From assembly GCA_029098225.1 (NCBI GenBank), contig JAQXNX010000024.1, positions 62,001 through 126,000 on the forward strand: a stretch of 64,000 bases of DNA. The letters run 5' to 3'. Below the pieces are notes generated by a model, which had not been told where the DNA came from, did no database searches, and saw only the letters and a list, made by a program, of their open reading frames with translations. Both the position numbers and the translations under genes were made by a program. This DNA is from Spirochaetales bacterium (GTDB lineage Bacteria > Spirochaetota > Spirochaetia > Treponematales > Treponemataceae). Of this stretch, positions 1 to 64,000 are shown in pieces (position 1 is the stretch's first letter; the number at the start of each line of letters is the position of its first letter).

Positions 1-1
1 A

Positions 2-1117
2 AAACAAAGCCCGACTATGGCAAACGGAATGTTTACGGATTCATTTGATACAGGAATTCATTACAGTAAAACAGGTAGACCAACCGGAGACAGATATCGC
101 TACATAAGTGATGAAGATGTTTATGATAATTCACGATACAGATATATTGATGAAAATACATTTAAAATTGCTAATGGTCGTTATCGGGGTGAGAGAACTC
201 AGGTTTCTGTAAACGGTTCAATTGCTGCCCAGGCAACCAGCGAAGGTGCGCAGTATTTTTCAACTGACTTGCTTGGCTCTGTTGTTAGCGTTACTGATAA
301 CTATGGTAATCAGAAAGCAGGCTACAGCTATGATGCATTTGGTTTACTCGTCCAGGGAGATTTGTCTGGTTCAACAGATTTCGGCTTCCTTGGCAAGCAG
401 AGTGACGCTACTGCTAAATTGTATAACTACGGATATCGTGATTACAAGCCGCAGCTGGCAAGATTCACAACTATTGACCCGATTCGCGATGGAAGCAACT
501 GGTTTACGTATTGTAACGGAGATTCAGTAAATTTTGTGGATTTGTGGGGATTGGAAAATTTAAAACCAATACTTCTTTATATGCAAGATAAACGATGGGG
601 AGATCAAGTAACTGGTAATCCTGATGCAACACCATCTAAAACAAATAAACAAATTAAACAAATTGGATGTTATTTAGTTGGATATTGTGAGGCAGCAATT
701 ACTCTTACAGAAAATGAAATATATACACCGGATTTTTTTAATCAATATACTGAAATGTTCGATACTGATCAGCGCTTTGATTCAAATAAAGCTTCTGAAA
801 TAACTGGTTTGACAAATATTGCTATTTTTAAAAGTAACGATGAAGATCTTACTGATAAAATAAATGAATTAAATGACTCTACAATAAAATATGTAGTTAT
901 GGCGCAAGTTCCATATGATTTAGCTGGCGACTTACATTGGGTAAATATATACGGAGGTGTTGATGATGATGGATATATAAATATTGTTGGTACTTCTGAA
1001 AATGATTATTCTGCAACAGGATTACGGAGTCAAATAGATACCTGGGATTTTTCTGATGGTGTAAAAATAAAAGCTTCTGATATAGAGCAGTTAAGAGTCT
1101 TTACAAAGAATAAATAG
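2..1117 (+). CDS. Rhs-repeat protein, C-terminal part, with C39-like cysteine peptidase toxin tip (5' partial)
   Basis: The frame is open to the left edge, so this is the end of a longer gene and the ATG at 17 is probably internal. The first ~180 residues are the Rhs core: YD-type repeats and the hallmark stretch with GFLGKQ, LYNYGYRDY, FTTIDPIRDG and NFVDLWGLE. After this boundary (about nt 550) composition becomes more AT-rich, as usual for swappable toxin tips. The tip starts with a Q-x-D-x-RWG element, then an IGC motif (Cys codon at 668-670) and a later LHWVNI motif (His codon at 935-937), followed by a strand-rich end. That order matches the papain-like C39/C39_2 fold, so the tip is probably a cysteine peptidase effector. 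The Rhs core call is firm; the toxin assignment is inferred from two motifs and overall shape. The gene 12 bp downstream is the natural immunity candidate. Confidence 0.85.
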   Translation, partial: KQSPTMANGMFTDSFDTGIHYSKTGRPTGDRYRYISDEDVYDNSRYRYIDENTFKIANGRYRGERTQVSVNGSIAAQATSEGAQYFSTDLLGSVVSVTDNYGNQKAGYSYDAFGLLVQGDLSGSTDFGFLGKQSDATAKLYNYGYRDYKPQLARFTTIDPIRDGSNWFTYCNGDSVNFVDLWGLENLKPILLYMQDKRWGDQVTGNPDATPSKTNKQIKQIGCYLVGYCEAAITLTENEIYTPDFFNQYTEMFDTDQRFDSNKASEITGLTNIAIFKSNDEDLTDKINELNDSTIKYVVMAQVPYDLAGDLHWVNIYGGVDDDGYINIVGTSENDYSATGLRSQIDTWDFSDGVKIKASDIEQLRVFTKNK

Positions 1118-1129
1118 GAGATATTAAAT

Positions 1130-2233
1130 ATGCAAAAAATTGTTTTATCTATATTTTTAATTTTTTGTTTATTTTTTATATCATGTGTGGATTATGATAA
1201 AATAGTGCTTTCTGAAGATATGTTAAATAAAGATATACAGTTTATTTTATCAAAAAATACAGAATTAACAGGAAGAATTGGTAATAGAAGTTATCATTTC
1301 TCGAATTTATCTAAATTATGTATACAAGAAAAATATTGGTATGCTTTATTTAATCTTGATGATAATAATAAAGAACAATTATTAGTTGTATATAATATAG
1401 AATTATCTAATTTTGATTGGTGTAATTTTTATCCAGATACAAGTTATTTATTTGAAGATGATTTGATATGCTTTTCAATTAAAATTGAACCAGATAAGTA
1501 TCCATTATCTAAATCCTATAAAATTATTACACTAATAAAAGATTTTAAAAATTTAATTGAAAAATCAATTGAAGAGAAAAGTCGATATGATACATCTTTG
1601 ATAGATGACGTTCAGGATTTTTTTTATAGGAAACCGAGATTTTTGCTAGATAATAACACAGAAATTAAGCAGAATTATTTATCATCCATAGATAGGAAAT
1701 ATATTGAAAATGACAAAATTTACTATGTTTTATGGGAACAGGCTCATTATCCTATATCTACTTATTACTATTATTATTATCGGGGAAAAATTAGTTCGAC
1801 TTGTGCTTATCCTCCTTTAGATGATTCACATTTGTATCGAAGTGTAGAAGAAGAATTTACGCGTATTAAAGTTGAAAATCAGAACATAGATCTGATAGAA
1901 CTTAAAGCAGATGAAAGAATAATTTCATCTGCTGAGTATAGCGGATATAATGTATATATTATTAAAACAGATGACAATACAATTGATTATGCGAATTTAA
2001 CAATAAGGATAGTGAATGGAGAAAAAATTACAGATTATGCGTTAGATCATTTGTTTCTTTATAAAGATAAATTTGAAAACATAGAATTAGCTCAAGGAAA
2101 AGACGAATGTGCTTGTTTTATAATTACAACAAATGTTTTTTCATATGATTTGTACATTGATTTAATTTCAGGAAAATATGATGTCTATTTGAGAGCATCA
2201 AGTTATCCAATAGAGAAACGTGCTTTAGAATGA
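1130..2233 (+). CDS. Lipoprotein, candidate immunity protein to the Rhs tip
   Basis: This 367-residue protein begins with a signal peptide and lipobox (FFISC), so it should be a lipid-anchored envelope protein. It is very AT-rich, rich in Asp, Tyr, Ile and Lys, and shows no domain I recognise. It starts 12 bp after the Rhs stop behind a GGAGAT-type ribosome site, the usual place for the cognate immunity gene of a polymorphic toxin. A lipoprotein immunity protein would fit a toxin acting in the periplasm. Function is inferred only from position; it could instead be an unrelated Treponema lipoprotein. Confidence 0.6.
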   Translation: MQKIVLSIFLIFCLFFISCVDYDKIVLSEDMLNKDIQFILSKNTELTGRIGNRSYHFSNLSKLCIQEKYWYALFNLDDNNKEQLLVVYNIELSNFDWCNFYPDTSYLFEDDLICFSIKIEPDKYPLSKSYKIITLIKDFKNLIEKSIEEKSRYDTSLIDDVQDFFYRKPRFLLDNNTEIKQNYLSSIDRKYIENDKIYYVLWEQAHYPISTYYYYYYRGKISSTCAYPPLDDSHLYRSVEEEFTRIKVENQNIDLIELKADERIISSAEYSGYNVYIIKTDDNTIDYANLTIRIVNGEKITDYALDHLFLYKDKFENIELAQGKDECACFIITTNVFSYDLYIDLISGKYDVYLRASSYPIEKRALE

Positions 2234-2392
2234 AATGATAAATAAATATAATGTTGCAATTAGTTGTAATATCTACGAAACATTTTCAGAGTTTTGCGAA
2301 GTGCTTTCGGATATTACTAGTTAAGGTTTCATTCGACTACTTTAAGCAAAAGTACATCGAATTGTAGAAAATGCATGTATAAGGAGTTCATT

Positions 2393-2686
2393 TTGAGAAA
2401 AGAAAGAAAAAAGTTTAGCTGGCCTAGAAACATGTTTTGCAAAGTAAAAAAGTTTGAGCCTAGAAAATTTAAGTTAATTACACCGCCGGTGATTACTGTA
2501 AATGAAGAATTATTAAAAGAGTCATTCTTAAATGAGGAGTCTGAAAATCAGAAAGAAGGAAATGCCCAGGAATCTGTTGTTGAGCTTTTTGATTTTGGTT
2601 CATGCGATGAAACTGTTTTCTTTTTCAATTCTTCCTATTGGGATAATCTTATGAAATCTTTATCGAAAGGTGAATCAAAAAAATAA
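2393..2686 (+). CDS. Small hypothetical protein (TTG start)
   Basis: A 97-residue protein of unknown function. I place the start at TTG 2393 because AAGGAG at 2381-2386 lies 6 bases before it; the upstream in-frame ATG at 2375 has no ribosome site and overlaps that SD. The N-terminus is strongly basic (RKERKKFSW), the second half acidic with an aromatic end. There is no signal peptide or membrane segment. It lies 160 bp after the lipoprotein and may belong to the Rhs accessory locus, but nothing in the sequence proves this. Confidence 0.5.
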   Translation: MRKERKKFSWPRNMFCKVKKFEPRKFKLITPPVITVNEELLKESFLNEESENQKEGNAQESVVELFDFGSCDETVFFFNSSYWDNLMKSLSKGESKK

Positions 2687-2954
2687 ACTCACTTTAAAAT
2701 TAAGTGACTTTATATAATCATCTATATTTTCTAAAAACTGTATTAAAAACTAACAATTTGAGAATTTAATTATAATTGTTTCCCGACGTAAATCCCCATG
2801 CGCCGGAAAAGTCTTCTTTCAGAAATTGGTAAAACTGATTTTCTTTTTTTGAATAATTATTCACCTTTTATTTTTAATCAAGATTTTTTTTTATTCAGAA
2901 AAAGTATCTGAAGCCACTCTGCATCTTTCAAGGTGTAAAAATTATGGGGGTAAA
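2687..2954. other. Non-coding stretch
   Basis: No credible gene. A weak hairpin (TCACTT 2689-2694 pairing with AAGTGA 2702-2707) directly follows the previous stop and may help terminate it. The rest is A/T tracts leading to the GGGGGT ribosome site of the next gene. Confidence 0.4.
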
Positions 2955-4115
2955 ATGAAATTTCACATTTTCAAAAAAAACATTCTTTCTTTTAGCTGGA
3001 TTCTGCTGCAGGCGGTTTTGATTTCTGCAATTACTGTTTTTTCTGTTCTGCCTGTTTCCTGTAAGGTTTCTACAGAAGGTATTGAACTTGCTTCGGGTGA
3101 TTACGATTCGCCAACTTTAAAAGAATTAAAAGTCATTGATGAAAAAACTCTTGAAATAGAATTTTCTGAATGGGTTAGAATCAGGAGTGTTGTTGTTTCT
3201 CCGTATATTGAAGGTGTCTCAGATTCGTATGAGCGGAGTATATCGAAGGATCTGGCAAGAGCTATTGCTGGTGCTTCTGGACAAAATGGTGCAATTAGAT
3301 GTTCAATTGAAACTTCTGATGATGGAAGAAAAGTAACATTTTTAATGGAAGATTCAACTGTCGTTGGAAAAAAATATGAAATTCTTGGAATAGTCGAAGA
3401 TTCTCATGGTAATTCATTAACCTTCTGTGTTCCATTCAACGGATTCAATCCGTGTATTCCTAATGTGCTGATTACTGAAATTCAGCCAAAATACAAGGGA
3501 ACCGAAAATAAAGTTCCGGTTTATAAATGTGAATATGCGGAGTTGCTTGTCCTTGAGGATGGAAATCTTGCCGGCCTTGAAATATTTTTTGCTTCCTATG
3601 AATCTAAATGCCGATTTATTTTTCCTGCAGTTGATGTTAAAAAGGGAGAAGTAATTATTGTTCATTTACGAACTGCTGGCGATGGCTGTATTTCAGAAAC
3701 TGGCGATGATTTTACGGAATCTACACGGACCTTTTCTAATTCAAATGTACGGGATATATGGAGTGAGAATAAATCAAAATGTCTGAATTCAGATAATGAT
3801 ATTCTGATTGTACGCAATATTGTAAATCAGAAAATTGTTGATGGCGTAATGTTTTCTAATAAAAAAATAGATGAATGGGAAGGTAATGAACTTTCTTTTG
3901 CACAGCTGCTTGTAGATGAAGGATTTTATGATTCTATAGATATAGATAATTCTGCTGAATCGAATGTAGGTACAAGTTTAAAAAAATCGATCCATAGAAA
4001 AAACGCAAAAGTTCTAAGGGAAAAACTGTTGGAAGGTGAATTAAATATAGAAGAATTCAAACTTCAGAAATCATCAAACTGGATATGCACGGAACCTTCT
4101 CCCGGGGATTTATAA
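2955..4115 (+). CDS. Lipoprotein with Ig-like and lamin-tail-like (LTD) region
   Basis: A 386-residue exported lipoprotein: a long hydrophobic leader ends in the lipobox PVSC at about residue 36. Residues ~50-150 look like a Big_5-type Ig domain (SPTLKELKVIDEKTLEIEFSE opening). Residues ~170-310 carry the pattern of a lamin-tail domain: VLITEIQP opening, YAELLVLEDG, a GEVIIVHL strand and a late DGVMFSN element. LTD domains in bacteria are extracellular all-beta modules, often in spirochaete and Bacteroidetes surface proteins. The start is chosen from a GGGGGT ribosome site 4 bases upstream. Precise role unknown; probably a surface or periplasmic binding protein. Confidence 0.7.
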   Translation: MKFHIFKKNILSFSWILLQAVLISAITVFSVLPVSCKVSTEGIELASGDYDSPTLKELKVIDEKTLEIEFSEWVRIRSVVVSPYIEGVSDSYERSISKDLARAIAGASGQNGAIRCSIETSDDGRKVTFLMEDSTVVGKKYEILGIVEDSHGNSLTFCVPFNGFNPCIPNVLITEIQPKYKGTENKVPVYKCEYAELLVLEDGNLAGLEIFFASYESKCRFIFPAVDVKKGEVIIVHLRTAGDGCISETGDDFTESTRTFSNSNVRDIWSENKSKCLNSDNDILIVRNIVNQKIVDGVMFSNKKIDEWEGNELSFAQLLVDEGFYDSIDIDNSAESNVGTSLKKSIHRKNAKVLREKLLEGELNIEEFKLQKSSNWICTEPSPGDL

Positions 4116-4144
4116 TTGAATAATAACATTTAAATATTGACGAG

Positions 4145-4180
4145 TTGCGAGCAAGTGTCGTTTATGATATATTTTAAATA
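4145..4180 (+). promoter_or_regulatory. Promoter of the U32 gene, predicted leaderless
   Basis: TTGCGA (4145-4150), a 17-base spacer and TATATT (4168-4173). The last base of the -10 lies 7 bases before the A of the ATG at 4180, so transcription should begin at or next to the start codon. No SD is present. Confidence 0.5.
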
Positions 4181-6450
4181 TGGTTGAATTGCTTGCTCCT
4201 GCGGGAAATATAGAATCTCTGGAAGCTGCAATCGGTGAAGGTGCCGATGCAGTTTATCTGGGGTTAAAGAATTTTAATGCGCGTTTAAGAACTACAAATT
4301 TTGCCTGGAATCAATTTGAAGCAACTGTAGAAAGTCTTCATCGCAGAAATAAAAAGGTTTATGTAACTGTAAATACGGTTTGTGAAGAAAGAGAGACAGA
4401 ACGCCTTTATAGATTTCTTTCCTATTTGAATCAGATAGGCCCGGATGCTTTGATTGTTCAGGATTTTGCTGTAATGAGAATGGCTCAGGAATTTTTCCCG
4501 AATCTTGAACTTCATGCTTCTACGCAAATGAATGTTGAAAGTTCAAATGCTGTTAGACTGCTTCAAAAAAATGGTGTAAAAAGAGCTGTCCTTGCAAGAG
4601 AACTCAACCTGGAAGAAATTAAAAAAATAAAAGATGAAACAAATGCAGAGTTAGAAATATTTGTACATGGAGCCTTGTGTGTAAGCGAAAGCGGCTTATG
4701 TCTTTTTTCAAGTTTTCTTGGTGGTAAGTCTGCCAATCGCGGAATGTGTACACAAGCCTGTCGTAGATTTTATTCAGCGGAAGTTCCTTCTGGAGTTAAA
4801 CAGGGATATTATTTTTCTCCATGTGATCTTCAGTTAATCGATTATATTCCTGCACTTATAGAAGCCGGCGTTGATTCATTTAAGATTGAAGGTCGAATGA
4901 AAAGTGCAGAATATGTTGGAAATGTTGTTGCTGCTTATCGCTATGTGATTGATCATTATAAAGAAGATAAAAAAGGAGCAATTGCTGCCGGAAAAAGAAT
5001 TCTTGCTTCCGATTTTGCCCGTTCAAAAACATCTTACTGGTATGGATTTTCAACTCCCGAAGAAGGCATAAAAGCTGCGGCAGAGAAAATTTTAAATCCG
5101 AATCAGGCTGGTGGAACAGGAATTTATCTTGGTAAAATTGATAAATTAAAACCTGCGCCTAAAGAGCTTATTGAATCTTTAAGAAAAACTCTTCCAGCTA
5201 ATTCTGATGAAAAACTTTTTCAAATTCAGTTTGCGACTTTAAAAGGTGGTAGTTACGAACCTGATCCTGGCGATTCTATCCGTCTTCATAAAAAAGATGA
5301 TACTGGAAGAGAAAGTCATAAAATTCGTTCTGTAGAATTTGATGAAGAATCTGATAAAAGATGGATTGATATTCCGCAGGGCTTTACTTCAGGAGATGAA
5401 GTTTATCTTTTACAGATGAAAGCCGGAACAAAACGTTATTCAAGAATTCTTCCTCCGGATTTGGCAAAATATCGTCGTCAGCCTAGAGATGAAAAGCTTC
5501 CTATCCTGGATTTAACTCCAATTAAGGATAAGGAACTTGATTATTTCCCGGAAGGAATTTATGTTCAGGTTTCTTCAATTGCCGATGTTTTCGCAATTCA
5601 GGGAATTAATCCTGTTCGAATTATTCTTGAATATAATTCAGAAACCGGCTTTGACTTGTTAAATAAAAAAACAGTTCTTCCTTTTTCTAAAAAACAGATT
5701 TATATATCGCTGGATCCTTTCTGTACTTCTTCTCAGGAAGATACTCTTTTACAAAATCTTGAAAAGCTGATTGAAATGGGCTACTTTAATTTTGTCGCAA
5801 ATAATCTTGCACATATTCAAATGCTGAAGGATAAAAAGGTAAATATAATTGGCGGTCCTTATCTATATACATTTAACCGCTGGTCTGTTTCCTGGTTGGA
5901 AAATCAGAATCTTGGTGCATTTATTATGCCTTACGAAAATTCAAGACGAAATCTTGAAGCAACGTATGAAGCAAATGTTCGGGGAAGAGTTTTAGTTCCT
6001 GTATTTGCTTATCCGGCACTTTTTAGAATGCGATTTAGTCTTCCTGAAGATTATGACTTTTTGTATTTTGAAGATAAGGAAGGAAAAGAGTTCAAGGTTA
6101 ATTCCACTGTTGACGGTTCATTTGTAATGCCTGAAGAACCATTTTCTATTCTGGATAAAGTTACATATATTAATTCATCTGGTTTTAAAAGAATTTTAAT
6201 TGATTTTTCTAAAACTAAGGTCAATAGAGCACAGATAAAGGCTGTAATGACATCTTTATCAAAAGGGCAGCCTTTACCCGGCATTTCCAGATTCAACTGG
6301 AAAGATGGATTTTATTCTCCTCAGCAGATGGAGGAATATAAAGCTGCTAATGAAAGAGCCAGTTCTGCATCTGGGCTACCTTCAGGAAAGAAAGGTGGTA
6401 AAGCTTTTCACAAGCAGCCTTATAAAAAATCTCCAAAAGGAAAAAGATAA
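4180..6450 (+). CDS. Peptidase U32 family protein
   Basis: 756 residues. The first ~330 match the U32 family: the opening ELLAPAGNIESLEAAIGEGADAVYLG split over a TIM-barrel-like start, the HGALCVSESGLC motif, NRGMCTQACRR, and FKIEGRMKSAEYV. These Cys residues are those linked to Fe-S or prephenate-dependent RNA hydroxylation in family members. The long C-terminal half is like the extended members (RlhA, which hydroxylates C2501 of 23S rRNA, and TrhP, a tRNA hydroxylase), with a DUF3656-like region. The C-terminal tail is Lys/Gly-rich, which would suit RNA contact. I infer an RNA-modification role rather than collagenase activity; which RNA is not visible. Monocistronic, converging on ssb. Confidence 0.88.
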   Translation: MVELLAPAGNIESLEAAIGEGADAVYLGLKNFNARLRTTNFAWNQFEATVESLHRRNKKVYVTVNTVCEERETERLYRFLSYLNQIGPDALIVQDFAVMRMAQEFFPNLELHASTQMNVESSNAVRLLQKNGVKRAVLARELNLEEIKKIKDETNAELEIFVHGALCVSESGLCLFSSFLGGKSANRGMCTQACRRFYSAEVPSGVKQGYYFSPCDLQLIDYIPALIEAGVDSFKIEGRMKSAEYVGNVVAAYRYVIDHYKEDKKGAIAAGKRILASDFARSKTSYWYGFSTPEEGIKAAAEKILNPNQAGGTGIYLGKIDKLKPAPKELIESLRKTLPANSDEKLFQIQFATLKGGSYEPDPGDSIRLHKKDDTGRESHKIRSVEFDEESDKRWIDIPQGFTSGDEVYLLQMKAGTKRYSRILPPDLAKYRRQPRDEKLPILDLTPIKDKELDYFPEGIYVQVSSIADVFAIQGINPVRIILEYNSETGFDLLNKKTVLPFSKKQIYISLDPFCTSSQEDTLLQNLEKLIEMGYFNFVANNLAHIQMLKDKKVNIIGGPYLYTFNRWSVSWLENQNLGAFIMPYENSRRNLEATYEANVRGRVLVPVFAYPALFRMRFSLPEDYDFLYFEDKEGKEFKVNSTVDGSFVMPEEPFSILDKVTYINSSGFKRILIDFSKTKVNRAQIKAVMTSLSKGQPLPGISRFNWKDGFYSPQQMEEYKAANERASSASGLPSGKKGGKAFHKQPYKKSPKGKR

Positions 6451-6486
6451 TTTCCAAATAAAAGCAGCTGAATTCTGCTCTGAATT

Positions 6487-6906
6487 TTAGAAAGAGACAG
6501 CCTCCTTTACTAATTCAGATTCTGCTGCCGGTTGAATAGTTTTTTCTTCCATTTTCTCAGAATCTTCCTGCTTCTGGAGTACAGGCTTATATTCTACATG
6601 TTCTGCAATGACATAAACTCTGCTTGAGAATTTACCTTCATCATCTTTCCACTGAGCCTGTTTCAGCCTTCCTACGACTCTTACACTTCTGCCTTTTGTG
6701 CTTTTCTTTAAGCAGGCTTCTGCGGCTTTTCCATAAACTTCAACATCAAAATACGAAACTTCATCTACACCCTGATCAGATTTATTTCTGTACCATCGGT
6801 TTACGGCAATTGTAAATTTGCAGATTTTAAAACCTTCAGCAGGTTCTATCATTTCTGCATCGCGGACGAGATTTCCTTCCAAAATTAAAGAATTTAATTG
6901 ATTCAT
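6487..6906 (-). CDS. ssb: Single-stranded DNA-binding protein
   Basis: 139 residues with the OB-fold pattern of bacterial SSB: an N-terminal MNQLNSLILEGNLVRDAE strand, FTIAVNRWYRN, YFDVEVYGKAAE, GRSVRVVGRLKQ and a RVYVIAEHVEY strand. It coats single-stranded DNA in replication and repair. The usual acidic DDDIPF tip is absent; the C-terminus ends in a short acidic/valine-rich tail (ESELVKEAVSF) still finishing in Phe. The protein is a little shorter than the typical 160-180 residues. The start has a GAGGAA ribosome site. It converges with the U32 gene, with a short inverted repeat (AGCAG/CTGCT near 6463-6479) between them. Confidence 0.9.
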   Translation of the reverse strand: MNQLNSLILEGNLVRDAEMIEPAEGFKICKFTIAVNRWYRNKSDQGVDEVSYFDVEVYGKAAEACLKKSTKGRSVRVVGRLKQAQWKDDEGKFSSRVYVIAEHVEYKPVLQKQEDSEKMEEKTIQPAAESELVKEAVSF

Positions 6907-7125
6907 AAGACGTTCCTCTAAAAAAAATCATTTTTGCCGGCCAGCATTATTTACAGCAAAACAGCTGCATATATATAAACGCAAAAACTTTCAATTTTTA
7001 CCAAAATTTTTAAAAAAAAGTTTAAAAAAAATCATTTTTTTTTCATTGTTCGGGGCAGGTGAAAAATGCCAGGTTGTTTTCACCCGGCGTTAATACATTT
7101 TAAGTAGAGGAAATCAAATCTTTCT

Positions 7126-7155
7126 GACAGGTAATAACAGGGCTTTTTACCTGTC
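7126..7155. terminator. Hairpin downstream of the 7185-9089 gene
   Basis: A 9-bp perfect inverted repeat: GACAGGTAA (7126-7134) and TTACCTGTC (7147-7155), 12-base loop. It lies just past the stop of the minus-strand gene. There is no clear T run on either side, so it may be a processing or stabilising hairpin rather than a classical terminator. Confidence 0.4.
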
Positions 7156-7184
7156 CAGAATATTGTTATGGATTGAAATAATAT

Positions 7185-9089
7185 TTATTTTGTATTTGTT
7201 ACAAGTCTGAGTATGTACAAAACTACATATTCAGTTAATGCTTTTTCATCTTTAATCTTCTGCATATTTGGAGTATGAACCAAAGTGTTTGCAAGATTTT
7301 CAACTCGTTCCTTTGTGAATGTTGTTGCACTTAAAGTTCTTACAACTCTTCTTGTGTAATCGCGGATTAAAGAATTTACATCTTCTGTAAGATTATTATA
7401 AGCTTCTTTAGAAATCATCTGATTCCATTGTTTGACCAGATAATTCAATTCACGGTCAAGTGTTGAACCTTCAGGAATCAGTTCTTTAGAAATTTCTTTT
7501 GCACGGCTTGCAAGAGCTTCTGGCTTAGATTTCTGTTTATTAGCATTTTCTGATTTTTCTAATTCTGTTTCGCTGCTTGAATTCTTCTGCACTACAGCCT
7601 GCTCAAGTAGCTTCTGTTTCTTTTTTCCGCGGAACATACTTATAAGCCAGGAAAGAATTGGAATTGAATAAATGAATGGCAAACGTGAACGTGCATTCTG
7701 AAGTATCTTAGAATTTTTGAGCATTAAAAGTTCACTGTAAGACATTAACTTTCCGTCTATGAATAAGTGGAAGCCTTCCTGAGTTTCATCATCATCTTTT
7801 TCGTAAGCAAGTAGTGTAATAAAATTTGCATTCAATAATGAATATAAAGTAGGCGAAAGCCTTTCTACCATTTCATGCAGGCAGGCTTCAAACTCAGATG
7901 CATTTGTCATTTCCGGTAGCTTTTCGTAATTCAAAAGAGAATTATGCCATTTTGTTTCAAGCTCAGATTCAATGGCGCCATGAGCTTCGTTACAGAGTCT
8001 TACAATTACCTGAATAACTTTTTTCTTGTATACATAGTATCTGGTTCCAGAAGCAATTTTAAATACAAGAAGTGGAGGAAGCTCATTATCTCTTCCTTCT
8101 GTGGTCATTTTCTGCAAAAATTCTTTAAGATCATTTTCGCTGTATCTTCCATAAAGAAGGCGGCCACTTTGATCCTGAAATTTTAGAATCTGATTCATTG
8201 AGTAGAAAAATGGAGGTTTTGCAAGATTAGCTTCCAGCTCTTTTAAGGCTTCATCTCTTATCTGCTGTTCCTGCATTTTTTCTTTGATATTTGTACATTG
8301 AATTTCCAGAATTTGAACAGCCTGTAAAATATTTATATCTTCTATTGTTCTATCCTGAATTTTTTCATAATCCTGTCTTATATAATACAGTGTCTGGTTC
8401 CAGATATAATAATCATCACCTTCTGTAAATTCCTGATATTTATAATGTTCAACATCAATAAAGTGTTCAAAAAAACTTCGCAACGAAATTTCTTTTGTAG
8501 GATTTGTCGTCCTTAATTTTTTTAGATAAAAATCATGCGATTCTTCTTTTTTTAAAATCTTCCAGATTTTTCTTTGTGCCGATTCTATCAAAACCGAAAC
8601 AGGAACACAAGCCGGAAATAAAAGAGAAGGTACTTCCTTTGCAAATTCCAGAATATAAAGTACTGTAGATTTTACAGGTTCCTGACCAATTCTTTCTGAA
8701 ATATATTGAGAAGCGAGCTGTTTTTCCAGAGCATTATCAGGAAACTGTTTTGGCAAATCTGAGGTTATAGGAAAAGGTGTCTGACTGTTAGTAAGAATTT
8801 CTTTGTAACGTTCAGCATACTTTATGGCAAGATAAGAAATTGCAACTATCATTTTTTTATTATTCATTGTGATAACTGCAACTATGTGTTTTTGAGAAAG
8901 TCCCTGTAATTCTGCATCGACAATTGCAGAAGGATTTCCAAGATATTTTACTAAATCTGCCTGTTCTTCTACATGATGTTCTGCATATTTTTTTATATAT
9001 GTGCAGAACTCCCTGAAGTCTATAAATGGAGATTTTTGCTTTTCCGCATAATATCTTATGATTGAACTTAAATTTGCTGTCGTTGCCAT
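7185..9089 (-). CDS. Conserved-looking hypothetical protein, 634 residues
   Basis: I do not recognise the family. The protein is mainly alpha-helical by composition, charged, and lacks a signal peptide, so it is probably cytoplasmic. One short hydrophobic stretch (near FIYSIPILSWLISMF, residues ~465-480) is followed by a basic GKKKQK patch and could touch or cross the membrane. A Glu/Lys/Ser-rich linker follows, then a helical C-terminal domain (~residues 530-634). The start at 9089 is supported by AGGAAA upstream. It has its own promoter region bounded by a 9-bp palindrome. No neighbour gives a functional clue. Confidence 0.65.
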   Translation of the reverse strand: MATTANLSSIIRYYAEKQKSPFIDFREFCTYIKKYAEHHVEEQADLVKYLGNPSAIVDAELQGLSQKHIVAVITMNNKKMIVAISYLAIKYAERYKEILTNSQTPFPITSDLPKQFPDNALEKQLASQYISERIGQEPVKSTVLYILEFAKEVPSLLFPACVPVSVLIESAQRKIWKILKKEESHDFYLKKLRTTNPTKEISLRSFFEHFIDVEHYKYQEFTEGDDYYIWNQTLYYIRQDYEKIQDRTIEDINILQAVQILEIQCTNIKEKMQEQQIRDEALKELEANLAKPPFFYSMNQILKFQDQSGRLLYGRYSENDLKEFLQKMTTEGRDNELPPLLVFKIASGTRYYVYKKKVIQVIVRLCNEAHGAIESELETKWHNSLLNYEKLPEMTNASEFEACLHEMVERLSPTLYSLLNANFITLLAYEKDDDETQEGFHLFIDGKLMSYSELLMLKNSKILQNARSRLPFIYSIPILSWLISMFRGKKKQKLLEQAVVQKNSSSETELEKSENANKQKSKPEALASRAKEISKELIPEGSTLDRELNYLVKQWNQMISKEAYNNLTEDVNSLIRDYTRRVVRTLSATTFTKERVENLANTLVHTPNMQKIKDEKALTEYVVLYILRLVTNTK

Positions 9090-9096
9090 TTTTTTT

Positions 9097-9125
9097 CCTA
9101 TCTTAATATTTTATACTAAGATAGG
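9097..9125 (-). promoter_or_regulatory. Perfect inverted repeat around a -10-like box and SD of the 7185-9089 gene
   Basis: CCTATCTTA (9097-9105) and TAAGATAGG (9117-9125) form a 9-bp perfect palindrome with an 11-base A/T spacer. On the minus strand the inner arm contributes the AGG of the ribosome site, and the spacer holds a TATAAA-like box. It could be an operator or an SD-masking hairpin. Confidence 0.5.
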
Positions 9126-9157
9126 ACGTAAAACAAGAGGAAAAAACTCTGAATTTT

Positions 9158-9865
9158 TTAGTTTACAGAGATTTCTCCGACATTTGTTTTTAATTCGATT
9201 TTTTTACTTTCATTTCCCTTCTGGGTATATGATTTTTTATAATTTTTTCCGCCAATTTCAATTGCACCTACGTTTGTGTCTGCTTTTATATTGTAAGTAC
9301 TTAAATTGTCTGGAACACTTACGTTAAGTTCTCCAACATTTGTGTCGGCATTTAATTTAGAAAATTCGCAATTTGTAACATCTATCTGACCTACATTATT
9401 TTTTATTTTAATTTTGTCAGAAGAAATTTTATCAATGTCTATTTCACCGACATTAACATTAATATATATGCTTTCCAAATCTACATCGTAAGGAACTGAC
9501 AGTCTTAAAAATGCATTATTGGAACCCATATTTGGTCCGTTTGTTGAAGCTTGTTTTATAGATAGTTTTCCATTCTGAATCCAAATTTTTGGTTCAAGAA
9601 AGTCTTTGTTGTATGAAGCATATGCCCAGTATTTTTCTGCGCGTTCAATTTCTACTGCAAGAATCCGAGCATCAATATCTATTTCTGTAAATTCTTCGAG
9701 AGCTTTAGAATATTCCTTTTCATTTTCAAATTCTTCGGAATCCCAGGAAATTTTTATATTTTTTTTCCAGTTGTATTTTCCGTTATTAGAAGATTTGAAA
9801 ATTCCAATTGTTATACATAATAAAGTAATTATACCAATAATAATAAGATAAATTGTTTTTTTCAT
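9158..9865 (-). CDS. DUF4097-type beta-repeat protein with N-terminal membrane anchor
   Basis: 235 residues: a single N-terminal hydrophobic segment (IIIGIITLLCITIGIF) and then a region of repeated short strands. The repeats read NVGEIDI, NNVGQIDV, TNVGELNV, TNVGAIEI and TNVGEISV, the signature of the DUF4097 'putative adhesin' beta-solenoid. It ends abruptly after the last repeat. It is the last gene of a PadR - HAAS protein - DUF4097 operon, a common trio in Firmicutes and Treponema thought to sense or answer envelope stress. Only 1 bp separates it from the upstream gene. The name adhesin is historical; adhesion is not shown. Confidence 0.8.
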   Translation of the reverse strand: MKKTIYLIIIGIITLLCITIGIFKSSNNGKYNWKKNIKISWDSEEFENEKEYSKALEEFTEIDIDARILAVEIERAEKYWAYASYNKDFLEPKIWIQNGKLSIKQASTNGPNMGSNNAFLRLSVPYDVDLESIYINVNVGEIDIDKISSDKIKIKNNVGQIDVTNCEFSKLNADTNVGELNVSVPDNLSTYNIKADTNVGAIEIGGKNYKKSYTQKGNESKKIELKTNVGEISVN

Positions 9866-9866
9866 A

Positions 9867-10841
9867 TTAGTTTTCCCTTCCTATTGCTTTTAAAATTGAA
9901 AATATTACTGCAGAAACTGGCCAGATAATCCAGGATATATGCCAGTCGTTTGTAATAAAACTTACTGACAAGTAAATACAGATGATAGTAGGCCAGTAGA
10001 CAGAAATAATTGTCTGTACAGTTTTATTTTTGTAAACCACTTCCTTTTTTTCGTAGTAGAAATTTGTATTTTCATACATATCTCCATTCAGCGAAAGAAG
10101 TATGTCATAAGATTTTTTTGTTTTTGTTGAATATGTAATTAAGAATACACCAACACCAACAAATACAAAAAGGAAAGATGGTCCGAGTTCTTCAATAAGT
10201 TCTGAAGTAGCAATTTCATCAAAAATCATTGAAGGAATAAAGCATAGGATACAGCACAAAATTCCTATAGACTTCATAATGCTGTAAGTTGAAATGTATT
10301 TTGTTCTTTCTGATTTAAGATAATCTGTCTGAACAGAATCTATTCCACAATGTTCTCTAAAAACAAATCTTGTTTCTTCCCTTATATTTGCAGAAATTAT
10401 AAAAAGTGCAACACCTATACCAATTGTTAAGAACATTCCCGGGATGAAGAAAACTTCACCTAAATGTGCAGCTTCTCCTAATATAGGGCAGATTACGCTG
10501 CAGATACATAAGACTATTCCCAAACCAGTTAAGATTGCAGCCTTTCTTCTTTTTTCTATAAACATCTTAATTTCATCAAAAGACAAAAGTCTTCTGTTCT
10601 TTTTTTCTGTTCGCTGCTCTGTGTAAATATCTTTAATTCCAAGATCATCTACAAGGTCTTCAAGATTACCGAATTCAGAAATAACAATTCCAACGGCTTC
10701 ATTTTCTGATTTGCCTTCTTTTATCAGTTCGGTATATTTGTCTTCCATCATCTGAAGTAATTCAGACTTAGCTCTCATTACTTTATCTGTTAAAGGAAGA
10801 TTCTTAAACATTGATTCCAGATAACTTCTAATTGTGTCCAT
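9867..10841 (-). CDS. HAAS/permease-prefix domain membrane protein
   Basis: 324 residues. The N-terminal ~70 residues form the HAAS (DUF1700/permease prefix) helical domain: YLESMFKNLP, LLQMMEDKYTELI, GKSENEAVGIVISEFG, LEDLVDDLG. Then come about six hydrophobic segments (around residues 95-115, 130-150, 190-210, 220-240, 275-295 and 300-320). HAAS proteins are membrane partners of PadR regulators. The start has GAGG 9 bases upstream. It lies 32 bp after padR and almost touches the DUF4097 gene, so one operon is likely. Confidence 0.8.
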   Translation of the reverse strand: MDTIRSYLESMFKNLPLTDKVMRAKSELLQMMEDKYTELIKEGKSENEAVGIVISEFGNLEDLVDDLGIKDIYTEQRTEKKNRRLLSFDEIKMFIEKRRKAAILTGLGIVLCICSVICPILGEAAHLGEVFFIPGMFLTIGIGVALFIISANIREETRFVFREHCGIDSVQTDYLKSERTKYISTYSIMKSIGILCCILCFIPSMIFDEIATSELIEELGPSFLFVFVGVGVFLITYSTKTKKSYDILLSLNGDMYENTNFYYEKKEVVYKNKTVQTIISVYWPTIICIYLSVSFITNDWHISWIIWPVSAVIFSILKAIGREN

Positions 10842-10873
10842 TGCTTATACCTCTTATAGAATCTGTAGTTTTA

Positions 10874-11206
10874 TTAAACTTCGGTGATAAAATTTTCTAT
10901 CACTTCTTTGGTTAAAGTCCATTCTTCGCACTTTTCTTTGTAGTACGAACGGCCTTCCATTGTAATACGGTAATAAGTTCTTTTTTTACCGTTATCTGCT
11001 GTCTGACTGTAAGATTCTACATAGCCGTTTTCTTCCAGTCTGGAAAAAGCAGAATAGAGAGTTGTTTCCTTGATGATATATTTTTCTCCGGAGAGTTCCT
11101 TTATCATCTTTGAAATTTCATAGCCATATGATGGTTTGTCTCTGAGAAGAAAAAGAATAATTGTATCGTTATAGCCACGAATTACATCACTGCTTATTTC
11201 GGTCAT
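10874..11206 (-). CDS. PadR family transcriptional regulator
   Basis: 110 residues, typical of short PadR (s2) regulators. The winged-helix pattern is clear: ILFLLRDKPSYGYEISKMI, an ETTLYSAFSRLEENGYVES recognition region, and a GKKRTYYRITMEGR wing. It probably represses its own operon. The upstream region holds overlapping inverted repeats around the likely promoter, fitting autoregulation. An SD (GGAGGAAAG) is present but lies 12 or so bases from the ATG, slightly far. Confidence 0.9.
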   Translation of the reverse strand: MTEISSDVIRGYNDTIILFLLRDKPSYGYEISKMIKELSGEKYIIKETTLYSAFSRLEENGYVESYSQTADNGKKRTYYRITMEGRSYYKEKCEEWTLTKEVIENFITEV

Positions 11207-11237
11207 TAATTCTTACTTTCCTCCATTTATTTTTTTA

Positions 11238-11290
11238 TATTACGACAGGTGTTACTACGTCTGTCATACTTTGATAGTCGTAGTATAATT
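11238..11290 (-). promoter_or_regulatory. Putative PadR operator/promoter
   Basis: TACGAC (11241-11246) pairs with GTCGTA (11277-11282), and ACTACG (11254-11259) pairs with CGTAGT (11279-11284). These nested repeats cover a minus-strand TAATAT box with an ATGACA-like -35. The layout suits an autorepressor, but the binding protein is inferred only from position. Confidence 0.4.
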
Positions 11291-11327
11291 CTGAAATATA
11301 AACTTGTCAAGCATTTTTTATAACAAG

Positions 11328-11363
11328 TTGAAATTTATATTCAATAGAATTACAATGATAGAA
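11328..11363 (+). promoter_or_regulatory. hisC promoter, predicted leaderless
   Basis: TTGAAA (11328-11333), a 17-base spacer and TACAAT (11351-11356). The A of the ATG is 7 bases after the -10, where transcription should start. No SD precedes the gene. Confidence 0.6.
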
Positions 11364-12535
11364 TGATTACATCAAGTAGAATGAATGGCTTAAATCCCTA
11401 TGTGCCAGGCGAGCAGCCTAAAGACAGGGAGTATGTAAAAATTAATGCAAATGAAAATCCTTATCCTCCAAGTCCTTATGTTATTTCAAGTGTTCAGGAA
11501 TTTATTTCTAAGCATCCTGAAAAGCTTGGCGTTTATCCGGATCCTGATTCTTTAAAACTTCATTCTGCAATTGCAGATATGCTTAATAAAACTGGTGGAG
11601 TTTTGTGCCGCTGTAAAACTTCAACTTTTTCAGACGGTAAAGTTTTTGTAGAACCTGCTGAAGAAGATAAAATTCCATTTACCGTAACTCCCGATATGGT
11701 TTATACAGGAAATGGAAGTGACGAAGTTCTTTCTTTTGTGTTTTATGCATTTTTTGATTCTTCAAAATCATTTGTAATGCCTAAATTTACTTACAGCTTT
11801 TATCCTGTATATGCAGGCTTTTATAATATTCCAAGCGATGCTGTGCCTTTAAAAGAAGACTGGTCGATTGATATTCAGAAAATGCTGGAAATATCTAAAA
11901 AAAATAAGTCTGGAATTATTTTTGCAAATCCTAATGCGCCAACTTCTCTTTCTGTTTCGCGTGAGCAGGTTAGAGAAATGCTGCTTAAGGCAAATAAGGA
12001 CGAAATTTTTATTGTTGACGAAGCCTATGTTGATTTTGGTGGAGAATCCTGTATTCCACTTTTGAAGGAATTTGATAATCTTTTAATTGTACGAACTTTT
12101 TCTAAGAGTTTGTGCGGTGCCGGACAGAGACTTGGTTATATAGTTGCAAATCCAGAATTAATTAATATAGTTACAACTGTAAAAAACAGTGTAAATCATT
12201 TTCCGCTGGATGCAATAAGTCAGGTGAGCGGAGTTGCAGCCTGCGAAAGTGTAGATTATTATATTAATTGTGCCAAAAAAGTTTGTGAAGTCCGGGAAGA
12301 TTTTTATAACTTTTTGAGCAAAAAAGGGTTTTTTGTATTAAAAAGCAAAACTAATTTTTTGTTTGCTTCTCATCCGAAAATTTCTGGAGAAGAGCTCTAT
12401 CAAAAAATTAAAAAGGAAGGTATTTTAATCCGTCACTTTAATGTGCAGGGAATTGAAAACTTTGTAAGAATTTCGATTGGTACAAAAGAACAGATGGATC
12501 TTTTGAAAAAGGCAATTGAAAAAGTACTCGGATGA
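11363..12535 (+). CDS. hisC: Histidinol-phosphate aminotransferase
   Basis: 390 residues of a fold-type I PLP aminotransferase of the HisC group. Motifs in order: the NANENPYPPSP substrate-arm start, GNGSDEVL (cofactor phosphate), NPNAPTS, IVDEAYVDFGGES (Asp to the pyridine N), TFSKSLCGAGQRLGY (PLP lysine and phosphate-binding Arg) and the late FVRISIGT. It transaminates histidinol phosphate in histidine synthesis, though such enzymes in his-less genomes can serve other substrates. No other his genes are here. An insertion near residues 75-100 (SSF-like loop after GGVLC) is longer than in many HisC proteins. It appears to be transcribed alone or with the next gene. Confidence 0.85.
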   Translation: MITSSRMNGLNPYVPGEQPKDREYVKINANENPYPPSPYVISSVQEFISKHPEKLGVYPDPDSLKLHSAIADMLNKTGGVLCRCKTSTFSDGKVFVEPAEEDKIPFTVTPDMVYTGNGSDEVLSFVFYAFFDSSKSFVMPKFTYSFYPVYAGFYNIPSDAVPLKEDWSIDIQKMLEISKKNKSGIIFANPNAPTSLSVSREQVREMLLKANKDEIFIVDEAYVDFGGESCIPLLKEFDNLLIVRTFSKSLCGAGQRLGYIVANPELINIVTTVKNSVNHFPLDAISQVSGVAACESVDYYINCAKKVCEVREDFYNFLSKKGFFVLKSKTNFLFASHPKISGEELYQKIKKEGILIRHFNVQGIENFVRISIGTKEQMDLLKKAIEKVLG

Positions 12536-12548
12536 GTATGAAAAATAT

Positions 12549-12583
12549 ATCCATGCGCGACCGCTAACGCGGTGTTTAAGGAG
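12549..12583 (+). repeat. Leader hairpin-SD repeat, copy 1
   Basis: CCATGCGCGA, then CCGC-TAAC-GCGG, then GTGTTT and AAGGAG, ending 5 bases before the ATG at 12589. It is one of at least seven related leader cassettes in the window. Confidence 0.7.
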
Positions 12584-12588
12584 AATAT

Positions 12589-13287
12589 ATGAAACTTTTA
12601 GTGATTTCTGATTTACATGCAAATAATAGTGTTTTAGATAAGCTTGATGCAGAGTTTAAAGCCTGCGATGCCGTTATTTTTGGTGGCGATTTTGCGGAAT
12701 GCTTTAAGCCAGAAACTGGAAAGAGTGCTTTAGATGCACTTTGTAAAAAGCATGATAATATTTTTGCAGTTTTGGGAAACTGTGATAATGAAGCTTTTAT
12801 GGATGAACTTGAAAATGCAGATATTTGTGCAGAAAAGTCTCTTGTATATTTCGATGGGCTTGGAATTTCTGGTAGCGGCGGCGGAACATATTTTACCGGT
12901 AAAACAGAATTTGAGCGTTCCGAAGATGAAATCCTTGAAGATTATGCAGTTGTAGAAAATGCTGTTAAAGAAAATAATGATGAAAGTCTCTGGCATAATC
13001 TTATTTTAATATCACATAATCCTCCTAAAGCAGATATTGTCGATAAGGTAAATGAAACTCTTCATGCAGGAAGTCAGAAATTTACCGATTTTATAAAGGA
13101 AAAACAGCCTCTTTGTGTTGTATGTGGTCATATTCATGAAGGCGTTGGTATAGAAAAAATTGGTGAAACTACTGTTATTAATCCTGGAGCTTTGGGCGAA
13201 AAAGGTAGTTTTGTTTTGCTAGAAATTGAAAAATCTTCTGATGGAAACTGGAAGGTTTTGAATGCGGAGTTAAAAACTGCATTTTAA
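12589..13287 (+). CDS. Metallophosphoesterase (calcineurin-like)
   Basis: 232 residues with every motif of the calcineurin-like metallophosphoesterase fold: SDLHAN, GGDF, GNCDN, SHNPP and GHIHEG, followed by VINPGAL. These residues hold two metal ions. Size and pattern resemble YfcE/MJ0936-type phosphodiesterases, but the substrate cannot be told. The start has AAGGAG close upstream, carried by a repeated leader element. It lies 53 bp after hisC and 15 bp before the FGE-like gene. Confidence 0.85.
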   Translation: MKLLVISDLHANNSVLDKLDAEFKACDAVIFGGDFAECFKPETGKSALDALCKKHDNIFAVLGNCDNEAFMDELENADICAEKSLVYFDGLGISGSGGGTYFTGKTEFERSEDEILEDYAVVENAVKENNDESLWHNLILISHNPPKADIVDKVNETLHAGSQKFTDFIKEKQPLCVVCGHIHEGVGIEKIGETTVINPGALGEKGSFVLLEIEKSSDGNWKVLNAELKTAF

Positions 13288-13302
13288 TTTACAGGACGAA
13301 AT

Positions 13303-14256
13303 TTGAAAAAAGTTGTTTTATTAGGATTTTTATTATTTTCTCATATTTGTCTGTCTTCTGTTTTATTTGCGCAGAGTGTTCAGACTCAGTCAAATGTAAA
13401 TATTAAGCTTGTAACTTTCCGTTCGTCGCTTACATATACAATTGGTGAAGATACACAGGCTTATACAGCAGAAAGAACTCTCAAGCCTTTTTCAATTAAT
13501 AAATTAGAAACAACATATTCACTGTGGTATCAGGTAAGAACTGTTGCAGAAAAGATAGGTTATAATTTTGCTAATCCGGGGCAGGGTGGAACCTATGGAA
13601 AAAGAGGTGCTGCTCCAACTGAATCTAATTATGCTCATCCTGTAACAATGATTAACTGGTACGATGCAATTGTATGGTGCAATGCTTTAAGCGAAATAAA
13701 AGGTAAAACTCCCTGCTACACATATAATGGTGATGTTTTAAGAGATTCCAGTGATACTGCTGCCTGTGATTTATGTTCGTGTGATTGGTCTGCTAATGGT
13801 TACAGATTACCATGCGAGGCTGAATGGGAATATGCCGCAAGACGTACAAAACTTGGTTTTCAACAGGGAGACATGATAAGCGGTCAGACAGTTTATGATG
13901 ATAGCGAGGAAGGTCTTTTGTATGCCTGGACTTATGAAAATGCAAGTGCGACAAGAACTGTAGGAACAGCAGGAATTCCTTTTGACCCGGATTCTGTTGT
14001 TCTTCCGGAAACCGGAAATGCAAATAATGCCGGTCTTTACGACATGAGCGGAAATATTCTTGAATTTTGCTGGGACTGGTTTTCTGATTATAATTCTGAA
14101 GAACCTTATGGTCCTGAGCTTGGCTTTGAAAGAGTAAGCAGAGGCGGAAGCTGGTCTGCCTACACTCCGTATTTATATGCAGGCGACCGTTATAGTTTTG
14201 ATCCGAATGAATGTTACAATTACATGGGCTTTAGAATCTGCTGTACGGCAGAATAA
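13303..14256 (+). CDS. Secreted formylglycine-generating enzyme (SUMF1/FGE) family protein
   Basis: 317 residues starting at TTG 13303, preceded by AGGA. A signal peptide ends near residue 24 (LFAQS). The rest is the FGE-sulfatase fold: HPVTMINWYDAIVWCNALS, GYRLPCEAEWEYAARR, GLYDMSGNILEFCWDWF, RVSRGGSW, YMGFRIC. In Treponema these exported FGE-like proteins are common, and most lack a known enzymatic partner; C-type lectin-like binding is one possibility. No sulfatase is nearby. Cysteines are frequent (seven or more), suggesting disulfides in the periplasm. Real catalytic function is not certain. Confidence 0.85.
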   Translation: MKKVVLLGFLLFSHICLSSVLFAQSVQTQSNVNIKLVTFRSSLTYTIGEDTQAYTAERTLKPFSINKLETTYSLWYQVRTVAEKIGYNFANPGQGGTYGKRGAAPTESNYAHPVTMINWYDAIVWCNALSEIKGKTPCYTYNGDVLRDSSDTAACDLCSCDWSANGYRLPCEAEWEYAARRTKLGFQQGDMISGQTVYDDSEEGLLYAWTYENASATRTVGTAGIPFDPDSVVLPETGNANNAGLYDMSGNILEFCWDWFSDYNSEEPYGPELGFERVSRGGSWSAYTPYLYAGDRYSFDPNECYNYMGFRICCTAE

Positions 14257-14265
14257 ATTAAAGTC

Positions 14266-15315
14266 CTAACGAAATTTCTTTTCCTGCTTTTTTAATTTCT
14301 TTGTCTCTTTTTTTAAATTTCTTTTCTGACTCTTTGTGAGCTTTTTAGCAAGCTTTCTTGTGTGCATTGTTTCCCGGTTAATATTTAACAGCCAGGTACA
14401 AATGAATACAGAAATAAGACAAAGAAGTGTAGCAATTATAATTGGAATGTATCCCGGAAGATTTTCAAAAGGAAGCTTATAGTTCATACCAAAGAAACTT
14501 GTAACAAATGTTGGGGCCATCATTACAAGGTTGATAATGGCAAGTTTTTTCATAACAACGTTCAGGTTGTTTGAGATTACAGAAGAGTAGGCATCCATAA
14601 CTCCAAAAAGAATGTTTGTGTAAGTATCGGCCATTTCTATTGCCTGTTTATTATCTATTGCAACGCCTTCTACAAAATCAATATCATCATCATCAAATTT
14701 AATAAGCCGGGTTGTTTTCATTTTTTGCAGAAGAAGTGAATTGCTTTTTAAAGAAGTAGTAAAATAAACAAGAGATTTTTCAAGACCAAGCATGAGCATG
14801 ATTTCTTTATTTTCAATTTCAAGCCGCATCTCGTTTTGAATACTTGTAGACCGTCTGTTTATTTCTTTAAGGTAACGAAGAAAATTTAAATTGGCGCGGT
14901 TTAGAATCTGTACAATAAAAGATGGAAAATCGGTAAGTCTTACATTTCGGATTCGGTTTGCACCAAAATCTTTAATTACTTCGCTGTCTGTCCAGCAGAT
15001 TGTAATAATTGTATTTTTCTTTAAAATGATTCCGACAGGAACTGCAAAATATGGAGTTTCTGCAGCCGGGTCATAAACAGGAACTCTAACGATTGTAAGA
15101 ATATATCCTGAATCACCTTCTTCCATTCGCGAAAGTTCATCCGGGTCAAGAATATCAAGAATATGATCATTTTCAATCTGATATTCATTCTGCAATTCTG
15201 TAGTTTCGTCTCGAGTTACATTTCTTGCATCAATCCATAATGGAAGTGATTCATTAATTTTTTCTTTTTTGGTCTTAATAAATTGACCGTTATCTTGCTG
15301 CCAGTAAGTAATCAT
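14266..15315 (-). CDS. corA: CorA-family magnesium/cobalt transporter
   Basis: 349 residues: a large N-terminal cytoplasmic domain, a long helix, and two C-terminal membrane segments. The first segment (VMMAPTFVTSFFGMNY) ends in the GMN signature that forms the selectivity filter; the second (IPIIIATLLCLISVFICTWLL) is followed by a basic Lys-rich tail. CorA forms pentamers that admit Mg2+ along its gradient. The tail (about 25 residues, almost all Lys/Arg/Glu) is longer than in many CorA proteins. A TATAAT (15331-15336, minus strand) lies 15 bases before the ATG, giving a leader of about 9 bases with no clear SD. Confidence 0.92.
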   Translation of the reverse strand: MITYWQQDNGQFIKTKKEKINESLPLWIDARNVTRDETTELQNEYQIENDHILDILDPDELSRMEEGDSGYILTIVRVPVYDPAAETPYFAVPVGIILKKNTIITICWTDSEVIKDFGANRIRNVRLTDFPSFIVQILNRANLNFLRYLKEINRRSTSIQNEMRLEIENKEIMLMLGLEKSLVYFTTSLKSNSLLLQKMKTTRLIKFDDDDIDFVEGVAIDNKQAIEMADTYTNILFGVMDAYSSVISNNLNVVMKKLAIINLVMMAPTFVTSFFGMNYKLPFENLPGYIPIIIATLLCLISVFICTWLLNINRETMHTRKLAKKLTKSQKRNLKKETKKLKKQEKKFR

Positions 15316-15665
15316 ATTATCATCCCGCGAATTATAATCCGCTTCATATTTTCAAACAAAACATATGTCTGTTTGTAAAATGTCTTAGCCAAGATAAAAA
15401 AGTAAAGCGTATCTTGACCAGATGTAGTAATTTTTGAGTCGCTGATTTGAATAGAAAATTTGCGGCTCTACTTATAGCCTGCAGAAAGAATTTAGATGGA
15501 TTTATTCTGAAGGCTTTGATTTGAGATTAATATGGGATAACTCGATCCACCGTCCATAGGGCGCCTCCAGAAAAAAGATAATTTTGTAAAACTTACATTC
15601 AGTTCTGTAATTTTAATGAATTATTGAGGCTTTGTTAATAGTTTTTTTAAATTTCCATTATATAT
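15316..15665. other. 350-bp region without a convincing gene
   Basis: It holds the corA promoter at the left end, and an inverted repeat CAAGATA/TATCTTG within about 15390-15420. On the minus strand a 21-codon ORF begins with ATGGACGGTGGA near 15560, after CTGGAGGCGCC, and ends with TAA. It has an SD-like GGAGG but is too short to call. I see no RNA gene or riboswitch I can name. Confidence 0.4.
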
Positions 15666-16775
15666 TTATTTGAATTTTGTTAATGCAAAATTTATTATTC
15701 CAAGAACGGCTGTATAAATGGTCATAAATAAAAGATAAAGCGGATTGTAAATTGAATTCAGATAATAATAAGGCGGAAGCAGAAATTGAATAAAACTAAA
15801 GCCTTTTAAATTTATAAAAACCGGGCAGAAAACAATTATTATAATTAACAGGAACGGAATTATTGCTCCAAGTATATAAGGCTTTTTGCAAATAATCCGG
15901 AGTATGTTGCAAAAGAATGTTGCGCTTAGTAATAAAAGAATTAGAGGCGGAATTTCTGATTGAATAGAAATAAAAAGTCCTGAGCAAATTAATGCAATAA
16001 TCATGAATATAAATGCGTCTGTAAGGATGATTAAATGCATTCCGGTGGATAAAAGAAAATTTTTGTTTTTAGGAAACCACACAAAAAGTCCGTTTTGTTC
16101 ATCTTTAATAAAGTATAAGGCCGCAGCAAATCCGCAGAGAATAAACCAGAGTGCCAGAATTCCGCGTAAAGGAGAAGAAAGATAATTTTGTATATTTTCT
16201 TTTTCTCCGTTAAAGCTGCGTAATGAAAAAAGACTGTCGCTTATTATATAATACTCATAAATTTCTCGATATTCGGATTCTGAAAAATTTATGTTTGCTA
16301 TGTTTTTTGAATAAGCTTTACTGGCTTCGTAAGAAAAGTATGGATAGAGCTTTGCATATAAAATTTCTCTTGTAAAAGAAAGAAGGGGAGTGTCTTGAGT
16401 TTCATAAATTTTTACAACAGGAATAACAGCTTCTGTTTCTCCGGCCTTTTTCATTTTTTTTTCGAAATTGTCATAAAAAATCCAGGCAGCAGAAATTTTA
16501 TTTTTTGCAATCATTTCTTTTGCACTTTCTTCATCTTCACATTCAAAAAAATTAATAAGGGAATTTGAGTTTATTAATTCATTAATTATATTTGTTACCG
16601 AAGCTTCATTGGTTTTATCTTTTACAAGTGCAATTGAAAAAACTCCGCTCTTCATTTTAGAAGTTAGTTTTAAACCAACAGTGATTAAAAGCATAAGACA
16701 AAAAATAATTATAAAAGCAGGCCGCTTTAATAAGCGTTTTTGAAAAAGGAAAAATGTAAGCAGATATTTTTTCAT
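15666..16775 (-). CDS. ABC-2 type exporter permease (second)
   Basis: 369 residues with the ABC-2 permease layout: one N-terminal membrane segment (~residues 20-40), an extracytoplasmic domain (~40-200) and five C-terminal segments (~200-365). Its start overlaps the stop of the upstream permease by 4 bp (ATGA), so the two are translationally coupled and probably form the heterodimeric channel. The substrate is unknown; NatAB- and linearmycin-type systems share this gene set. Confidence 0.82.
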   Translation of the reverse strand: MKKYLLTFFLFQKRLLKRPAFIIIFCLMLLITVGLKLTSKMKSGVFSIALVKDKTNEASVTNIINELINSNSLINFFECEDEESAKEMIAKNKISAAWIFYDNFEKKMKKAGETEAVIPVVKIYETQDTPLLSFTREILYAKLYPYFSYEASKAYSKNIANINFSESEYREIYEYYIISDSLFSLRSFNGEKENIQNYLSSPLRGILALWFILCGFAAALYFIKDEQNGLFVWFPKNKNFLLSTGMHLIILTDAFIFMIIALICSGLFISIQSEIPPLILLLLSATFFCNILRIICKKPYILGAIIPFLLIIIIVFCPVFINLKGFSFIQFLLPPYYYLNSIYNPLYLLFMTIYTAVLGIINFALTKFK

Positions 16776-18136
16776 TTATTACCAGCCTCCACATTCGAAC
16801 CTGAGTGTGAGCAGGCGCTTTTTAAAGAAAATCGAAAAAGAGTTGCTTTATTTCCAGTAATTTTTTTAAATCTTAATAGTACAGAAAGTGATAAAAAGAT
16901 TATTGAATAAATTACAATTTCTGCAAGAAACAGTAAAAGTTGTGTAGTGCTATTTTTTGTAATCAAAAGCATTGAATATTTTAACGCAGCCCCTGTCGGT
17001 ATAAAATTCGAAATTTTTTGAATAAGCTCCGGGAAAAAGTCTATTGGATAAAAACAGCCCGAAACATAACATATTATAAAAGAAAAAATGAACTGCAAAA
17101 GTATTCCGCTTACAACCGAATCAACGGTTTCGTATAAAACAAAATGAAGGGTACAAAGCATAAAAACTGTTGGAATTGAGCGGATAAAAAACAGAAATAA
17201 TTCTTTGAAATTTTTAGAATATTTCCATTGTGGAATTTTTAAAAAATCTATATTAAGTGCAAAATCCATTATGATTAGAATTATAGCAAAAATAATTTCC
17301 ATAAAAATAAAATAAGAAAATAATTCGGCGATAACAGTGGAAAAGGAATGAACTCCGCGGCTATAAAAAATTTTGTATAGTTCTGTACTTCGGTTAGAAA
17401 AAAAAGGATTTGCAGCAAGGCTTAAAATCATTAAAAAGAAAATTACAATTGCGCAGAAATAATAGGTTTGCAAAGATAGTCCATTTGAAACTCCAGTTTC
17501 TTTTATATCTGCAAATTTGTTTCTTGATAAAACCCAGTAAACATATTTTATATTTAAATCCCATGTTAATTCGTCAAAGCGTGAATAATCTTTTTTGCGG
17601 TAAAGCTCTTCCTGCATTGAATAAATTCCACTTTGGCTGTGTACGATTAAGGCTGAAAGAATATCTGCAATCTGAGTTTTTATAATATCGCTGAAGCCTT
17701 GCTGGCCGTCGCTCGTAACATAAATAACCTGTTTATCGTTTCTTCCATATTCAATAGATTCTATAAAGCCTTCGGGAATAATAACATATGCAGAAATTTT
17801 TCCTTTGAATAATGCTTTTTTTGCTTCTTCTTCATTCATAAGTTTCAGCTCAATGCTCATTTTTGTAGAATCCATTGTCTGAAGGGCATTAATGCCAAAA
17901 TCCATATAGGGCTCATCCATGTTTCCTATAATTCCGATTGAAATTTTGCGGCTTCCATTTTCTTGTGGAGAAGTTACTGATGAAGATGAAAAAGAAGAAA
18001 AATTTATATTATTTAAAAATAATTTTGCAATTAATCCTGTGACAGTAAAAAATATAATTGAGAAAACTGCTACAAAGGGAAGAATTTTAAAGATGCGTTT
18101 TATTTGAGCTTTTTGATAAGAAAAAAAATAATTCAT
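16772..18136 (-). CDS. ABC-2 type exporter permease (first)
   Basis: 454 residues, same layout as the next gene: an N-terminal segment (IFKILPFVAVFSIIFFTVTGLIA), an extracytoplasmic domain to about residue 225 with an Asn/Ser-rich start, and about six C-terminal segments. The C-terminus ends in a Ser/Cys-rich cytoplasmic tail. It overlaps the ATPase gene upstream and the second permease downstream by 4 bp each. Together they make a complete ABC exporter. Confidence 0.82.
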   Translation of the reverse strand: MNYFFSYQKAQIKRIFKILPFVAVFSIIFFTVTGLIAKLFLNNINFSSFSSSSVTSPQENGSRKISIGIIGNMDEPYMDFGINALQTMDSTKMSIELKLMNEEEAKKALFKGKISAYVIIPEGFIESIEYGRNDKQVIYVTSDGQQGFSDIIKTQIADILSALIVHSQSGIYSMQEELYRKKDYSRFDELTWDLNIKYVYWVLSRNKFADIKETGVSNGLSLQTYYFCAIVIFFLMILSLAANPFFSNRSTELYKIFYSRGVHSFSTVIAELFSYFIFMEIIFAIILIIMDFALNIDFLKIPQWKYSKNFKELFLFFIRSIPTVFMLCTLHFVLYETVDSVVSGILLQFIFSFIICYVSGCFYPIDFFPELIQKISNFIPTGAALKYSMLLITKNSTTQLLLFLAEIVIYSIIFLSLSVLLRFKKITGNKATLFRFSLKSACSHSGSNVEAGNK

Positions 18137-18807
18137 TTTTTAATTGCATTTAAAAGAGTATGAAGATTTTTCTCTTTGTCGTAAGGAATTAATGTTCCTT
18201 GTTTTAATATATAACAGTGACTGCAGAATTCTAATTCAGAAATTTCGTGAGTAGCAAGAATAAGAATTCCTCCATTGGAAACAAAATTTTTACAGTAGTT
18301 ATAAATTGTCTCTTTGCAAATTATATCGAGCGCGGCAGTCGGTTCATCAAGCAAAAGTATTTTGGGATTTTTAGCAATTGCACAGCCTATGGAAAGTCTT
18401 TTTTTCATTCCTCCAGAAAGCCTGGAAACAGGAAGTTTTAAAAATTCCGGAATTTCTAAAAGCTTTAACATTCCGTTTGCAAGTGAATTCTGCAAGTCTG
18501 CTTTTGAATACCAGAGTCGCAGATTATCCATAGCACTAAGCTCTTCTATAAGCGGATTTTGCTGTGGAACGTAACCAATGAATTGTGATATTAATTTTTT
18601 ATTCTGGAATATATTTTGTTCGTTAATAAATGCATTGCCACTGTCGGCTTTTAGTACTCCTGACAAAATGGAAATTAATGTAGATTTTCCACTGCCGTTT
18701 GCACCTAACAGAGCAATGCATTCTCCTGAATTTGCCGTCAAAGAAACATCTTTTAGAATAGTTTTTTTTCCATAAGATTTATTAATCCTTGACAGCGTAA
18801 AATTCAT
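18133..18807 (-). CDS. ABC transporter ATP-binding protein
   Basis: 224 residues, a single nucleotide-binding domain. Walker A is LLGANGSGKSTL, the Q-loop is in IGYVPQQNP, the signature is LSGGMKKRLSIG, Walker B is KILLLDEPTAALD, and the switch His is in LATHEIS. It powers the two ABC-2 permeases coded just after it. The first base of its stop-proximal overlap (ATGA) couples it to the first permease, and its start touches the stop of the lipoprotein gene. The family most resembles CcmA/NatA-type exporters. Confidence 0.92.
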   Translation of the reverse strand: MNFTLSRINKSYGKKTILKDVSLTANSGECIALLGANGSGKSTLISILSGVLKADSGNAFINEQNIFQNKKLISQFIGYVPQQNPLIEELSAMDNLRLWYSKADLQNSLANGMLKLLEIPEFLKLPVSRLSGGMKKRLSIGCAIAKNPKILLLDEPTAALDIICKETIYNYCKNFVSNGGILILATHEISELEFCSHCYILKQGTLIPYDKEKNLHTLLNAIKK

Positions 18808-20420
18808 TAAAGGCTTCCTATTGCATCAAAAAGGTCTTCGCCATCCATGTCTGCTATTTCAGAAGTAATTTCTTCCGGGAAACCTGCTTTTTCCAGATTA
18901 GCTGCAATTTCATCTAACTTGATGTCGTATAAAATATCTTCAATATCATAGTATTCCATATCAGAAATATCTATCATGTCATCAGTCTTTTTTGGAACTT
19001 TAACATTTGCATTCTTATTAATTTTTTCTGTCATGTAAACTGTAAAATAATCAGTGTCGTATTCATCTGCAAATATCATTTTACCTTTGATAAAATCTTT
19101 TGAAGCCTGTTCTCCTATAAAAGTAATTTTTGAGTCTGAAAGATAACTAATTACAGAAGACATGCTTGAGTAATAGAACATGTTGCGGAATGAATTAATT
19201 AAGCCCTGCTTTGGCATTAATACTAAGGTTCCAACAAAGCCAGTATTTGTGAATGCTAAATCCTTTGTTGAAATTTCAAAGAGAGTTTCTTCTTCTGAGC
19301 TGATTTCTATATCGCTTGTAATTTTATTTCCAGATTTAGTTCCATATCCGCTTAAGAATGTATAAGTTTCGTCATAGTAACTATCAGTGAAGCTTACTTC
19401 AATTCCAAATGCATTTTTGGTTTCTGGAGCCAATACAGTAAGGGTATCACCATCAATTTCAATTTCAAATCCATGAAGATTTTTAGAAGTATCGGCATAA
19501 AGTGTAATTGTTGGTTCGTAGTCTAGTATATTTTCTACAGCATATTCAAGAGCATCTACTAATTCATCTTTAACTTCATCAACTGTATATGAATAGTAGC
19601 CATTTGCTTCTTTGTTAAGAATGTCTGCAACAGTTTTACAGAGTTTATCAAGATTCTTACTGTTTTTTAATGTAGTTGAGAAATTTTGAATCATTGCTTC
19701 TGCCATGTCTGAATCAACTTCAAGAATAAGTTCTTTACAGTCTGAAGAAACTTTTCCAAATTTTGTTTCTGTTGTTACGGTTATGTCTGATTCTTGTACA
19801 TCTTTAATTTCGCTGAGCAACGCTTCAAGGATTTCATCAATTAATCCGTCTATAGTTTCTTTTGATGGAAGCATTCCAATAAGTTCGTAGGACTTATTCA
19901 TTGAAGTTCTAAAGGCATCTGAAAAATCTGTAACTCCGTCGCCCTGCATAAAGAAATCTTTATTAATTAATTCTGGAATTTTAAAGAATAACGAATTAGA
20001 AGCTTCATCCAGAATAATATCTCCAGAAACAATTTTTGTATCATTTACTTTAAGGTTGATTCCCATATTCATAAGAGTATCTTTTAGATTTATACTATAG
20101 TCTAAGTTAATATCTTTTAAAAATGTTAAATCAATTCCTATGAAGTTAGAATAAGTTCTGAGTAAAGGTTTTAATCCGCTTCCAAGTTCAAATTTTAATG
20201 AAACATCTCCGGAAACATTTGTATTCTTTTGGTTAAGGATTTGTGAATAAGCCTTTGCAAAATCTGAATTAGAAAACTCTTTTACTTCGTGCTTAATTGT
20301 GTCTTTGAATAAGCTTTCTGGTGTGTGTTTTTCTCCACACGAACTGAAAAGTGTAAGTACTGCGGCAATTAAAACTGCAGAGCCAGCTTGAAAAAATTTT
20401 TTAGCTGATGTTTTGAACAT
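18807..20420 (-). CDS. Lipoprotein of the ABC exporter operon
   Basis: 537 residues. I start it at ATG 20420 because GGAGG lies 5 bases upstream; a TTG at 20432 would include that SD. A signal peptide ends in the lipobox FSSC. The mature part is rich in Asp, Ser and Lys and alternates long beta-like segments (VSGDVSLKFELG, LKVNDTKIVSGDIILDE) with helices, somewhat like LppX/LolA-shaped lipid carriers, but I cannot assign a family. It is the first gene of a tightly overlapping lipoprotein - ATPase - permease - permease operon, so it probably works with the exporter as a receptor, substrate or acceptor. Confidence 0.7.
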   Translation of the reverse strand: MFKTSAKKFFQAGSAVLIAAVLTLFSSCGEKHTPESLFKDTIKHEVKEFSNSDFAKAYSQILNQKNTNVSGDVSLKFELGSGLKPLLRTYSNFIGIDLTFLKDINLDYSINLKDTLMNMGINLKVNDTKIVSGDIILDEASNSLFFKIPELINKDFFMQGDGVTDFSDAFRTSMNKSYELIGMLPSKETIDGLIDEILEALLSEIKDVQESDITVTTETKFGKVSSDCKELILEVDSDMAEAMIQNFSTTLKNSKNLDKLCKTVADILNKEANGYYSYTVDEVKDELVDALEYAVENILDYEPTITLYADTSKNLHGFEIEIDGDTLTVLAPETKNAFGIEVSFTDSYYDETYTFLSGYGTKSGNKITSDIEISSEEETLFEISTKDLAFTNTGFVGTLVLMPKQGLINSFRNMFYYSSMSSVISYLSDSKITFIGEQASKDFIKGKMIFADEYDTDYFTVYMTEKINKNANVKVPKKTDDMIDISDMEYYDIEDILYDIKLDEIAANLEKAGFPEEITSEIADMDGEDLFDAIGSL

Positions 20421-20742
20421 TTTGTCCTCCAATTAATTGATGCAATTATTATGCATTCTTTGTCTTTGGTTTCTGAAATTTTTCATATATTAGCAGATAT
20501 TACGTGTTTATGGAATATAGTTTTATTAAAAACTATTATCTGCATTTAACCCGCCCGAGCGTGGAGTTGTTGCGAAGCAAGTCGCTATGCGACCGAGCGT
20601 TAGTGAGCAACGGAAGGCGACTGAATGAAAGAATTTGCGCCAGATTTATAAAAAAAATAAATTTTTTTTCAAAATTTTTGTCAAAAATTGCAAAGTCGCG
20701 CAGTTATTAATATGCAGTTTTTTTGTTATGGAGGAAGCTCTC
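20421..20742. promoter_or_regulatory. Divergent intergenic region with GC-rich structured element
   Basis: Between the lipoprotein and gspD. From ~20551 to 20625 a GC-rich island breaks the AT background: GTTGC (20569-20573) pairs with GCAAC (20607-20611) around an inner GTCGC-TAT-GCGAC hairpin (20581-20593). It has the GAGCGTTAGTGAGC flavour of REP-like elements. It lies in the gspD leader, 120 bases before the start. Confidence 0.5.
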
Positions 20743-22767
20743 TTGAAAAAAAGTTTTTTGGTTTTTGCTTTATTTTTTTGTAGTCTTTTTACCGGGCGTC
20801 AGATGCTTCTTTTTGCTGAGGATTATTTAAGCTGGAATTTTGATGATTGCGAAATCAAAGATATTTTATATTCTGTTTCGCTTGATTGTGGAATTTCTAT
20901 TGTCTGTGATGATTCTGTAAGTGGAAAAGGAACTCTCCGGTTTGCCGGCAGCGATTTTGAAAATGCTTTTAATGCGTTTTTAAAAGAAAACAGACTTTAT
21001 GTTTGTAAGGAAAAAAATGTCTGGACGGTGTCTAAGGCTCTGGTTAATTATGAAAATGAGGTTTTGAGTCTTAATGCGTACGATTTGACTGCGGAACAGA
21101 TTCTGGAAAAATTTGCACTGGAGACTTCGTGGAGTGTTACTTATGATGTTTTACCAAGTCAGAAAATGTCTGTGCATTTTAAAGGAAGTATTTCTGATGT
21201 AATGGAAAATCTGGGAAAAAGATTTGGAAATTACGAGGTTATTATTGAAGGAAAAAATTGCCATTTTTTGAAAAAGAATGAAAGCCGGAGTGCTGCAGGT
21301 AATTATGGAGTTTTGAATATATTAAAAGATGAAAATGGTTTTTATTCAGTTGATATAAAAGATGCAAGACTTTCTGAAGTTATTGAAATGCTTTTTGAAA
21401 AATTCTGCGAAGAGTGGGATGGATGCGGCTTTTGTCTGCTAGTAAATTCTGATGTGAAAATTTTACGTACAAATTTTACAGAAAAAAATGTAGAAAGTAT
21501 TTTGAAAAAAATTTGCAGTCAAAATGGCTGCACCTGTCTTTTAAAAGACGACGTGTATTATATTTTTGAAGCAGCTGATTCTAAAAATGAAATTTTATCT
21601 GGAAAGCGGGAATGGAAAAAATATGATTTAAAATATGCTGCTGTTCAAGATTTTATTCCTCTGGTTTTAAAAAGAATTGGCATTTTAGAAAATATTATTC
21701 TGCCTGGAAATATGAGCTTCTTATGTAAATGCAGCGATGAAGAAAATGTGCTGATTGAAGAACTGATTCTTGAAGTTGATGTAAAAATGTCTACATATGT
21801 GGTGAATTTAAAATATAAAAAGCCGGCGGAATTTATGGAACATCTTCCGCCGTTTATAGACAGAGCTGCTTTATTTTTTGCTGATGATTCAAAGAGTTTA
21901 TATTTTAAGGGAACTGAAGATTCTTATAAAGAACTTTGTGAACAGATAGAAATATTTGATGTTCCTGAAAAAAGAATTTCTTATGATCTGCTTATTCTGC
22001 AATATGACCAGACAGAGCAGAATGACTGGAGTTCTTCTTTTTCTGCAAAAAGATTGAGCCTTGGAGACAGAAATTCCTTAAGTGCGATGCTTGGATCTGT
22101 AATGGGGTTTAATTTGAATGTTGTTTCTGCTTTTGGTTTAACATTTGCAGCCGAACTTCAAAGTTCCATTGAAAATAATCATACAAAGGTTTTTGCAGAT
22201 ACGACTTTGCATGGGGTTTCTGGCAAGCCAATTAATTTTCAGAATACAAATACTTACCGCTATAGAGATAATAACCTTGATCCAAATACCGGAAAGCCTG
22301 TTTATTCTGGCGTAACAAAAGAAATTATTTCTGGAATAAAAATAGATGTGCTTGGCTGGGTAAGTGGAGATGGAATGATTACGAGTCAGGTAACAGCTTC
22401 TGTTTCCAGACGTGGAACTGATACTTCCAGTTCTACAGGAAATCCTCCACCAACCTCAGAAAAAATAATAACTACTGAAGTATGTGGAAAAAGTGGAGAA
22501 CCTGTAGTTTTAAGCGGCTTGATTTTGAATTCTGAATCTGAAAGTGAAAAGGGAGTTCCTGTTATTTCAAAAATACCTTTACTTGGAAGGTTATTTAAAT
22601 CTAAGTCAGAGAGTAAAGAAAACAGTCAGATGGTCATTTATCTTGTTCCTCATTTAGAAAATGAAAATGAACTGCATACAGATTCTGAAACTGTAAAGCA
22701 TGATTATGAATGGGCAAATGAAAGAATTAAAAAATTTAAGAAGATTGCAGGATGTGAAAATGAATAG
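20743..22767 (+). CDS. gspD: Type II secretion secretin
   Basis: 674 residues from a TTG at 20743, chosen because GGAGGAAG (20730-20737) precedes it and a signal peptide follows directly (KKSFLVFALFFC, cleaved near LLFAED). The N-terminal region has N0/STN-like segments (WNFDDCEIKDILYSVS) and further N-domain repeats. The C-terminal secretin gate is clear: a PVVLSGLIL motif, VPVISKIPLLGRLFKS and MVIYLVPHLE. It forms the outer-membrane ring. A Ser/Thr/Pro-rich loop (DTSSSTGNPPPTSE) sits in the gate region. It overlaps gspE by 8 bp. It could alternatively serve a type IV pilus-like machine, but G below favours type II. Confidence 0.88.
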   Translation: MKKSFLVFALFFCSLFTGRQMLLFAEDYLSWNFDDCEIKDILYSVSLDCGISIVCDDSVSGKGTLRFAGSDFENAFNAFLKENRLYVCKEKNVWTVSKALVNYENEVLSLNAYDLTAEQILEKFALETSWSVTYDVLPSQKMSVHFKGSISDVMENLGKRFGNYEVIIEGKNCHFLKKNESRSAAGNYGVLNILKDENGFYSVDIKDARLSEVIEMLFEKFCEEWDGCGFCLLVNSDVKILRTNFTEKNVESILKKICSQNGCTCLLKDDVYYIFEAADSKNEILSGKREWKKYDLKYAAVQDFIPLVLKRIGILENIILPGNMSFLCKCSDEENVLIEELILEVDVKMSTYVVNLKYKKPAEFMEHLPPFIDRAALFFADDSKSLYFKGTEDSYKELCEQIEIFDVPEKRISYDLLILQYDQTEQNDWSSSFSAKRLSLGDRNSLSAMLGSVMGFNLNVVSAFGLTFAAELQSSIENNHTKVFADTTLHGVSGKPINFQNTNTYRYRDNNLDPNTGKPVYSGVTKEIISGIKIDVLGWVSGDGMITSQVTASVSRRGTDTSSSTGNPPPTSEKIITTEVCGKSGEPVVLSGLILNSESESEKGVPVISKIPLLGRLFKSKSESKENSQMVIYLVPHLENENELHTDSETVKHDYEWANERIKKFKKIAGCENE

Positions 22768-24259
22768 AGCATATGATTTTAAATTGACTCCGGGGTATTG
22801 CCTGTATAACGGTGTGGGAGTGTTCAGTCAAAATGGTTCGAGCATAAAGTTTTTAATTGAGAATCCTGAAAATTCTGTATTAAAAGAAAGATTAAAAAGA
22901 GCTTTTGAAAATTATCTTGAACTGATTCAAAAATATGATGATTGTCCGGAAGCATATAAAAATGAACTTAAAGTAAAATTTGTTGCTGCTACAAGAGCTC
23001 AGATTAGAAAATGTGTCTCTTCATTATATAGTTTTGCAGGTTCCGTTCGTATTCAAAATAATTCTGCGGAACAAAAAGAATCTGATAAGAAAGGAGGTGA
23101 TAGTTCAGAAAAAAAAGATGCTGCTGCAGTTTTATTACTTGATACTATTCTTGACGAAGCTTTAAGACTTGGTGCTACTGATATTCATATAGAAAATAAA
23201 ATTGTGAGATTCAGGATAAATGGAAGATTACAGAAGTTTCAGTCTTTGCAGAGTTCGGTTTATGTAGAATTAGTTCAAAGAATAAAGCTTCTTGGTGATA
23301 TGAACGTTATGGAAAAAAGACGTTGTCAGGACGGGCATTTTTGCTGGGGAAAAAACAATAATGTTTTTGTGCGGGTTTCTACTGCGTGTGTTGTCAGTTC
23401 GAATTATGTTGCAGAAGAGTCGGTCGTGATGAGATTGCTGGATACCAAACGTGTTCCTTTGCTTATAGAAAAACTCGGGTTTAATGAATGTCAGATAGAA
23501 AAAATTTCTTATTTGAAGGAAATGAAAAACGGGTTGATTCTTGTATGTGGGCCTACTGGTGCTGGTAAATCTACAACTGTTGCTTCAATTCTTATGGAAA
23601 TTGACAGAGCATGTAATCATTCAAAAAAGATTGTCAGCCTTGAAGAGCCGCCGGAGTACTATTTGCCTGGAATTACACAGTTTCAGATAAATCAGCATGA
23701 AGGTCTTTCTTATGAAGAGGCTTTGAGCCATGTTTTTAGGCAGGACCCGGATGTAATTATGATTGGAGAAATTCGGGATGAAAATGGTGCCGGTGCCGCT
23801 GTGAGGGCTGCTTTAACCGGGCATCTGGTTTTTGCAACTTTACATACTGGAGGAGTTGGCGAAGCAGTCTTGAGAATGGCAAACCTAGGAATTTCTAAAA
23901 AAGTTCTGGCTTCGGTTTTAAATGGTGTTATTGTTCAGGATTTAAATTTCGTTGATGATTTATACAGCAGAAAGGAAAATTCTGAAAGCCTTGATGTTTC
24001 TGGTGCTGATGGAAAAGTTGATGCTGGTATGTATTCCAGACCGGAACTGCATGCAGATATCGGCTTACCTGGTGAAAAGATGGATTTATATATAGAAGAA
24101 TTCAGCGGTGAAAGTGAAATTGACAGACTCTTTGCTCATTATACAAATTACTCGGATGTATTTGCGAATACAAAAGAAAGATTGAACAAACGATATGTAG
24201 CAGAGAATTTTTCAGTTTCTGCGGCAAAGAAAATCAAAAGGAGTAAAAAAGTATGTTAA
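22760..24259 (+). CDS. gspE: Type II secretion ATPase, atypical C-terminus
   Basis: 499 residues starting at ATG 22760 inside the end of gspD. The core ATPase is intact: LVCGPTGAGKSTTVASI (Walker A), SLEEPPEYY (Asp box), FRQDPDVIMIGEIRD (Walker B) and GHLVFATLHTGG (His box). It energises pseudopilus assembly. Beyond this the protein departs from GspE: the usual QRL element is replaced by VIVQDLNF, and the four-Cys zinc module is missing. A ~100-residue Ser/Glu-rich tail with no family match follows. The N-terminal domain is also short and unlike N1E. Confidence 0.85.
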   Translation: MNRAYDFKLTPGYCLYNGVGVFSQNGSSIKFLIENPENSVLKERLKRAFENYLELIQKYDDCPEAYKNELKVKFVAATRAQIRKCVSSLYSFAGSVRIQNNSAEQKESDKKGGDSSEKKDAAAVLLLDTILDEALRLGATDIHIENKIVRFRINGRLQKFQSLQSSVYVELVQRIKLLGDMNVMEKRRCQDGHFCWGKNNNVFVRVSTACVVSSNYVAEESVVMRLLDTKRVPLLIEKLGFNECQIEKISYLKEMKNGLILVCGPTGAGKSTTVASILMEIDRACNHSKKIVSLEEPPEYYLPGITQFQINQHEGLSYEEALSHVFRQDPDVIMIGEIRDENGAGAAVRAALTGHLVFATLHTGGVGEAVLRMANLGISKKVLASVLNGVIVQDLNFVDDLYSRKENSESLDVSGADGKVDAGMYSRPELHADIGLPGEKMDLYIEEFSGESEIDRLFAHYTNYSDVFANTKERLNKRYVAENFSVSAAKKIKRSKKVC

Positions 24260-25182
24260 AGGAAAAATTTACCAGACAAATTTACCAGCTTTGCGTAAAG
24301 CAGAACATCGATGTGGCAGATAGCCTTGAATTGATGGCAGTAAGAAAAACAGCATCTTTTTTTTCTGAAAAAATTCAGAAAGCAGCTTTGTTTCTTTTAA
24401 ATGAATTAAAGGCTGGCGAAACTTTATCGACAGCGATGAAAACATGTTCTTATATTAATTTTGATGAGGTTTATGTTCAGGCAATTCATTTTGCAGAAAT
24501 GAACGGTAATCTTTTGCAGACTCTTTCGTTTTTGTATGAACGATGTGAACGGCATAAAAAAAATATGAATAAATTAATAGAAGCGTGTACTTATCCGTTT
24601 TTTGTAATGCTTGTTGCGATAATCGGCTGTACAGGACTCATTTATATAAGTTCGGGGAATGGGGCTTTTTTTGCTGGAATAAATGATTTGAACATGAAAT
24701 CGAAGTTAATAGAATATGTAAGTCTTCTGGTTATTGTTTGTGCTCTGGCGATGATTTTTATTATAAAAGCAGTGGGAGAAAATAAAATTTATGAGGCATT
24801 TTATATTTCAGGATTTTTAATAAAGGCTGGAATGAATGTTTCTAATGCGATAGCTTGCGGACAGATTATTGTTGGAGAAGATTCAAGGACAGGAAGAAAA
24901 TTCGGTGAAGCCAGAGAAAAAATTGAATACGGAATGGGATTGGAAGAAGCTTTTTCTATAAACAATAAAATTTCGGATGCTTTGTATTATGCAGACAAAT
25001 CAGGGAGAAAAAGTGATGTGTTTGAAAAAATTGCGGAGCAGATTGGTGAAAAAGATGAAATGAGAAGAAAAATTTGTCTTGAGCTGATAGAGCCTCTTTT
25101 TATTGTAATAACAGGAGCTTTTTTAATGATTCTTGTAATTAATTTTTTTATGCCGTTTTTGAATAACACAAACTGGTTTTAA
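24253..25182 (+). CDS. gspF: Type II secretion inner-membrane platform protein (short F)
   Basis: 309 residues with two GspF/T2SSF repeats: each has a helical cytoplasmic part and membrane segments (PFFVMLVAIIGCTGLIYIS; VSLLVIVCALAMIFIIKAV; a final PLFIVITGAFLMILVINFF). The typical GspF is about 400 residues, so the N-terminal extension is missing here. It is the polytopic platform for the pseudopilus. It overlaps gspE by 7 bp. The end (MPFLNNTNWF) resembles the usual family C-terminus. Confidence 0.85.
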   Translation: MLKEKFTRQIYQLCVKQNIDVADSLELMAVRKTASFFSEKIQKAALFLLNELKAGETLSTAMKTCSYINFDEVYVQAIHFAEMNGNLLQTLSFLYERCERHKKNMNKLIEACTYPFFVMLVAIIGCTGLIYISSGNGAFFAGINDLNMKSKLIEYVSLLVIVCALAMIFIIKAVGENKIYEAFYISGFLIKAGMNVSNAIACGQIIVGEDSRTGRKFGEAREKIEYGMGLEEAFSINNKISDALYYADKSGRKSDVFEKIAEQIGEKDEMRRKICLELIEPLFIVITGAFLMILVINFFMPFLNNTNWF

Positions 25183-25194
25183 ATATCTATTTAT

Positions 25195-25238
25195 ATTGCG
25201 CATTCATGCGCAACCGCTATCGCGGAGATTTAGGAGGA
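25195..25238 (+). repeat. Leader hairpin-SD repeat, copy 2
   Basis: GCGCATTCATGCGC forms one arm pair and CCGC-TATC-GCGG another; GATTT and AGGAGGAG follow directly before the ATG at 25241. This is the fullest copy. Confidence 0.75.
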
Positions 25239-25240
25239 GT

Positions 25241-25348
25241 ATGCAAAAAGTACATCCTTGTACTTTTTGCAACTGCAGATTTTGCCTGTGGCAAAATGCT
25301 GCTTATATCGCGCATCCGTGCGCGACCACTATCGAGGAGGAGAAATGA
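25241..25348 (+). CDS. 35-residue Cys-rich leader ORF overlapping gspG (candidate)
   Basis: An ATG at 25241 sits 3 bases after a strong AGGAGGAG and opens a 35-codon frame whose TGA overlaps the gspG start (ATGA at 25345-25348). Cysteines fall at residues 7, 10, 12, 15 and 27; PCTF-C-N-C-RFC is the dense part. The same DNA holds three strong hairpins, and its 3' end is a leader repeat that doubles as the SD of gspG. This could be a translated leader peptide coupled to gspG, or an accident of repeat insertion. The strong SD and exact overlap favour translation. Confidence 0.45.
   Translation: MQKVHPCTFCNCRFCLWQNAAYIAHPCATTIEEEK
25243..25324 (+). promoter_or_regulatory. Three tandem hairpins in the gspG leader
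   Basis: Hairpin 1: GCAAAAAGTACA (25243-25254) and TGTACTTTTTGC (25259-25270), 12 bp perfect. Hairpin 2: ATTTTGCC (25279-25286) and GGCAAAAT (25290-25297), 3-base loop. Hairpin 3: CGCGCA (25309-25314) and TGCGCG (25319-25324). No T run follows, so a terminator is unlikely; translation control or RNA stability is more plausible. Confidence 0.6.
25305..25342 (+). repeat. Leader hairpin-SD repeat, copy 3
   Basis: CGCGCATCCGTGCGCG followed by a decayed second stem (CCAC-TATC-GAGG) and GAGGAGG, ending just before the gspG ATG. It lies only 67 bases after copy 2. Confidence 0.65.
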
Positions 25349-25902
25349 AAAAAAAGGAGTTTTGCTATGATGGTACAGAATTTCACAATGGAATTACCGG
25401 TGGGGAAGGTTCAATTACATGGAAAAAAAGACTTTTATTATTTAAAAAAGTTTTTTCTAAACGTTCTGAAGGCTTCACATTTATTGAAACTATGGCAGTT
25501 CTTGCGATCGGGGCAGTTCTTTCTGCGGGGAGTATTGTTTCGGCTTCAAGACTTGTTGCCATGGCAAGAAAAAATTCAGCAAGAAATCAGATTTCACAAT
25601 TCAGTTCAGCGCTGCAGACATACTTCCTTGACTGCGGGAGATTTCCGACAACAGAACAGGGAATCAAAGCTTTGTGGGAAAAACCAGTTCTCTATCCAGT
25701 ACCGGAAAACTGGAATGGACCATACATTGACCGTGAGCCGGGAAAAGATCCTTGGGGACGAGATTTTGAATATATCAGTTCTGAAAGTTCCTCTCTGCCG
25801 TCAGAGGTTCCTGCGGGTTTGCCCTTTGTACTTATCTCGTATGGGGCGGATGGACAAATAGGCGGAGAAGGAGAGGGGGTAGATATTGTTTCCTGGAAGT
25901 AA
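25345..25902 (+). CDS. gspG: Major pseudopilin of type II secretion, long leader
   Basis: 185 residues from ATG 25345, with GAGGAGG just upstream. The class III signal is SEG/FTFIETMAVLAIGAVL with Glu at +5, so PilD-like processing and polymerisation are expected. The C-terminal half has the GspG-specific pattern: TYFLDCGRFPTTEQGIKALWEKP, GPYIDREPGKDPWGRDFEY, and an LISYGADGQIGGEGEG calcium-site-like end. The pre-cleavage leader is about 43 residues, far longer than the usual 6-10, and includes a Gly-rich and a Lys-rich part. Internal in-frame ATG/GTG starts that would shorten it are not evident. Confidence 0.9.
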   Translation: MKKKEFCYDGTEFHNGITGGEGSITWKKRLLLFKKVFSKRSEGFTFIETMAVLAIGAVLSAGSIVSASRLVAMARKNSARNQISQFSSALQTYFLDCGRFPTTEQGIKALWEKPVLYPVPENWNGPYIDREPGKDPWGRDFEYISSESSSLPSEVPAGLPFVLISYGADGQIGGEGEGVDIVSWK

Positions 25903-26077
25903 TGGATTTAATCTGGCGGCTTTTATTTTATGTATGGTAGTTTCTCTATGTTTTTCAACATATTTTTCTTACAAAAAAAGTGCAGCTGAAATGGAATTGA
26001 AAAGAAAAGAGGTAATAGATAATCAGATAAATAATGAAAATTTAAAGTTATGCTCCGAAGTTTTACAGGTCTATTAA
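25886..26077 (+). CDS. Small pseudopilin-like membrane protein
   Basis: 63 residues from TTG 25886, overlapping the end of gspG by 17 bp, behind a GAGAGGGGG ribosome site. A GFNLAAFILCMVVSLCFSTY segment followed by an amphipathic charged helix (KKSAAEMELKRKEV) resembles the N-terminal helix of a minor pseudopilin, but the +5 Glu is Ala and no globular domain follows. In gene order it sits where gspH/I/J would be. It may be a stripped-down pseudopilin or a small assembly factor. Function inferred. Confidence 0.55.
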   Translation: MFPGSNGFNLAAFILCMVVSLCFSTYFSYKKSAAEMELKRKEVIDNQINNENLKLCSEVLQVY

Positions 26078-26116
26078 TGTAAACAGTTTCGGGTGAAATA
26101 AAAAAATCATTTACAT

Positions 26117-26185
26117 ATTGATGATGAAATCAGTTAGTTATTGATAATGAAATCAGTTAGTCATTGATAATGAAATCAGTTAGTG
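26117..26185 (+). repeat. Three tandem 23-bp repeats
   Basis: Three head-to-tail copies of ATTGATAATGAAATCAGTTA plus GTN at 26117-26139, 26140-26162 and 26163-26185. Copy 1 has a G for A at one site; the last base differs in each. They lie between two small genes, without spacers, so they are not CRISPR. Confidence 0.9.
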
Positions 26186-26233
26186 GCACCCGACCAATTA
26201 TTTGTGGCGGAGAAAAAATATAGAGGATGTGAT

Positions 26234-26584
26234 TTGAAAATTATAAATTTATTGTTTTCAATTTTATTATGCAGTTCTTTATTTTTGCTGATTGAATCTG
26301 GAATTTATACGGGACTGAAGCTTGATAATTATTGCAAAAAAATTCAAAGAATTAATGATATGAATTTTTTTATTTATTCAAGTTTTAAGAATACATGTAA
26401 CGGTAATGGATTTTCATCTTTGGAAGAATGGCAGAAAAACTGTAATGCAATGTGGAATCTTTCTTATATCGGATTTTGCCCTGCAGATGATTTTATGAAT
26501 TATGAGAATAATAATCAAAAAATTATGTATGGAATGTGGATTTTTGAAGATGAAAAAAAAGAAGTTTATTGCATTATAAATTAA
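26234..26584 (+). CDS. Small single-span protein of the gsp cluster
   Basis: 116 residues. I start it at TTG 26234 with AGAGGATG just upstream; an upstream in-frame ATG at 26183 lies in the tandem repeat and lacks an SD. One N-terminal hydrophobic helix (LLFSILLCSSLFLLI) is followed by a small, Cys- and Trp-containing domain. The size and layout resemble ComGF/GspJ-like minor pseudopilins, but there is no Gly/Phe cleavage site or Glu5. Cysteines (four in the soluble part) suggest disulfides in the periplasm. Confidence 0.55.
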   Translation: MKIINLLFSILLCSSLFLLIESGIYTGLKLDNYCKKIQRINDMNFFIYSSFKNTCNGNGFSSLEEWQKNCNAMWNLSYIGFCPADDFMNYENNNQKIMYGMWIFEDEKKEVYCIIN

Positions 26585-26608
26585 ACTTTGCGTTCAATAA
26601 GCTGCAAT

Positions 26609-26653
26609 ATTGCGCATCCATGCACAACCGCTACCGCGGAAAATTTAGAGGAG
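26609..26653 (+). repeat. Leader hairpin-SD repeat, copy 4
   Basis: GCGCATCCATGCAC, then CCGC-TACC-GCGG, AAAATTT and AGAGGAG, directly before the ATG at 26658. Confidence 0.7.
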
Positions 26654-26657
26654 AAGA

Positions 26658-27929
26658 ATGGGAAATATGTTGAAAAAGGAAGAGTATGAATTTTATAAAA
26701 TACCTTTTCCTGTAAAAAAGCTTCTTGAAAAAAAACGAAAAAAATTCTTTTATTCTGAACTTGAAAAAAGACATCCATGTTTTTCCAGCCTATGTGCATT
26801 TGATTATAAATTTAAGCTTGGAAAACGGGGAATGGAATCGGATGTAATTGTTATGAATCGTCTGAAACTTGCGGAAATGAAAAAGCAGCCTGGATTTAAA
26901 GGTGTTTCGATTCCGGAATTTAAAAGAAGATTTTTTGTTCCTAAAAAAAATCAGCAGATTATTCTTTTTATTTTGTTTTTGATTTTCTCTGTATTATCCA
27001 TTTTTTTTATCAGATTATATAAAAATAAGCACACAGAAAATTTTCTGATTAATTCTGAAATTGAAAATTTAGTTTTATCCGAAAATCTTAATTCTGATTT
27101 AGAAGAAATTAAAAATGAAAAAGATTATCTAAGTCTTGAAAAAGAAATTCTTGATACGGTGAATTATTCCGGAGGAAAAATTAATTCTTTTGAATGGAAG
27201 CTTTCAGATGGTTATGAATCAGTTAATGCTTCTATAGAGAATATGTATCCTGAAAGACTTGATAAAATCAATTCAGATTATTTTTTTAATTCAAGAATAA
27301 TATATAAAGTTTCAGTCCCATTTTTTACTATTGAAGCAAGAAAAAGAATTCCATTTACAGAATCATTTTCATCAGAAGAAAATAAACTTGATGGACAAAT
27401 AAATATATCAGAAGCTGTTTCTGTGGATGAATATAAAAACAGCTTATTGAAGGAAATTCGGAATTTATTTTTTGAATACGAGGATTGTAATTTATGTCTG
27501 CAGGAAGAGAATCCAGGAAAAAATGAATTTAATTTCTTGCTCAGTAAACAGAATAATTTAGCAAAAGATTTTTTTACTAAGGTTAATCAAATTTGTCATG
27601 CCTGTAATTTTTTTGTTTCTGGTTTTTCTTTAGAAAGCAAAGATGAAAAATTTTTTCAGATACAACTTTCTTTTTGTCTATATAACGAATCCTTCAGTTC
27701 ATCTTTTATAAAATCAAATTTTATAGATGATTTGATTCATAATCTGGATATATTCGGATTTATAAGTATAGAAGATAAACCGGTTGTAAAAGAAAGGTTA
27801 ATTGTTGAAAAAAATCCTGTAGACGATTCAGATACTGTTATAAAAATAGGTGAAGTTAAATATAAAAACGGGAGAAAGAAAACTTATTATAAAAATAAGG
27901 AGGGAAAAATTATTAGTATTGAAAATTAA
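26658..27929 (+). CDS. Bitopic membrane protein, possible GspL/M substitute
   Basis: 423 residues, unknown family. Topology: ~100 basic cytoplasmic residues, one membrane segment (IILFILFLIFSVLSIFFI, ~residues 96-115), and ~300 extracytoplasmic residues rich in Glu, Asn, Ser and Phe with a Lys-rich end. This in-out layout, and its place after the pseudopilin genes, are like GspL or PilN/PilO proteins that link the cytoplasmic ATPase to the periplasm. No sequence motif confirms this. The start has GAGGAG 5 bases upstream, supplied by leader repeat copy 4. Confidence 0.6.
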   Translation: MGNMLKKEEYEFYKIPFPVKKLLEKKRKKFFYSELEKRHPCFSSLCAFDYKFKLGKRGMESDVIVMNRLKLAEMKKQPGFKGVSIPEFKRRFFVPKKNQQIILFILFLIFSVLSIFFIRLYKNKHTENFLINSEIENLVLSENLNSDLEEIKNEKDYLSLEKEILDTVNYSGGKINSFEWKLSDGYESVNASIENMYPERLDKINSDYFFNSRIIYKVSVPFFTIEARKRIPFTESFSSEENKLDGQINISEAVSVDEYKNSLLKEIRNLFFEYEDCNLCLQEENPGKNEFNFLLSKQNNLAKDFFTKVNQICHACNFFVSGFSLESKDEKFFQIQLSFCLYNESFSSSFIKSNFIDDLIHNLDIFGFISIEDKPVVKERLIVEKNPVDDSDTVIKIGEVKYKNGRKKTYYKNKEGKIISIEN

Positions 27930-28053
27930 AAAACGAACGGTAGTTAGTAATGTCAGGTTTGCAGATAGTGTTTTCTTGATTAGAAAAATGTATAAAAAAT
28001 ATTTTGTTCATTTCTGCATTTTTTCTAAGTGTTTTATTAAATGAGGAGAAAAT

Positions 28054-28557
28054 ATGGCAAGAAGTAAAAAAACTTTTTTTGGATATTGTTTATCTTTTCT
28101 ACTTATCCTGCTTAGTTTTCAGAGCTGTGCTTCAAAGAATGTGTTTTCTGGAAAAATTGATTTATGTGGATTTGTCGTTGACGAAAATAATAATGCTGTA
28201 AGTAATTTTATTATTCGTTGTAAGAAAAGTTCTGGAATTGGAAGTAAAGAGTATTCAGCATTAACCGAAAGTAACGGACTTTTTACAATTAATGATTTAA
28301 ATTATGGCGAATATATTATTTTTGGTGAAAAAAATGGATTTGCAAAAATTTCTGAATTTAAAATTCAAACGCAGACACAGAAAATTATTTGTATTCAAGT
28401 TTGCAGTATAGATAATGTTTTAAATAATGTTGAAAAACAGATTCAACTTGGTGAAAAACAAAAAGCCTTGGATTTACTTGAAGAAATCAAATATGAATCT
28501 GATAGCTGCGAAGAATTTGTAGTTAAATCATATAAATCAATAATTGAGAAGATTTAA
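28054..28557 (+). CDS. Lipoprotein with carboxypeptidase-regulatory-like domain
   Basis: 167 residues starting behind GAGGAG. The signal peptide ends in the lipobox FQSC. Residues ~38-115 show the transthyretin-like CarboxypepD_reg pattern: IDLCGFVVDENNNAVSNF, ALTESNGLFTINDL, YGEYIIFGEKNGF. The C-terminal ~50 residues are helical (EKQIQLGEKQKALDLLEEI), TPR-like. It is an exported binding module, perhaps a partner or cargo of the secretion cluster before it. Function not known. Confidence 0.7.
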   Translation: MARSKKTFFGYCLSFLLILLSFQSCASKNVFSGKIDLCGFVVDENNNAVSNFIIRCKKSSGIGSKEYSALTESNGLFTINDLNYGEYIIFGEKNGFAKISEFKIQTQTQKIICIQVCSIDNVLNNVEKQIQLGEKQKALDLLEEIKYESDSCEEFVVKSYKSIIEKI

Positions 28558-28605
28558 TTTTCGAAGATTCGAAATCAAAAATGCAGGTTGTTAATCTGCT
28601 TATTT

Positions 28606-28645
28606 AATGCCTTCATGCGCAATAATTTCTATGGCGAGTTAGGAG
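28606..28645 (+). repeat. Leader hairpin-SD repeat, copy 5 (decayed)
   Basis: CTTCATGCGCAA, TCTATGGCGAG and TTAGGAG line up with copy 2, but the second stem is broken. It ends 5 bases before the ATG at 28650. Confidence 0.5.
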
Positions 28646-28649
28646 AAAT

Positions 28650-29102
28650 ATGTATAAATTTAATTCACTTATTAATTTAATACCAGTTATATCTGCTCTT
28701 TTTTTGTTTGGTTGTTGTTCTTTTGCAAATCAGAAGGGAAGGGAAACTCCATATATTACAGAAGGTAAAATGGAGATGGAAGAAAATTCTATGGAATATG
28801 AAATTGCTGGGCTTGATTTTTTCTTTATGAATAAATCCGATAAGAATGTTTCTGAGTTAACTGTAGTTTTTTTTCTTTTTGATAAAGATGGCGAACCTGT
28901 CTCTGGAGGAAAAAGTAATATTGTTCTAACAGTCAAAGAAAGAATCCTTGCAAAAAGTTCCTTGAGATGTTGTCTTAATCTTGATGATTATTTTTCTATA
29001 GTTCCTGATGAAGTTTACACAGTAGATTATCTTTATATAAGTAAAATTTTGTATGAAGATGGTTCTTCATGGAGTGATCCATTCGGAATGTCAGTTTATT
29101 GA
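28650..29102 (+). CDS. Small lipoprotein
   Basis: 150 residues with a signal peptide and lipobox (LFGC). The mature part is an all-beta domain (MEYEIAGLDFFFMNKSDKNVSELTVVFFLFDKDGEPV) of FxLYD/immunoglobulin-like character. Likely an envelope lipoprotein of unknown role. It sits between two other lipoproteins after the gsp cluster, each with its own leader repeat. Confidence 0.65.
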   Translation: MYKFNSLINLIPVISALFLFGCCSFANQKGRETPYITEGKMEMEENSMEYEIAGLDFFFMNKSDKNVSELTVVFFLFDKDGEPVSGGKSNIVLTVKERILAKSSLRCCLNLDDYFSIVPDEVYTVDYLYISKILYEDGSSWSDPFGMSVY

Positions 29103-29135
29103 AATAATTTTATTTCTGGAAAAAAGACTGCTATA

Positions 29136-29177
29136 ACGTGATTTCCTACGCAAACGTTAATGCAGTGTTTCAGGAGG
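29136..29177 (+). repeat. Leader hairpin-SD repeat, copy 6 (decayed)
   Basis: CCTACGCAAACGTTAATGCAG followed by GTGTTTCAGGAGG aligns base by base with copy 1 (GTGTTTAAGGAG). It ends before the ATG at 29181. Confidence 0.55.
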
Positions 29178-29180
29178 AAT

Positions 29181-30437
29181 ATGATAAATCAATTATTTTT
29201 TAAATTAAAAAATTTAATACTTTTTGTTTTAATTTCTCTAATTTTTTTTGGATGCAGCTATTATACAGAGGGTGATGAAGGGAAATCTTCTGATAAAATA
29301 AATAAATTAACGCTTTTAATTTATATGGCTGCGGATAATGATCTGGAAAGTTATGCAATAGAAAATCTAAATGAAATGGAAAATTCTAAATTCAGGGATA
29401 TGAGTGTCCTTGCGTTAATAGACAGATCTGATGAATATGATGAGACAAATGAAAACTGGACAGATACAAGACTATATGAAATTTCATATGATTCAAAAAA
29501 TAGAAATGAAATTGTTTCAAAAAGATTAAGCTGTCCATTACTAGGCTTGAGCTCGGATAAAGAAACTGAGCTTGATATGGGAAATTATATGAATCTAAAA
29601 AAATTAATCCAATTTGCAAAAGAAGAATATCCTGCTGAAAAATACGGATTGATTATCTGGGGGCATGGAACCGGATGGCGGGGAAGCAGAGCCTTTGCAA
29701 TTGATGATAAAACTGATTCTTATATGTCTGTCTGTGATTTGGGAAAAGCGCTGCAGAAATCAGCTTTGAGCGTTATTGGATTTGATACATGCTTTGGCTG
29801 TGTTTTTGAAAATCTTTATGAAATAAAAGACTGTGCAGAATATACCGTTGCATGTTCCGGCGTTACACCTTCCTGCGGGTGGGATTATAAATCTCTAATT
29901 GAAAGAATTTATAATAGCAGTTATTCTTCCAGCGATATTGCAAAAATTATGTCCGATACCTCATCTGTAAAGACAACTGTAATAAGAAATTCTCAACTGG
30001 AGAATCTTATGCAATCGTTAGATAATTTTTCCAGAAATCTTTCACAGACAATTGGATCTTCAAAAGATAAAAGCTCGGTTTTGAATGAGCTGCTTGATTC
30101 AAAATCTTACAGTTATACTCAATATCCTTGTGATTTGTATCTTGATATTTCTTCTCTTGGAAAATTATATGAAAATGATTCTGATTCAAATCTTGCGCAG
30201 GCTTCTTATCAGTTGATTTCCTCTGTGAATAATGCCTGTGTTTCTTCTGAAAGTTCGCAGATAGGTATTTTTCTTATTCAAAAAATAGACACAAGAACTT
30301 TACAGACATCACATCCTGCAGAATACATAAAGAATCAGAATAATATTGAACAATGTTTGTTTGTAAAAAAGAATCAGTGGTGGTCACCTAGTCTTAATGC
30401 GCAGAATGGAACTCTTCTTGATAAATTATTTTATTAA
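29181..30437 (+). CDS. Clostripain-family (C11) cysteine peptidase, lipoprotein
   Basis: 418 residues from ATG 29181, with AGGAGG 5 bases upstream (a further ATG at 29160 lies inside the leader repeat). Lipobox is FFGC. The C11 fold is clear: LTLLIYMAADNDLESYAIENLNEM opening split by charge, LIIWGHGTGW (catalytic His) and IGFDTCFGC (catalytic Cys). The D1 subsite Asp cannot be placed. C11 peptidases cut after Arg or Lys and are secreted by gut bacteria. A surface-anchored peptidase beside a type II secretion cluster is a plausible substrate, but this is inference. A strong terminator follows. Confidence 0.88.
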   Translation: MINQLFFKLKNLILFVLISLIFFGCSYYTEGDEGKSSDKINKLTLLIYMAADNDLESYAIENLNEMENSKFRDMSVLALIDRSDEYDETNENWTDTRLYEISYDSKNRNEIVSKRLSCPLLGLSSDKETELDMGNYMNLKKLIQFAKEEYPAEKYGLIIWGHGTGWRGSRAFAIDDKTDSYMSVCDLGKALQKSALSVIGFDTCFGCVFENLYEIKDCAEYTVACSGVTPSCGWDYKSLIERIYNSSYSSSDIAKIMSDTSSVKTTVIRNSQLENLMQSLDNFSRNLSQTIGSSKDKSSVLNELLDSKSYSYTQYPCDLYLDISSLGKLYENDSDSNLAQASYQLISSVNNACVSSESSQIGIFLIQKIDTRTLQTSHPAEYIKNQNNIEQCLFVKKNQWWSPSLNAQNGTLLDKLFY

Positions 30438-30455
30438 ACGCTATGTTAAATAATT

Positions 30456-30493
30456 AAGGGGTCATCAGTATTTTACTATGCCCCCTTTTTTTT
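30456..30493 (+). terminator. Intrinsic terminator after the clostripain gene
   Basis: AAGGGG (30456-30461) pairs with the CCCCCTT run from 30481; an inner AGTA/TACT stem closes the loop. A run of eight T follows. Confidence 0.85.
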
Positions 30494-30566
30494 GATGCTT
30501 GACGGGCTCGAACCGCCGACCTGCTGCTTAGAAGGCAGCTGCTCTATCCAGCTGAGCTAAAGCACC
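30493..30566 (-). tRNA. tRNA-Arg (anticodon UCU)
   Basis: Read on the minus strand the cloverleaf is complete: acceptor GGUGCUU/AAGCAUC (one G-U pair), D arm GCUC/GAGC, anticodon stem GCUGC/GCAGC around CUUCUAA with anticodon UCU, and a T arm with GGUUCGAGCC. The discriminator is A. CCA is not encoded. It reads AGA codons, which are common in these genes. Confidence 0.93.
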
Positions 30567-30577
30567 AAAGTTGAAAT

Positions 30578-30606
30578 ATATTATCACAAAAGAGAGTTAT
30601 ATTCAA
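30578..30606 (-). promoter_or_regulatory. Promoter of tRNA-Arg
   Basis: On the minus strand TTGAAT (30606-30601), 17 bases and TAATAT (30583-30578), 11 bases before the first tRNA base. It overlaps the 3' end of sufU, so the tRNA need not depend on suf transcription. Confidence 0.5.
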
Positions 30607-31037
30607 GTAGATTGCATTCCAAGCATTTCTTTCATGGTGCGCCAGCCGAGCATAGCGCATTTTACTCGGGCAGGCATATGTGAAATATCCTGAAGAGCTG
30701 CGGCTTCGTCGAGTTTTTCAAGATCTTCTTCTGAAACTTCGCTTTTAATCATGCGGTCAAAAATATCTGCCAGAGCCAGAGCCTCTTCTTTTGTTTTTCC
30801 GATTACAAGATCAGCCATCATATCTACAGAAGCCTGAGAGATAGCACAGCCGCTTCCTGTAAAAGAGGCATCACTTATTTTTCCATCTTCGCCAAGTTTC
30901 AGCTGTAGAGTTATCTGGTCACCGCAGCTTGGATTTACGCCCTCAAGACAGAGATCCGGTGAATCCATAGCAGCCTTGTGAGTCGGGTTTATGTTATGCT
31001 CGTTTAAGATTTCGCGGTATAATTCCTTTGTATCCAT
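30603..31037 (-). CDS. sufU: SUF system scaffold/sulfur acceptor protein SufU
   Basis: 144 residues from ATG 31037, 2 bases after the sufS stop, with AAGGAT overlapping the end of sufS. The three zinc/sulfur-binding cysteines of SufU are present: PSCGDQI, GSGCAISQAS and ARVKCAMLGW, as is the Asp in GD. The insert between Cys 2 and Cys 3 is typical for SufU and absent from IscU. It takes sulfur from SufS for cluster assembly on SufBCD. Last gene of the suf operon. A longer reading frame from 31061 would overlap sufS and lacks an SD. Confidence 0.93.
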   Translation of the reverse strand: MDTKELYREILNEHNINPTHKAAMDSPDLCLEGVNPSCGDQITLQLKLGEDGKISDASFTGSGCAISQASVDMMADLVIGKTKEEALALADIFDRMIKSEVSEEDLEKLDEAAALQDISHMPARVKCAMLGWRTMKEMLGMQST

Positions 31038-31039
31038 TA

Positions 31040-32284
31040 TTAATCCTTGTAGCCTGACCACTCACGGAGATGGCTTAATTTTTCTAGAAACAGGTCAGCT
31101 TCTTCTTCAGTATTGTAAAAGTAGAGACTTGCACGGGCTGTGGCTGTCTGATCCAGATACTGCCCGAGCGGTTGAGCGCAGTGATGACCTGCACGAATGG
31201 CAATATGCTCTTCTGAAAGAAGGGTTGCAACGTCGTGAGGATGAACGCCCTCTACGGTAAAAGTAACAATTCCACAACGCTTATTGCCATCTTTAGGACC
31301 TATTATATTAATATGCGGAATTTTTTTCATTCCCTCAATGATGCGGCAGGCCAGCCGGGCATCGTGCTTTTCAATGTTTTCAAGCCCTATAGACTGAATA
31401 TAGCGTATTGCGGCTGCCATTCCAACAGCATCTCCGGCACTTACGGTTCCTGCTTCAAACTTGTGAGGAACTTCTGCCCAGGTTGCTTTTTCGCGGGTAA
31501 CGTATTCAATCATTTCGCCGCCACGTAAAAAAGGCTCCATTTCTTCTAAGAGATCACGCTTGCCGTAAAGGGCACCGATTCCCATTGGACCGCAGAGCTT
31601 GTGTCCACTCATGGCAAAGAAGTCAGCATTAATATCCTGTACATCAACCTTCATATGTGGGGCAGACTGTGCACCGTCAACAATAAAAATAGCGCCGACT
31701 GCATGTGCTGCTTCACCAAGTTTCTTTACAGGATTAGTAACGCCTAACACATTGCTTACATGAACAATAGAAACAATCTTTGTTCGTGGGCTTATTTTTG
31801 CGGCAATTTCTTCATCACTTATAATTCCTGTTTCTTTATCGCATTCAAGGAAAATAAGCTTTGCGCCAGTCTTCTGGCATACCATCTGCCATGGAACAAT
31901 ATTTGAATGATGCTCCATAATGCTTATGCAGATTTCGTCACCTTCTTTTATATTATTGAGTCCCCAGCTGTAGGCTACAAGATTCAGGCTTTCGCTGGCA
32001 TTTCGTGTAAATACGATTTCTGCAGCTTCGCGGGCATTTATGAATTTTGCAACTGTATCGCGGGCATTTTCATAAGCAAGGGTAGCGCGTTCGCTGAGAG
32101 AGTAAAGACCTCTCAGAGGATTTGCGTTTTCGGTTGCATAAAAATGTGTCATTGCGTTGAGCACAATAAAAGGACGCTGTGCGGTTGCGGCTGTGTCAAA
32201 ATATATGAGGCCTTTATTTTCTCCGGCTTCGTTTTCATCTATTGCCTTGAAAAAAGGGAAATCTTTTCTATATTTATTTTCCAT
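31040..32284 (-). CDS. sufS: Cysteine desulfurase SufS
   Basis: 414 residues of the group II NifS family. Motifs: YFDTAATAQRP, HHSNIVPWQ, VSNVLG, GAQSAPHMKVD, SGHKLCGPMGIGALYG (PLP lysine) and RAGHHCAQPLG (catalytic Cys in the short loop typical of SufS). It releases sulfur from cysteine and passes it to SufU. The start codon lacks a clear SD; a TAGATT box 9 bases upstream might give a near-leaderless internal transcript. Confidence 0.95.
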   Translation of the reverse strand: MENKYRKDFPFFKAIDENEAGENKGLIYFDTAATAQRPFIVLNAMTHFYATENANPLRGLYSLSERATLAYENARDTVAKFINAREAAEIVFTRNASESLNLVAYSWGLNNIKEGDEICISIMEHHSNIVPWQMVCQKTGAKLIFLECDKETGIISDEEIAAKISPRTKIVSIVHVSNVLGVTNPVKKLGEAAHAVGAIFIVDGAQSAPHMKVDVQDINADFFAMSGHKLCGPMGIGALYGKRDLLEEMEPFLRGGEMIEYVTREKATWAEVPHKFEAGTVSAGDAVGMAAAIRYIQSIGLENIEKHDARLACRIIEGMKKIPHINIIGPKDGNKRCGIVTFTVEGVHPHDVATLLSEEHIAIRAGHHCAQPLGQYLDQTATARASLYFYNTEEEADLFLEKLSHLREWSGYKD

Positions 32285-32339
32285 AGTGGTTTAATCTACC
32301 ATATTTATAGGTATTTTACTAGTATATCCGGATTTTAAG

Positions 32340-33422
32340 TTATTCAGAAAGAAAGTTGTTGATTTCTTCCTGAATGCCTTCATCCTCAATTGAAACTGCA
32401 GCTGCTGTAATTTTTGCGCGTGTAAGCAGGTCTTCTGCAGTCTTCTGATCTATGCCGCGGCTGTTCATGTAGAAAAGCATTTCATTTGAAAGCTTTCCGA
32501 TTGTTGAGCCGTGCTCTGCGGCAATGTCTTCTTCGCCGCAGAGAATAATTGGTGCAGCTTTTACTACGGCCTTTGGAGACAAAAGCAGGGTAGTTTCAAT
32601 TTCGTTTCCTACTGAGCCGGCGCAACCACGGCGCATATCAATTGTTCCGCGGTAAGTTTTTGTGCTTTCGTCTTTTGCTGTTCCATGAGTTTTCATGTCG
32701 CAGACAGTTTTCTTTCCCTTGTGAACAACTACCTGATTCATATCCAGATACTGATTATTCCGGCAGATATAGGCTGTGTCTGAATAAAACTCAGACTGGT
32801 AACCCTCCAGTGTAGCGTGGAAGCCTGCGTCTATGTGAGCGCCGCCGAGTTCAATTTGTGTGAGAGTTACCTTCGCACGCTCTCCGCAAACAACTGCTGT
32901 ATCATCAATTTGATTTAATGATTTACCGCAGAGCTGAATTTTACTTATATGAAGCTTTGAAGCTTCTTCTGCGTAAACCTTTGTGATTACGCCGGAAAGA
33001 ACTTCCGAAAGTACAGTTTTTGCGGCTCTCGAAGGATCGTCTTCATAAACAATAATTACATTTGCTTCAGTTCCAGCCTTTGCATGGATTATCTGATGGG
33101 TTGCAGAATTTGAGTCCAGTTTGATTCTGATGATAAGAGGCTGGTTTGTGCTTTTTTCTACTGTGTAGATTTTACCTTCTGTCGCTGCCTCTGAAATCAG
33201 TTTTGCAGCTTCTTCTCCAATAGAAAATTCTGGCTCGGGCAGCGAACTTGAAATTGATTTTCCACTACTTACGTTTATTCCTTCCGGGAGCTGAACTTCG
33301 CTTCCCTTGTTTTCTGCCAAAGAAAAATCATAGGCTACAGAATCTTTATTTATTTTGAGCCAGGTCCAGGTAAGATATGGAATCGGGTTTATATCTATTG
33401 TATTTTCTCTTGTTTTATCCAT
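32340..33422 (-). CDS. sufD: Fe-S cluster assembly protein SufD
   Basis: 360 residues with the SufB/D beta-helix: a repetitive central core and a helical end. The end has VVKAAPIILCGEEDIAAEHGSTIGKLSNEMLFYMNSRG split by strands, where the Glu-His pair matches the SufD residue that helps Fe-S assembly with SufB. It is shorter than E. coli SufD (423). AGAGGT lies 9 bases upstream. Works in the SufBC2D complex. Confidence 0.92.
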   Translation of the reverse strand: MDKTRENTIDINPIPYLTWTWLKINKDSVAYDFSLAENKGSEVQLPEGINVSSGKSISSSLPEPEFSIGEEAAKLISEAATEGKIYTVEKSTNQPLIIRIKLDSNSATHQIIHAKAGTEANVIIVYEDDPSRAAKTVLSEVLSGVITKVYAEEASKLHISKIQLCGKSLNQIDDTAVVCGERAKVTLTQIELGGAHIDAGFHATLEGYQSEFYSDTAYICRNNQYLDMNQVVVHKGKKTVCDMKTHGTAKDESTKTYRGTIDMRRGCAGSVGNEIETTLLLSPKAVVKAAPIILCGEEDIAAEHGSTIGKLSNEMLFYMNSRGIDQKTAEDLLTRAKITAAAVSIEDEGIQEEINNFLSE

Positions 33423-33501
33423 TGTTATACCTCTAACATTATCTAAGTGGTAAACTCTAAAAAATTGCTCCAGGTTTTCGCAATTTTTTTTAACGAGTTT
33501 G

Positions 33502-34914
33502 CTACATTGAACCTTTCATTTCAAGCTTGATTAAATTATTCATTTCTACCGCATATTCCAGCGGCAGTTCCTTGCTTACCGGGTTAGCAAAGCCGCTTAC
33601 AATCATGCTGCGGGCTTCGTCTTCAGAAATACCTCGTGTCATAAGATAGAAAATTGCGTCGTTGGAAATGCGGCCGATTTTTGCTTCGTGTCCTACATCG
33701 CACTCATCTGTTTTGATTACCATTGCAGGAATTGTGTCTGAACGGCTTTCAGAATCCAGCATAAGGCTTTCGCAGGAAACGCTTGTTTTACTGCCTGTCG
33801 CGTTTTTGTCGATATATACAGCTGAGCGGTAGATTGAAACTCCGCCGCCTTTTGAAATTGATTTTGTGCTTATGAGGCTTGATGTGTCTGGCGCAAGGTG
33901 TACCATTTTGGCACCTGTGTCCAGCTCCTGGCCTGCACCCGCAAAGGTAATTCCTGTGAACTCTGATTTTGCACCGCGTCCTACAAGGTCGCTTTCCGGG
34001 TAGAGATAGCTTACGTGGCTGCCGAAAGAACCTGAAACCCATTCAATGCTGGCGCCTTCTTCTACGCGGGCACGCTTGGTGTTAAGGTTGTACATATTCT
34101 TTGACCAGTTTTCGATGGTAGAGTAGCGGAGGTGGGCGCCTTTTTTTACAAAAAGCTCTACGGCTCCGGCGTGCAGGTTTGCTTCGTTATATTTTGGAGC
34201 AGAACAGCCTTCAATAAAGTGCAGGTCTGCGCCTTCGTCTACGATAATAAGTGTGTGTTCAAACTGTCCGGCTCCGCGGGCGTTCAAACGGAAGTAAGAC
34301 TGAAGAGGGAAGGAAAGGTGAACTCCCTTTGGTACATATACAAAGCTTCCGCCCGACCATACTGCTCCGTGAAGGGCTGCAAACTTGTGGTCCTTTGGAG
34401 TGATGAGGGTCATAAAGTATTCTTTTACCATTGGTCCCCATTCCGGTGATTTCAGGGCTTCTTCAAAGCCAAGGTAAACTACACCCTGTTTTGAAACTTC
34501 GTTCTGTACGTTATGGTAAACTAACTCAGAGTCGTACTGGGCGCCAACGCCGGCAAGAGATTTTCTCTCTGCTTCCGGGATTCCAAGCTTTTCAAAGGTT
34601 TCCTTAATGTCGTCCGGAACATCTTCCCATTTACCGCTCATCTGAGTTTTCGGGCGGACGTAGGTTGCAATGTTATCTATGTTGAGGCCGTCGATTGAAG
34701 GACCCCATTTTGGAACTCTTAAATAGTTATAGGTCTCAAGCGATTTAAGACGGAACTCGCGCATCCAGTCCGGGTCGCCTTTTTCATCTGAGATTTTAGT
34801 AACGATTTCCGGAGTTAAACCGGACTCAAGACGGAAGGTATTTTCTTCTGTCTCTTCGTAGCGGAAATCGTAGAACTCTCTGTTTATATCCTGTATATTT
34901 GTTTTTTCTTCCAT
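33502..34914 (-). CDS. sufB: Fe-S cluster assembly protein SufB
   Basis: 470 residues, full-length SufB. Conserved stretches include GVVYLGFEEAL, AALHGAVWSGGSFVYVPKGVH, ENWSKNMYNLNTKRA, DTGAKMVHLAPDTSS and KTDECDVGHEAKIGRIS. SufB is the main scaffold of the SufBC2D complex. It follows sufC across a 115-bp gap packed with three hairpins, unlike the usual tight sufCB junction. Its ribosome site (AGAG) is weak. Confidence 0.95.
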   Translation of the reverse strand: MEEKTNIQDINREFYDFRYEETEENTFRLESGLTPEIVTKISDEKGDPDWMREFRLKSLETYNYLRVPKWGPSIDGLNIDNIATYVRPKTQMSGKWEDVPDDIKETFEKLGIPEAERKSLAGVGAQYDSELVYHNVQNEVSKQGVVYLGFEEALKSPEWGPMVKEYFMTLITPKDHKFAALHGAVWSGGSFVYVPKGVHLSFPLQSYFRLNARGAGQFEHTLIIVDEGADLHFIEGCSAPKYNEANLHAGAVELFVKKGAHLRYSTIENWSKNMYNLNTKRARVEEGASIEWVSGSFGSHVSYLYPESDLVGRGAKSEFTGITFAGAGQELDTGAKMVHLAPDTSSLISTKSISKGGGVSIYRSAVYIDKNATGSKTSVSCESLMLDSESRSDTIPAMVIKTDECDVGHEAKIGRISNDAIFYLMTRGISEDEARSMIVSGFANPVSKELPLEYAVEMNNLIKLEMKGSM

Positions 34915-34934
34915 AGTGTTCTCTAGGGGGCGTT

Positions 34935-35027
34935 GCGGGGGAGTCCCCCGCTGGGTAGGTAGCGGAAAACACGGTGGTTGAGCTTGTCGAAACTACCGTG
35001 TTTGCAGCGCAGGGAGGGGCTCCTCCC
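34935..35027 (-). other. Three stacked hairpins between sufC and sufB
   Basis: GCGGGGG-AGT-CCCCCGC (34935-34951); AAACACGGT (34967-34975) with ACCGTGTTT (34995-35003) around a TTCGACAAGCTC-type loop on the minus strand; GGGAGG (35012-35017) with CCTCCC (35022-35027). No T runs. They could stabilise the sufC mRNA end or lower sufB read-through; the middle one looks like a REP-type element. Confidence 0.7.
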
Positions 35028-35029
35028 TC

Positions 35030-35767
35030 CTACTTTATGAACTCCTCAAATCCCTTTTCATTAATTTCCTTGAATAACTGTCCGTCTCCTGTTTTCACGA
35101 TGTGGCCCTTAACAAGAATATGAGTTTTGTCTACGGCAAGGCCTTCGAGAATCTTTGTTGTATGGGTGATAATCAGGAGGGAGCCGTTTGTAAGCTTGCG
35201 GTACTCTTCGATTCCCTTTGCAACAACGCGTACTGCATCTACGTCAAGACCGGAATCGGTTTCGTCAAGGATGGCGAAGTCCGGCTTAAGCATAAGAAGC
35301 TGAAGGATTTCACTCTTTTTACGTTCACCGCCGGAAAAGCCTACGTTGAGGTCGCGGCGTGCGTAATCAGTATTCATATCCAGAAGCTCCATGCAGCGCT
35401 TAAGCTCCTTCTGGAACTGAAAGAGCTTTACGTGCTCGCCTGTTTTCTGCTGAATTGCGGAGCGGATAAAGGCTTCGAGGCTGATTCCCGGAACCTCTAA
35501 CGGACTCTGGAAGCTCATGAACATTCCGAGCTTTGCACGCTTGTCGGCACTTTCTTCTGTAATGTCGGTATCCTTAAATAGGATTTTTCCGCCTGTGATT
35601 TTGTAAACGGGATTTCCCATTAAGGCATTGCCGAGAGAAGATTTTCCGGCTCCGTTTGGTCCCATCAGAACGTGTATTTCGCCCTGACCAATTTGTATAT
35701 TAAGGTCTCTGAGGATTTCTTTTCCGTCTTCAAGACCTGCGTTTAAGTTTTGTACGTCTAACAACAT
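35030..35767 (-). CDS. sufC: Fe-S assembly ATPase SufC
   Basis: 245 residues, ABC-type ATPase. Walker A GPNGAGKSSL, Q-loop MSFQSPLEVPG, signature FSGGERKKSEI, Walker B and D-loop FAILDETDSGLD and the His switch IITHTTK are all those of SufC, including the diagnostic DETDSGLD. It drives SufBD remodelling. First gene of the operon. The ATG has no SD; its promoter places the start point at the ATG. Confidence 0.96.
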   Translation of the reverse strand: MLLDVQNLNAGLEDGKEILRDLNIQIGQGEIHVLMGPNGAGKSSLGNALMGNPVYKITGGKILFKDTDITEESADKRAKLGMFMSFQSPLEVPGISLEAFIRSAIQQKTGEHVKLFQFQKELKRCMELLDMNTDYARRDLNVGFSGGERKKSEILQLLMLKPDFAILDETDSGLDVDAVRVVAKGIEEYRKLTNGSLLIITHTTKILEGLAVDKTHILVKGHIVKTGDGQLFKEINEKGFEEFIK

Positions 35768-35806
35768 ATTGTAAATATACTGACATTTGAACGCTTCGTC
35801 AAATGT
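35767..35806 (-). promoter_or_regulatory. suf operon promoter with 8+8 palindrome, predicted leaderless
   Basis: On the minus strand TTGACG, 17 bases, then TATATT (35779-35774), 7 bases before the ATG at 35767. ACATTTGA (35783-35790) and TCAAATGT (35799-35806) form a perfect palindrome that covers the -35 box and part of the spacer, a good operator position. The regulator is not known. Confidence 0.6.
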
Positions 35807-35935
35807 TTTTTTCTATTTATCTAGTAATTTAATGGAGTGATTAATTGAAGAGTTTTTTATTCATTGAGAGAATTCAATAAGGCTGGGGGCATTTTAAATA
35901 TGCGCCGATTAATAATTTACAAAATTCATAATTAA

Positions 35936-35963
35936 TAAAGTTTTTATGTTTTTCTGCCGATAA
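35936..35963 (+). promoter_or_regulatory. Sigma-28-type promoter before the chemosensory operon
   Basis: TAAAGTTT (35936-35943), 12 bases, GCCGATAA (35956-35963). Both boxes match the enterobacterial FliA consensus exactly; the spacer is one base longer than the usual 11. Confidence 0.65.
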
Positions 35964-35997
35964 TACAAGTTGGAAAACTATATTTTTGGAGTTTTTT

Positions 35998-37785
35998 ATG
36001 ACAGAAAAAAAAGAACAAAAACAAATGTCTACAAAGAAAAAGGCTAGAAAACTGTTTTTGGGAATGCTTGGACCTCTTCTTATGATTACCATAGGGGCAT
36101 GTTCATTTTTCTATTTTATGTCCAATACAATTATTGAATATTACATGAAGGCAGAATTGCGAGCTTCAGTTGAAAGAATAAATTCTAAGATTCTTGAAAA
36201 AATGGATCCTATTTCTGTAAATATAGAAGACTTTAAGAATTTTGGAGCTCTTTCTGATGATAACCAGATTTTGGGTGCACTTACTTCTATTTTTGCCCAG
36301 AATCTTAAATATTCATCTTCATTTTATTATGCAGAAGCAAAAAAAATCTCTCAGGGAGGCTTCTTTGCAGACAGCAGCGGATGGATTCCCGAAGCTGGTT
36401 ATGAACCAATGGAACGAGACTGGTATAAAGGAGCGGTAAAAAATAAAGATTCCTTCTATTATACTAATCCATATGTTGATGTTCAGACAGGTGATCTTTC
36501 TGTAACAGTTTCACGAGCTGTTTTTGATGAAAAAGGAAATATTAAGGGTGTAGTTGCCTGTGATATTCTTATGAAACAGCTTATTTCAATTCTAGATGAA
36601 ATTAATGTTTCGCCAAACGGTACTATCAATCTTATAAACGAAAATGGTCTTTATATGACTAATAAAGATTCTTCAAAAATTATGAAGGCCAGTTATTTTG
36701 ATGAAACCTTATATAAGGGCGATCTTAAAGAATGGATGAATGGTGAATTAAAAAGTGAATTGGATAAAAAGAATTACTATGCAGTATGTAAAATCGGTTA
36801 TTCACCATGGTACATTGTTGCAGAAGGTCCAACAATAGATTTTAAAGGTAAACTTTCTAATATAATTCTTACTTTTGAAATTTTCCTTATCTTATTTAGT
36901 ATTTTTGCTTCTATTATGAATATAAGAACAATTAAAAAAATGCGCAAAGATGAGCAGATGCTCGGTGCTTCTTTGTTTGAAGAAACCCAGACCCTTGTTG
37001 TTGCTGCAAAAGAAAATGCTGCAACCAGTCAGGATCAAAGTGCTGCTGTAAAAGAGATTGTAGCTACAATGGAAGATTCCAATGAACTGTCTGAAAGTAT
37101 TGCTTCAAAAATACGGGATGTTTCCAGAGTTGCAGAAAAAACTTCCTCTGATGTTGCAGATGGAGTTTCTTCTATAGAAGAAAATGTTGCTCAGCTTCAT
37201 GCAATTTTTGATGCAAATCAGCAGACTATAGACGGAATGAAAATTCTTAGTGATAAAATAGAAAGCATCTGGGATATTGTAACTTTAATTAATAATGTTG
37301 CTGATCAGGCAAAGATTATTGCATTTAATGCCGAACTGGAAGCTTCAAGTGCAGGTGAAGCCGGAAAGAGCTTTAGAATTGTTGCAAACGAAATCCGGCG
37401 TTTGTCTGATGGTATTATTGATGGAACAAAAGAAATTAAGGAAAAGATTACAGAAATTCAACATTCTTCTGACTCGTTAATTCTTGCTTCTGAAAGCGGT
37501 ACAGAAAAAATAAATGCCGGTTATGAAAATGCTAAAAATCTTGGTGAACGTTTTGCAAGCATAAAAGACAGCGCAGAAATTACAGCAAGTTCTGCAAATG
37601 ATATTACAGATATAATTCAGCAGCAGACAAATTCTTCTGAACAGATTCTTATTGCATTAAAACAGATTTCTGCTGGTGTAGAAAATTTCGCCGTTGCTAC
37701 AGATAATATTTCGCTTTCTTCTGAGCATATTAGAAAAATGTCTGAAGAATTAAATAATACTGTAAAGAGCAGTGATCAGAAATAA
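35998..37785 (+). CDS. Chemoreceptor with divergent signalling tip
   Basis: 595 residues from ATG 35998 (TTGGAG upstream). TM1 is about residues 18-40; a dCache-like sensor follows (WIPEAGYEPMERDWYKGAV, PYVDVQTGDLSVTVSRAVFD, GVVACDILMKQL); TM2 is ~285-310. No HAMP domain is evident. The cytoplasmic coil carries a tip reading ADQAKIIAFNAELEASSAGE, then GKSFRIVANEIRRLSD, in place of the usual QTNLLALNAAIEAARAGE and GFAVVA. This variant tip is likely to recruit its own CheW and CheA-like proteins, coded directly after it. First gene of the operon. Confidence 0.88.
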   Translation: MTEKKEQKQMSTKKKARKLFLGMLGPLLMITIGACSFFYFMSNTIIEYYMKAELRASVERINSKILEKMDPISVNIEDFKNFGALSDDNQILGALTSIFAQNLKYSSSFYYAEAKKISQGGFFADSSGWIPEAGYEPMERDWYKGAVKNKDSFYYTNPYVDVQTGDLSVTVSRAVFDEKGNIKGVVACDILMKQLISILDEINVSPNGTINLINENGLYMTNKDSSKIMKASYFDETLYKGDLKEWMNGELKSELDKKNYYAVCKIGYSPWYIVAEGPTIDFKGKLSNIILTFEIFLILFSIFASIMNIRTIKKMRKDEQMLGASLFEETQTLVVAAKENAATSQDQSAAVKEIVATMEDSNELSESIASKIRDVSRVAEKTSSDVADGVSSIEENVAQLHAIFDANQQTIDGMKILSDKIESIWDIVTLINNVADQAKIIAFNAELEASSAGEAGKSFRIVANEIRRLSDGIIDGTKEIKEKITEIQHSSDSLILASESGTEKINAGYENAKNLGERFASIKDSAEITASSANDITDIIQQQTNSSEQILIALKQISAGVENFAVATDNISLSSEHIRKMSEELNNTVKSSDQK

Positions 37786-37815
37786 TTTGAGAATGGATAA
37801 GCGGGTTGTAAATTA

Positions 37816-38289
37816 ATGGCAGCAGATATGGAAAGCATTAAGGCTGATGAAGCAAAAATGAAAAAAATTAATTCTCTCTATGAAGGCGAAGATTCTTATC
37901 TGATTTTTAGTATAAACGGAGAACGTTATACATTGAAGGGATCTGGAATTTTACAGATTATTAATGAGCCAAAAATCAGAAAGCTTCCTTTTGTGCCTTC
38001 TTTTGTTGAAGGAATTATAAATGTTCATGGAACCCCATATGCGGCTGTAAATACCCTGAAAATGAATAACGAAAAAAATTCAAATGTTTCTGGGACAAAC
38101 TATATTGTTTTAAAAAGAGATGATGATCAGTTTTCTATTCATGTTTCAAACATCGAGCTTTTTTTTGAACCGGAAAAAGAAGACATTCAGGAAGGAAAAG
38201 TAAAATACAAGCAGAATTTTATTCCTATTTTTGAAACTGATAAAATTGAAGAAAAGCTTGTAAAAGCTTTATCTGGAGAAGTGCTATGA
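37816..38289 (+). CDS. CheW-like coupling protein
   Basis: 157 residues. After a ~25-residue N-terminal extension it has the CheW SH3-like fold: YLIFSINGERYTLKGSGILQIIN, IRKLPFVPSFVEGIINVHGTPYAAVNTLKM and NYIVLKRDDDQFSIHVSNIELFF. It should link the receptor to the CheA-like protein. It lies 30 bp after the receptor gene and overlaps cheB by 4 bp. The ribosome site is weak. Confidence 0.85.
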   Translation: MAADMESIKADEAKMKKINSLYEGEDSYLIFSINGERYTLKGSGILQIINEPKIRKLPFVPSFVEGIINVHGTPYAAVNTLKMNNEKNSNVSGTNYIVLKRDDDQFSIHVSNIELFFEPEKEDIQEGKVKYKQNFIPIFETDKIEEKLVKALSGEVL

Positions 38290-39311
38290 CAAAAATTGAT
38301 GTACTTATTGTAGATGATTCCGCAATTGCCAGAGGCATTTTTGAAAAAGCATTTTCGAATACTCAGGAGTTTAATGTTGTTGCTTCTGTATCTAATGGTA
38401 GAAAAGCAGTGGATTTTTGTAAAATGCATCATGTAGATTTAGTCGTTTCTGATTGCGAGATGCCTGAAATGGATGGAATTCAAGCGGCAGAAATTATTGC
38501 AAATGAGTTGAAAATTCCTGTTTGCCTTTATTCAGATGATGAATCTTATATGACGAAAGCTGTTCAATCTGGAGCGATTTTATTTAAGCTGAAACCTTCT
38601 CTTTCTTCATACAGCGCAAAAGCTTTTGAGCTTTTTATTATGGATATTAAAAAGGCTGTAGAAGAAAATAATATAACTCATAAAATTCACGAAAAAAAAT
38701 CAGACGATTCTCCTTATATAAGAAGGGGAGCTGTAAAAATTCTTTGTATTGGAGCTTCTACTGGCGGGCCTTCTGCTGTAGAAAAAGTATTAAAGGGTCT
38801 TGGAAGAAATTTTCCTCTTCCAATTTTATATGTTCAGCACATAGACGAAGGCTCAGACAAAAAAATGGTTGAATGGTTTAATTCTGTTTGTCCGAACATT
38901 CCAATGCATCTTGCAAAAGATGGTGAAGTTGCAAAAAGAGGGCATGCATACATGGCACCTGCAGAAACTCATCTTCTTATAGATTATGTAAAAGATGATT
39001 ATCTTCCTGTCTTAAAATTATCTGATGAGGCACCTGAACATTTTTTACGTCCTGCTGTAAATAAACTTTTCCGTTCGGCTGCTGAAAATTATAAATCTTC
39101 TTGTCTTGCAATTCTTCTTACAGGAATGGGAAGAGACGGCGCTGAAGGGTGTAAAGAAATTGTAGATAAAAAAGGTATAACAATTGTTGAAGATAAATCG
39201 ACCTGTGCGGTTTTTGGAATGCCGGCTGCAGCAATCGAACTGAATGCTGCAAAATTTGTGCTTCCAAGAGATGAAATTGCAGGAAAAATTCTTTCTTTTA
39301 TGGAGAATTAG
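38286..39311 (+). CDS. cheB: Protein-glutamate methylesterase/response regulator
   Basis: 341 residues: a receiver (IDVLIVDDSAIARGIF, phospho-Asp in VVSDCEMPEMDG, Lys in LFKLKP) and a CheB methylesterase domain with the catalytic triad Ser (GASTGGPSA), His (YVQHIDEGS) and Asp (TGMGRDGAEG). It demethylates the receptor for adaptation. A receiver that can be phosphorylated implies a histidine kinase, yet none is in this operon. Overlaps cheW by 4 bp. Confidence 0.93.
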   Translation: MTKIDVLIVDDSAIARGIFEKAFSNTQEFNVVASVSNGRKAVDFCKMHHVDLVVSDCEMPEMDGIQAAEIIANELKIPVCLYSDDESYMTKAVQSGAILFKLKPSLSSYSAKAFELFIMDIKKAVEENNITHKIHEKKSDDSPYIRRGAVKILCIGASTGGPSAVEKVLKGLGRNFPLPILYVQHIDEGSDKKMVEWFNSVCPNIPMHLAKDGEVAKRGHAYMAPAETHLLIDYVKDDYLPVLKLSDEAPEHFLRPAVNKLFRSAAENYKSSCLAILLTGMGRDGAEGCKEIVDKKGITIVEDKSTCAVFGMPAAAIELNAAKFVLPRDEIAGKILSFMEN

Positions 39312-39327
39312 TTTTTTGGAATTAATT

Positions 39328-40164
39328 ATGGAAAAAGAAACAATAGAAAGAATTCTTGAATTACTGACTTTCTCAACCGGAATTATTCCACGTGATTCTC
39401 ATAAAACAGGTATTATAAATTTTCTTGAAAAGCGTTTTACCGAACTTGGGATAAAAGAAAAAGACTATTACAATCTTTTGATTTCAGATTCGGAAGAAAT
39501 GGATTTATTAATAAACAGTGCAACCGTTAACGAAACTTATTTTTTTAGGGAAGAAAAGCAATTCCAGCTTTTAAAAGAAAAAATATTTCCTTCAATAGAA
39601 TTAAAGACAGATGAAAAAAAACTGGATAACGATACTTTAAGAATCTGGAGTGCGGCATCTTCTTCTGGTGAAGAAATTTATTCTCTTTATCTTTTAGCAG
39701 TTTCTATGGGATTTAAAACAGAATGTACGGCAAGCGATATAAACACCCAGATGCTGGAGCGTGGACGAATCGGAAAATTTACAAAGCATTCGGCAAGAAA
39801 TGTAGATGGCTCCTTGTTTCATTATCTTCTGGAGCCTTCAAAAAAAGAAGATGGTTCATTTGAATTTGAAAAATCAATTATTGAAAAAATTTGTTTTAAA
39901 AGAATAAATCTTTCCAGGTTAAAAGATTTTCCTCAAAATCAGAATTTAATCTTTTTAAGAAATGTATTTATTTATTTTGAGTTAAAAACAAGAAAAAAAA
40001 TCCTTGAAAAAATTGTAGAAGAAAGTCTTGCTCCGGGCGGATATTTATTTGTTTCCATGAACGAAATTGCTTCTATAGATAATTCAATAATTCCGAAAAA
40101 TCTGGAAAAGAAATTTGACGGAAAAGTATTTTATTTCCAAAAGACGGAAGGAGGGAATGCTTAA
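39328..40164 (+). CDS. cheR: Chemotaxis protein methyltransferase
   Basis: 278 residues from ATG 39328 (TTGGAA upstream). CheR motifs: an N-terminal helical domain with TVNETYFFREEKQF, the SAM-binding RIWSAASSSGEEIYSLYLLA, ASDINTQMLERGRIG, and LIFLRNVFIYFELKTRKKI (the NVLIYF motif). It methylates the receptor's glutamates. It overlaps the next gene by one base (TAATG). Confidence 0.93.
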   Translation: MEKETIERILELLTFSTGIIPRDSHKTGIINFLEKRFTELGIKEKDYYNLLISDSEEMDLLINSATVNETYFFREEKQFQLLKEKIFPSIELKTDEKKLDNDTLRIWSAASSSGEEIYSLYLLAVSMGFKTECTASDINTQMLERGRIGKFTKHSARNVDGSLFHYLLEPSKKEDGSFEFEKSIIEKICFKRINLSRLKDFPQNQNLIFLRNVFIYFELKTRKKILEKIVEESLAPGGYLFVSMNEIASIDNSIIPKNLEKKFDGKVFYFQKTEGGNA

Positions 40165-41696
40165 TGAAAAAAGAAAGTGTTTCTCCAGAATTAATAAAAA
40201 CTTATCTTTTGGAAACGCGCTCGGTTATTTTTCGAGTAAGAAACTGTCCATGGAATTTTAAAAAAATTCTTCCAACGCTTAGAATGTCTAAAGATAATGC
40301 AAGACTTTTAGGCTTTAATTCAATTTACAGATTATTTAAATCTCTGGAAGATCTTTATTATGCATTAATAGCAAATGATATTTTACTTACAGATAATCTT
40401 CAGAATTTGATTATAGAAGTTGCAGATAAACTTTATGAATGCTGTAATGTACTTGAAGAAAATCCTGAAGCAATAAATTTCTTAGATGTTCATGCATATC
40501 TTCTTTATTGTGACAAAGCTCTTGCAGGAGAAATTTTTGAATCAAAGAATCTTGTTAATCCTAAAAAATCAATTCCTGTAGCAAAGTCAGCCCTTGAAAA
40601 ACCAATTGAAAAGAATGAAGTTATAAAGGTTAATTCAAGTAATCTTGTAAGTGTAATCAATATGCAGGAAGAAATGATTGCTCATACTTATATTATAGGT
40701 AATCAGATTGATCTTTTAAAAGATGCAATTTTTGAAAATGATACACATTCGTTAAAAGAAATACATAAGCTTCTTTCTAATGATTCTCAATCCTTGCAGA
40801 ATAATCTTTTAATTCTTCACGACCAATTTATTTCGCTTATGCACGATGATTCTTTCCTTAAAAATCATCAGGAATTTCAGGGCTTCTTTATCTATTCAAA
40901 TAGTGAAAAATATCTTATTCCTTCTCAATTTATTTTTGACGTAATATGTGCAAATCCTCTTTCTTATATTACAAAACAGAATCAGAAATATGTTGTTTAC
41001 GAACGGGAAGACGACAGCAGATCAAATTCCGAAAGTGAAGAAATTCCTGTTTATTCTCTTTCTTCTCTTTTGCCAGGTAAAATTGTAAAAAACAAAAATG
41101 TACTTGATACAATTCTTCTTGCAGATTATCAGTCGCAGAAGATTGGAATTATTGTTGATTCAATGCAGAAATTTGTTTCAATCATCAAAAAGCCAATGCC
41201 AAATTGCTTTGCAAATTTCAAGCTTTTTCAGGGGATTGCTTTTGATGAAAAATACGATATGATTCCTGTTTTATATCTTCCGGAGATTATGAAGAAATTC
41301 AGGGCACAGCGTGGTTACGATATTAAAAAATTCGAAGCCTATACAAAAAAGCATATTAATAAAATTCTTATTGTTGATGACTCTAAAACAACGAGGGAAA
41401 TTCAACATACAATTCTTTCCGGAAACGGCTTTTTAGTTGATGAAGCTGTTGACGGAATTGATGCAATGGAAAAAATCAGGAAAAAACAATTCGACTTAAT
41501 TTTAAGTGATGATGCCATGCCGCGAATGAATGGAGATATTTTCCTAGAAAATGTTCGTCGAATGGAAAATTATGCAAAAGTTCCTGTAATTGCTATTTCT
41601 GAAAATCCATTAAAAAATGCTGATGCTTTTGTTTGTAAAGCAGATTTTTCGCGTGAAGAACTTATTCAAAAAATAAATGAGGTGTTACATGAGTAG
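40164..41696 (+). CDS. CheA-like scaffold without kinase domain: degenerate HPt - CheW-like - receiver
   Basis: 510 residues. Residues ~8-105 follow the CheA P1 (HPt) pattern, but the phospho-histidine motif HTLKGSA is replaced by PTLRMSK (Pro at residue 37). A helical stretch at ~165-235 (INMQEEMIAHTYIIGNQIDLL) resembles the P3 dimerisation helices. Next comes a CheW/P5-like domain (~240-390: FQGFFIYSNSEKYLIPSQFIFDVI, IPVYSLSSLLPG, KIGIIVDSM). There is no ATP-binding domain: no N box, DxGxG or G2 box is seen. The last ~125 residues are an intact receiver (ILIVDDSKTTREIQ, LSDDAMPRMNGD, CKADF). So it keeps the array-building parts of CheA and loses phosphotransfer. It could also be seen as a long CheV. 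Confidence 0.78.
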   Translation: MKKESVSPELIKTYLLETRSVIFRVRNCPWNFKKILPTLRMSKDNARLLGFNSIYRLFKSLEDLYYALIANDILLTDNLQNLIIEVADKLYECCNVLEENPEAINFLDVHAYLLYCDKALAGEIFESKNLVNPKKSIPVAKSALEKPIEKNEVIKVNSSNLVSVINMQEEMIAHTYIIGNQIDLLKDAIFENDTHSLKEIHKLLSNDSQSLQNNLLILHDQFISLMHDDSFLKNHQEFQGFFIYSNSEKYLIPSQFIFDVICANPLSYITKQNQKYVVYEREDDSRSNSESEEIPVYSLSSLLPGKIVKNKNVLDTILLADYQSQKIGIIVDSMQKFVSIIKKPMPNCFANFKLFQGIAFDEKYDMIPVLYLPEIMKKFRAQRGYDIKKFEAYTKKHINKILIVDDSKTTREIQHTILSGNGFLVDEAVDGIDAMEKIRKKQFDLILSDDAMPRMNGDIFLENVRRMENYAKVPVIAISENPLKNADAFVCKADFSREELIQKINEVLHE

Positions 41697-43467
41697 TAAA
41701 ATTGTTGTCTTAGAAAGTTCTGCTACAATTCAAGGTCTCATAAAAGAAAAACTTCGTAACAGTGATGTTGAACTGAGTTTTGAAGATAAAGGTTTAAAGC
41801 TTCTTGTTTCGGTTTATAACTCGGTTCCTGCTGCTATTTTAATTAATTCCAGCAGCGTAAATCCAAAGGCTTCTCTGCTTGTAAGACTTATAAAAAATAT
41901 TGAAAAATTAAGAAAGGTTCCTGTAGGGGTTTATACAACCGGCGAATTTGTTTTTGAAGAACAGTTCAGAAGAACCTGTGGGGCAGATATTTTCTTCAGA
42001 CTTTCAAAAAATAATATTAAGGAAAAAACTGATTCACTTTTAGATTTAATAGGTAAACGTCTCGCGGTTCCTCTTCAGAGCGATCTTGTAAAAAATGGAC
42101 TTTCGGATTCAATTTTTAATTTAATACAGAATTTAAATTCTTTTGAAAACCTTATTCAGTCTTTTTTAAACTTAATTGCAAAAACCTGCAGAATTCCAGC
42201 AACAGCTTTATACATTGATGATCCTGATGGACCAAAATCTTATTACATATGCGGTAACAACTTCACTAAAAAAGAAGAATCTGATTTTTTAAAAGTTTGT
42301 ACAACCGATTTCGAAGCAGCATTTTCGGACAGCAATAGCGCAAGCATTATTACCAAAAAATTAAAAAACACAGATATACAGGAAATTTTTCATACAAATG
42401 ATATTCCTCTTTCTGCATACCAGAATTTCTTTTTAGTTTCTAAAGATAATAAAAAAATTGGAAGCGTTCATGTAATTAAGGAAGGAACTTTTTCTTCTGC
42501 CCAGCTTGACCTTATAAATTTTGCAGTTGAATCCTTCAGTATGCTTATGGATAACGCGCTGATGATTAAAGAAAAATTGAAGTTTGAAAGAAACATTCGT
42601 AAAGCATTCAGTCGTTTTGTTCCTGAACAGATTATTGATGAACTTGTAATGAATGCAGAGCGGGAAGCAAAGGTTGGCGTTGGAGAAAAACGTGATGTTG
42701 CTATTTTATTCAGCGATATACGTTCGTTTACAAATATCAGCGAAAGAAATCAGCCAGAAACTATTGTTGCATTTTTGAACAGATATTTTACAATAATGTG
42801 TACAATTATAAAAAAGCATGGCGGCACTGTAGATAAATTTATTGGCGATGCAATTATGGCTTTGTTTGGTGCTCCTGTAAGTTACGAGGATAATGCACGC
42901 AGGGCAGTTGCTGCCGCCTATGAAATGCGCGAAGCTCTTGCGTCTGTTCCTATAGAGGATTTGTATCTGCCGGATGGAATGAAGTTTGATATTGGAATTG
43001 GAATTCATTATGGAGATGTAATTGTAGGTTCAATCGGTTCAGAAGATAAAACTGATTATTCTGTAATTGGTGATAATGTAAACCTTGCTTCCCGACTTGA
43101 AGGATTAACAAAAACCTATGGTGCAAAAATTCTTGTAAGTCAGGCAGTAAAGGATGAAATCAAGCCGGATGAATTTATTTTCAGACTTCTGGATGATGTA
43201 AAAGTGAAGGGCAAAAAAACTGCTGTTCCTATTTACGCAATAGACAGAAATATAGAAGAATTTTCTGGAATTTACAGAGATTCTTATAAGAAGGGGCTTG
43301 CACTTTATAAGCAGGGAATTTTCAATCTTGCTCTTGAATATTTTACAAAAGCAATTACTGAAAGTCCTGATGATAAGGCGTCAAAATTAATGAAGAGTCG
43401 CTGTGAAGAATTTATAAAAAATCCACCCGAAAACTGGGATGGAGCAATAGCTTTTACAACAAAATAA
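41689..43467 (+). CDS. Class III adenylate cyclase with pseudo-receiver and GAF-like domain
   Basis: 592 residues from ATG 41689 (GAGGTG upstream), overlapping the previous stop by 8 bp. Residues 1-120 have receiver shape, but the acidic pair is ES (IVVLESSAT) and the phospho-Asp is Asn (AILINSSSV), so it should not be phosphorylated. A GAF-like region follows (~140-290). The cyclase domain (~310-490) has both metal aspartates (ILFSDIRSFTNISE; FIGDAIMALFGAP), the Lys of VDKFIGD and Asp of TDYSVIGD that select ATP, and the NLASR transition-state pair. The C-terminal ~70 residues are TPR-like. It probably makes cAMP as the output of the operon. Confidence 0.88.
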   Translation: MSSKIVVLESSATIQGLIKEKLRNSDVELSFEDKGLKLLVSVYNSVPAAILINSSSVNPKASLLVRLIKNIEKLRKVPVGVYTTGEFVFEEQFRRTCGADIFFRLSKNNIKEKTDSLLDLIGKRLAVPLQSDLVKNGLSDSIFNLIQNLNSFENLIQSFLNLIAKTCRIPATALYIDDPDGPKSYYICGNNFTKKEESDFLKVCTTDFEAAFSDSNSASIITKKLKNTDIQEIFHTNDIPLSAYQNFFLVSKDNKKIGSVHVIKEGTFSSAQLDLINFAVESFSMLMDNALMIKEKLKFERNIRKAFSRFVPEQIIDELVMNAEREAKVGVGEKRDVAILFSDIRSFTNISERNQPETIVAFLNRYFTIMCTIIKKHGGTVDKFIGDAIMALFGAPVSYEDNARRAVAAAYEMREALASVPIEDLYLPDGMKFDIGIGIHYGDVIVGSIGSEDKTDYSVIGDNVNLASRLEGLTKTYGAKILVSQAVKDEIKPDEFIFRLLDDVKVKGKKTAVPIYAIDRNIEEFSGIYRDSYKKGLALYKQGIFNLALEYFTKAITESPDDKASKLMKSRCEEFIKNPPENWDGAIAFTTK

Positions 43468-43481
43468 TAAATGGAGTTAAA

Positions 43482-44714
43482 ATGAAATTAAAACAAATTA
43501 TAACAAGTTTATTGGAAACAGATCTTTATAAGTTTTCAATGGGGCAGGCAATTTATCATCAGTATCCGTCTTATAAAACTCGATGGACTTTTAAATGCAG
43601 AAATACAGATGTAAAATTTACTCAGGAAATGGTTCAGGAAATAAAAGATCAGATTACTGCATATTGTAGTCTTAGATTCAAAGAGGATGAACTTGAATAC
43701 CTTTCTAAAATAGAATGGCTTCACGAAGATTATATTGATCATCTTCGAATCTGGAAGCCACGTTATCAGGATTTTATTATTTCTACAGATTCAGATTGCG
43801 GTTTATTTCTTGAAGCTGTAGGAACCTGGGTAAACACTTCTATGTATGAAATTCCAATTCTGGCAATTGTTAATGAAGTGTTTTATAGGATGTCCTATGA
43901 CTATGATGAGTTATTTATTCAGTATAAAAGAAAACTTCAGGAAAAAGTTGAATGGCTTAAAACAGGAAAATATAATCTGGGAGTTTTTTCTGAATTTGGA
44001 CTTCGCCGCCGCTTGAGTGCAGAAGCTCAGGAGCTTGCTGTTAAAACTTTATGCGATAATAATAACGCCTATAAAGATTCAAAGTGTATAGGAACTTCAA
44101 ATGTTTATCTTGCAAGAAAATTTAATGTGGTTCCTGTAGGAACAATGGCTCATGAATTTGTAATGTGTGTTGGTCAGGGAAATCCTATGTACAATCCTGC
44201 TTTTTCAAATAAACTTGCAATGGATTCCTGGACAAAAGAATACGGTGTTTTAAATGGTACATATTTAACTGATACGATTGGCGATGAAACAACTCATCTG
44301 GATATGGAATATACATACAGTGTAAGTTTTGGAGGCGTAAGGCATGATTCTGGTGATCCTTATAAATGGGGTGAAGAGTGGATTAAGCATTTTGAAAACT
44401 ACTATAATAAATATCATGATGAACGTGTAAATCCAAAAAATAAAACCCTGCTTTTTAGTGACAGTCTTGATTTTGAAAGAGCTTCTGCATTATATGCTCA
44501 TTTTAAAAACAGGATAAAAGTTGCTTTTGGAATTGGAACTTATATTGCAAACGATACAGATGTTCCGGCGTTAAATATTGTAATGAAGGTTTCTGAATGC
44601 AATGACCGTCCGGTTGCAAAGCTTTCTAATGCGAATGGAAAAACAATGTGTAAAGATGATGCTTATATTGAATATCTTAAAAAGACTATAGACTGGAGGC
44701 TTACTCACAAATGA
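43482..44714 (+). CDS. pncB: Nicotinate phosphoribosyltransferase
   Basis: 410 residues. PncB features: LETDLYKFSMGQAIYHQYP, TRWTFKCRN, the SEFGLRRRLS loop, IGTSNVYLARKFNVVPVGTMAHEF (the active His region) and GVRHDSGDP. It joins nicotinate to PRPP to give nicotinate mononucleotide, the first step of NAD salvage. GGAG lies 5 bases upstream. It overlaps nadE by 4 bp and starts 14 bp after the cyclase gene, so it may be in the same transcript. Confidence 0.94.
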   Translation: MKLKQIITSLLETDLYKFSMGQAIYHQYPSYKTRWTFKCRNTDVKFTQEMVQEIKDQITAYCSLRFKEDELEYLSKIEWLHEDYIDHLRIWKPRYQDFIISTDSDCGLFLEAVGTWVNTSMYEIPILAIVNEVFYRMSYDYDELFIQYKRKLQEKVEWLKTGKYNLGVFSEFGLRRRLSAEAQELAVKTLCDNNNAYKDSKCIGTSNVYLARKFNVVPVGTMAHEFVMCVGQGNPMYNPAFSNKLAMDSWTKEYGVLNGTYLTDTIGDETTHLDMEYTYSVSFGGVRHDSGDPYKWGEEWIKHFENYYNKYHDERVNPKNKTLLFSDSLDFERASALYAHFKNRIKVAFGIGTYIANDTDVPALNIVMKVSECNDRPVAKLSNANGKTMCKDDAYIEYLKKTIDWRLTHK

Positions 44715-45508
44715 GTGGTAGTTTAGAAAATTTAAAAATCGAAGCAGTTGAATTTGTAAAAAAATATTTTGAAAAAAACGGGACTCCTTCAACAAAGGCT
44801 GTAATTGGAATTTCAGGAGGAAAAGATTCTGCCGTTGTTGCTGCACTTTGCTGCGAAGCTTTAGGAAAAGATCGTGTCATTGGAGTAATGATGCCAAATG
44901 GAATTCAAAAAGATATTTCTGATTCAAAGCGAGTATGTGAATTTCTTGGAATAAAAAATTATACAATAAATATAAATGAACCTTATAAAGCTATGCATGA
45001 TTCTGTATTAAAAGAAATCAGCGCAGATTCAAATGGAAAAATTACAGAAACTCCTGCGCAGTTTAATACAAATGTTCCTGCACGTTTAAGAATGGTAACT
45101 TTATATGGAGTCGCTGCTATGCTTGGAGATGCAAGAATTTCCTGTAATGGAAATTTAAGTGAACGGCTTGCCGGCTTCTTTACCTTATGGGGTGATGGAG
45201 CCGGAGATTTTGCTCCGCTTGCATATCTTTTTGTAGAAGAAGTTATTCAGCTGGGACTTCAGCTTGGTTTACCGGAAGATATGGTTCGTAAGGCTCCAAG
45301 TGATGGTATGTGTGGAATGACTGATGAAGAAAAACTTGGTTTTACATATAAGGAACTTCAGCTTGTTGCAAATGGAAAAACTGATGAAGTTGAAAAATCT
45401 AAGGCAGAGATAATTCAAAAACGTTTTGATTCTTTTGTCTGGAAAAGAAAACTATTAAATCTACCAAGTTTTATTCCTTCTTTTAAAAATGCTTCTGATT
45501 GGGATTAA
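44711..45508 (+). CDS. nadE: NH3-dependent NAD+ synthetase
   Basis: 265 residues with no glutaminase domain. The PP-loop is GISGGKDSAVVAAL; VMMPNGIQKDI, NTNVPARLRMVTLYG, NLSERLAGFFTLWGDGAGDFAPLA and APSDGMCGMTDEEKLGFTY are all NadE. It amidates deamido-NAD in the last step of the pathway, with ammonia as the donor. ATGA overlap with pncB. Confidence 0.95.
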   Translation: MSGSLENLKIEAVEFVKKYFEKNGTPSTKAVIGISGGKDSAVVAALCCEALGKDRVIGVMMPNGIQKDISDSKRVCEFLGIKNYTININEPYKAMHDSVLKEISADSNGKITETPAQFNTNVPARLRMVTLYGVAAMLGDARISCNGNLSERLAGFFTLWGDGAGDFAPLAYLFVEEVIQLGLQLGLPEDMVRKAPSDGMCGMTDEEKLGFTYKELQLVANGKTDEVEKSKAEIIQKRFDSFVWKRKLLNLPSFIPSFKNASDWD

Positions 45509-45514
45509 GGTTTT

Positions 45515-46012
45515 ATGACAATTGTTATTTTTGGCGGAACTTTTGATCCCTGGACTTCTGCTCATCAGGAAATAACTGAACGGCTTGCAAAAAAATATGA
45601 TAAGGTTTTTGTTATTCCTACTAATGTCAGTTATTACCGTTCAAATGAAAAAATGTATTCGTTTGATGAACGCGTTGAATTAGCTGGGAAAGAATTGAGT
45701 AATATCAGTAACGTAGAAATTTTAACTATCGAACGTTCGGTAGGAAGTGAATGGCGTTATATTGACACATTAAAAGAAGTAATAAAAATCTTTGGTAAAG
45801 AGAATCAGTATTTTACAGCTATAGGTTCAGATTCGCTGCAGAAATTTACAACCTGGACAAAATACGAGGAAATACTAAATCTTTCAAAACTGATTGTTTT
45901 TAATCGTCCTGAATATACAACAGATTTTCCAGATATTGAGTATGAATATCTTCCTATGGACAACCCAATAAGTTCTACTCAATTGCGTAATGAAAAGCTG
46001 AGAAAAAATTGA
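45515..46012 (+). CDS. nadD: Nicotinate-nucleotide adenylyltransferase-like protein
   Basis: 165 residues, shorter than the ~190-210 of most NadD. It opens GGTFDPWTSAHQEI, where the usual HxGH is TxAH; the first His becomes Thr, as some superfamily members allow. The end has ISSTQLR, the ISSTxIR nucleotide-binding motif, and the middle GSDSLQKFTTWTKYEEI. It should adenylate nicotinate mononucleotide, completing pncB-nadD-nadE. The variant motif leaves room for another nucleotide substrate. Confidence 0.82.
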   Translation: MTIVIFGGTFDPWTSAHQEITERLAKKYDKVFVIPTNVSYYRSNEKMYSFDERVELAGKELSNISNVEILTIERSVGSEWRYIDTLKEVIKIFGKENQYFTAIGSDSLQKFTTWTKYEEILNLSKLIVFNRPEYTTDFPDIEYEYLPMDNPISSTQLRNEKLRKN

Positions 46013-46071
46013 TTTAATATATATCCGGTATTTTTTTCAGATTACGTGTTCCACAAAAAATGTAGAATTGA

Positions 46072-46632
46072 TTATCTTCCCCAGGTTAAAATGAGGTCGT
46101 AATTGTCTTCGCGAACTTCAAAATACTGGTTGTATTCACCGCAGGTTGGGCAGTATTCGGGAGCCTTTTCGCCTGTTACGATGTGACCGCATTTAAGGCA
46201 TTCCCAAACCTTTACGCTGCTTTTTGAAAGCTCTGCTTTTGAATCTTCATCCTTGATAAGTGAGCGGTAGCGGTCTTCGTGGCGTTTTTCAATTGCGGCT
46301 ACTGCACGGAATTTTGCTGCCAGCTCCTTAAAACCTTCTTCTTCTGCAGTTTTTGCAAAGCCTACGTACATGTCTGTCCATTCGTAGTTTTCGCCGTCTG
46401 CGGCTGCGGCCAGGTTTTCTTTTGTTGTGTTGATTCCACCGAGTTCGGTGAGCCACATTTTAGCGTGCTGCTCTTCGTTGCTTGCAGTTTTCTTGAAGAT
46501 TTCGGCGATTTTTCCGAGTCCTTCTTTTTCTGCTACTGCCGAAAAGTATGTGTATTTGTTTCTTGCCTGTGATTCACCGGCAAAAGCTGCCTGTAAGTTC
46601 TTTTCTGTCTGAGTTCCTGCGTATTTGCTCAT
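46072..46632 (-). CDS. Rubrerythrin
   Basis: 186 residues. The ferritin-like four-helix domain holds the diiron ligands ([42 protein letters not shown]), and the C-terminal rubredoxin knuckle has two CxxC pairs ([15 protein letters not shown]). It reduces hydrogen peroxide in anaerobes. The GC content and codon choice suggest strong expression. It sits 62 bp upstream of nothing on its strand except its own leader; feoAB on the same strand lies beyond it. Confidence 0.95.
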
Positions 46633-46694
46633 ATAAATGCTCCTAAAAATTATATTTCATACATTATGGTCCATAACTGATGGGAAATCAAGCC

Positions 46695-49100
46695 TTAAAT
46701 TAAGTGAACAATAAATGCACACACCCATGCAACAATGCACTGCCATGCTACCATTGCTATAGCCCACTTTGCGCCAAGTTCTCTTTTTACAGAAGCAATA
46801 GCTGCAATGCAAGGCGAGTAGAGCAGGCTGAAAACAAGAAGGCTTGCTGCTGCCCGGCTTGAAAGTGCACTAGCGACTCCGCCTGCAAAGAGAATTTCCA
46901 TGGTAGAGACTACACTTTCCTTTGCCATCACGCCGGAAATAAGCGAAGTACAGATTCTCCAGTCGCCAAGTCCCAGTGGACGGAAGAGAGGCTCTAAAAG
47001 TCCTGCAAGGCGGGCAAGAATACTCTGGGAAGAATCTTCTATAAAGTGCAGCTGAGGGCTAAAGCTCTGCAAAAACCAGATTACGATAGTTGCAATAAAA
47101 ATCACTGTAAAGGCACGCTCCAGGAAATCTTTTGCCTTTTCCCAAAGAAGCTGTGCTGTGTTCCTAACGCTCGGTAGTCTGTAATTTGGCAGCTCCATAA
47201 CAAAAGGAACAGGCTCACCCTTAAAGAGAGTTTTTCGGTAAAGAAGGGCTGCAAGAATTCCTGCAATAATTCCAAGTACATAAAGACCTGTCATAATAAG
47301 GCCTCCGCGTCCCGGGAAGAAGGCAGCCGTAAAGAAGGCATAAATCGGGAGCTTTGCGGTACAGCTCATAAAAGGGGTAAGAAGAATTGTCATTTTTCGG
47401 TCGCGTTCGGAAGGCAGAATGCGGGTAGACATAACAGCTGGAACCGTACATCCAAAGCCAATCAAAAGAGGAACAATGCTGCGGCCGGAAAGACCTATTT
47501 TTCTAAGCAGGGTATCCATAACAAAGGCAACGCGGGCAATGTAGCCAGAATCTTCGAGAAGAGACAGAAATAAAAAGAGGGTAACAATTACCGGCAGGAA
47601 GGAAAGCACGCTGCCGACGCCGGCAAAAATTCCGTCTATAATCAGGGCGTGTAAAACCTCGTTTACGCCAACCGCACTAAGGCCGGAATCAACAAGGGTC
47701 GTAAGCGCATCAATCCCTTTTTCCAAAAGGCCCTGTAAAAAGGCGCCGATTACATTAAAGGTCAAAAAGAAAACGCCCGCCATAATCAGAATAAAAAGCG
47801 GAATGGCAGTGTACTTGCCGGTGAGAAGGGCGTCGATTTTCTGCGACCTTACACGCTCGCGGCTTTCGTGTGGCTTGTGAACTGTCTGCCGGCAAACGTT
47901 ACGGATATAAGAATAGCGCATGTCTGCAATGGCGGCGGAGCGGTCGAGGCCTCGTTCATTTTCCATCTGCAGGGCAATGTGCTCAAGGGTTTCCTTTTCG
48001 TTTAAATCCAGTTCCAGCTGATGAACAATTCTCTTGTCACCTTCAAGGAGTTTGGAAGCCGCAAAGCGGACCGGAATGCCGGCTTTTTCTGCGTGATCCT
48101 GAATCAAATGAATTACTGCATGCAGGGCACGGTGTACGGCACCGCCGCCTGTATTTTCATCACAAAAATCCTGACGAAGAGGCTTTTCCTGGTAGTGGGC
48201 AACGTGAACGGCGTGTTTTATAAGCTCGTCAACACCCTGATTTTTGCTGGCAGAAATAGGAATGACCGGAACGCCAAGCAGCTCTTCCATTTTGTTTACG
48301 TCGATAGAGCCGCCGTTGCCGGTAACCTCGTCCATCATGTTGAGGGCAATTACCATAGGCACGTCCATCTCAAGCAGCTGCATGGTGAGGTAAAGGTTAC
48401 GCTCAATGTTAGTTGCGTCTACTATATTAATAATTCCGCGAGGCTTTTCGTTTAACACAAAATTGCGGGAAATGATTTCTTCACTTGTATAAGGCGACAT
48501 GGAATAAATGCCGGGCAGGTCGGTAACGAGAGTGTTTGCCTGTCCGCGAATCTGTCCGTCCTTGCGGTCTACAGTTACGCCCGGAAAATTTCCCACATGC
48601 TGGTTAGCGCCGGTAAGCTGATTAAAAAGGGTAGTTTTACCGCAGTTCTGATTTCCCACAAGGGCATAGGTAAGGGTAGTACCGGCAGGAAGCGGGTCGC
48701 CGTCGTCTTTAGCATGGAAGCGGCCGCCTTCACCAAGACCAGGGTGTTCTGTTTTACTGGTACTTGAGCGAGAACGAGCGGTCCCTGAGCTCATTTTGTC
48801 CTGTGATTGTCGTGGGTAAGGGCTGCCGTCAGAAAGCTTTTTTCCTTCGTTGACTTCGAGAGCCTCAGCCCCCGTATGTTCTGTTTCTACTTCAATCTTT
48901 GCAGCATCATCAAGGCGCATGGTAAGCTCATAGCCGCTTACATCAAATTCAACAGGGTCGCCCATAGGTGCAGTTTTAATTTTAGTAATCACAGTGCCCG
49001 GAATCACACCCATATCCAGAAAGTGCTGGCGTAATTCACCGTTTCCGCCAACCTTAGAAATACATCCAGACTGGCCAATTTCCAAATCTTTTAATGTCAT
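46695..49100 (-). CDS. feoB: FeoA-FeoB fusion, ferrous iron transporter
   Basis: 801 residues. Residues 1-75 are FeoA (SH3-like: LKDLEIGQSGCISKV, RQHFLDMGVIPGT, ELTMRLDDA). A Ser/Lys/Gly-rich linker (~75-135) joins it to FeoB. The G domain has G1 VGNQNCGKTTLFN, the switch GNFPGVTVDRK, G3 DLPGIYS and G4 NMMDE. The membrane part has the FeoB gate elements GFGCTVPAVMSTR and SCTAKLPIYAF, and the end LLYSPCIAAI. It imports Fe2+. Fused FeoAB forms occur in several anaerobes. A Fur-like box overlaps its -35 region. Confidence 0.94.
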   Translation of the reverse strand: MTLKDLEIGQSGCISKVGGNGELRQHFLDMGVIPGTVITKIKTAPMGDPVEFDVSGYELTMRLDDAAKIEVETEHTGAEALEVNEGKKLSDGSPYPRQSQDKMSSGTARSRSSTSKTEHPGLGEGGRFHAKDDGDPLPAGTTLTYALVGNQNCGKTTLFNQLTGANQHVGNFPGVTVDRKDGQIRGQANTLVTDLPGIYSMSPYTSEEIISRNFVLNEKPRGIINIVDATNIERNLYLTMQLLEMDVPMVIALNMMDEVTGNGGSIDVNKMEELLGVPVIPISASKNQGVDELIKHAVHVAHYQEKPLRQDFCDENTGGGAVHRALHAVIHLIQDHAEKAGIPVRFAASKLLEGDKRIVHQLELDLNEKETLEHIALQMENERGLDRSAAIADMRYSYIRNVCRQTVHKPHESRERVRSQKIDALLTGKYTAIPLFILIMAGVFFLTFNVIGAFLQGLLEKGIDALTTLVDSGLSAVGVNEVLHALIIDGIFAGVGSVLSFLPVIVTLFLFLSLLEDSGYIARVAFVMDTLLRKIGLSGRSIVPLLIGFGCTVPAVMSTRILPSERDRKMTILLTPFMSCTAKLPIYAFFTAAFFPGRGGLIMTGLYVLGIIAGILAALLYRKTLFKGEPVPFVMELPNYRLPSVRNTAQLLWEKAKDFLERAFTVIFIATIVIWFLQSFSPQLHFIEDSSQSILARLAGLLEPLFRPLGLGDWRICTSLISGVMAKESVVSTMEILFAGGVASALSSRAAASLLVFSLLYSPCIAAIASVKRELGAKWAIAMVAWQCIVAWVCAFIVHLI

Positions 49101-49110
49101 GAATTGTGCT

Positions 49111-49157
49111 CTTATAAAAATAATCTTCTATAATGATAATGTATTTTATGCTATAAT
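49111..49157. promoter_or_regulatory. Divergent promoters with a Fur-like box
   Basis: Minus strand: TATAAG (49116-49111) with TTATCA 17 bases upstream serves feoAB. Plus strand: an extended -10 TGCTATAAT (49149-49157) serves the gene at 49165. TATAAT-GATAAT-G-TATTTT (49129-49147) lies between and matches the 6-6-1-6 Fur array at the first two hexamers. Confidence 0.45.
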
Positions 49158-49164
49158 CCAAGAT

Positions 49165-49602
49165 ATGAATCAGATACAGGAAGAAATTGCTGCAGCGCTC
49201 CTTCAGCTTTCGGAAAAATCACTTATAACCGAAGCTCTGGTAGCCAAGAAAATCAGAGAAAACATAAAGCTCCAGGGCAAGCAGAAGGCTGGTCTTGCTT
49301 TTACAGATATAGAAGCTGCCCTTTATTGTATAGAAGAAAATAATAATCTCCATTTTGCACTCCATCTCAATTCTGCAAATGACATTCTTATAAAACAGGC
49401 AGATTCCGCATCCGGCCTCGAAGGTGATGCCCGTAAGCGCCGTCTTGCCAGTGAAAAGTCCATGAGTGTGCTTACCAATGGCGATGTAAAAAAAGCCCGG
49501 GAAAGTAAGAGCGGTGGCGGGAAAAATGGTCCAAAGCCTCATTCAAAACGTACAGACAAAAAACGGTTGAATGTGAATAAAAATTATGAGGATTTTGAAT
49601 AA
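49165..49602 (+). CDS. Hypothetical protein with basic C-terminus
   Basis: 145 residues from ATG 49165. Residues 1-70 look like a small helical domain, perhaps winged-helix (EEIAAALLQLSEKSLITEALVAKKI), and the last ~60 are strongly basic and Gly/Ser/Asn-rich (KARESKSGGGKNGPKPHS), as in nucleic-acid binding tails. No family recognised. TATAAT ends 8 bases before the ATG and there is no SD, so a leaderless mRNA is predicted. It is divergent to feoAB, sharing its control region. Confidence 0.6.
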   Translation: MNQIQEEIAAALLQLSEKSLITEALVAKKIRENIKLQGKQKAGLAFTDIEAALYCIEENNNLHFALHLNSANDILIKQADSASGLEGDARKRRLASEKSMSVLTNGDVKKARESKSGGGKNGPKPHSKRTDKKRLNVNKNYEDFE

Positions 49603-49610
49603 GGAATGAA

Positions 49611-49627
49611 ACTTGCCTGTGGCAAGC
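49611..49627. terminator. Hairpin between convergent genes
   Basis: CTTGCC-TGT-GGCAAG, a 6-bp stem between the stops of the 49165 gene and the serpin. No strong T run; the same TTGCC-TGT-GGCAA core occurs in gspG leader hairpin 2. Confidence 0.45.
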
Positions 49628-49643
49628 TTGTTAAATTATTTAA

Positions 49644-50840
49644 TTATTCAGGTCTCCGTATAATTCCTGTAAAAAGATTTATATTCAGTTGATTATCGCG
49701 GATTACATAACAGAACGGATGGTCAACTGTAAATAATATTTTGGGGTTAGGATTGAATCCCGCAGATTTTAAGCCTATCATTGTTACTGCAGCAGCTTTT
49801 GTTTCTTTTTCGTTTACAGAAATTCTTACCTGGTGAATTGCTGTGTCTACAAAAATATTTTTGCTGTTTGTAAATATTTTTGAAAAATCAGCGTTCTGTG
49901 CAGAAAATGCATCTATAACTCCAAGCTTTTGTAAAACCGGCACAAGATCGTATCTGCTGGATAAATCAAATTTTGGAAGTGTAAGTTGTACCTGTTCATA
50001 ATTTTTTTGTAAATTAAAAGCTTCAATTAATCCGTTTATATCTGCATTAGAAAAATCATAGTTTATATTTTTAGGAAGAAAAATAATCATTGAATAACGA
50101 TTTTGTGGATCTGCTTTTTTTTGTTCATACTCCAGTTCAATTATTTGAAAATCCTTTTCTTCATAGTAAAGAAAAGAGTCAGATTTATGCATCATAGGAA
50201 CCAAGAATCTGGTTTCTTTGTCTTTATAAAAATCTTCTTCATAAGTTTGTTTTTGTTTAAATGCTTTTTCCCATTTTTGATTAAAGTAAAGTGTGTTAAG
50301 TAGAACTAACTGAGTTAAAGGCGAAAGATCCTGTGAAAGAAAATTATTAATGAGCCCGTTGGTTTTATTTGAAATAAATGAATTAATTACTTTTCGAACT
50401 TTTGCTGTCTTGGAAAAATCTGTCGGTTTATTTTCGAAATTTGAATTGCTAAGAAAATTTTTATAAGCGCTTTGAATTTTTAAATTCTTTTTATACCAGA
50501 TTGAATTTGAAATATTTTCTGTTTTGTTTAAAATTTCGCATATTTGATTTTCAAAATCTTCTGATGAATCACTATTTATTGCATTATTGATTTGTTCTTG
50601 TGTTTGTGAGTCTGCTCCTTTATAAAGTGCAAATAGTACGCTGTAAATTGAAACTGCTGAATAGTTTACATTTTCAGTCTGATTGCATAGTTGTGAAAAA
50701 AGGCTGTTATCAAAAGCATTTATTGATTTTTCTGCAGCAATAGTATTTTGAGTTTTGAGCTGTTCTATATTTTTCTGCTTTTTTGCATGAAGGTTTATTG
50801 CGGATAATAAAATGGAAATAAATAAAATAATTTTTTTCAT
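49644..50840 (-). CDS. Secreted serpin (serine protease inhibitor)
   Basis: 398 residues with a cleavable signal peptide (LSAINLHA) and the whole serpin fold. Signatures: NVNYSAVSIYSVLFALYKGA (helix B), LVLLNTLYFNQKWEKAF, YSMIIFLPK, LTLPKFDLSS and the hinge NEKETKAAAVT, then HPFCYVIRDNQLNINLFTG. The hinge has small residues at P12-P10, as in inhibitory serpins. Counting from the hinge Thr as P14, P1 falls at Ala (KSA/G), suggesting an elastase-like target, with one or two residues of doubt. Such a protein could protect the cell from host or gut proteases. Leaderless start predicted. Confidence 0.93.
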   Translation of the reverse strand: MKKIILFISILLSAINLHAKKQKNIEQLKTQNTIAAEKSINAFDNSLFSQLCNQTENVNYSAVSIYSVLFALYKGADSQTQEQINNAINSDSSEDFENQICEILNKTENISNSIWYKKNLKIQSAYKNFLSNSNFENKPTDFSKTAKVRKVINSFISNKTNGLINNFLSQDLSPLTQLVLLNTLYFNQKWEKAFKQKQTYEEDFYKDKETRFLVPMMHKSDSFLYYEEKDFQIIELEYEQKKADPQNRYSMIIFLPKNINYDFSNADINGLIEAFNLQKNYEQVQLTLPKFDLSSRYDLVPVLQKLGVIDAFSAQNADFSKIFTNSKNIFVDTAIHQVRISVNEKETKAAAVTMIGLKSAGFNPNPKILFTVDHPFCYVIRDNQLNINLFTGIIRRPE

Positions 50841-50886
50841 ATTAAAATAGTATCAGCGGAAGCTCACTTTTGCAAGTTTCCGCTGA
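50840..50886 (-). promoter_or_regulatory. Serpin promoter with flanking palindrome, predicted leaderless
   Basis: On the minus strand TTGCAA (50875-50870), 17 bases, TACTAT (50852-50847), then the ATG at 50840, 7 bases on. TCAGCGGAA (50853-50861) and TTCCGCTGA (50878-50886) are perfect inverted arms on either side of the -35; the pair may be an operator or the terminator of the DUF3021 gene upstream. Confidence 0.55.
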
Positions 50887-50970
50887 AGGTTCATTTGTAT
50901 TTTTTTGCGCTCATGTAAATATATTTGCACGGAAGAATACATTGCTGTTAAATCTGATTCGCTGCATGAG

Positions 50971-51420
50971 CTACAATGCATTGTTAATTTCTTTTGTTTT
51001 TCTTCTATAATATAATGTAAAGCTTAACCACATTATTATGTAAATTACTATAAATACTGCGAACCATATGAATGAACTTTTGACTGTGTGCGGAAACCAG
51101 CCGCATAAAAAGCCTGCAAAAAACATCACTATAAAAGTAATTACAAAGTGAAGCGCTGTCTGTGCAATTAAGCTCCAGTTATCTGCTTCAAAAATTACAG
51201 TTGATCCTGCAAAGGTTATTCCTATTATTCCTGTAATAAAATACTGAATTATAACTGCAGCAATTACAGTATTTGTGTGAGCTGAAAGATATGGCGAAAC
51301 GGGATAAAAATTTCCGTCGCCAGCAATAATGCTTTCTAAAATTAAAATTGTCTGACCAATAAATACTCCGTACATAAATCCTAAAAGTGAGCGTTTAATT
51401 ATTTTGTTGATTGTTTTCAT
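50971..51420 (-). CDS. DUF3021 family membrane protein
   Basis: 149 residues with four membrane segments (about residues 10-30, 50-75, 85-105 and 115-140) and the short loops of the DUF3021 family. This family nearly always follows a LytTR regulator gene and probably modulates it in the membrane. Its start overlaps the end of the LytTR gene by 26 bp. Confidence 0.8.
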   Translation of the reverse strand: MKTINKIIKRSLLGFMYGVFIGQTILILESIIAGDGNFYPVSPYLSAHTNTVIAAVIIQYFITGIIGITFAGSTVIFEADNWSLIAQTALHFVITFIVMFFAGFLCGWFPHTVKSSFIWFAVFIVIYIIMWLSFTLYYRRKTKEINNAL

Positions 51421-51907
51421 TTTTTTTCCTCCTGACCAGATTTAGCTGGTTTTTTATTTTATTCATATATCTTCTTGAAACTATCGCATTTTCTCCGTTT
51501 GTAAAGTTTACTTTAATGATTCCGCTGAGCGACATATCTAGTCTTGTGACTTTGGAAAAATTTACGATATCTGTATTTGAAATTCTTATGAAGTCCGGCC
51601 ACCAGCAGTTTTCTGCAAGTTCTTCGAATTCATAAAGCCTCATCTTTACAAGCAGAGTTTCGAATGATTTTTCATTGACCTGCACATCCATGTACACCTT
51701 TTTGTCCATGCTGTAGATTCGGAAAATATTTTCCGGCTTTACCTGTATGCAGAAATCTCCGTCCCAGCCACAGATGTTTGCAGTTCTCCCTGAATCATCT
51801 ATTCTGCTTATTTTTTCTGCTATATTTTTTATATTCTGTGTTTCAACTGGTGTGTGAATTACACAGTAGGGGAGTTCGCAGTTTTCTATTTTAATTTGTG
51901 TTTTCAT
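51395..51907 (-). CDS. LytTR DNA-binding domain regulator
   Basis: 170 residues: a ~70-residue N-terminal domain of unknown fold, then a LytTR domain (IFRIYSMDKKVYMDVQ, SFETLLVKMRLYEFEEL, FIRISNTDIVNFSKV, GIIKVNFTNGENAIVSRRYMNKIK). No receiver, so it belongs to the one-component LytTR type paired with DUF3021. It begins one base after the upstream gene's stop, with AGGAG 12-14 bases away. Confidence 0.88.
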   Translation of the reverse strand: MKTQIKIENCELPYCVIHTPVETQNIKNIAEKISRIDDSGRTANICGWDGDFCIQVKPENIFRIYSMDKKVYMDVQVNEKSFETLLVKMRLYEFEELAENCWWPDFIRISNTDIVNFSKVTRLDMSLSGIIKVNFTNGENAIVSRRYMNKIKNQLNLVRRKKNENNQQNN

Positions 51908-51908
51908 A

Positions 51909-52493
51909 TTAATGCATGCTCCTGAATCCTATTGTAAGGCTTGGACTGCTTTTTGAATAGTCTTCAAAAAGTGCCCTGTCTGCTCCTGCAAGGATTCTAT
52001 TTAAACCTCCAAATTCAATTACGAAAGCAGATCTTTTATGGTATTGAAATTCAAAGCCTCCGCCAAATGTTAGATTTACCATAAAAGGCTGAGAAAAAAA
52101 ATTGTGTTCACTACAGCTAAATAGTCCAAAAGCCCCACTGCAAAATCCATAGCTTCTGACTATAAATCCGGTTGTGTTTATCCTTCCTCCAAGGATCAGT
52201 TTGTTTCCAGCTTGTAGAGAACCATATTCTAACGCTTGTGGATGCTCAGTACTGCATTTACGTAAAGTGCCTCCTTCACCTTGTACAAAAATGCAGTCGC
52301 GTAGTACAAAGAAATTTTCTACAGGCAGAAGATTAACTCCGAATTCACCAAAACCTCCGGAAAAGTCCTGACCACAGCTCCAGAATCCTCCATTCGTAAT
52401 CCGATAGTTTATGTTTGCAGAATCATTTCCTTCTGCAAACCCGGCAAAGCAATAAATTGCGAATAAAATTACAATAATTCCTTGTCTTTTCAT
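51909..52493 (-). CDS. Small exported barrel-like protein
   Basis: 194 residues with a signal peptide (GIIVILFAIYCFAGFA). The mature part is Gly/Phe/Ser-rich with alternating strands (GGFGEFGVNLLPV, NKLILGGRINTTGFIVRS, PFMVNLTFGGGFEFQ, AFVIEFGGLNRI) and ends in an aromatic-containing strand, as in small outer-membrane barrels. It contains six to seven cysteines. It is the first gene of an operon with LytTR and DUF3021. A TATATT lies 8 bases before the ATG, without SD, so it may also be leaderless. Family unknown. Confidence 0.6.
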   Translation of the reverse strand: MKRQGIIVILFAIYCFAGFAEGNDSANINYRITNGGFWSCGQDFSGGFGEFGVNLLPVENFFVLRDCIFVQGEGGTLRKCSTEHPQALEYGSLQAGNKLILGGRINTTGFIVRSYGFCSGAFGLFSCSEHNFFSQPFMVNLTFGGGFEFQYHKRSAFVIEFGGLNRILAGADRALFEDYSKSSPSLTIGFRSMH

Positions 52494-52587
52494 GGTTCCG
52501 AATATAACATGATTCTTTTGCGGCGTATTATTTTTGAGGATAAGTGGTACTTTATTGTGACGGATGGCACAAAAAAGAACAATTCTA

Positions 52588-52615
52588 TTGACAGTAAAAG
52601 TTTGTGGGTTATAAT
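52588..52615 (+). promoter_or_regulatory. Consensus sigma-70 promoter of the MCP at 52660
   Basis: TTGACA (52588-52593), 16 bases, TATAAT (52610-52615). Both boxes are perfect. Unlike the receptor at 35998, no sigma-28 boxes are present. Confidence 0.75.
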
Positions 52616-52659
52616 TTAAATAACAATAAAATTTTACTTTTAAGGATGAGAGGAAAAAA

Positions 52660-54732
52660 ATGTCTCTTTTAAGACGTGCGCTTCTTATGATTGCCCTGCC
52701 GACAATCGTCTTATTTTGTATTATGACTGTTGTGACTTCACAACGTCTTAAGTTTTATGCAACACAGCAGATGAGAGATGGACTTGCATCTGCCAGTGAT
52801 GCCGCATCTGAATATGTTATGGGTGTTTTGCAGAAACCAAGGTTTTTGCTGGAAGCTTTGTGTGACGTTTTCTATGACGGAATGTATGACAACGAAGCCG
52901 AAAATCTTAGCATATTTACGAATCTTACCAATTCTTATGTAGAATCTACTGGTTTTTACGGCTTTATGAACGGTGTCTATTATGACGGCACCGGATGGGT
53001 TCCTGATGAAGGCTGGAATCCTGTTGAACGTCCCTGGTATACCGGAGCTGTTGCAGACCCGGAAAATTTTGTTTATTCAGACGTTTATATCGACGACATG
53101 ACCGGTGGTTCTGTTGTAAGTATTTCTAAACAGGTTTTTGATGTGAATAAAAAATCATTAGGTGTTGTTTCAATTGACTACCCTCTTGATTCTATTAAAA
53201 AAATACTTAAAGAAAGATGTAAGTATGATGACGAGAGAATGTTCATTCTTACTGAAACCGGAAATTTTGCAACACACGGAAAATATACTGCTGATGATAA
53301 TATAGCTACTATTGAAAACGGTGCTTATAAAGATGTTGCAGATAAATTTCTTTCTGGCAGCGACGAAATTTTCTCTGCCATAACGGATAATGTTCCTTTT
53401 TACTATAAATCTACTCCAATTCAAGGAACTCACTGGTACTTTGTATACGGAAGATCAGAAGCAGCTGTAAAATCTTTTGTTGATAAATCAGTTCAGATTA
53501 TTGTTCTGTCTTTTGTTGCATTGTTAACAGTCATGATTATTGTACTTTACGTTATTCTTCTTGGAATTGTACGACCTATTCGTCTTACTGCAAAGGCTTT
53601 GTCAGATATTTCATCTGGAGATGCAGATTTAACCCGTCGAATTAATGTTGTTCCACCTTCTAAAGAAATGCGAACTGTAGTAGACAGTTTTAACGAGTTT
53701 GCTAAAAAACTTCAGAATATGTTTGGTTCAATAAAGAATTCCAGTGCAAATCTTGATGTTGTTTCTGCAAAAATGAAAGATAGCGTTTCTTCTGTTTCTA
53801 ATTCTATGACAAGTATACGTTTAAGTATCGATAGTGTTCAGCAGCAGATGAAAAATCAGACTGAAGGTTTTGATGAAACTGCAAAGGTAATAAAAGAAGT
53901 TGCATCCAGCATTTCTAACGTAAATGAAATGATAGATACTCAGACAAACAGTATCCGCGATTCATCAACTTCTGTTACACAGCTTGTAAACAGTATTGAG
54001 CAGATTAGTGATTCTATGAGTAATATGGCAGAATCGTTCAGTCAACTTGATGATGAAGCTCGTAGTGGAATGGAAAAACAGAATAAGGTAAATGCAAGAA
54101 TTTCTCAGATAGAAACTCAGTCTCAGATGCTTCAGGAAGCTAATGCCGCTATTGCAGCTATTGCCAGTCAGACAAACCTTCTTGCTATGAATGCAGCAAT
54201 CGAAGCTGCTCATGCGGGCGAAGCAGGAAAAGGATTTGCGGTTGTTGCCGACGAAATCAGAAAGCTTTCTGAAACTTCTTCCGGTCAGTCAAAAACTATT
54301 GGTGAACAGCTTAAAAATATTAAAGATAGTATTGGAGAAATTGTTTCTGCTTCTCAGGATTCCAGTGCAGCGTTTTCCGGTGTTTCGGAACGTATTCAGG
54401 AAACAGATGCTCTGGTTCAGTCAGTACGGGAATCTCTTGCTAAACAGAATGAAGATTCTAGACATGTAATCAGTTCTCTGGAAGGTATGGATAAAAATGC
54501 CGAAGATGTTCGTAAGGCTTCCAGTCTTATGGCAGAAGGCAGTTCTCATGTTCTGGAAGAAATGTCCAGACTTCAGGATTCTGTGAATAATGTACGTACA
54601 AGTATGGAAGCAATGTCAGGAAATGCTCAGGATGTTGTTAAGTCTGGTATGATGCTTGATAAATGTGTAGAAGAGTTTGAAGTTAACGTAACTCAGCTTG
54701 GTTCTGATGTAAATAACTTTAAAACTACCTGA
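52660..54732 (+). CDS. Methyl-accepting chemotaxis protein (canonical)
   Basis: 690 residues. TM1 ~5-25, a dCache sensor (YYDGTGWVPDEGWNPVERPWY, SDVYIDDMTGGSVVSISKQVF), TM2 ~285-310, then HAMP (GIVRPIRLTAKALSDISSGDADLTRRI). The signalling tip is canonical: IAAIASQTNLLAMNAAIEAA, then HAGEAGKGFAVVADEIRKLSETS. No C-terminal CheR-binding pentapeptide is seen. It should feed the standard CheA motility pathway. AGAGGAAA precedes the ATG. Confidence 0.95.
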   Translation: MSLLRRALLMIALPTIVLFCIMTVVTSQRLKFYATQQMRDGLASASDAASEYVMGVLQKPRFLLEALCDVFYDGMYDNEAENLSIFTNLTNSYVESTGFYGFMNGVYYDGTGWVPDEGWNPVERPWYTGAVADPENFVYSDVYIDDMTGGSVVSISKQVFDVNKKSLGVVSIDYPLDSIKKILKERCKYDDERMFILTETGNFATHGKYTADDNIATIENGAYKDVADKFLSGSDEIFSAITDNVPFYYKSTPIQGTHWYFVYGRSEAAVKSFVDKSVQIIVLSFVALLTVMIIVLYVILLGIVRPIRLTAKALSDISSGDADLTRRINVVPPSKEMRTVVDSFNEFAKKLQNMFGSIKNSSANLDVVSAKMKDSVSSVSNSMTSIRLSIDSVQQQMKNQTEGFDETAKVIKEVASSISNVNEMIDTQTNSIRDSSTSVTQLVNSIEQISDSMSNMAESFSQLDDEARSGMEKQNKVNARISQIETQSQMLQEANAAIAAIASQTNLLAMNAAIEAAHAGEAGKGFAVVADEIRKLSETSSGQSKTIGEQLKNIKDSIGEIVSASQDSSAAFSGVSERIQETDALVQSVRESLAKQNEDSRHVISSLEGMDKNAEDVRKASSLMAEGSSHVLEEMSRLQDSVNNVRTSMEAMSGNAQDVVKSGMMLDKCVEEFEVNVTQLGSDVNNFKTT

Positions 54733-54778
54733 GAGTGATATTCCCAACTTTCTAAAAATATGTTATTCTTCTCAAAAG

Positions 54779-54848
54779 TTTTCTGCGCAAACTGAATCTG
54801 CGCAGAAAAAGCTGAGTCAAGGTTTTAAGCGTAAGCGTACCTTGACTC
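54779..54848 (+). terminator. Two strong hairpins after the MCP
   Basis: TTTTCTGCGCA (54779-54789) with TGCGCAGAAAA (54799-54809), 11 bp; and GAGTCAAGGT (54814-54823) with ACCTTGACTC (54839-54848), 10 bp. A diverged copy of the second element's left arm and loop (GTCAAGG-TTTAAGC) recurs near 54889. No T run; likely 3'-end stabilisers or REP-like. Confidence 0.6.
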
Positions 54849-54949
54849 GACGTATTTAGAGGTTATTACAAATCCTAAAAACGGCGAAGTCAAGGCTTTA
54901 AGCAAAGCGTGCTTTGGACACTCTTATTCAATTTTATAAGGACAATACA

Positions 54950-57178
54950 ATGAAACTCTGGGAAACTGGTGCAATTTACGAAAACGGAAAAATTACTGCT
55001 GCAGCTGGTGCAAATGCTGATGGTGCAAAAAAAACTATCGCTTATTCAATTTTACAGAAACACAACACAAGCGGAGACGAGAGCAAGCTTAAAATCAAGT
55101 TTGACAAAATCACTTCACACGATATTACTTATGTTGGAATTATCCAGACTGCTCGTGCGAGCGGACTTGAAAAGTTCCCAATCCCTTATGTTTTGACAAA
55201 CTGCCACAACTCACTTTGTGCTGTTGGCGGTACTATTAATGATGACGACCACATGTTCGGTTTGACTTGTGCTCAGAAATACGGCGGAGTTTATGTTCCT
55301 CCACACCAGGCTGTTATTCACCAGTATGCACGCGAAATGCTGGCTGAATGTGGTGCCATGATTCTTGGTTCAGACAGCCATACACGCTACGGTGCTCTTG
55401 GTACTATGGCAATTGGTGAGGGCGGTGGAGAACTTGCTAAGCAGCTCCTGGGAAAAACTTACGATGTAAACTATCCTGGAGTTGTAGCAATTTATCTGAC
55501 TGGAGCTCCTGTTCCAGGTGTTGGACCTCAGGATGTTGCCCTTGCAATTATTAAAGAAGTTTTTGCAAGCGGCTTTGTAAAGAATAAGGTTATGGAATTC
55601 ATTGGTCCTGGCGTTGCAAATCTTTCTGCAGATTTCCGTATCGGTGTTGATGTAATGACTACAGAAACAACCTGTCTTTCTTCTATCTGGGAAACAGACG
55701 GCAAGGTTGAAGAGTGGTATGCAATTCACGGCCGCGTGGGAGCTTATAAGGAACTCAAGCCTGCTGATGGTGCATATTATGACGCTGCAATCGAAATTGA
55801 TTTGAGCGAAATCCGCCCTATGATTGCTATGCCATTCCACCCAAGCTGCGCTTATACAATTGAAGAAGTTAATAAAAACCTTGATGATGTTTTGACTGAT
55901 GCAGAAAAGCGTGCAAAGGTAAGCTTTGGTGATAAGGTTGATTTTAATCTCCACAACAAGATTATTGACGGCAAGCTTTATGTAGACCAGGGAATTATCG
56001 CTGGTTGTGCCGGTGGTGGATTCGAAAACATCTGTGCCGCTGCTGATATTCTTAAGGGCAAGGACTCAGGAAACGGCAAGTTTGTACTTTCTGTATATCC
56101 TGCATCTATGCCTGTTTACATGGAACTTATGAAGAACGGTGCCTTTGGTGCTTTGATTGATGCCGGTGCTGTAGTTAAGACTGCCTTTTGTGGTCCATGT
56201 TTTGGTGCGGGTGATACTCCTGCAAACGGTGCCTTCTCAATCCGCCATTCTACAAGAAACTTCCCTAACCGCGAAGGTTCTAAGATTCAGAATGGACAGC
56301 TTTCTTCAGTTGCCCTTATGGATGCCCGCTCAATTGCCGCAACTGCTGCAAACAAGGGCTTCCTTACAGCCGCTACAGAATTTGATACAGAGTTCAGCGG
56401 AAAGAAATATTTCTTTGATAAGGCAATTTATGAAAAACGCGTATACGATTCAAAGGGTGTAGCTCATCCTGAAGTTGAAATTCAGTTTGGTCCAAATATC
56501 AAAGACTGGCCAAGCATGAAGCCACTTTCAGATGACCTTCTCATTAAGATTGTATCTGAGATTCACGACCCTGTAACAACAACTGATGAATTGATCCCTT
56601 CTGGAGAAACTTCATCATTCCGTTCAAATCCACTTGGATTGGCTGAGTTCACATTGAGCCGCCGCGACCCTGCTTACGTAGGTCGTGCAAAGGCTGTTCG
56701 TGATGGAGCAGAGGAAGTTAAGGCAGAGGTAAAGACTGCAGCCGCAGCTCTCGAAAAGTTCTCTGCAGGATTTGGTGCTCGTGCCGAAGCAGCTGGACTC
56801 GGCTCATCAATCTTTGCAGTAAAACCGGGTGACGGTTCTGCCCGCGAACAGGCTGCAAGCTGCCAGAAGGTACTTGGCGGCTGGGCAAATATTGCAAATG
56901 AATATGCTACAAAACGTTACCGCTCTAACCTCATCAACTGGGGTATGCTTCCCTTCCTTTATAAGGACGGAGACAAGAATCTTCCATTTGCAAACGGCGA
57001 CTATGTATTTATTCCGGATGTAAAGAAGATGGTTCAGGAAAAATTGCCATCTTGCAAAGCATATGCAGTAAAGGCAGACGGAACTGTAAACGAGTTCGAA
57101 CTCAGTACTGGCGACCTCACAGACGACGAGCGCAAAATCATCCTTGCGGGATGTTTGATAAATTTCTATAGACAGTAG
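54950..57178 (+). CDS. Aconitase-family hydratase
   Basis: 742 residues from ATG 54950 (TAAGGAC upstream). The aconitase fold is evident: [33 protein letters not shown], the cluster-binding CGPCFGAGD, and [15 protein letters not shown]; the swivel domain follows. The first cluster Cys lies in [12 protein letters not shown], where true aconitases have GSCTN. Size and this change recall the YbhJ-like hydratase group rather than AcnA/AcnB. So citrate isomerisation is not certain. Codons are richer in C-ending forms than neighbours, as for a highly expressed gene. No other TCA-cycle gene is near. Confidence 0.82.
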
Positions 57179-57179
57179 A

Positions 57180-57208
57180 TTGACTAACTCAATCCTTTCT
57201 ATTATTAT
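57180..57208 (+). promoter_or_regulatory. secG promoter
   Basis: TTGACT (57180-57185), 17 bases, TATTAT (57203-57208). The leader then holds a hairpin CTTCCGC-AAA-GGCGGAG (57225-57241) and the SD AGGAG. Confidence 0.6.
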
Positions 57209-57228
57209 ATTTAAACTTATTTTTTCTT

Positions 57229-57261
57229 CCGCAAAGGCGGAGTTTGAAGTTTTTATAGGAG
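57229..57261 (+). repeat. Possible leader hairpin-SD repeat, copy 8
   Basis: CCGC-AAAG-GCGG followed by TTTTTATAGGAG, in the same order and near the spacing of copy 7. Similarity is limited to the stem and SD, so this may be convergence. Confidence 0.35.
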
Positions 57262-57271
57262 AAATTAAAAA

Positions 57272-57685
57272 ATGAATACAATTGGTGTAGTTCTTTTAGT
57301 TGCATTTATTATAGTTTGTGTTCTTCTTATTCTTTTGGTATTAGTTCAGGATGATGGAGAAAATGGAATGGGAGGCCTTCTTGGAGGTCGCAGTACAGCT
57401 GCATTCGGTTCTCATTCTGCCAGTGTTCTCACAAAAACTACATTTGTTCTTGTTGTTTTATTTTTCCTTCTTGCTGTTGGACTTGCTCTTGTAAATAGAA
57501 ATCCAAAATTGGAAAAGGATCTCGTTCCACAGACTGTTGAAGCGACAGAAGATGCTGTTTCAGAAGAAGATAACTCTTCAAGCTGGTGGGCAGAATCAAA
57601 TGAAGAAGCTGTAGAAGAATCAGAAACTGAAGAAGCTGCTGAAGAAGATGAAGAAACTTCAGAAGATGATTCTGATACATTGTAA
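57272..57685 (+). CDS. secG: Preprotein translocase subunit SecG
   Basis: 137 residues: two membrane helices (VVLLVAFIIVCVLLILLVLV and TKTTFVLVVLFFLLAVGLALVN) joined by the conserved GMGGLLGGRSTAAFGS loop. The C-terminal ~55 residues are a long acidic tail (Glu/Asp/Ser/Ala), as in other spirochaetes and some Bacteroidetes, absent from E. coli SecG. It assists the SecYEG channel. Confidence 0.93.
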   Translation: MNTIGVVLLVAFIIVCVLLILLVLVQDDGENGMGGLLGGRSTAAFGSHSASVLTKTTFVLVVLFFLLAVGLALVNRNPKLEKDLVPQTVEATEDAVSEEDNSSSWWAESNEEAVEESETEEAAEEDEETSEDDSDTL

Positions 57686-57760
57686 TTATTTTTAATTAAA
57701 CACTAACAAATATTTTTTAAAACTTTTGGAGAGAAGTTTTGTAAAATAGGGCAGGCGCAT

Positions 57761-58228
57761 ATGCTTAGTTCGTTTCTTTTTCCTGATTCTATAAAAGTTG
57801 GACTTGAAAGTTCAGAAAAAGAAGAATGTTTTGCAGAACTTCTCGAACTTTTTATTCCTACTAATCCATCCTTAAACAGATCAGAAGCATTAGATGCTTT
57901 GTTAAAACGCGAAGAAAAATTGAGTACGGCTGTATTTCCTTATGTGGCTGTTCCGCATGCTGTCTGTAAATCAATTTCAAAAACAACAGTGGTAATTGGA
58001 ATTTCCAGAAAGCCAATTGAATTTGATTCAATAGAGCCCGATAATTCAAAAACTGTTCCGGTAAATTTAATATTTGAAATTCTCTTTCAGGAAAACGATA
58101 CTCAGTCACGTTTAAATGCATTGCGAGATATATTGTCATTAGTAAGTAATCAGGAATTTTTAAAAGAAGTTCTTGCTGCAAAGACTTCGCAGCAGGTTTA
58201 TGATATAATTGTTTCTTACGAATTATAG
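57761..58228 (+). CDS. PTS EIIA (PtsN-like) protein
   Basis: 155 residues. The mannitol/fructose-type EIIA fold is seen: FAELLELF, ALDALLKREEKLSTAVFPYVAVPHAVCK with the phospho-His in PHA, then IGISRKPIEFDS, VNLIFEIL and DTQSRLNALRDILSLV. It is the regulatory EIIA-Ntr class rather than a sugar carrier, since no EIIB/EIIC is near. It starts the V-ATPase gene string 10 bp before its first subunit, hinting that energy supply and PTS state are linked. Confidence 0.83.
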   Translation: MLSSFLFPDSIKVGLESSEKEECFAELLELFIPTNPSLNRSEALDALLKREEKLSTAVFPYVAVPHAVCKSISKTTVVIGISRKPIEFDSIEPDNSKTVPVNLIFEILFQENDTQSRLNALRDILSLVSNQEFLKEVLAAKTSQQVYDIIVSYEL

Positions 58229-58237
58229 GGAGGTTTT

Positions 58238-58555
58238 ATGGCAGAAACTAATGTTGAACTTGATACAATTAAACATCTTCTGGATATAGAAAAAGAAGCG
58301 GCAGCCCTTATAGACGAAGCAAAAATAGAAGCTGATAAGCGTATTCTTCATGCTAAAAGTGAGTATAATGAAAAATACAAGGCAGAATATGATTCTCTTA
58401 CAAAAAAAATGGAAGCAGAGTATAATCAGACTTGTGAGAAAATAAATAAAAAATATAATGATGAACTTGAGAATTTTAAAAAATCTCTGGAAGAAAAAGA
58501 ACTGAATATTCAGGATTTTAATAAAACTCTTGAATTATCTTTTTTTGAGAATTAG
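58238..58555 (+). CDS. V-type ATPase peripheral stalk subunit (G/H-like)
   Basis: 105 residues, almost entirely a charged coiled coil (IEKEAAALIDEAKIEADKRI, AEYNQTCEKINKKYNDEL). It takes the place of NtpF/AhaH, the partner of subunit E in the peripheral stalk. AGGGAGG is directly upstream. First subunit gene of the operon. Confidence 0.78.
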   Translation: MAETNVELDTIKHLLDIEKEAAALIDEAKIEADKRILHAKSEYNEKYKAEYDSLTKKMEAEYNQTCEKINKKYNDELENFKKSLEEKELNIQDFNKTLELSFFEN

Positions 58556-58570
58556 AAGGATTTATATTAA

Positions 58571-59584
58571 ATGGATAAAAATGGAGCTGGTTCATTCATT
58601 TATGCAAAAGCAAGTGGAATTCTTGGAAAATCTTTTATAGGGAATAAAGCGCAGATTTTATTTGAGCAGAAGTCTCTGGAAGATTTTTGGAATCTGCTTT
58701 TTAAAACACCGGTTCCTCTTGTGCCCGAAGTACTGCTTGCGCAGCAGATAGAAAAAACTGCCTTTACAAGATTTCTTGATCAGTATAAATATTTTATAAG
58801 TCTTTACGATAATCCATCTTCTGTATTAATTGATCAGCTCTACGTTTATGAAATTGAAAATTTAAAAGAGGCTGCAGATAGTCTTTGTAACGGACAGACT
58901 GTTCCGCCGGTTTTTGTAGATCTTGGTAAGCTTTCTAAATTAAATTTAACAGCCTGGCCGGATATTGCGAAAATAACTGCAAATTCAGATTTTTCCTGGT
59001 ACAATCATGTTCCAGAAATTCACGAACAGCAGCAGATGGATTTTCGACTTGATCTACAGTTAATCAGGCATTTATGGAAATCTGTAAATTCAGAAAAAGG
59101 CGAAGATAGAGATGTTCTTCTTGAAATGTATAAAGAAGAATATATTATAAAAAATATAGTCTGGGCATTAAGATTAAAAATTTACTATAAAATGTCTAAA
59201 GATGATATAATAAGGAATCTGCTTTATGTTACAGATTCACAGAATCTTCAGGATCCGATTGCTTCTATGGCAATTAAAATTCTTGATTATCCTTTGGATA
59301 ATTATGAAGTATGGCAGAACTGGAAATTCAGTGAGCTTGTAAATCCAAATGTGGAGGGCGGACTCTGGCAGATAGATCCTTCATGGATAGAACAGCTGAA
59401 CAGAACAAAACTTAATAAAATGGCACTGAGAATTTTTCATCAGTATCCTATGTCGGTTTGTGCGCTTATCGGCTGGTATAAAATTAAGAAATATGAATTA
59501 CATTGCATTAAGACTGCAGTGGAATCTCTCAGATTAAATATTAATCCTTCAGAAGCTATGGCTGCTGCTGGAATTTTGGAGTAG
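58571..59584 (+). CDS. atpC: V-type ATPase subunit C
   Basis: 337 residues, mainly helical, of the V0D/AC39 family (NtpC), which couples the membrane ring to the central stalk. Recognisable are the N-terminal FIYAKASGILGKSFIGN and the repeated three-fold helical pattern. Assigned by length, composition and position between the stalk subunit and subunit I. Confidence 0.82.
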   Translation: MDKNGAGSFIYAKASGILGKSFIGNKAQILFEQKSLEDFWNLLFKTPVPLVPEVLLAQQIEKTAFTRFLDQYKYFISLYDNPSSVLIDQLYVYEIENLKEAADSLCNGQTVPPVFVDLGKLSKLNLTAWPDIAKITANSDFSWYNHVPEIHEQQQMDFRLDLQLIRHLWKSVNSEKGEDRDVLLEMYKEEYIIKNIVWALRLKIYYKMSKDDIIRNLLYVTDSQNLQDPIASMAIKILDYPLDNYEVWQNWKFSELVNPNVEGGLWQIDPSWIEQLNRTKLNKMALRIFHQYPMSVCALIGWYKIKKYELHCIKTAVESLRLNINPSEAMAAAGILE

Positions 59585-59594
59585 GGAGGAAAGA

Positions 59595-61601
59595 ATGGCA
59601 AGGACAACTCAAATGAAGCTTCTGGAACTTGTAGTTCTAAAAAATGATGTTGAGAATGTTATTGAATATATAGGTAAAAAACAGAATTTTCAGTTTCAGC
59701 TTAAGAAAAAAAATACAGATTCTGAATCTTATGAAATTCTTAATGTTGATAATCAGATGTTTACAGAATTAACCCATGCTGCAGATGATTTAGGAATTGA
59801 ATATTCTGATATTCAGTCAGAAGCTGCAGTTGCTTTATTACATCGTCCTACAGAAAAGGACCGTGATGATGCGGCAAATGTTATTAACAATTATAGAAAT
59901 CTTCAGAAAGAAATTACCACTGCCAAAGAAGAAAATTTAAAAGTTTCTGATGCTTATAAAGAAGCTCAGGCTTTTTCTAATCTTCAGGTTTCTTATTCAG
60001 AGCTTGAACATCTTTCTTTTCTTTCATTGAAAATCGGAAAAATTGCTGCAGACAAATATGAAGATTTTAAAGATTCTCTTGAAGGCAATGCAGTCGTAAT
60101 TCCTCTTGGAAGTGATAAAAGTCATATCCTGGTTGCTTCCTCTAAAAAAGGTCGATTTGCTATGGAAACACAATTAAATGCTTTTAATTTTGTTCCACTG
60201 GAAATTCCTTCAGATTTTAAAGGTGTTCCTCAGAATGTTCTTGAAGGATTAAAATCTCAGAAAAATTTATCAGATAAAACCTTAAGCGAACTTGAAGAAC
60301 AGAAAAAGAATTTTGCAGAAACTCATTCTGCCATGTTTAAAAATCTTATAGGTTGTTTTTCTGTAGCAGTTCAGATAGAAGATGTAAAAAAATCTCTTGA
60401 ATCTACAGATCTTGTTTATAGAATTACAGGCTGGACTCCGGCAACAGAATCTGAGTCATATATGAAAGAGCTTGATGAACTTACAGAAGGCAGAATAGCA
60501 ATTAGAATTTATGAACCTTACGAAGTTCCAAGCGTAATATCTGGTAAAGAAGATGTTCCTGTAAAACTTACACACGGAAAATTTGTTAAGAGCTTTGAAA
60601 GAATGATTTTTTCTTATGGCTCTCCGATTTATGGAACAATTGATCCAAGTCCGTTTGTTGCAGTTTTCTTTACAATTCTTTTTGGAATTATGTTCGGAGA
60701 CTGCGGTCAGGGATTATTCTTTATTTTGTTTGGAATTTTAATGGCTAAAAATATTATTAAGGTTGGCGGCTGGAATAAGTTTGCCCCAATTTTTATGGCT
60801 ATTGGTATTTCAAGTTCAATAATGGGAGTTTTGACAGGAGAATTCTTTGGAACAGAAACTCTCCTTGAGCCTTTTTCTTTGTGGGTAACAGGCTTGTTCG
60901 GGCATCCGCGTGCACAAATTCTTCATCTGATGCCTTCTGATGATCCAAAATCAATTCTGGTAATGTTTGGCGTCTTTGGCGTAGCGGTTGCAATCGGTTT
61001 TGTAATTAATACCTGCGGTCTTTTACTGAATATAATTAATAATTTAATAAGAAAAAAATATAGCGAAGCTTTATTTGGCAAGAACGGATTAGCTGGTGCG
61101 GTTTTCTTCTGGTATGTTATTGCAACAGTTTTAAGAGTTGTGCTTACAAATCACAAGCTTGCAGCTTATGATTTAATTATAATTTTTGTTTCACTGTTTT
61201 TTGCTGCTTTTGCACAGCCGTTTGAACGGGCAATGGAAGGAAAAAAGCCGCTTTTGGAAAATGGCTTTGGAACATATTTGATTTCCAGTGTTGTAGAAAT
61301 TATAGAAGTTATTTCTGGTTATCTTTCTAATACAATAAGCTTTGTTCGTGTAGGTGCTTTTGCACTTTCTCATGCTGTATTAAACTTTACGATTCTTACA
61401 CTTACAAAAATGTGTGGAGGAATTCCTTCTGTTTTTGGAATTGTAGTTCTTGTGCTTGGTAATGCACTTATTATTGTTCTGGAAGGAATGATTGTTGCAA
61501 TTCAGGTAATCAGATTGCAGTATTATGAATTTTTCAGCAAATTCTTTCACGAAACTGGTACGGAATTTAAGCCGTTTAAGTTTAGTGTTGAAAATATATA
61601 A
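59595..61601 (+). CDS. atpI: V-type ATPase subunit I
   Basis: 668 residues. The N-terminal ~340 form the cytoplasmic arm with coiled coils; the C-terminal part has seven or eight membrane helices (DPSPFVAVFFTILFGIMFGDCGQG motif in two parts, then LSHAVLNFTILTLTK). The essential Arg lies in a SFVRVGAFALSHA helix that faces the K ring. It forms the ion half-channels. GGGAGG upstream. Confidence 0.95.
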   Translation: MARTTQMKLLELVVLKNDVENVIEYIGKKQNFQFQLKKKNTDSESYEILNVDNQMFTELTHAADDLGIEYSDIQSEAAVALLHRPTEKDRDDAANVINNYRNLQKEITTAKEENLKVSDAYKEAQAFSNLQVSYSELEHLSFLSLKIGKIAADKYEDFKDSLEGNAVVIPLGSDKSHILVASSKKGRFAMETQLNAFNFVPLEIPSDFKGVPQNVLEGLKSQKNLSDKTLSELEEQKKNFAETHSAMFKNLIGCFSVAVQIEDVKKSLESTDLVYRITGWTPATESESYMKELDELTEGRIAIRIYEPYEVPSVISGKEDVPVKLTHGKFVKSFERMIFSYGSPIYGTIDPSPFVAVFFTILFGIMFGDCGQGLFFILFGILMAKNIIKVGGWNKFAPIFMAIGISSSIMGVLTGEFFGTETLLEPFSLWVTGLFGHPRAQILHLMPSDDPKSILVMFGVFGVAVAIGFVINTCGLLLNIINNLIRKKYSEALFGKNGLAGAVFFWYVIATVLRVVLTNHKLAAYDLIIIFVSLFFAAFAQPFERAMEGKKPLLENGFGTYLISSVVEIIEVISGYLSNTISFVRVGAFALSHAVLNFTILTLTKMCGGIPSVFGIVVLVLGNALIIVLEGMIVAIQVIRLQYYEFFSKFFHETGTEFKPFKFSVENI

Positions 61602-61604
61602 GAT

Positions 61605-61631
61605 TTGACCACTTACGTGGAATTATAGGAG
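61605..61631 (+). repeat. Leader hairpin-SD repeat, copy 7 (compensatory variant)
   Basis: CCAC-TTAC-GTGG replaces CCGC-NNNN-GCGG, a paired change that keeps the stem. AATTAT and AGGAG follow, 6 bases before the atpK start at 61637. Confidence 0.6.
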
Positions 61632-61636
61632 TTTTT

Positions 61637-61930
61637 ATGAAAAAGAGATTTTTAAGCTTTTTAGGAATTTTATTTGCAGGCTCATCATTGTTTGCACAGT
61701 CTGCTGCTTCTGCTAGTGCTTCTAGCGGAGTTAAATATCTTGCTGCAGGAATTGCAGTCGGATTAGCTTGTATAGCTTCTGGTATGGCTGTAGGAAAAAT
61801 TGGTGCAGCAGCTATGGGTGCAATGAGCGAAAATCCAGAGCTTTCAGGAAAAGCATTGCCTTTCGTAGGTCTTGCCGAAGGTATTTGTCTTTGGGGAATG
61901 CTTGTTGCAGTATTAATTTTGTTCAGATAA
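61637..61930 (+). CDS. atpK: V-type ATPase ring subunit K (two-helix type)
   Basis: 97 residues: an N-terminal signal-like segment (FLSFLGILFAGSSLFAQS) and one helical hairpin (~30-55 and ~70-95). The ion-binding Glu is in LPFVGLAEGICLWGM. It is half the size of the four-helix NtpK of Enterococcus and is like the two-helix Thermus L subunit with its leader. Thus each ring protomer carries one Glu per two helices. Confidence 0.9.
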   Translation: MKKRFLSFLGILFAGSSLFAQSAASASASSGVKYLAAGIAVGLACIASGMAVGKIGAAAMGAMSENPELSGKALPFVGLAEGICLWGMLVAVLILFR

Positions 61931-61951
61931 GAAAAAAATTATTGCACTAAA

Positions 61952-62284
61952 GTGAAATATTATATTATAGGCGAGCGGGAAATTGTTCTTGCTTTTAAAT
62001 TGATTGGTGTAGATGGAACCTTTGCCGATTCCAGAGCTGAAGTTCTGGATGCTTTTAACAGAGTTACAGGAAAAGGAGGAATTGTAAATGTTCCTTCAGG
62101 CGAAGTTCCTAAAGTTCTGATTCTTACAGAGCAGGCAGCCAGTCAGATAGAAGAAGAAGAAATTTCCTGGCAGAAAACAGGAAAGTTTCCTCTTATAGTA
62201 GAAATTCCAGGTCTTAGCGGACATGTAGAAGGCAAAAAAACTTTGTCTGAATCTATACGCGAGGCAATTGGTGTGCAGGTATAA
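61952..62284 (+). CDS. atpF: V-type ATPase subunit F
   Basis: 110 residues from GTG 61952, with no clear SD. The Rossmann-like start (YYIIGEREIVLAFKLIGVDG) and VLILTEQAASQI with the PLIVEIPG end are subunit F (NtpG). It is part of the central rotor stalk. Confidence 0.88.
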   Translation: MKYYIIGEREIVLAFKLIGVDGTFADSRAEVLDAFNRVTGKGGIVNVPSGEVPKVLILTEQAASQIEEEEISWQKTGKFPLIVEIPGLSGHVEGKKTLSESIREAIGVQV

Positions 62285-62301
62285 ATATATAAGGGAATAA
62301 T

Positions 62302-62925
62302 ATGCAGGAATTACGGTCTACAGATATATTAGATAAAGAAATACAGGCAGATGCTCGAAAAAAAGCCGACAGAATTTTAAGGCAGGCAGAAGTTGATTGT
62401 GAAAAAATAATTTCCAGCGTTTCTGAAAATATTAAAAAGGCAGAAGATGACAAAACGAATTTTTATGCATTAAAAATTCAAGCTCTGGAAAATGATAAAA
62501 AAGCAACTTTGCCGCTTGAAAAAGAACGTTTTCAGGTTTCGTTTATGCAGCAGCAGATTGTCAATGGAATAAATAAATATCTTTCATCTCTTTCTGTAGA
62601 ACAGCAGATAAAGCTTGCAATTGGAAAATTTGATTTTTCTTCTGTTACAAAAAATGTAACTGCATATATTTATGGCTTTTCTGTTTCAGATGTAGAAAAG
62701 GTTTTAAAAAATAAACTTGAAAATAAACTTTTAGCATGTAAAGAAACTCAGTTTAATAAACTTGTGATTGAAGAAGAAGCTGGCCTGGAAAATCCTAAGG
62801 GAATTATTCTGGAAGCAGAGGACTTGTCGTTCAGATGTCGTTTAACGATTACACAGTCGGTAAGCAAAATTCTGGATAAAAAACGCAGTGAACTTTCGCA
62901 GTCGCTTTTTGGAGGCCAGTTATGA
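62302..62925 (+). CDS. atpE: V-type ATPase subunit E
   Basis: 207 residues: an N-terminal coiled coil ([22 protein letters not shown]) and a C-terminal globular domain ([27 protein letters not shown]) typical of stalk subunit E. Its stop overlaps the start of subunit A (ATGA). Confidence 0.88.
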
Positions 62926-64000
62926 TCGAAGGAAGAATTACCCGCATTTCGGGACCAATCATTTATGCGGAAGGTCTTGATGGATGTGGTCTTTACGATG
63001 TAGTAGATGTCGGCGAAAAACGTTTGATTGGTGAAATTATCCGTCAGAATAAAGGAAATGCAACTATTCAGGTTTACGAGGAAGATACGGGAATGCATAT
63101 AGGCGAAAAGGTCGTATGTACTGAACGTCCTTTATCTTTAAAGCTTGGTCCTGGTGTCGTAGGAAATATATATGATGGAATTCAAAGACCGCTTCAGAAA
63201 ATGTTCGAAAATTCAGGAAGCTTCCTTTTGCCGGGAGAACGTTCTGAACCTCTTGATTCAGCTAAGCTCTGGCATTTTGAAGCCTTAGAAAATATAAGCT
63301 CTGGAACTGCAATTAAACCTGGAATGATTTTAGGAACTGTAAAAGAAACTGAATCTATTACAGAAAAAATTATGGTTCCGCCGGCTGTTCGTGGTCGCAG
63401 TTTAAAGATATTTAAAGGCAGTGGCGATTACACCGTAGATGATGTAATTGCTGTTACCGAACTTGATGAAGAAATTAAACTTTCTCAATACTGGCCTGTT
63501 CGTAAGCCTCGTCCTTATAGTCAGAAGCTGGGAGTTACAGAACCTCTCATTACAGGTCAGAGAGTAATTGATGTTTTCTTCCCGCTTTCTAAAGGTGGAA
63601 CTGCGGCAATTCCTGGCGGCTTTGGTACAGGAAAAACAATGACTCAGCATGCTGTTGCAAAATGGTGTGATGCAGATTTAATTGTATACATTGGTTGCGG
63701 AGAACGCGGAAACGAAATGACAGAAGTTCTTACCGAGTTCCCTGAACTTATAGACCCTAGAACCGGTCGTTCAATTATGGAACGTACTATCTTAATTGCA
63801 AATACTTCAAACATGCCGGTTGCCGCCCGTGAGGTTTCTCTTTACTCTGGAATAACTCTTGCAGAATATTTCCGCGATATGGGCCTTCATGTTGCCATTA
63901 TGGCAGATTCTACAAGCCGTTGGGCAGAAGCCTTACGTGAACTTTCCGGACGAATGGAAGAAATGCCGGCCGAAGAAGGCTTCCCTGCTTATTTGCCAAC
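62922..64000 (+). CDS. atpA: V-type ATPase catalytic subunit A (3' partial)
   Basis: Starts at ATG 62922 with GGAGG upstream, and continues in frame to the right edge (about 359 codons). Seen in order: the beta-barrel start [31 protein letters not shown], the non-homologous region with WHFEAL, the P-loop [21 protein letters not shown] and [14 protein letters not shown]. It is the ATP-hydrolysing subunit. The operon should go on to B and D. Confidence 0.96.

Follow-up and report, generated by a model that had tools for sequence, protein, structure and literature searches.

A conserved CheA paralogue without kinase domain or phosphorylatable histidine, encoded in chemoreceptor-adenylate cyclase gene cassettes of rumen Treponema

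Introduction

In chemoreceptor arrays, CheA is considered the obligatory output. The Pil-Chp chemosensory system of P. aeruginosa has a kinase, ChpA. Pil-Chp raises adenylate cyclase activity via the response regulator PilG, on CyaB (PMC12632253). A HATPase_c domain is present in every one of 13,673 surveyed CheA sequences (PMC10782961). As CheA proteins without a kinase domain, our literature searches returned R. sphaeroides CheA3 and, besides it, only a few sequences like it, the handful of P1+P5 proteins named in a 2010 survey (PMC2829493). CheA3, a CheA homologue lacking P4 (PMC6829392, PMC2829493), retains the phospho-histidine, consists of P1 and P5 only, with a long linker between them that contains a phosphatase domain, and is partnered by the kinase CheA4. 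CheV proteins combine a CheW-like fold with a receiver carrying an acceptor Asp; they enter the baseplate and are phosphorylated by CheA (PMC12691637). No description of a class of kinase-less CheA proteins linked to a cyclase was found in our searches, which covered open-licence papers.

Here, we describe such a protein, encoded in a 64,000-nucleotide stretch (positions 62,001-126,000 of contig JAQXNX010000024.1; hereafter, the window) of a Treponemataceae genome assembly, and compare it with its relatives in the same genus.

Results

Domain organization of CheAΔP4

The open frame at 40164..41696 (+ strand) encodes a protein of 510 residues, in which the only Pfam matches are a receiver and, weakly, a CheW domain. 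Judged by its sequence, the protein is a CheA paralogue with the domain order pseudo-P1, P3, P5, REC, from which the whole P4 kinase domain (~190 residues) is missing. We refer to the gene as cheA-deltaP4 (CheAΔP4) and to this kinase-less CheA-REC paralogue as the S-type or short form. The nearest relatives, termed K1, are kinase-bearing CheA-REC proteins of ~700 residues (P1-P3-P4-P5-REC; for example, loci L018, L052 and L120) with an HTIKG motif and ATP boxes, in which Pfam detects Hpt (2.4e-12) and HATPase_c (7.2e-18), with CheW and REC also strong. CheAΔP4 is homologous to K1 over P1, P3, P5 and REC, with about 43-52% identity in P5-REC. A full-length AlphaFold model (pTM 0.38) gives no domain placement, which we count against the explanation favoured below, and receiver and CheW matches dominate a full-length fold search.

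The N-terminal region (residues 8-121; 40185..40526, + strand) is a P1-derived helical bundle, that is, a pseudo-HPt domain without its histidine. Profile-profile comparison with P1 of the kinase-bearing paralogues gave a probability of 99.8% (E 1.5e-29), and a profile of 35 homologues matched solved CheA P1 domains (2ld6, E 2.5e-6; 1tqg, E 3e-5). Modelled alone, the N-terminus adopts a P1 bundle (mean pLDDT 92.8, pTM 0.87), which VIA superimposed on Salmonella CheA P1 (1i5n) with Z 16.8 and rmsd 2.2 over 117 residues, and on R. sphaeroides CheA3 P1 with Z 16.7. A designed repeat protein (6ff6) scored as high (Z 17.0), and the claim of P1 homology therefore rests on the sequence profile. Foldseek ranked CheA P1 domains on top, but with a best E of only 1.5e-3; given such weak E-values, P1 identity was judged by VIA and profile search. 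An HPt-like N-terminus homologous to P1 had been proposed from the sequence by eye, and both the profiles and the predicted structure bear this out.

The same original prediction had the phospho-histidine replaced by Pro37 (40272-40274), and here its register was off by three. When the alignment is anchored on DNARLLGF/KGNARMLGY, FKKILPTLRMSKDNARLLGF aligns with LARLLRDVHTIKGNARMLGY, which places Arg40 (40281..40283, + strand) in the histidine column and Pro37 opposite the Arg that precedes the His by three residues (R-D-V-H). Both an alignment that included 18 kinase-bearing paralogues and the profile alignment rule out Pro37 as the replacement. Neither is the proline conserved: its column holds Arg in 22 of the 35 short-form sequences, Lys in five and Pro in three (the window protein and two others), besides other residues. 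The loss of the histidine itself is general. The P1 fold is present, and the column reads Ser (25), Cys (3), Arg (2), Glu (2), Lys, Thr or Phe (one each), with His in none of the 35.

P1 is followed by a P3-like dimerization hairpin (residues 158-225; 40635..40838, + strand), which AlphaFold models as two long helices (158-191 and 194-225) and which matches P3 of the K1 paralogues at profile level (96%, E 2.5e-9). By this likeness, CheAΔP4 is predicted to form a dimer. At the junction that follows (residues ~222-238; 40827..40877, + strand), the kinase-bearing paralogues have 193 residues of P4 between P3 and P5 vs about 15 in CheAΔP4. The N, G1 and G2 kinase boxes are absent, and HATPase_c is not among the Pfam matches of any of the 35 short-form members. 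P5, the CheW-like domain (residues 237-383; 40872..41312, + strand), carries an insertion of ~11 residues relative to the kinase-bearing paralogues; Pfam CheW is matched in all 35 members (E up to 0.1), and top Foldseek matches include CheA P4-P5 structures (2ch4, 4jpb). The P3-like helices, the CheW-like domain and the missing ATP-binding boxes were thus all correctly read at the outset. As kinase domain and P1 histidine are both absent, CheAΔP4 cannot act as a CheA kinase. Nor does it resemble one half of a CheA3-type split kinase, in which a P1 histidine is phosphorylated by a P4-bearing partner: CheAΔP4 has lost the histidine, has kept P3 and has no split-kinase partner in its cassette, where we identified no P4-bearing partner gene.

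The receiver (residues 399-508; 41358..41687, + strand) retains its acceptor, Asp449 (41508-41510), and Lys492. Asp406, Asp449 and Lys492 are kept in 35 of 35 sequences, and position 405 is Asp or Glu. Helix α4, nine residues, is deleted near 41619 and in every other copy with a C-terminus, and the switch Thr/Ser is Ala or Gly in 15 of the 35. The receiver had been called intact, which holds for the Asp and Lys but not for α4. Loss of α4, part of the usual signalling face, and the Ala/Gly at the switch position count against the explanation we favour. The invariance of the acceptor site suggests phosphorylation of the receiver from outside the cluster.

By Pfam content (CheW plus Response_reg), and in having a CheW-like domain and a receiver with an acceptor Asp, CheAΔP4 is the same as CheV. 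Unlike CheV, it is not confined to these two domains: it has the P1-derived bundle and the P3 hairpin, its receiver lacks α4, it is homologous over its full length to kinase-bearing CheA-REC, and it groups with CheA-REC in a tree built without CheV sequences. CheAΔP4 is most likely CheV-like in its working but built from a CheA.

A fixed cassette ending in a class III adenylate cyclase

The CheAΔP4 gene is the fifth in a tight run of six genes on the + strand, MCP-CheW-CheB-CheR-CheAΔP4-cyclase. The run comprises a dCache chemoreceptor (35986..37785, with an in-frame ATG at 35998 as the likelier start and the tip KIIAFNAELEASSAGE), CheW (37816..38289), CheB (38286..39311, with receiver Asp and catalytic Ser/His/Asp intact), CheR (39244..40164 as a mechanical ORF, the true start probably being the ATG at 39328), CheAΔP4 and a class III adenylate cyclase (41677..43467) with an N-terminal pseudo-receiver and a C-terminal TPR-like match. 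From cheW onward the called ORFs overlap by 1 to 68 bases, and co-transcription is therefore probable. Elsewhere in the window, a run at 20635-27929 resembles type II secretion/pilus genes (secretin-like, GspE-like ATPase, GspF-like, pseudopilin), and a fragment at 17-1117 looks, by eye, like the last part of an Rhs/YD-repeat protein whose tail is of another type.

The six-gene order recurs in nearly all short-form loci with enough flanking sequence, and the cyclase directly follows the short CheA in all 35 loci long enough to show it. In T. bryantii XBD1002 and one further locus (L115) the cluster is without cheB and cheR, and MCP-CheW-CheAΔP4-cyclase is kept. Across the short-form clusters CheB and CheR have intact catalytic motifs. 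The receiver Asp of CheB is also retained, other than in four loci with an absent or truncated receiver match: in L104 the CheB match begins no earlier than residue 79, L117 is truncated where its contig ends, and in L097 (T. zioleckii, ~7355-7957) and L099 (a sheep rumen MAG, 7429-8031), which are sister species, the methylesterase part matches and the receiver half has no match.

The downstream gene product (Pfam PF00211, 1.7e-30) has the metal Asp pair, the base-selecting Lys/Asp pair and the transition-state Asn/Arg pair of class III cyclases, in motifs (FSDIR, DKFIGD, KTDY, VNLASR) that are conserved in nearly all of 36 sequences; it is, as predicted from these residues, a class III adenylate cyclase with a complete catalytic set. 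In its pseudo-receiver (41677-42021), Asn replaces the acceptor Asp throughout the 36 short-form clusters that were compared. The K1 cyclases also appear degenerate in their N-terminal receiver.

K1 clusters share the gene order MCP, CheW, CheB, CheR and the cyclase family with the short-form clusters. Unlike CheAΔP4, K1 has HTIKG, a P4 with N, G1 and G2 boxes and receiver helix α4, and its clusters carry W2, a small conserved gene without Pfam match, between cheW and cheB. W2 is seen in both K1 and K2 clusters (L052:5522-6025, L039:12993-13424, L120:5194-5679); relatives of W2 were not detected in the short-form loci, and W2 may serve the kinase. In the CheW proteins of the kinase-less clusters (37816-38289 in the window; L084-L118), ~15 loop residues of K1 CheW are missing. 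The window CheW reads NVHG where most have NCRG.

These features bear on whether phosphate is needed at all. The receptor-CheW-CheAΔP4 complex might switch the cyclase by conformation alone, with the acid cluster of the receiver serving only Mg binding or folding, a possible but rather unlikely reading in our estimation. It would fit the loss of both kinase and histidine, the missing α4 and the frequent Ala at the switch position, and the pseudo-receiver of the cyclase; the lack of a CheB receiver match in T. zioleckii and its sister species, together with the two loci devoid of CheB and CheR, also weakens the need for phosphate. Hard to explain without phosphate, however, are the invariance of Asp406, Asp449 and Lys492 in 35 divergent sequences and the retention of the CheB acceptor Asp in most clusters.

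Distribution and phylogeny

A search of species genomes yielded 36 short-form loci, of which two represent the halves of a single split gene. The hosts include cultured T. bryantii, T. zioleckii and Treponema sp. C6A8 and JC4, and are mostly ruminant-gut MAGs. The short form is carried by 43 of 200 genomes of the window's rumen Treponema genus. Outside it, a search of the family and a P1-profile search of 393 phylum genomes revealed no short form among the matches listed, in which the open frames were of ~690 residues or more, the length of kinase-bearing forms. In a tree built on P5+REC, the short-form sequences make up a single clade (100/100) that groups with K1 apart from K2 (100/99); monophyly of K1 is weak (77/28), leaving the short form either nested in K1 or sister to it. 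Two genomes have a complete K1 cluster and a short-form cluster 5-6 kb apart (G059, G193), side-by-side arrangements that fit duplication followed by loss.

A flagellar-type CheA was found in nearly all short-form genomes and is the only CheA kinase match in at least seven genomes that are at least 92% complete (G164, G036, G004, G074, G180, G162 and G116). An orphan P4 partner encoded elsewhere was considered and rejected, no CheA-type kinase beyond the flagellar one passing 1e-25 in several near-complete short-form genomes. A third CheA type of 704-732 residues, 42-44% identical to flagellar CheA, occurs in a few genomes (G047:C134, G106:C93, G171:C96, G114:C35, G028:C2).

K1 co-occurs with the short form in several genomes. 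Together with the intact acceptor site and the P5-REC identity to K1, this co-occurrence would suit a decoy or phosphate sink, in which the receiver, with P5 as a competitor, damps flagellar CheA or a paralogous kinase-bearing cluster. We consider such a role improbable, since many short-form genomes have no K1 or K2 match, the MCP tip and CheW of short-form clusters differ from those of other clusters, and the constant linkage to an MCP, CheW and cyclase of its own points to a pathway of its own.

Purifying selection

In close short-form pairs, leaving aside the least diverged one, dN/dS lies at about 0.03-0.09 for P1 and 0.04-0.07 for REC; it is higher in the P1-P3 linker and far below 1 in every folded domain. 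The low values in P1 imply that the pseudo-P1 is maintained, not decaying. In P5 and REC, 22% of columns are invariant. An in-frame stop is present in one locus (L106) and in one genome copy (G131), as expected of a decaying pseudogene or an assembly artefact, but the same architecture without a stop occurs in at least 34 other assemblies. With the low dN/dS of all folded domains and the invariant columns, this refutes decay for the family as a whole, and we regard the pseudogene or artefact reading of the window gene as extremely improbable.

Discussion

The core of the original prediction, a stripped CheA without kinase function in which array-building domains and a receiver are kept, holds, Pro37 and the details of the receiver aside. 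It is in fact stronger than first stated, given the conserved clade and the fixed gene cassette; what had been missed is the link to the adenylate cyclase encoded next to it, which is probably the output.

We favour, at even chances, a reading in which CheAΔP4 is a CheA without its enzyme that has been kept in the array as a dimeric, CheV-like scaffold coupling receptors to the cyclase, with its receiver phosphorylated in trans. An ancestral kinase-bearing CheA-REC cluster (MCP-CheW-W2-CheB-CheR-CheA-cyclase) would have been duplicated in the rumen Treponema lineage, one copy then losing P4, the P1 histidine, the W2 gene and receiver helix α4. The remaining pseudo-P1-P3-P5-REC protein most likely dimerizes via P3, while P5 most likely seats it, beneath the chemoreceptors of its own cluster, in rings of CheW and P5. 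The scaffold would relay the state of the receptors, as tuned by methylation through CheR and CheB, to the neighbouring adenylate cyclase; the pseudo-receiver of this enzyme, which has no acceptor Asp, is a likely docking site. The constancy of the receptor-CheW-cyclase linkage, even after loss of cheB and cheR, argues for such a path, which would lead from receptor via CheAΔP4 to the cyclase and have cAMP as its output. The receiver is most likely phosphorylated by a CheA encoded elsewhere, in most cases the flagellar one, which we suggest as donor because it is the only CheA-type kinase in several near-complete genomes; phosphorylation in trans would merge the chemotaxis state with cAMP output. 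The cassette would thus share with Pil-Chp/CyaB the pairing of a chemosensory system with an adenylate cyclase, and would differ in lacking the PilG route and a kinase of its own.

That a chemoreceptor array with adaptation enzymes drives an adenylate cyclase with neither histidine kinase nor phosphotransfer, conformation alone passing through a dead CheA, strikes us as doubtful. Selection on CheAΔP4 and its adjacency to the cyclase suggest that cAMP is controlled by receptors lacking a kinase of their own. As such proteins look like CheV by Pfam alone, others may be hidden in annotation. With receptors, CheW, usually CheR and CheB, and the cyclase all kept, array structure has here been naturally uncoupled from kinase output, and the cassette allows one to ask directly if a receptor array can drive enzymes besides CheA.
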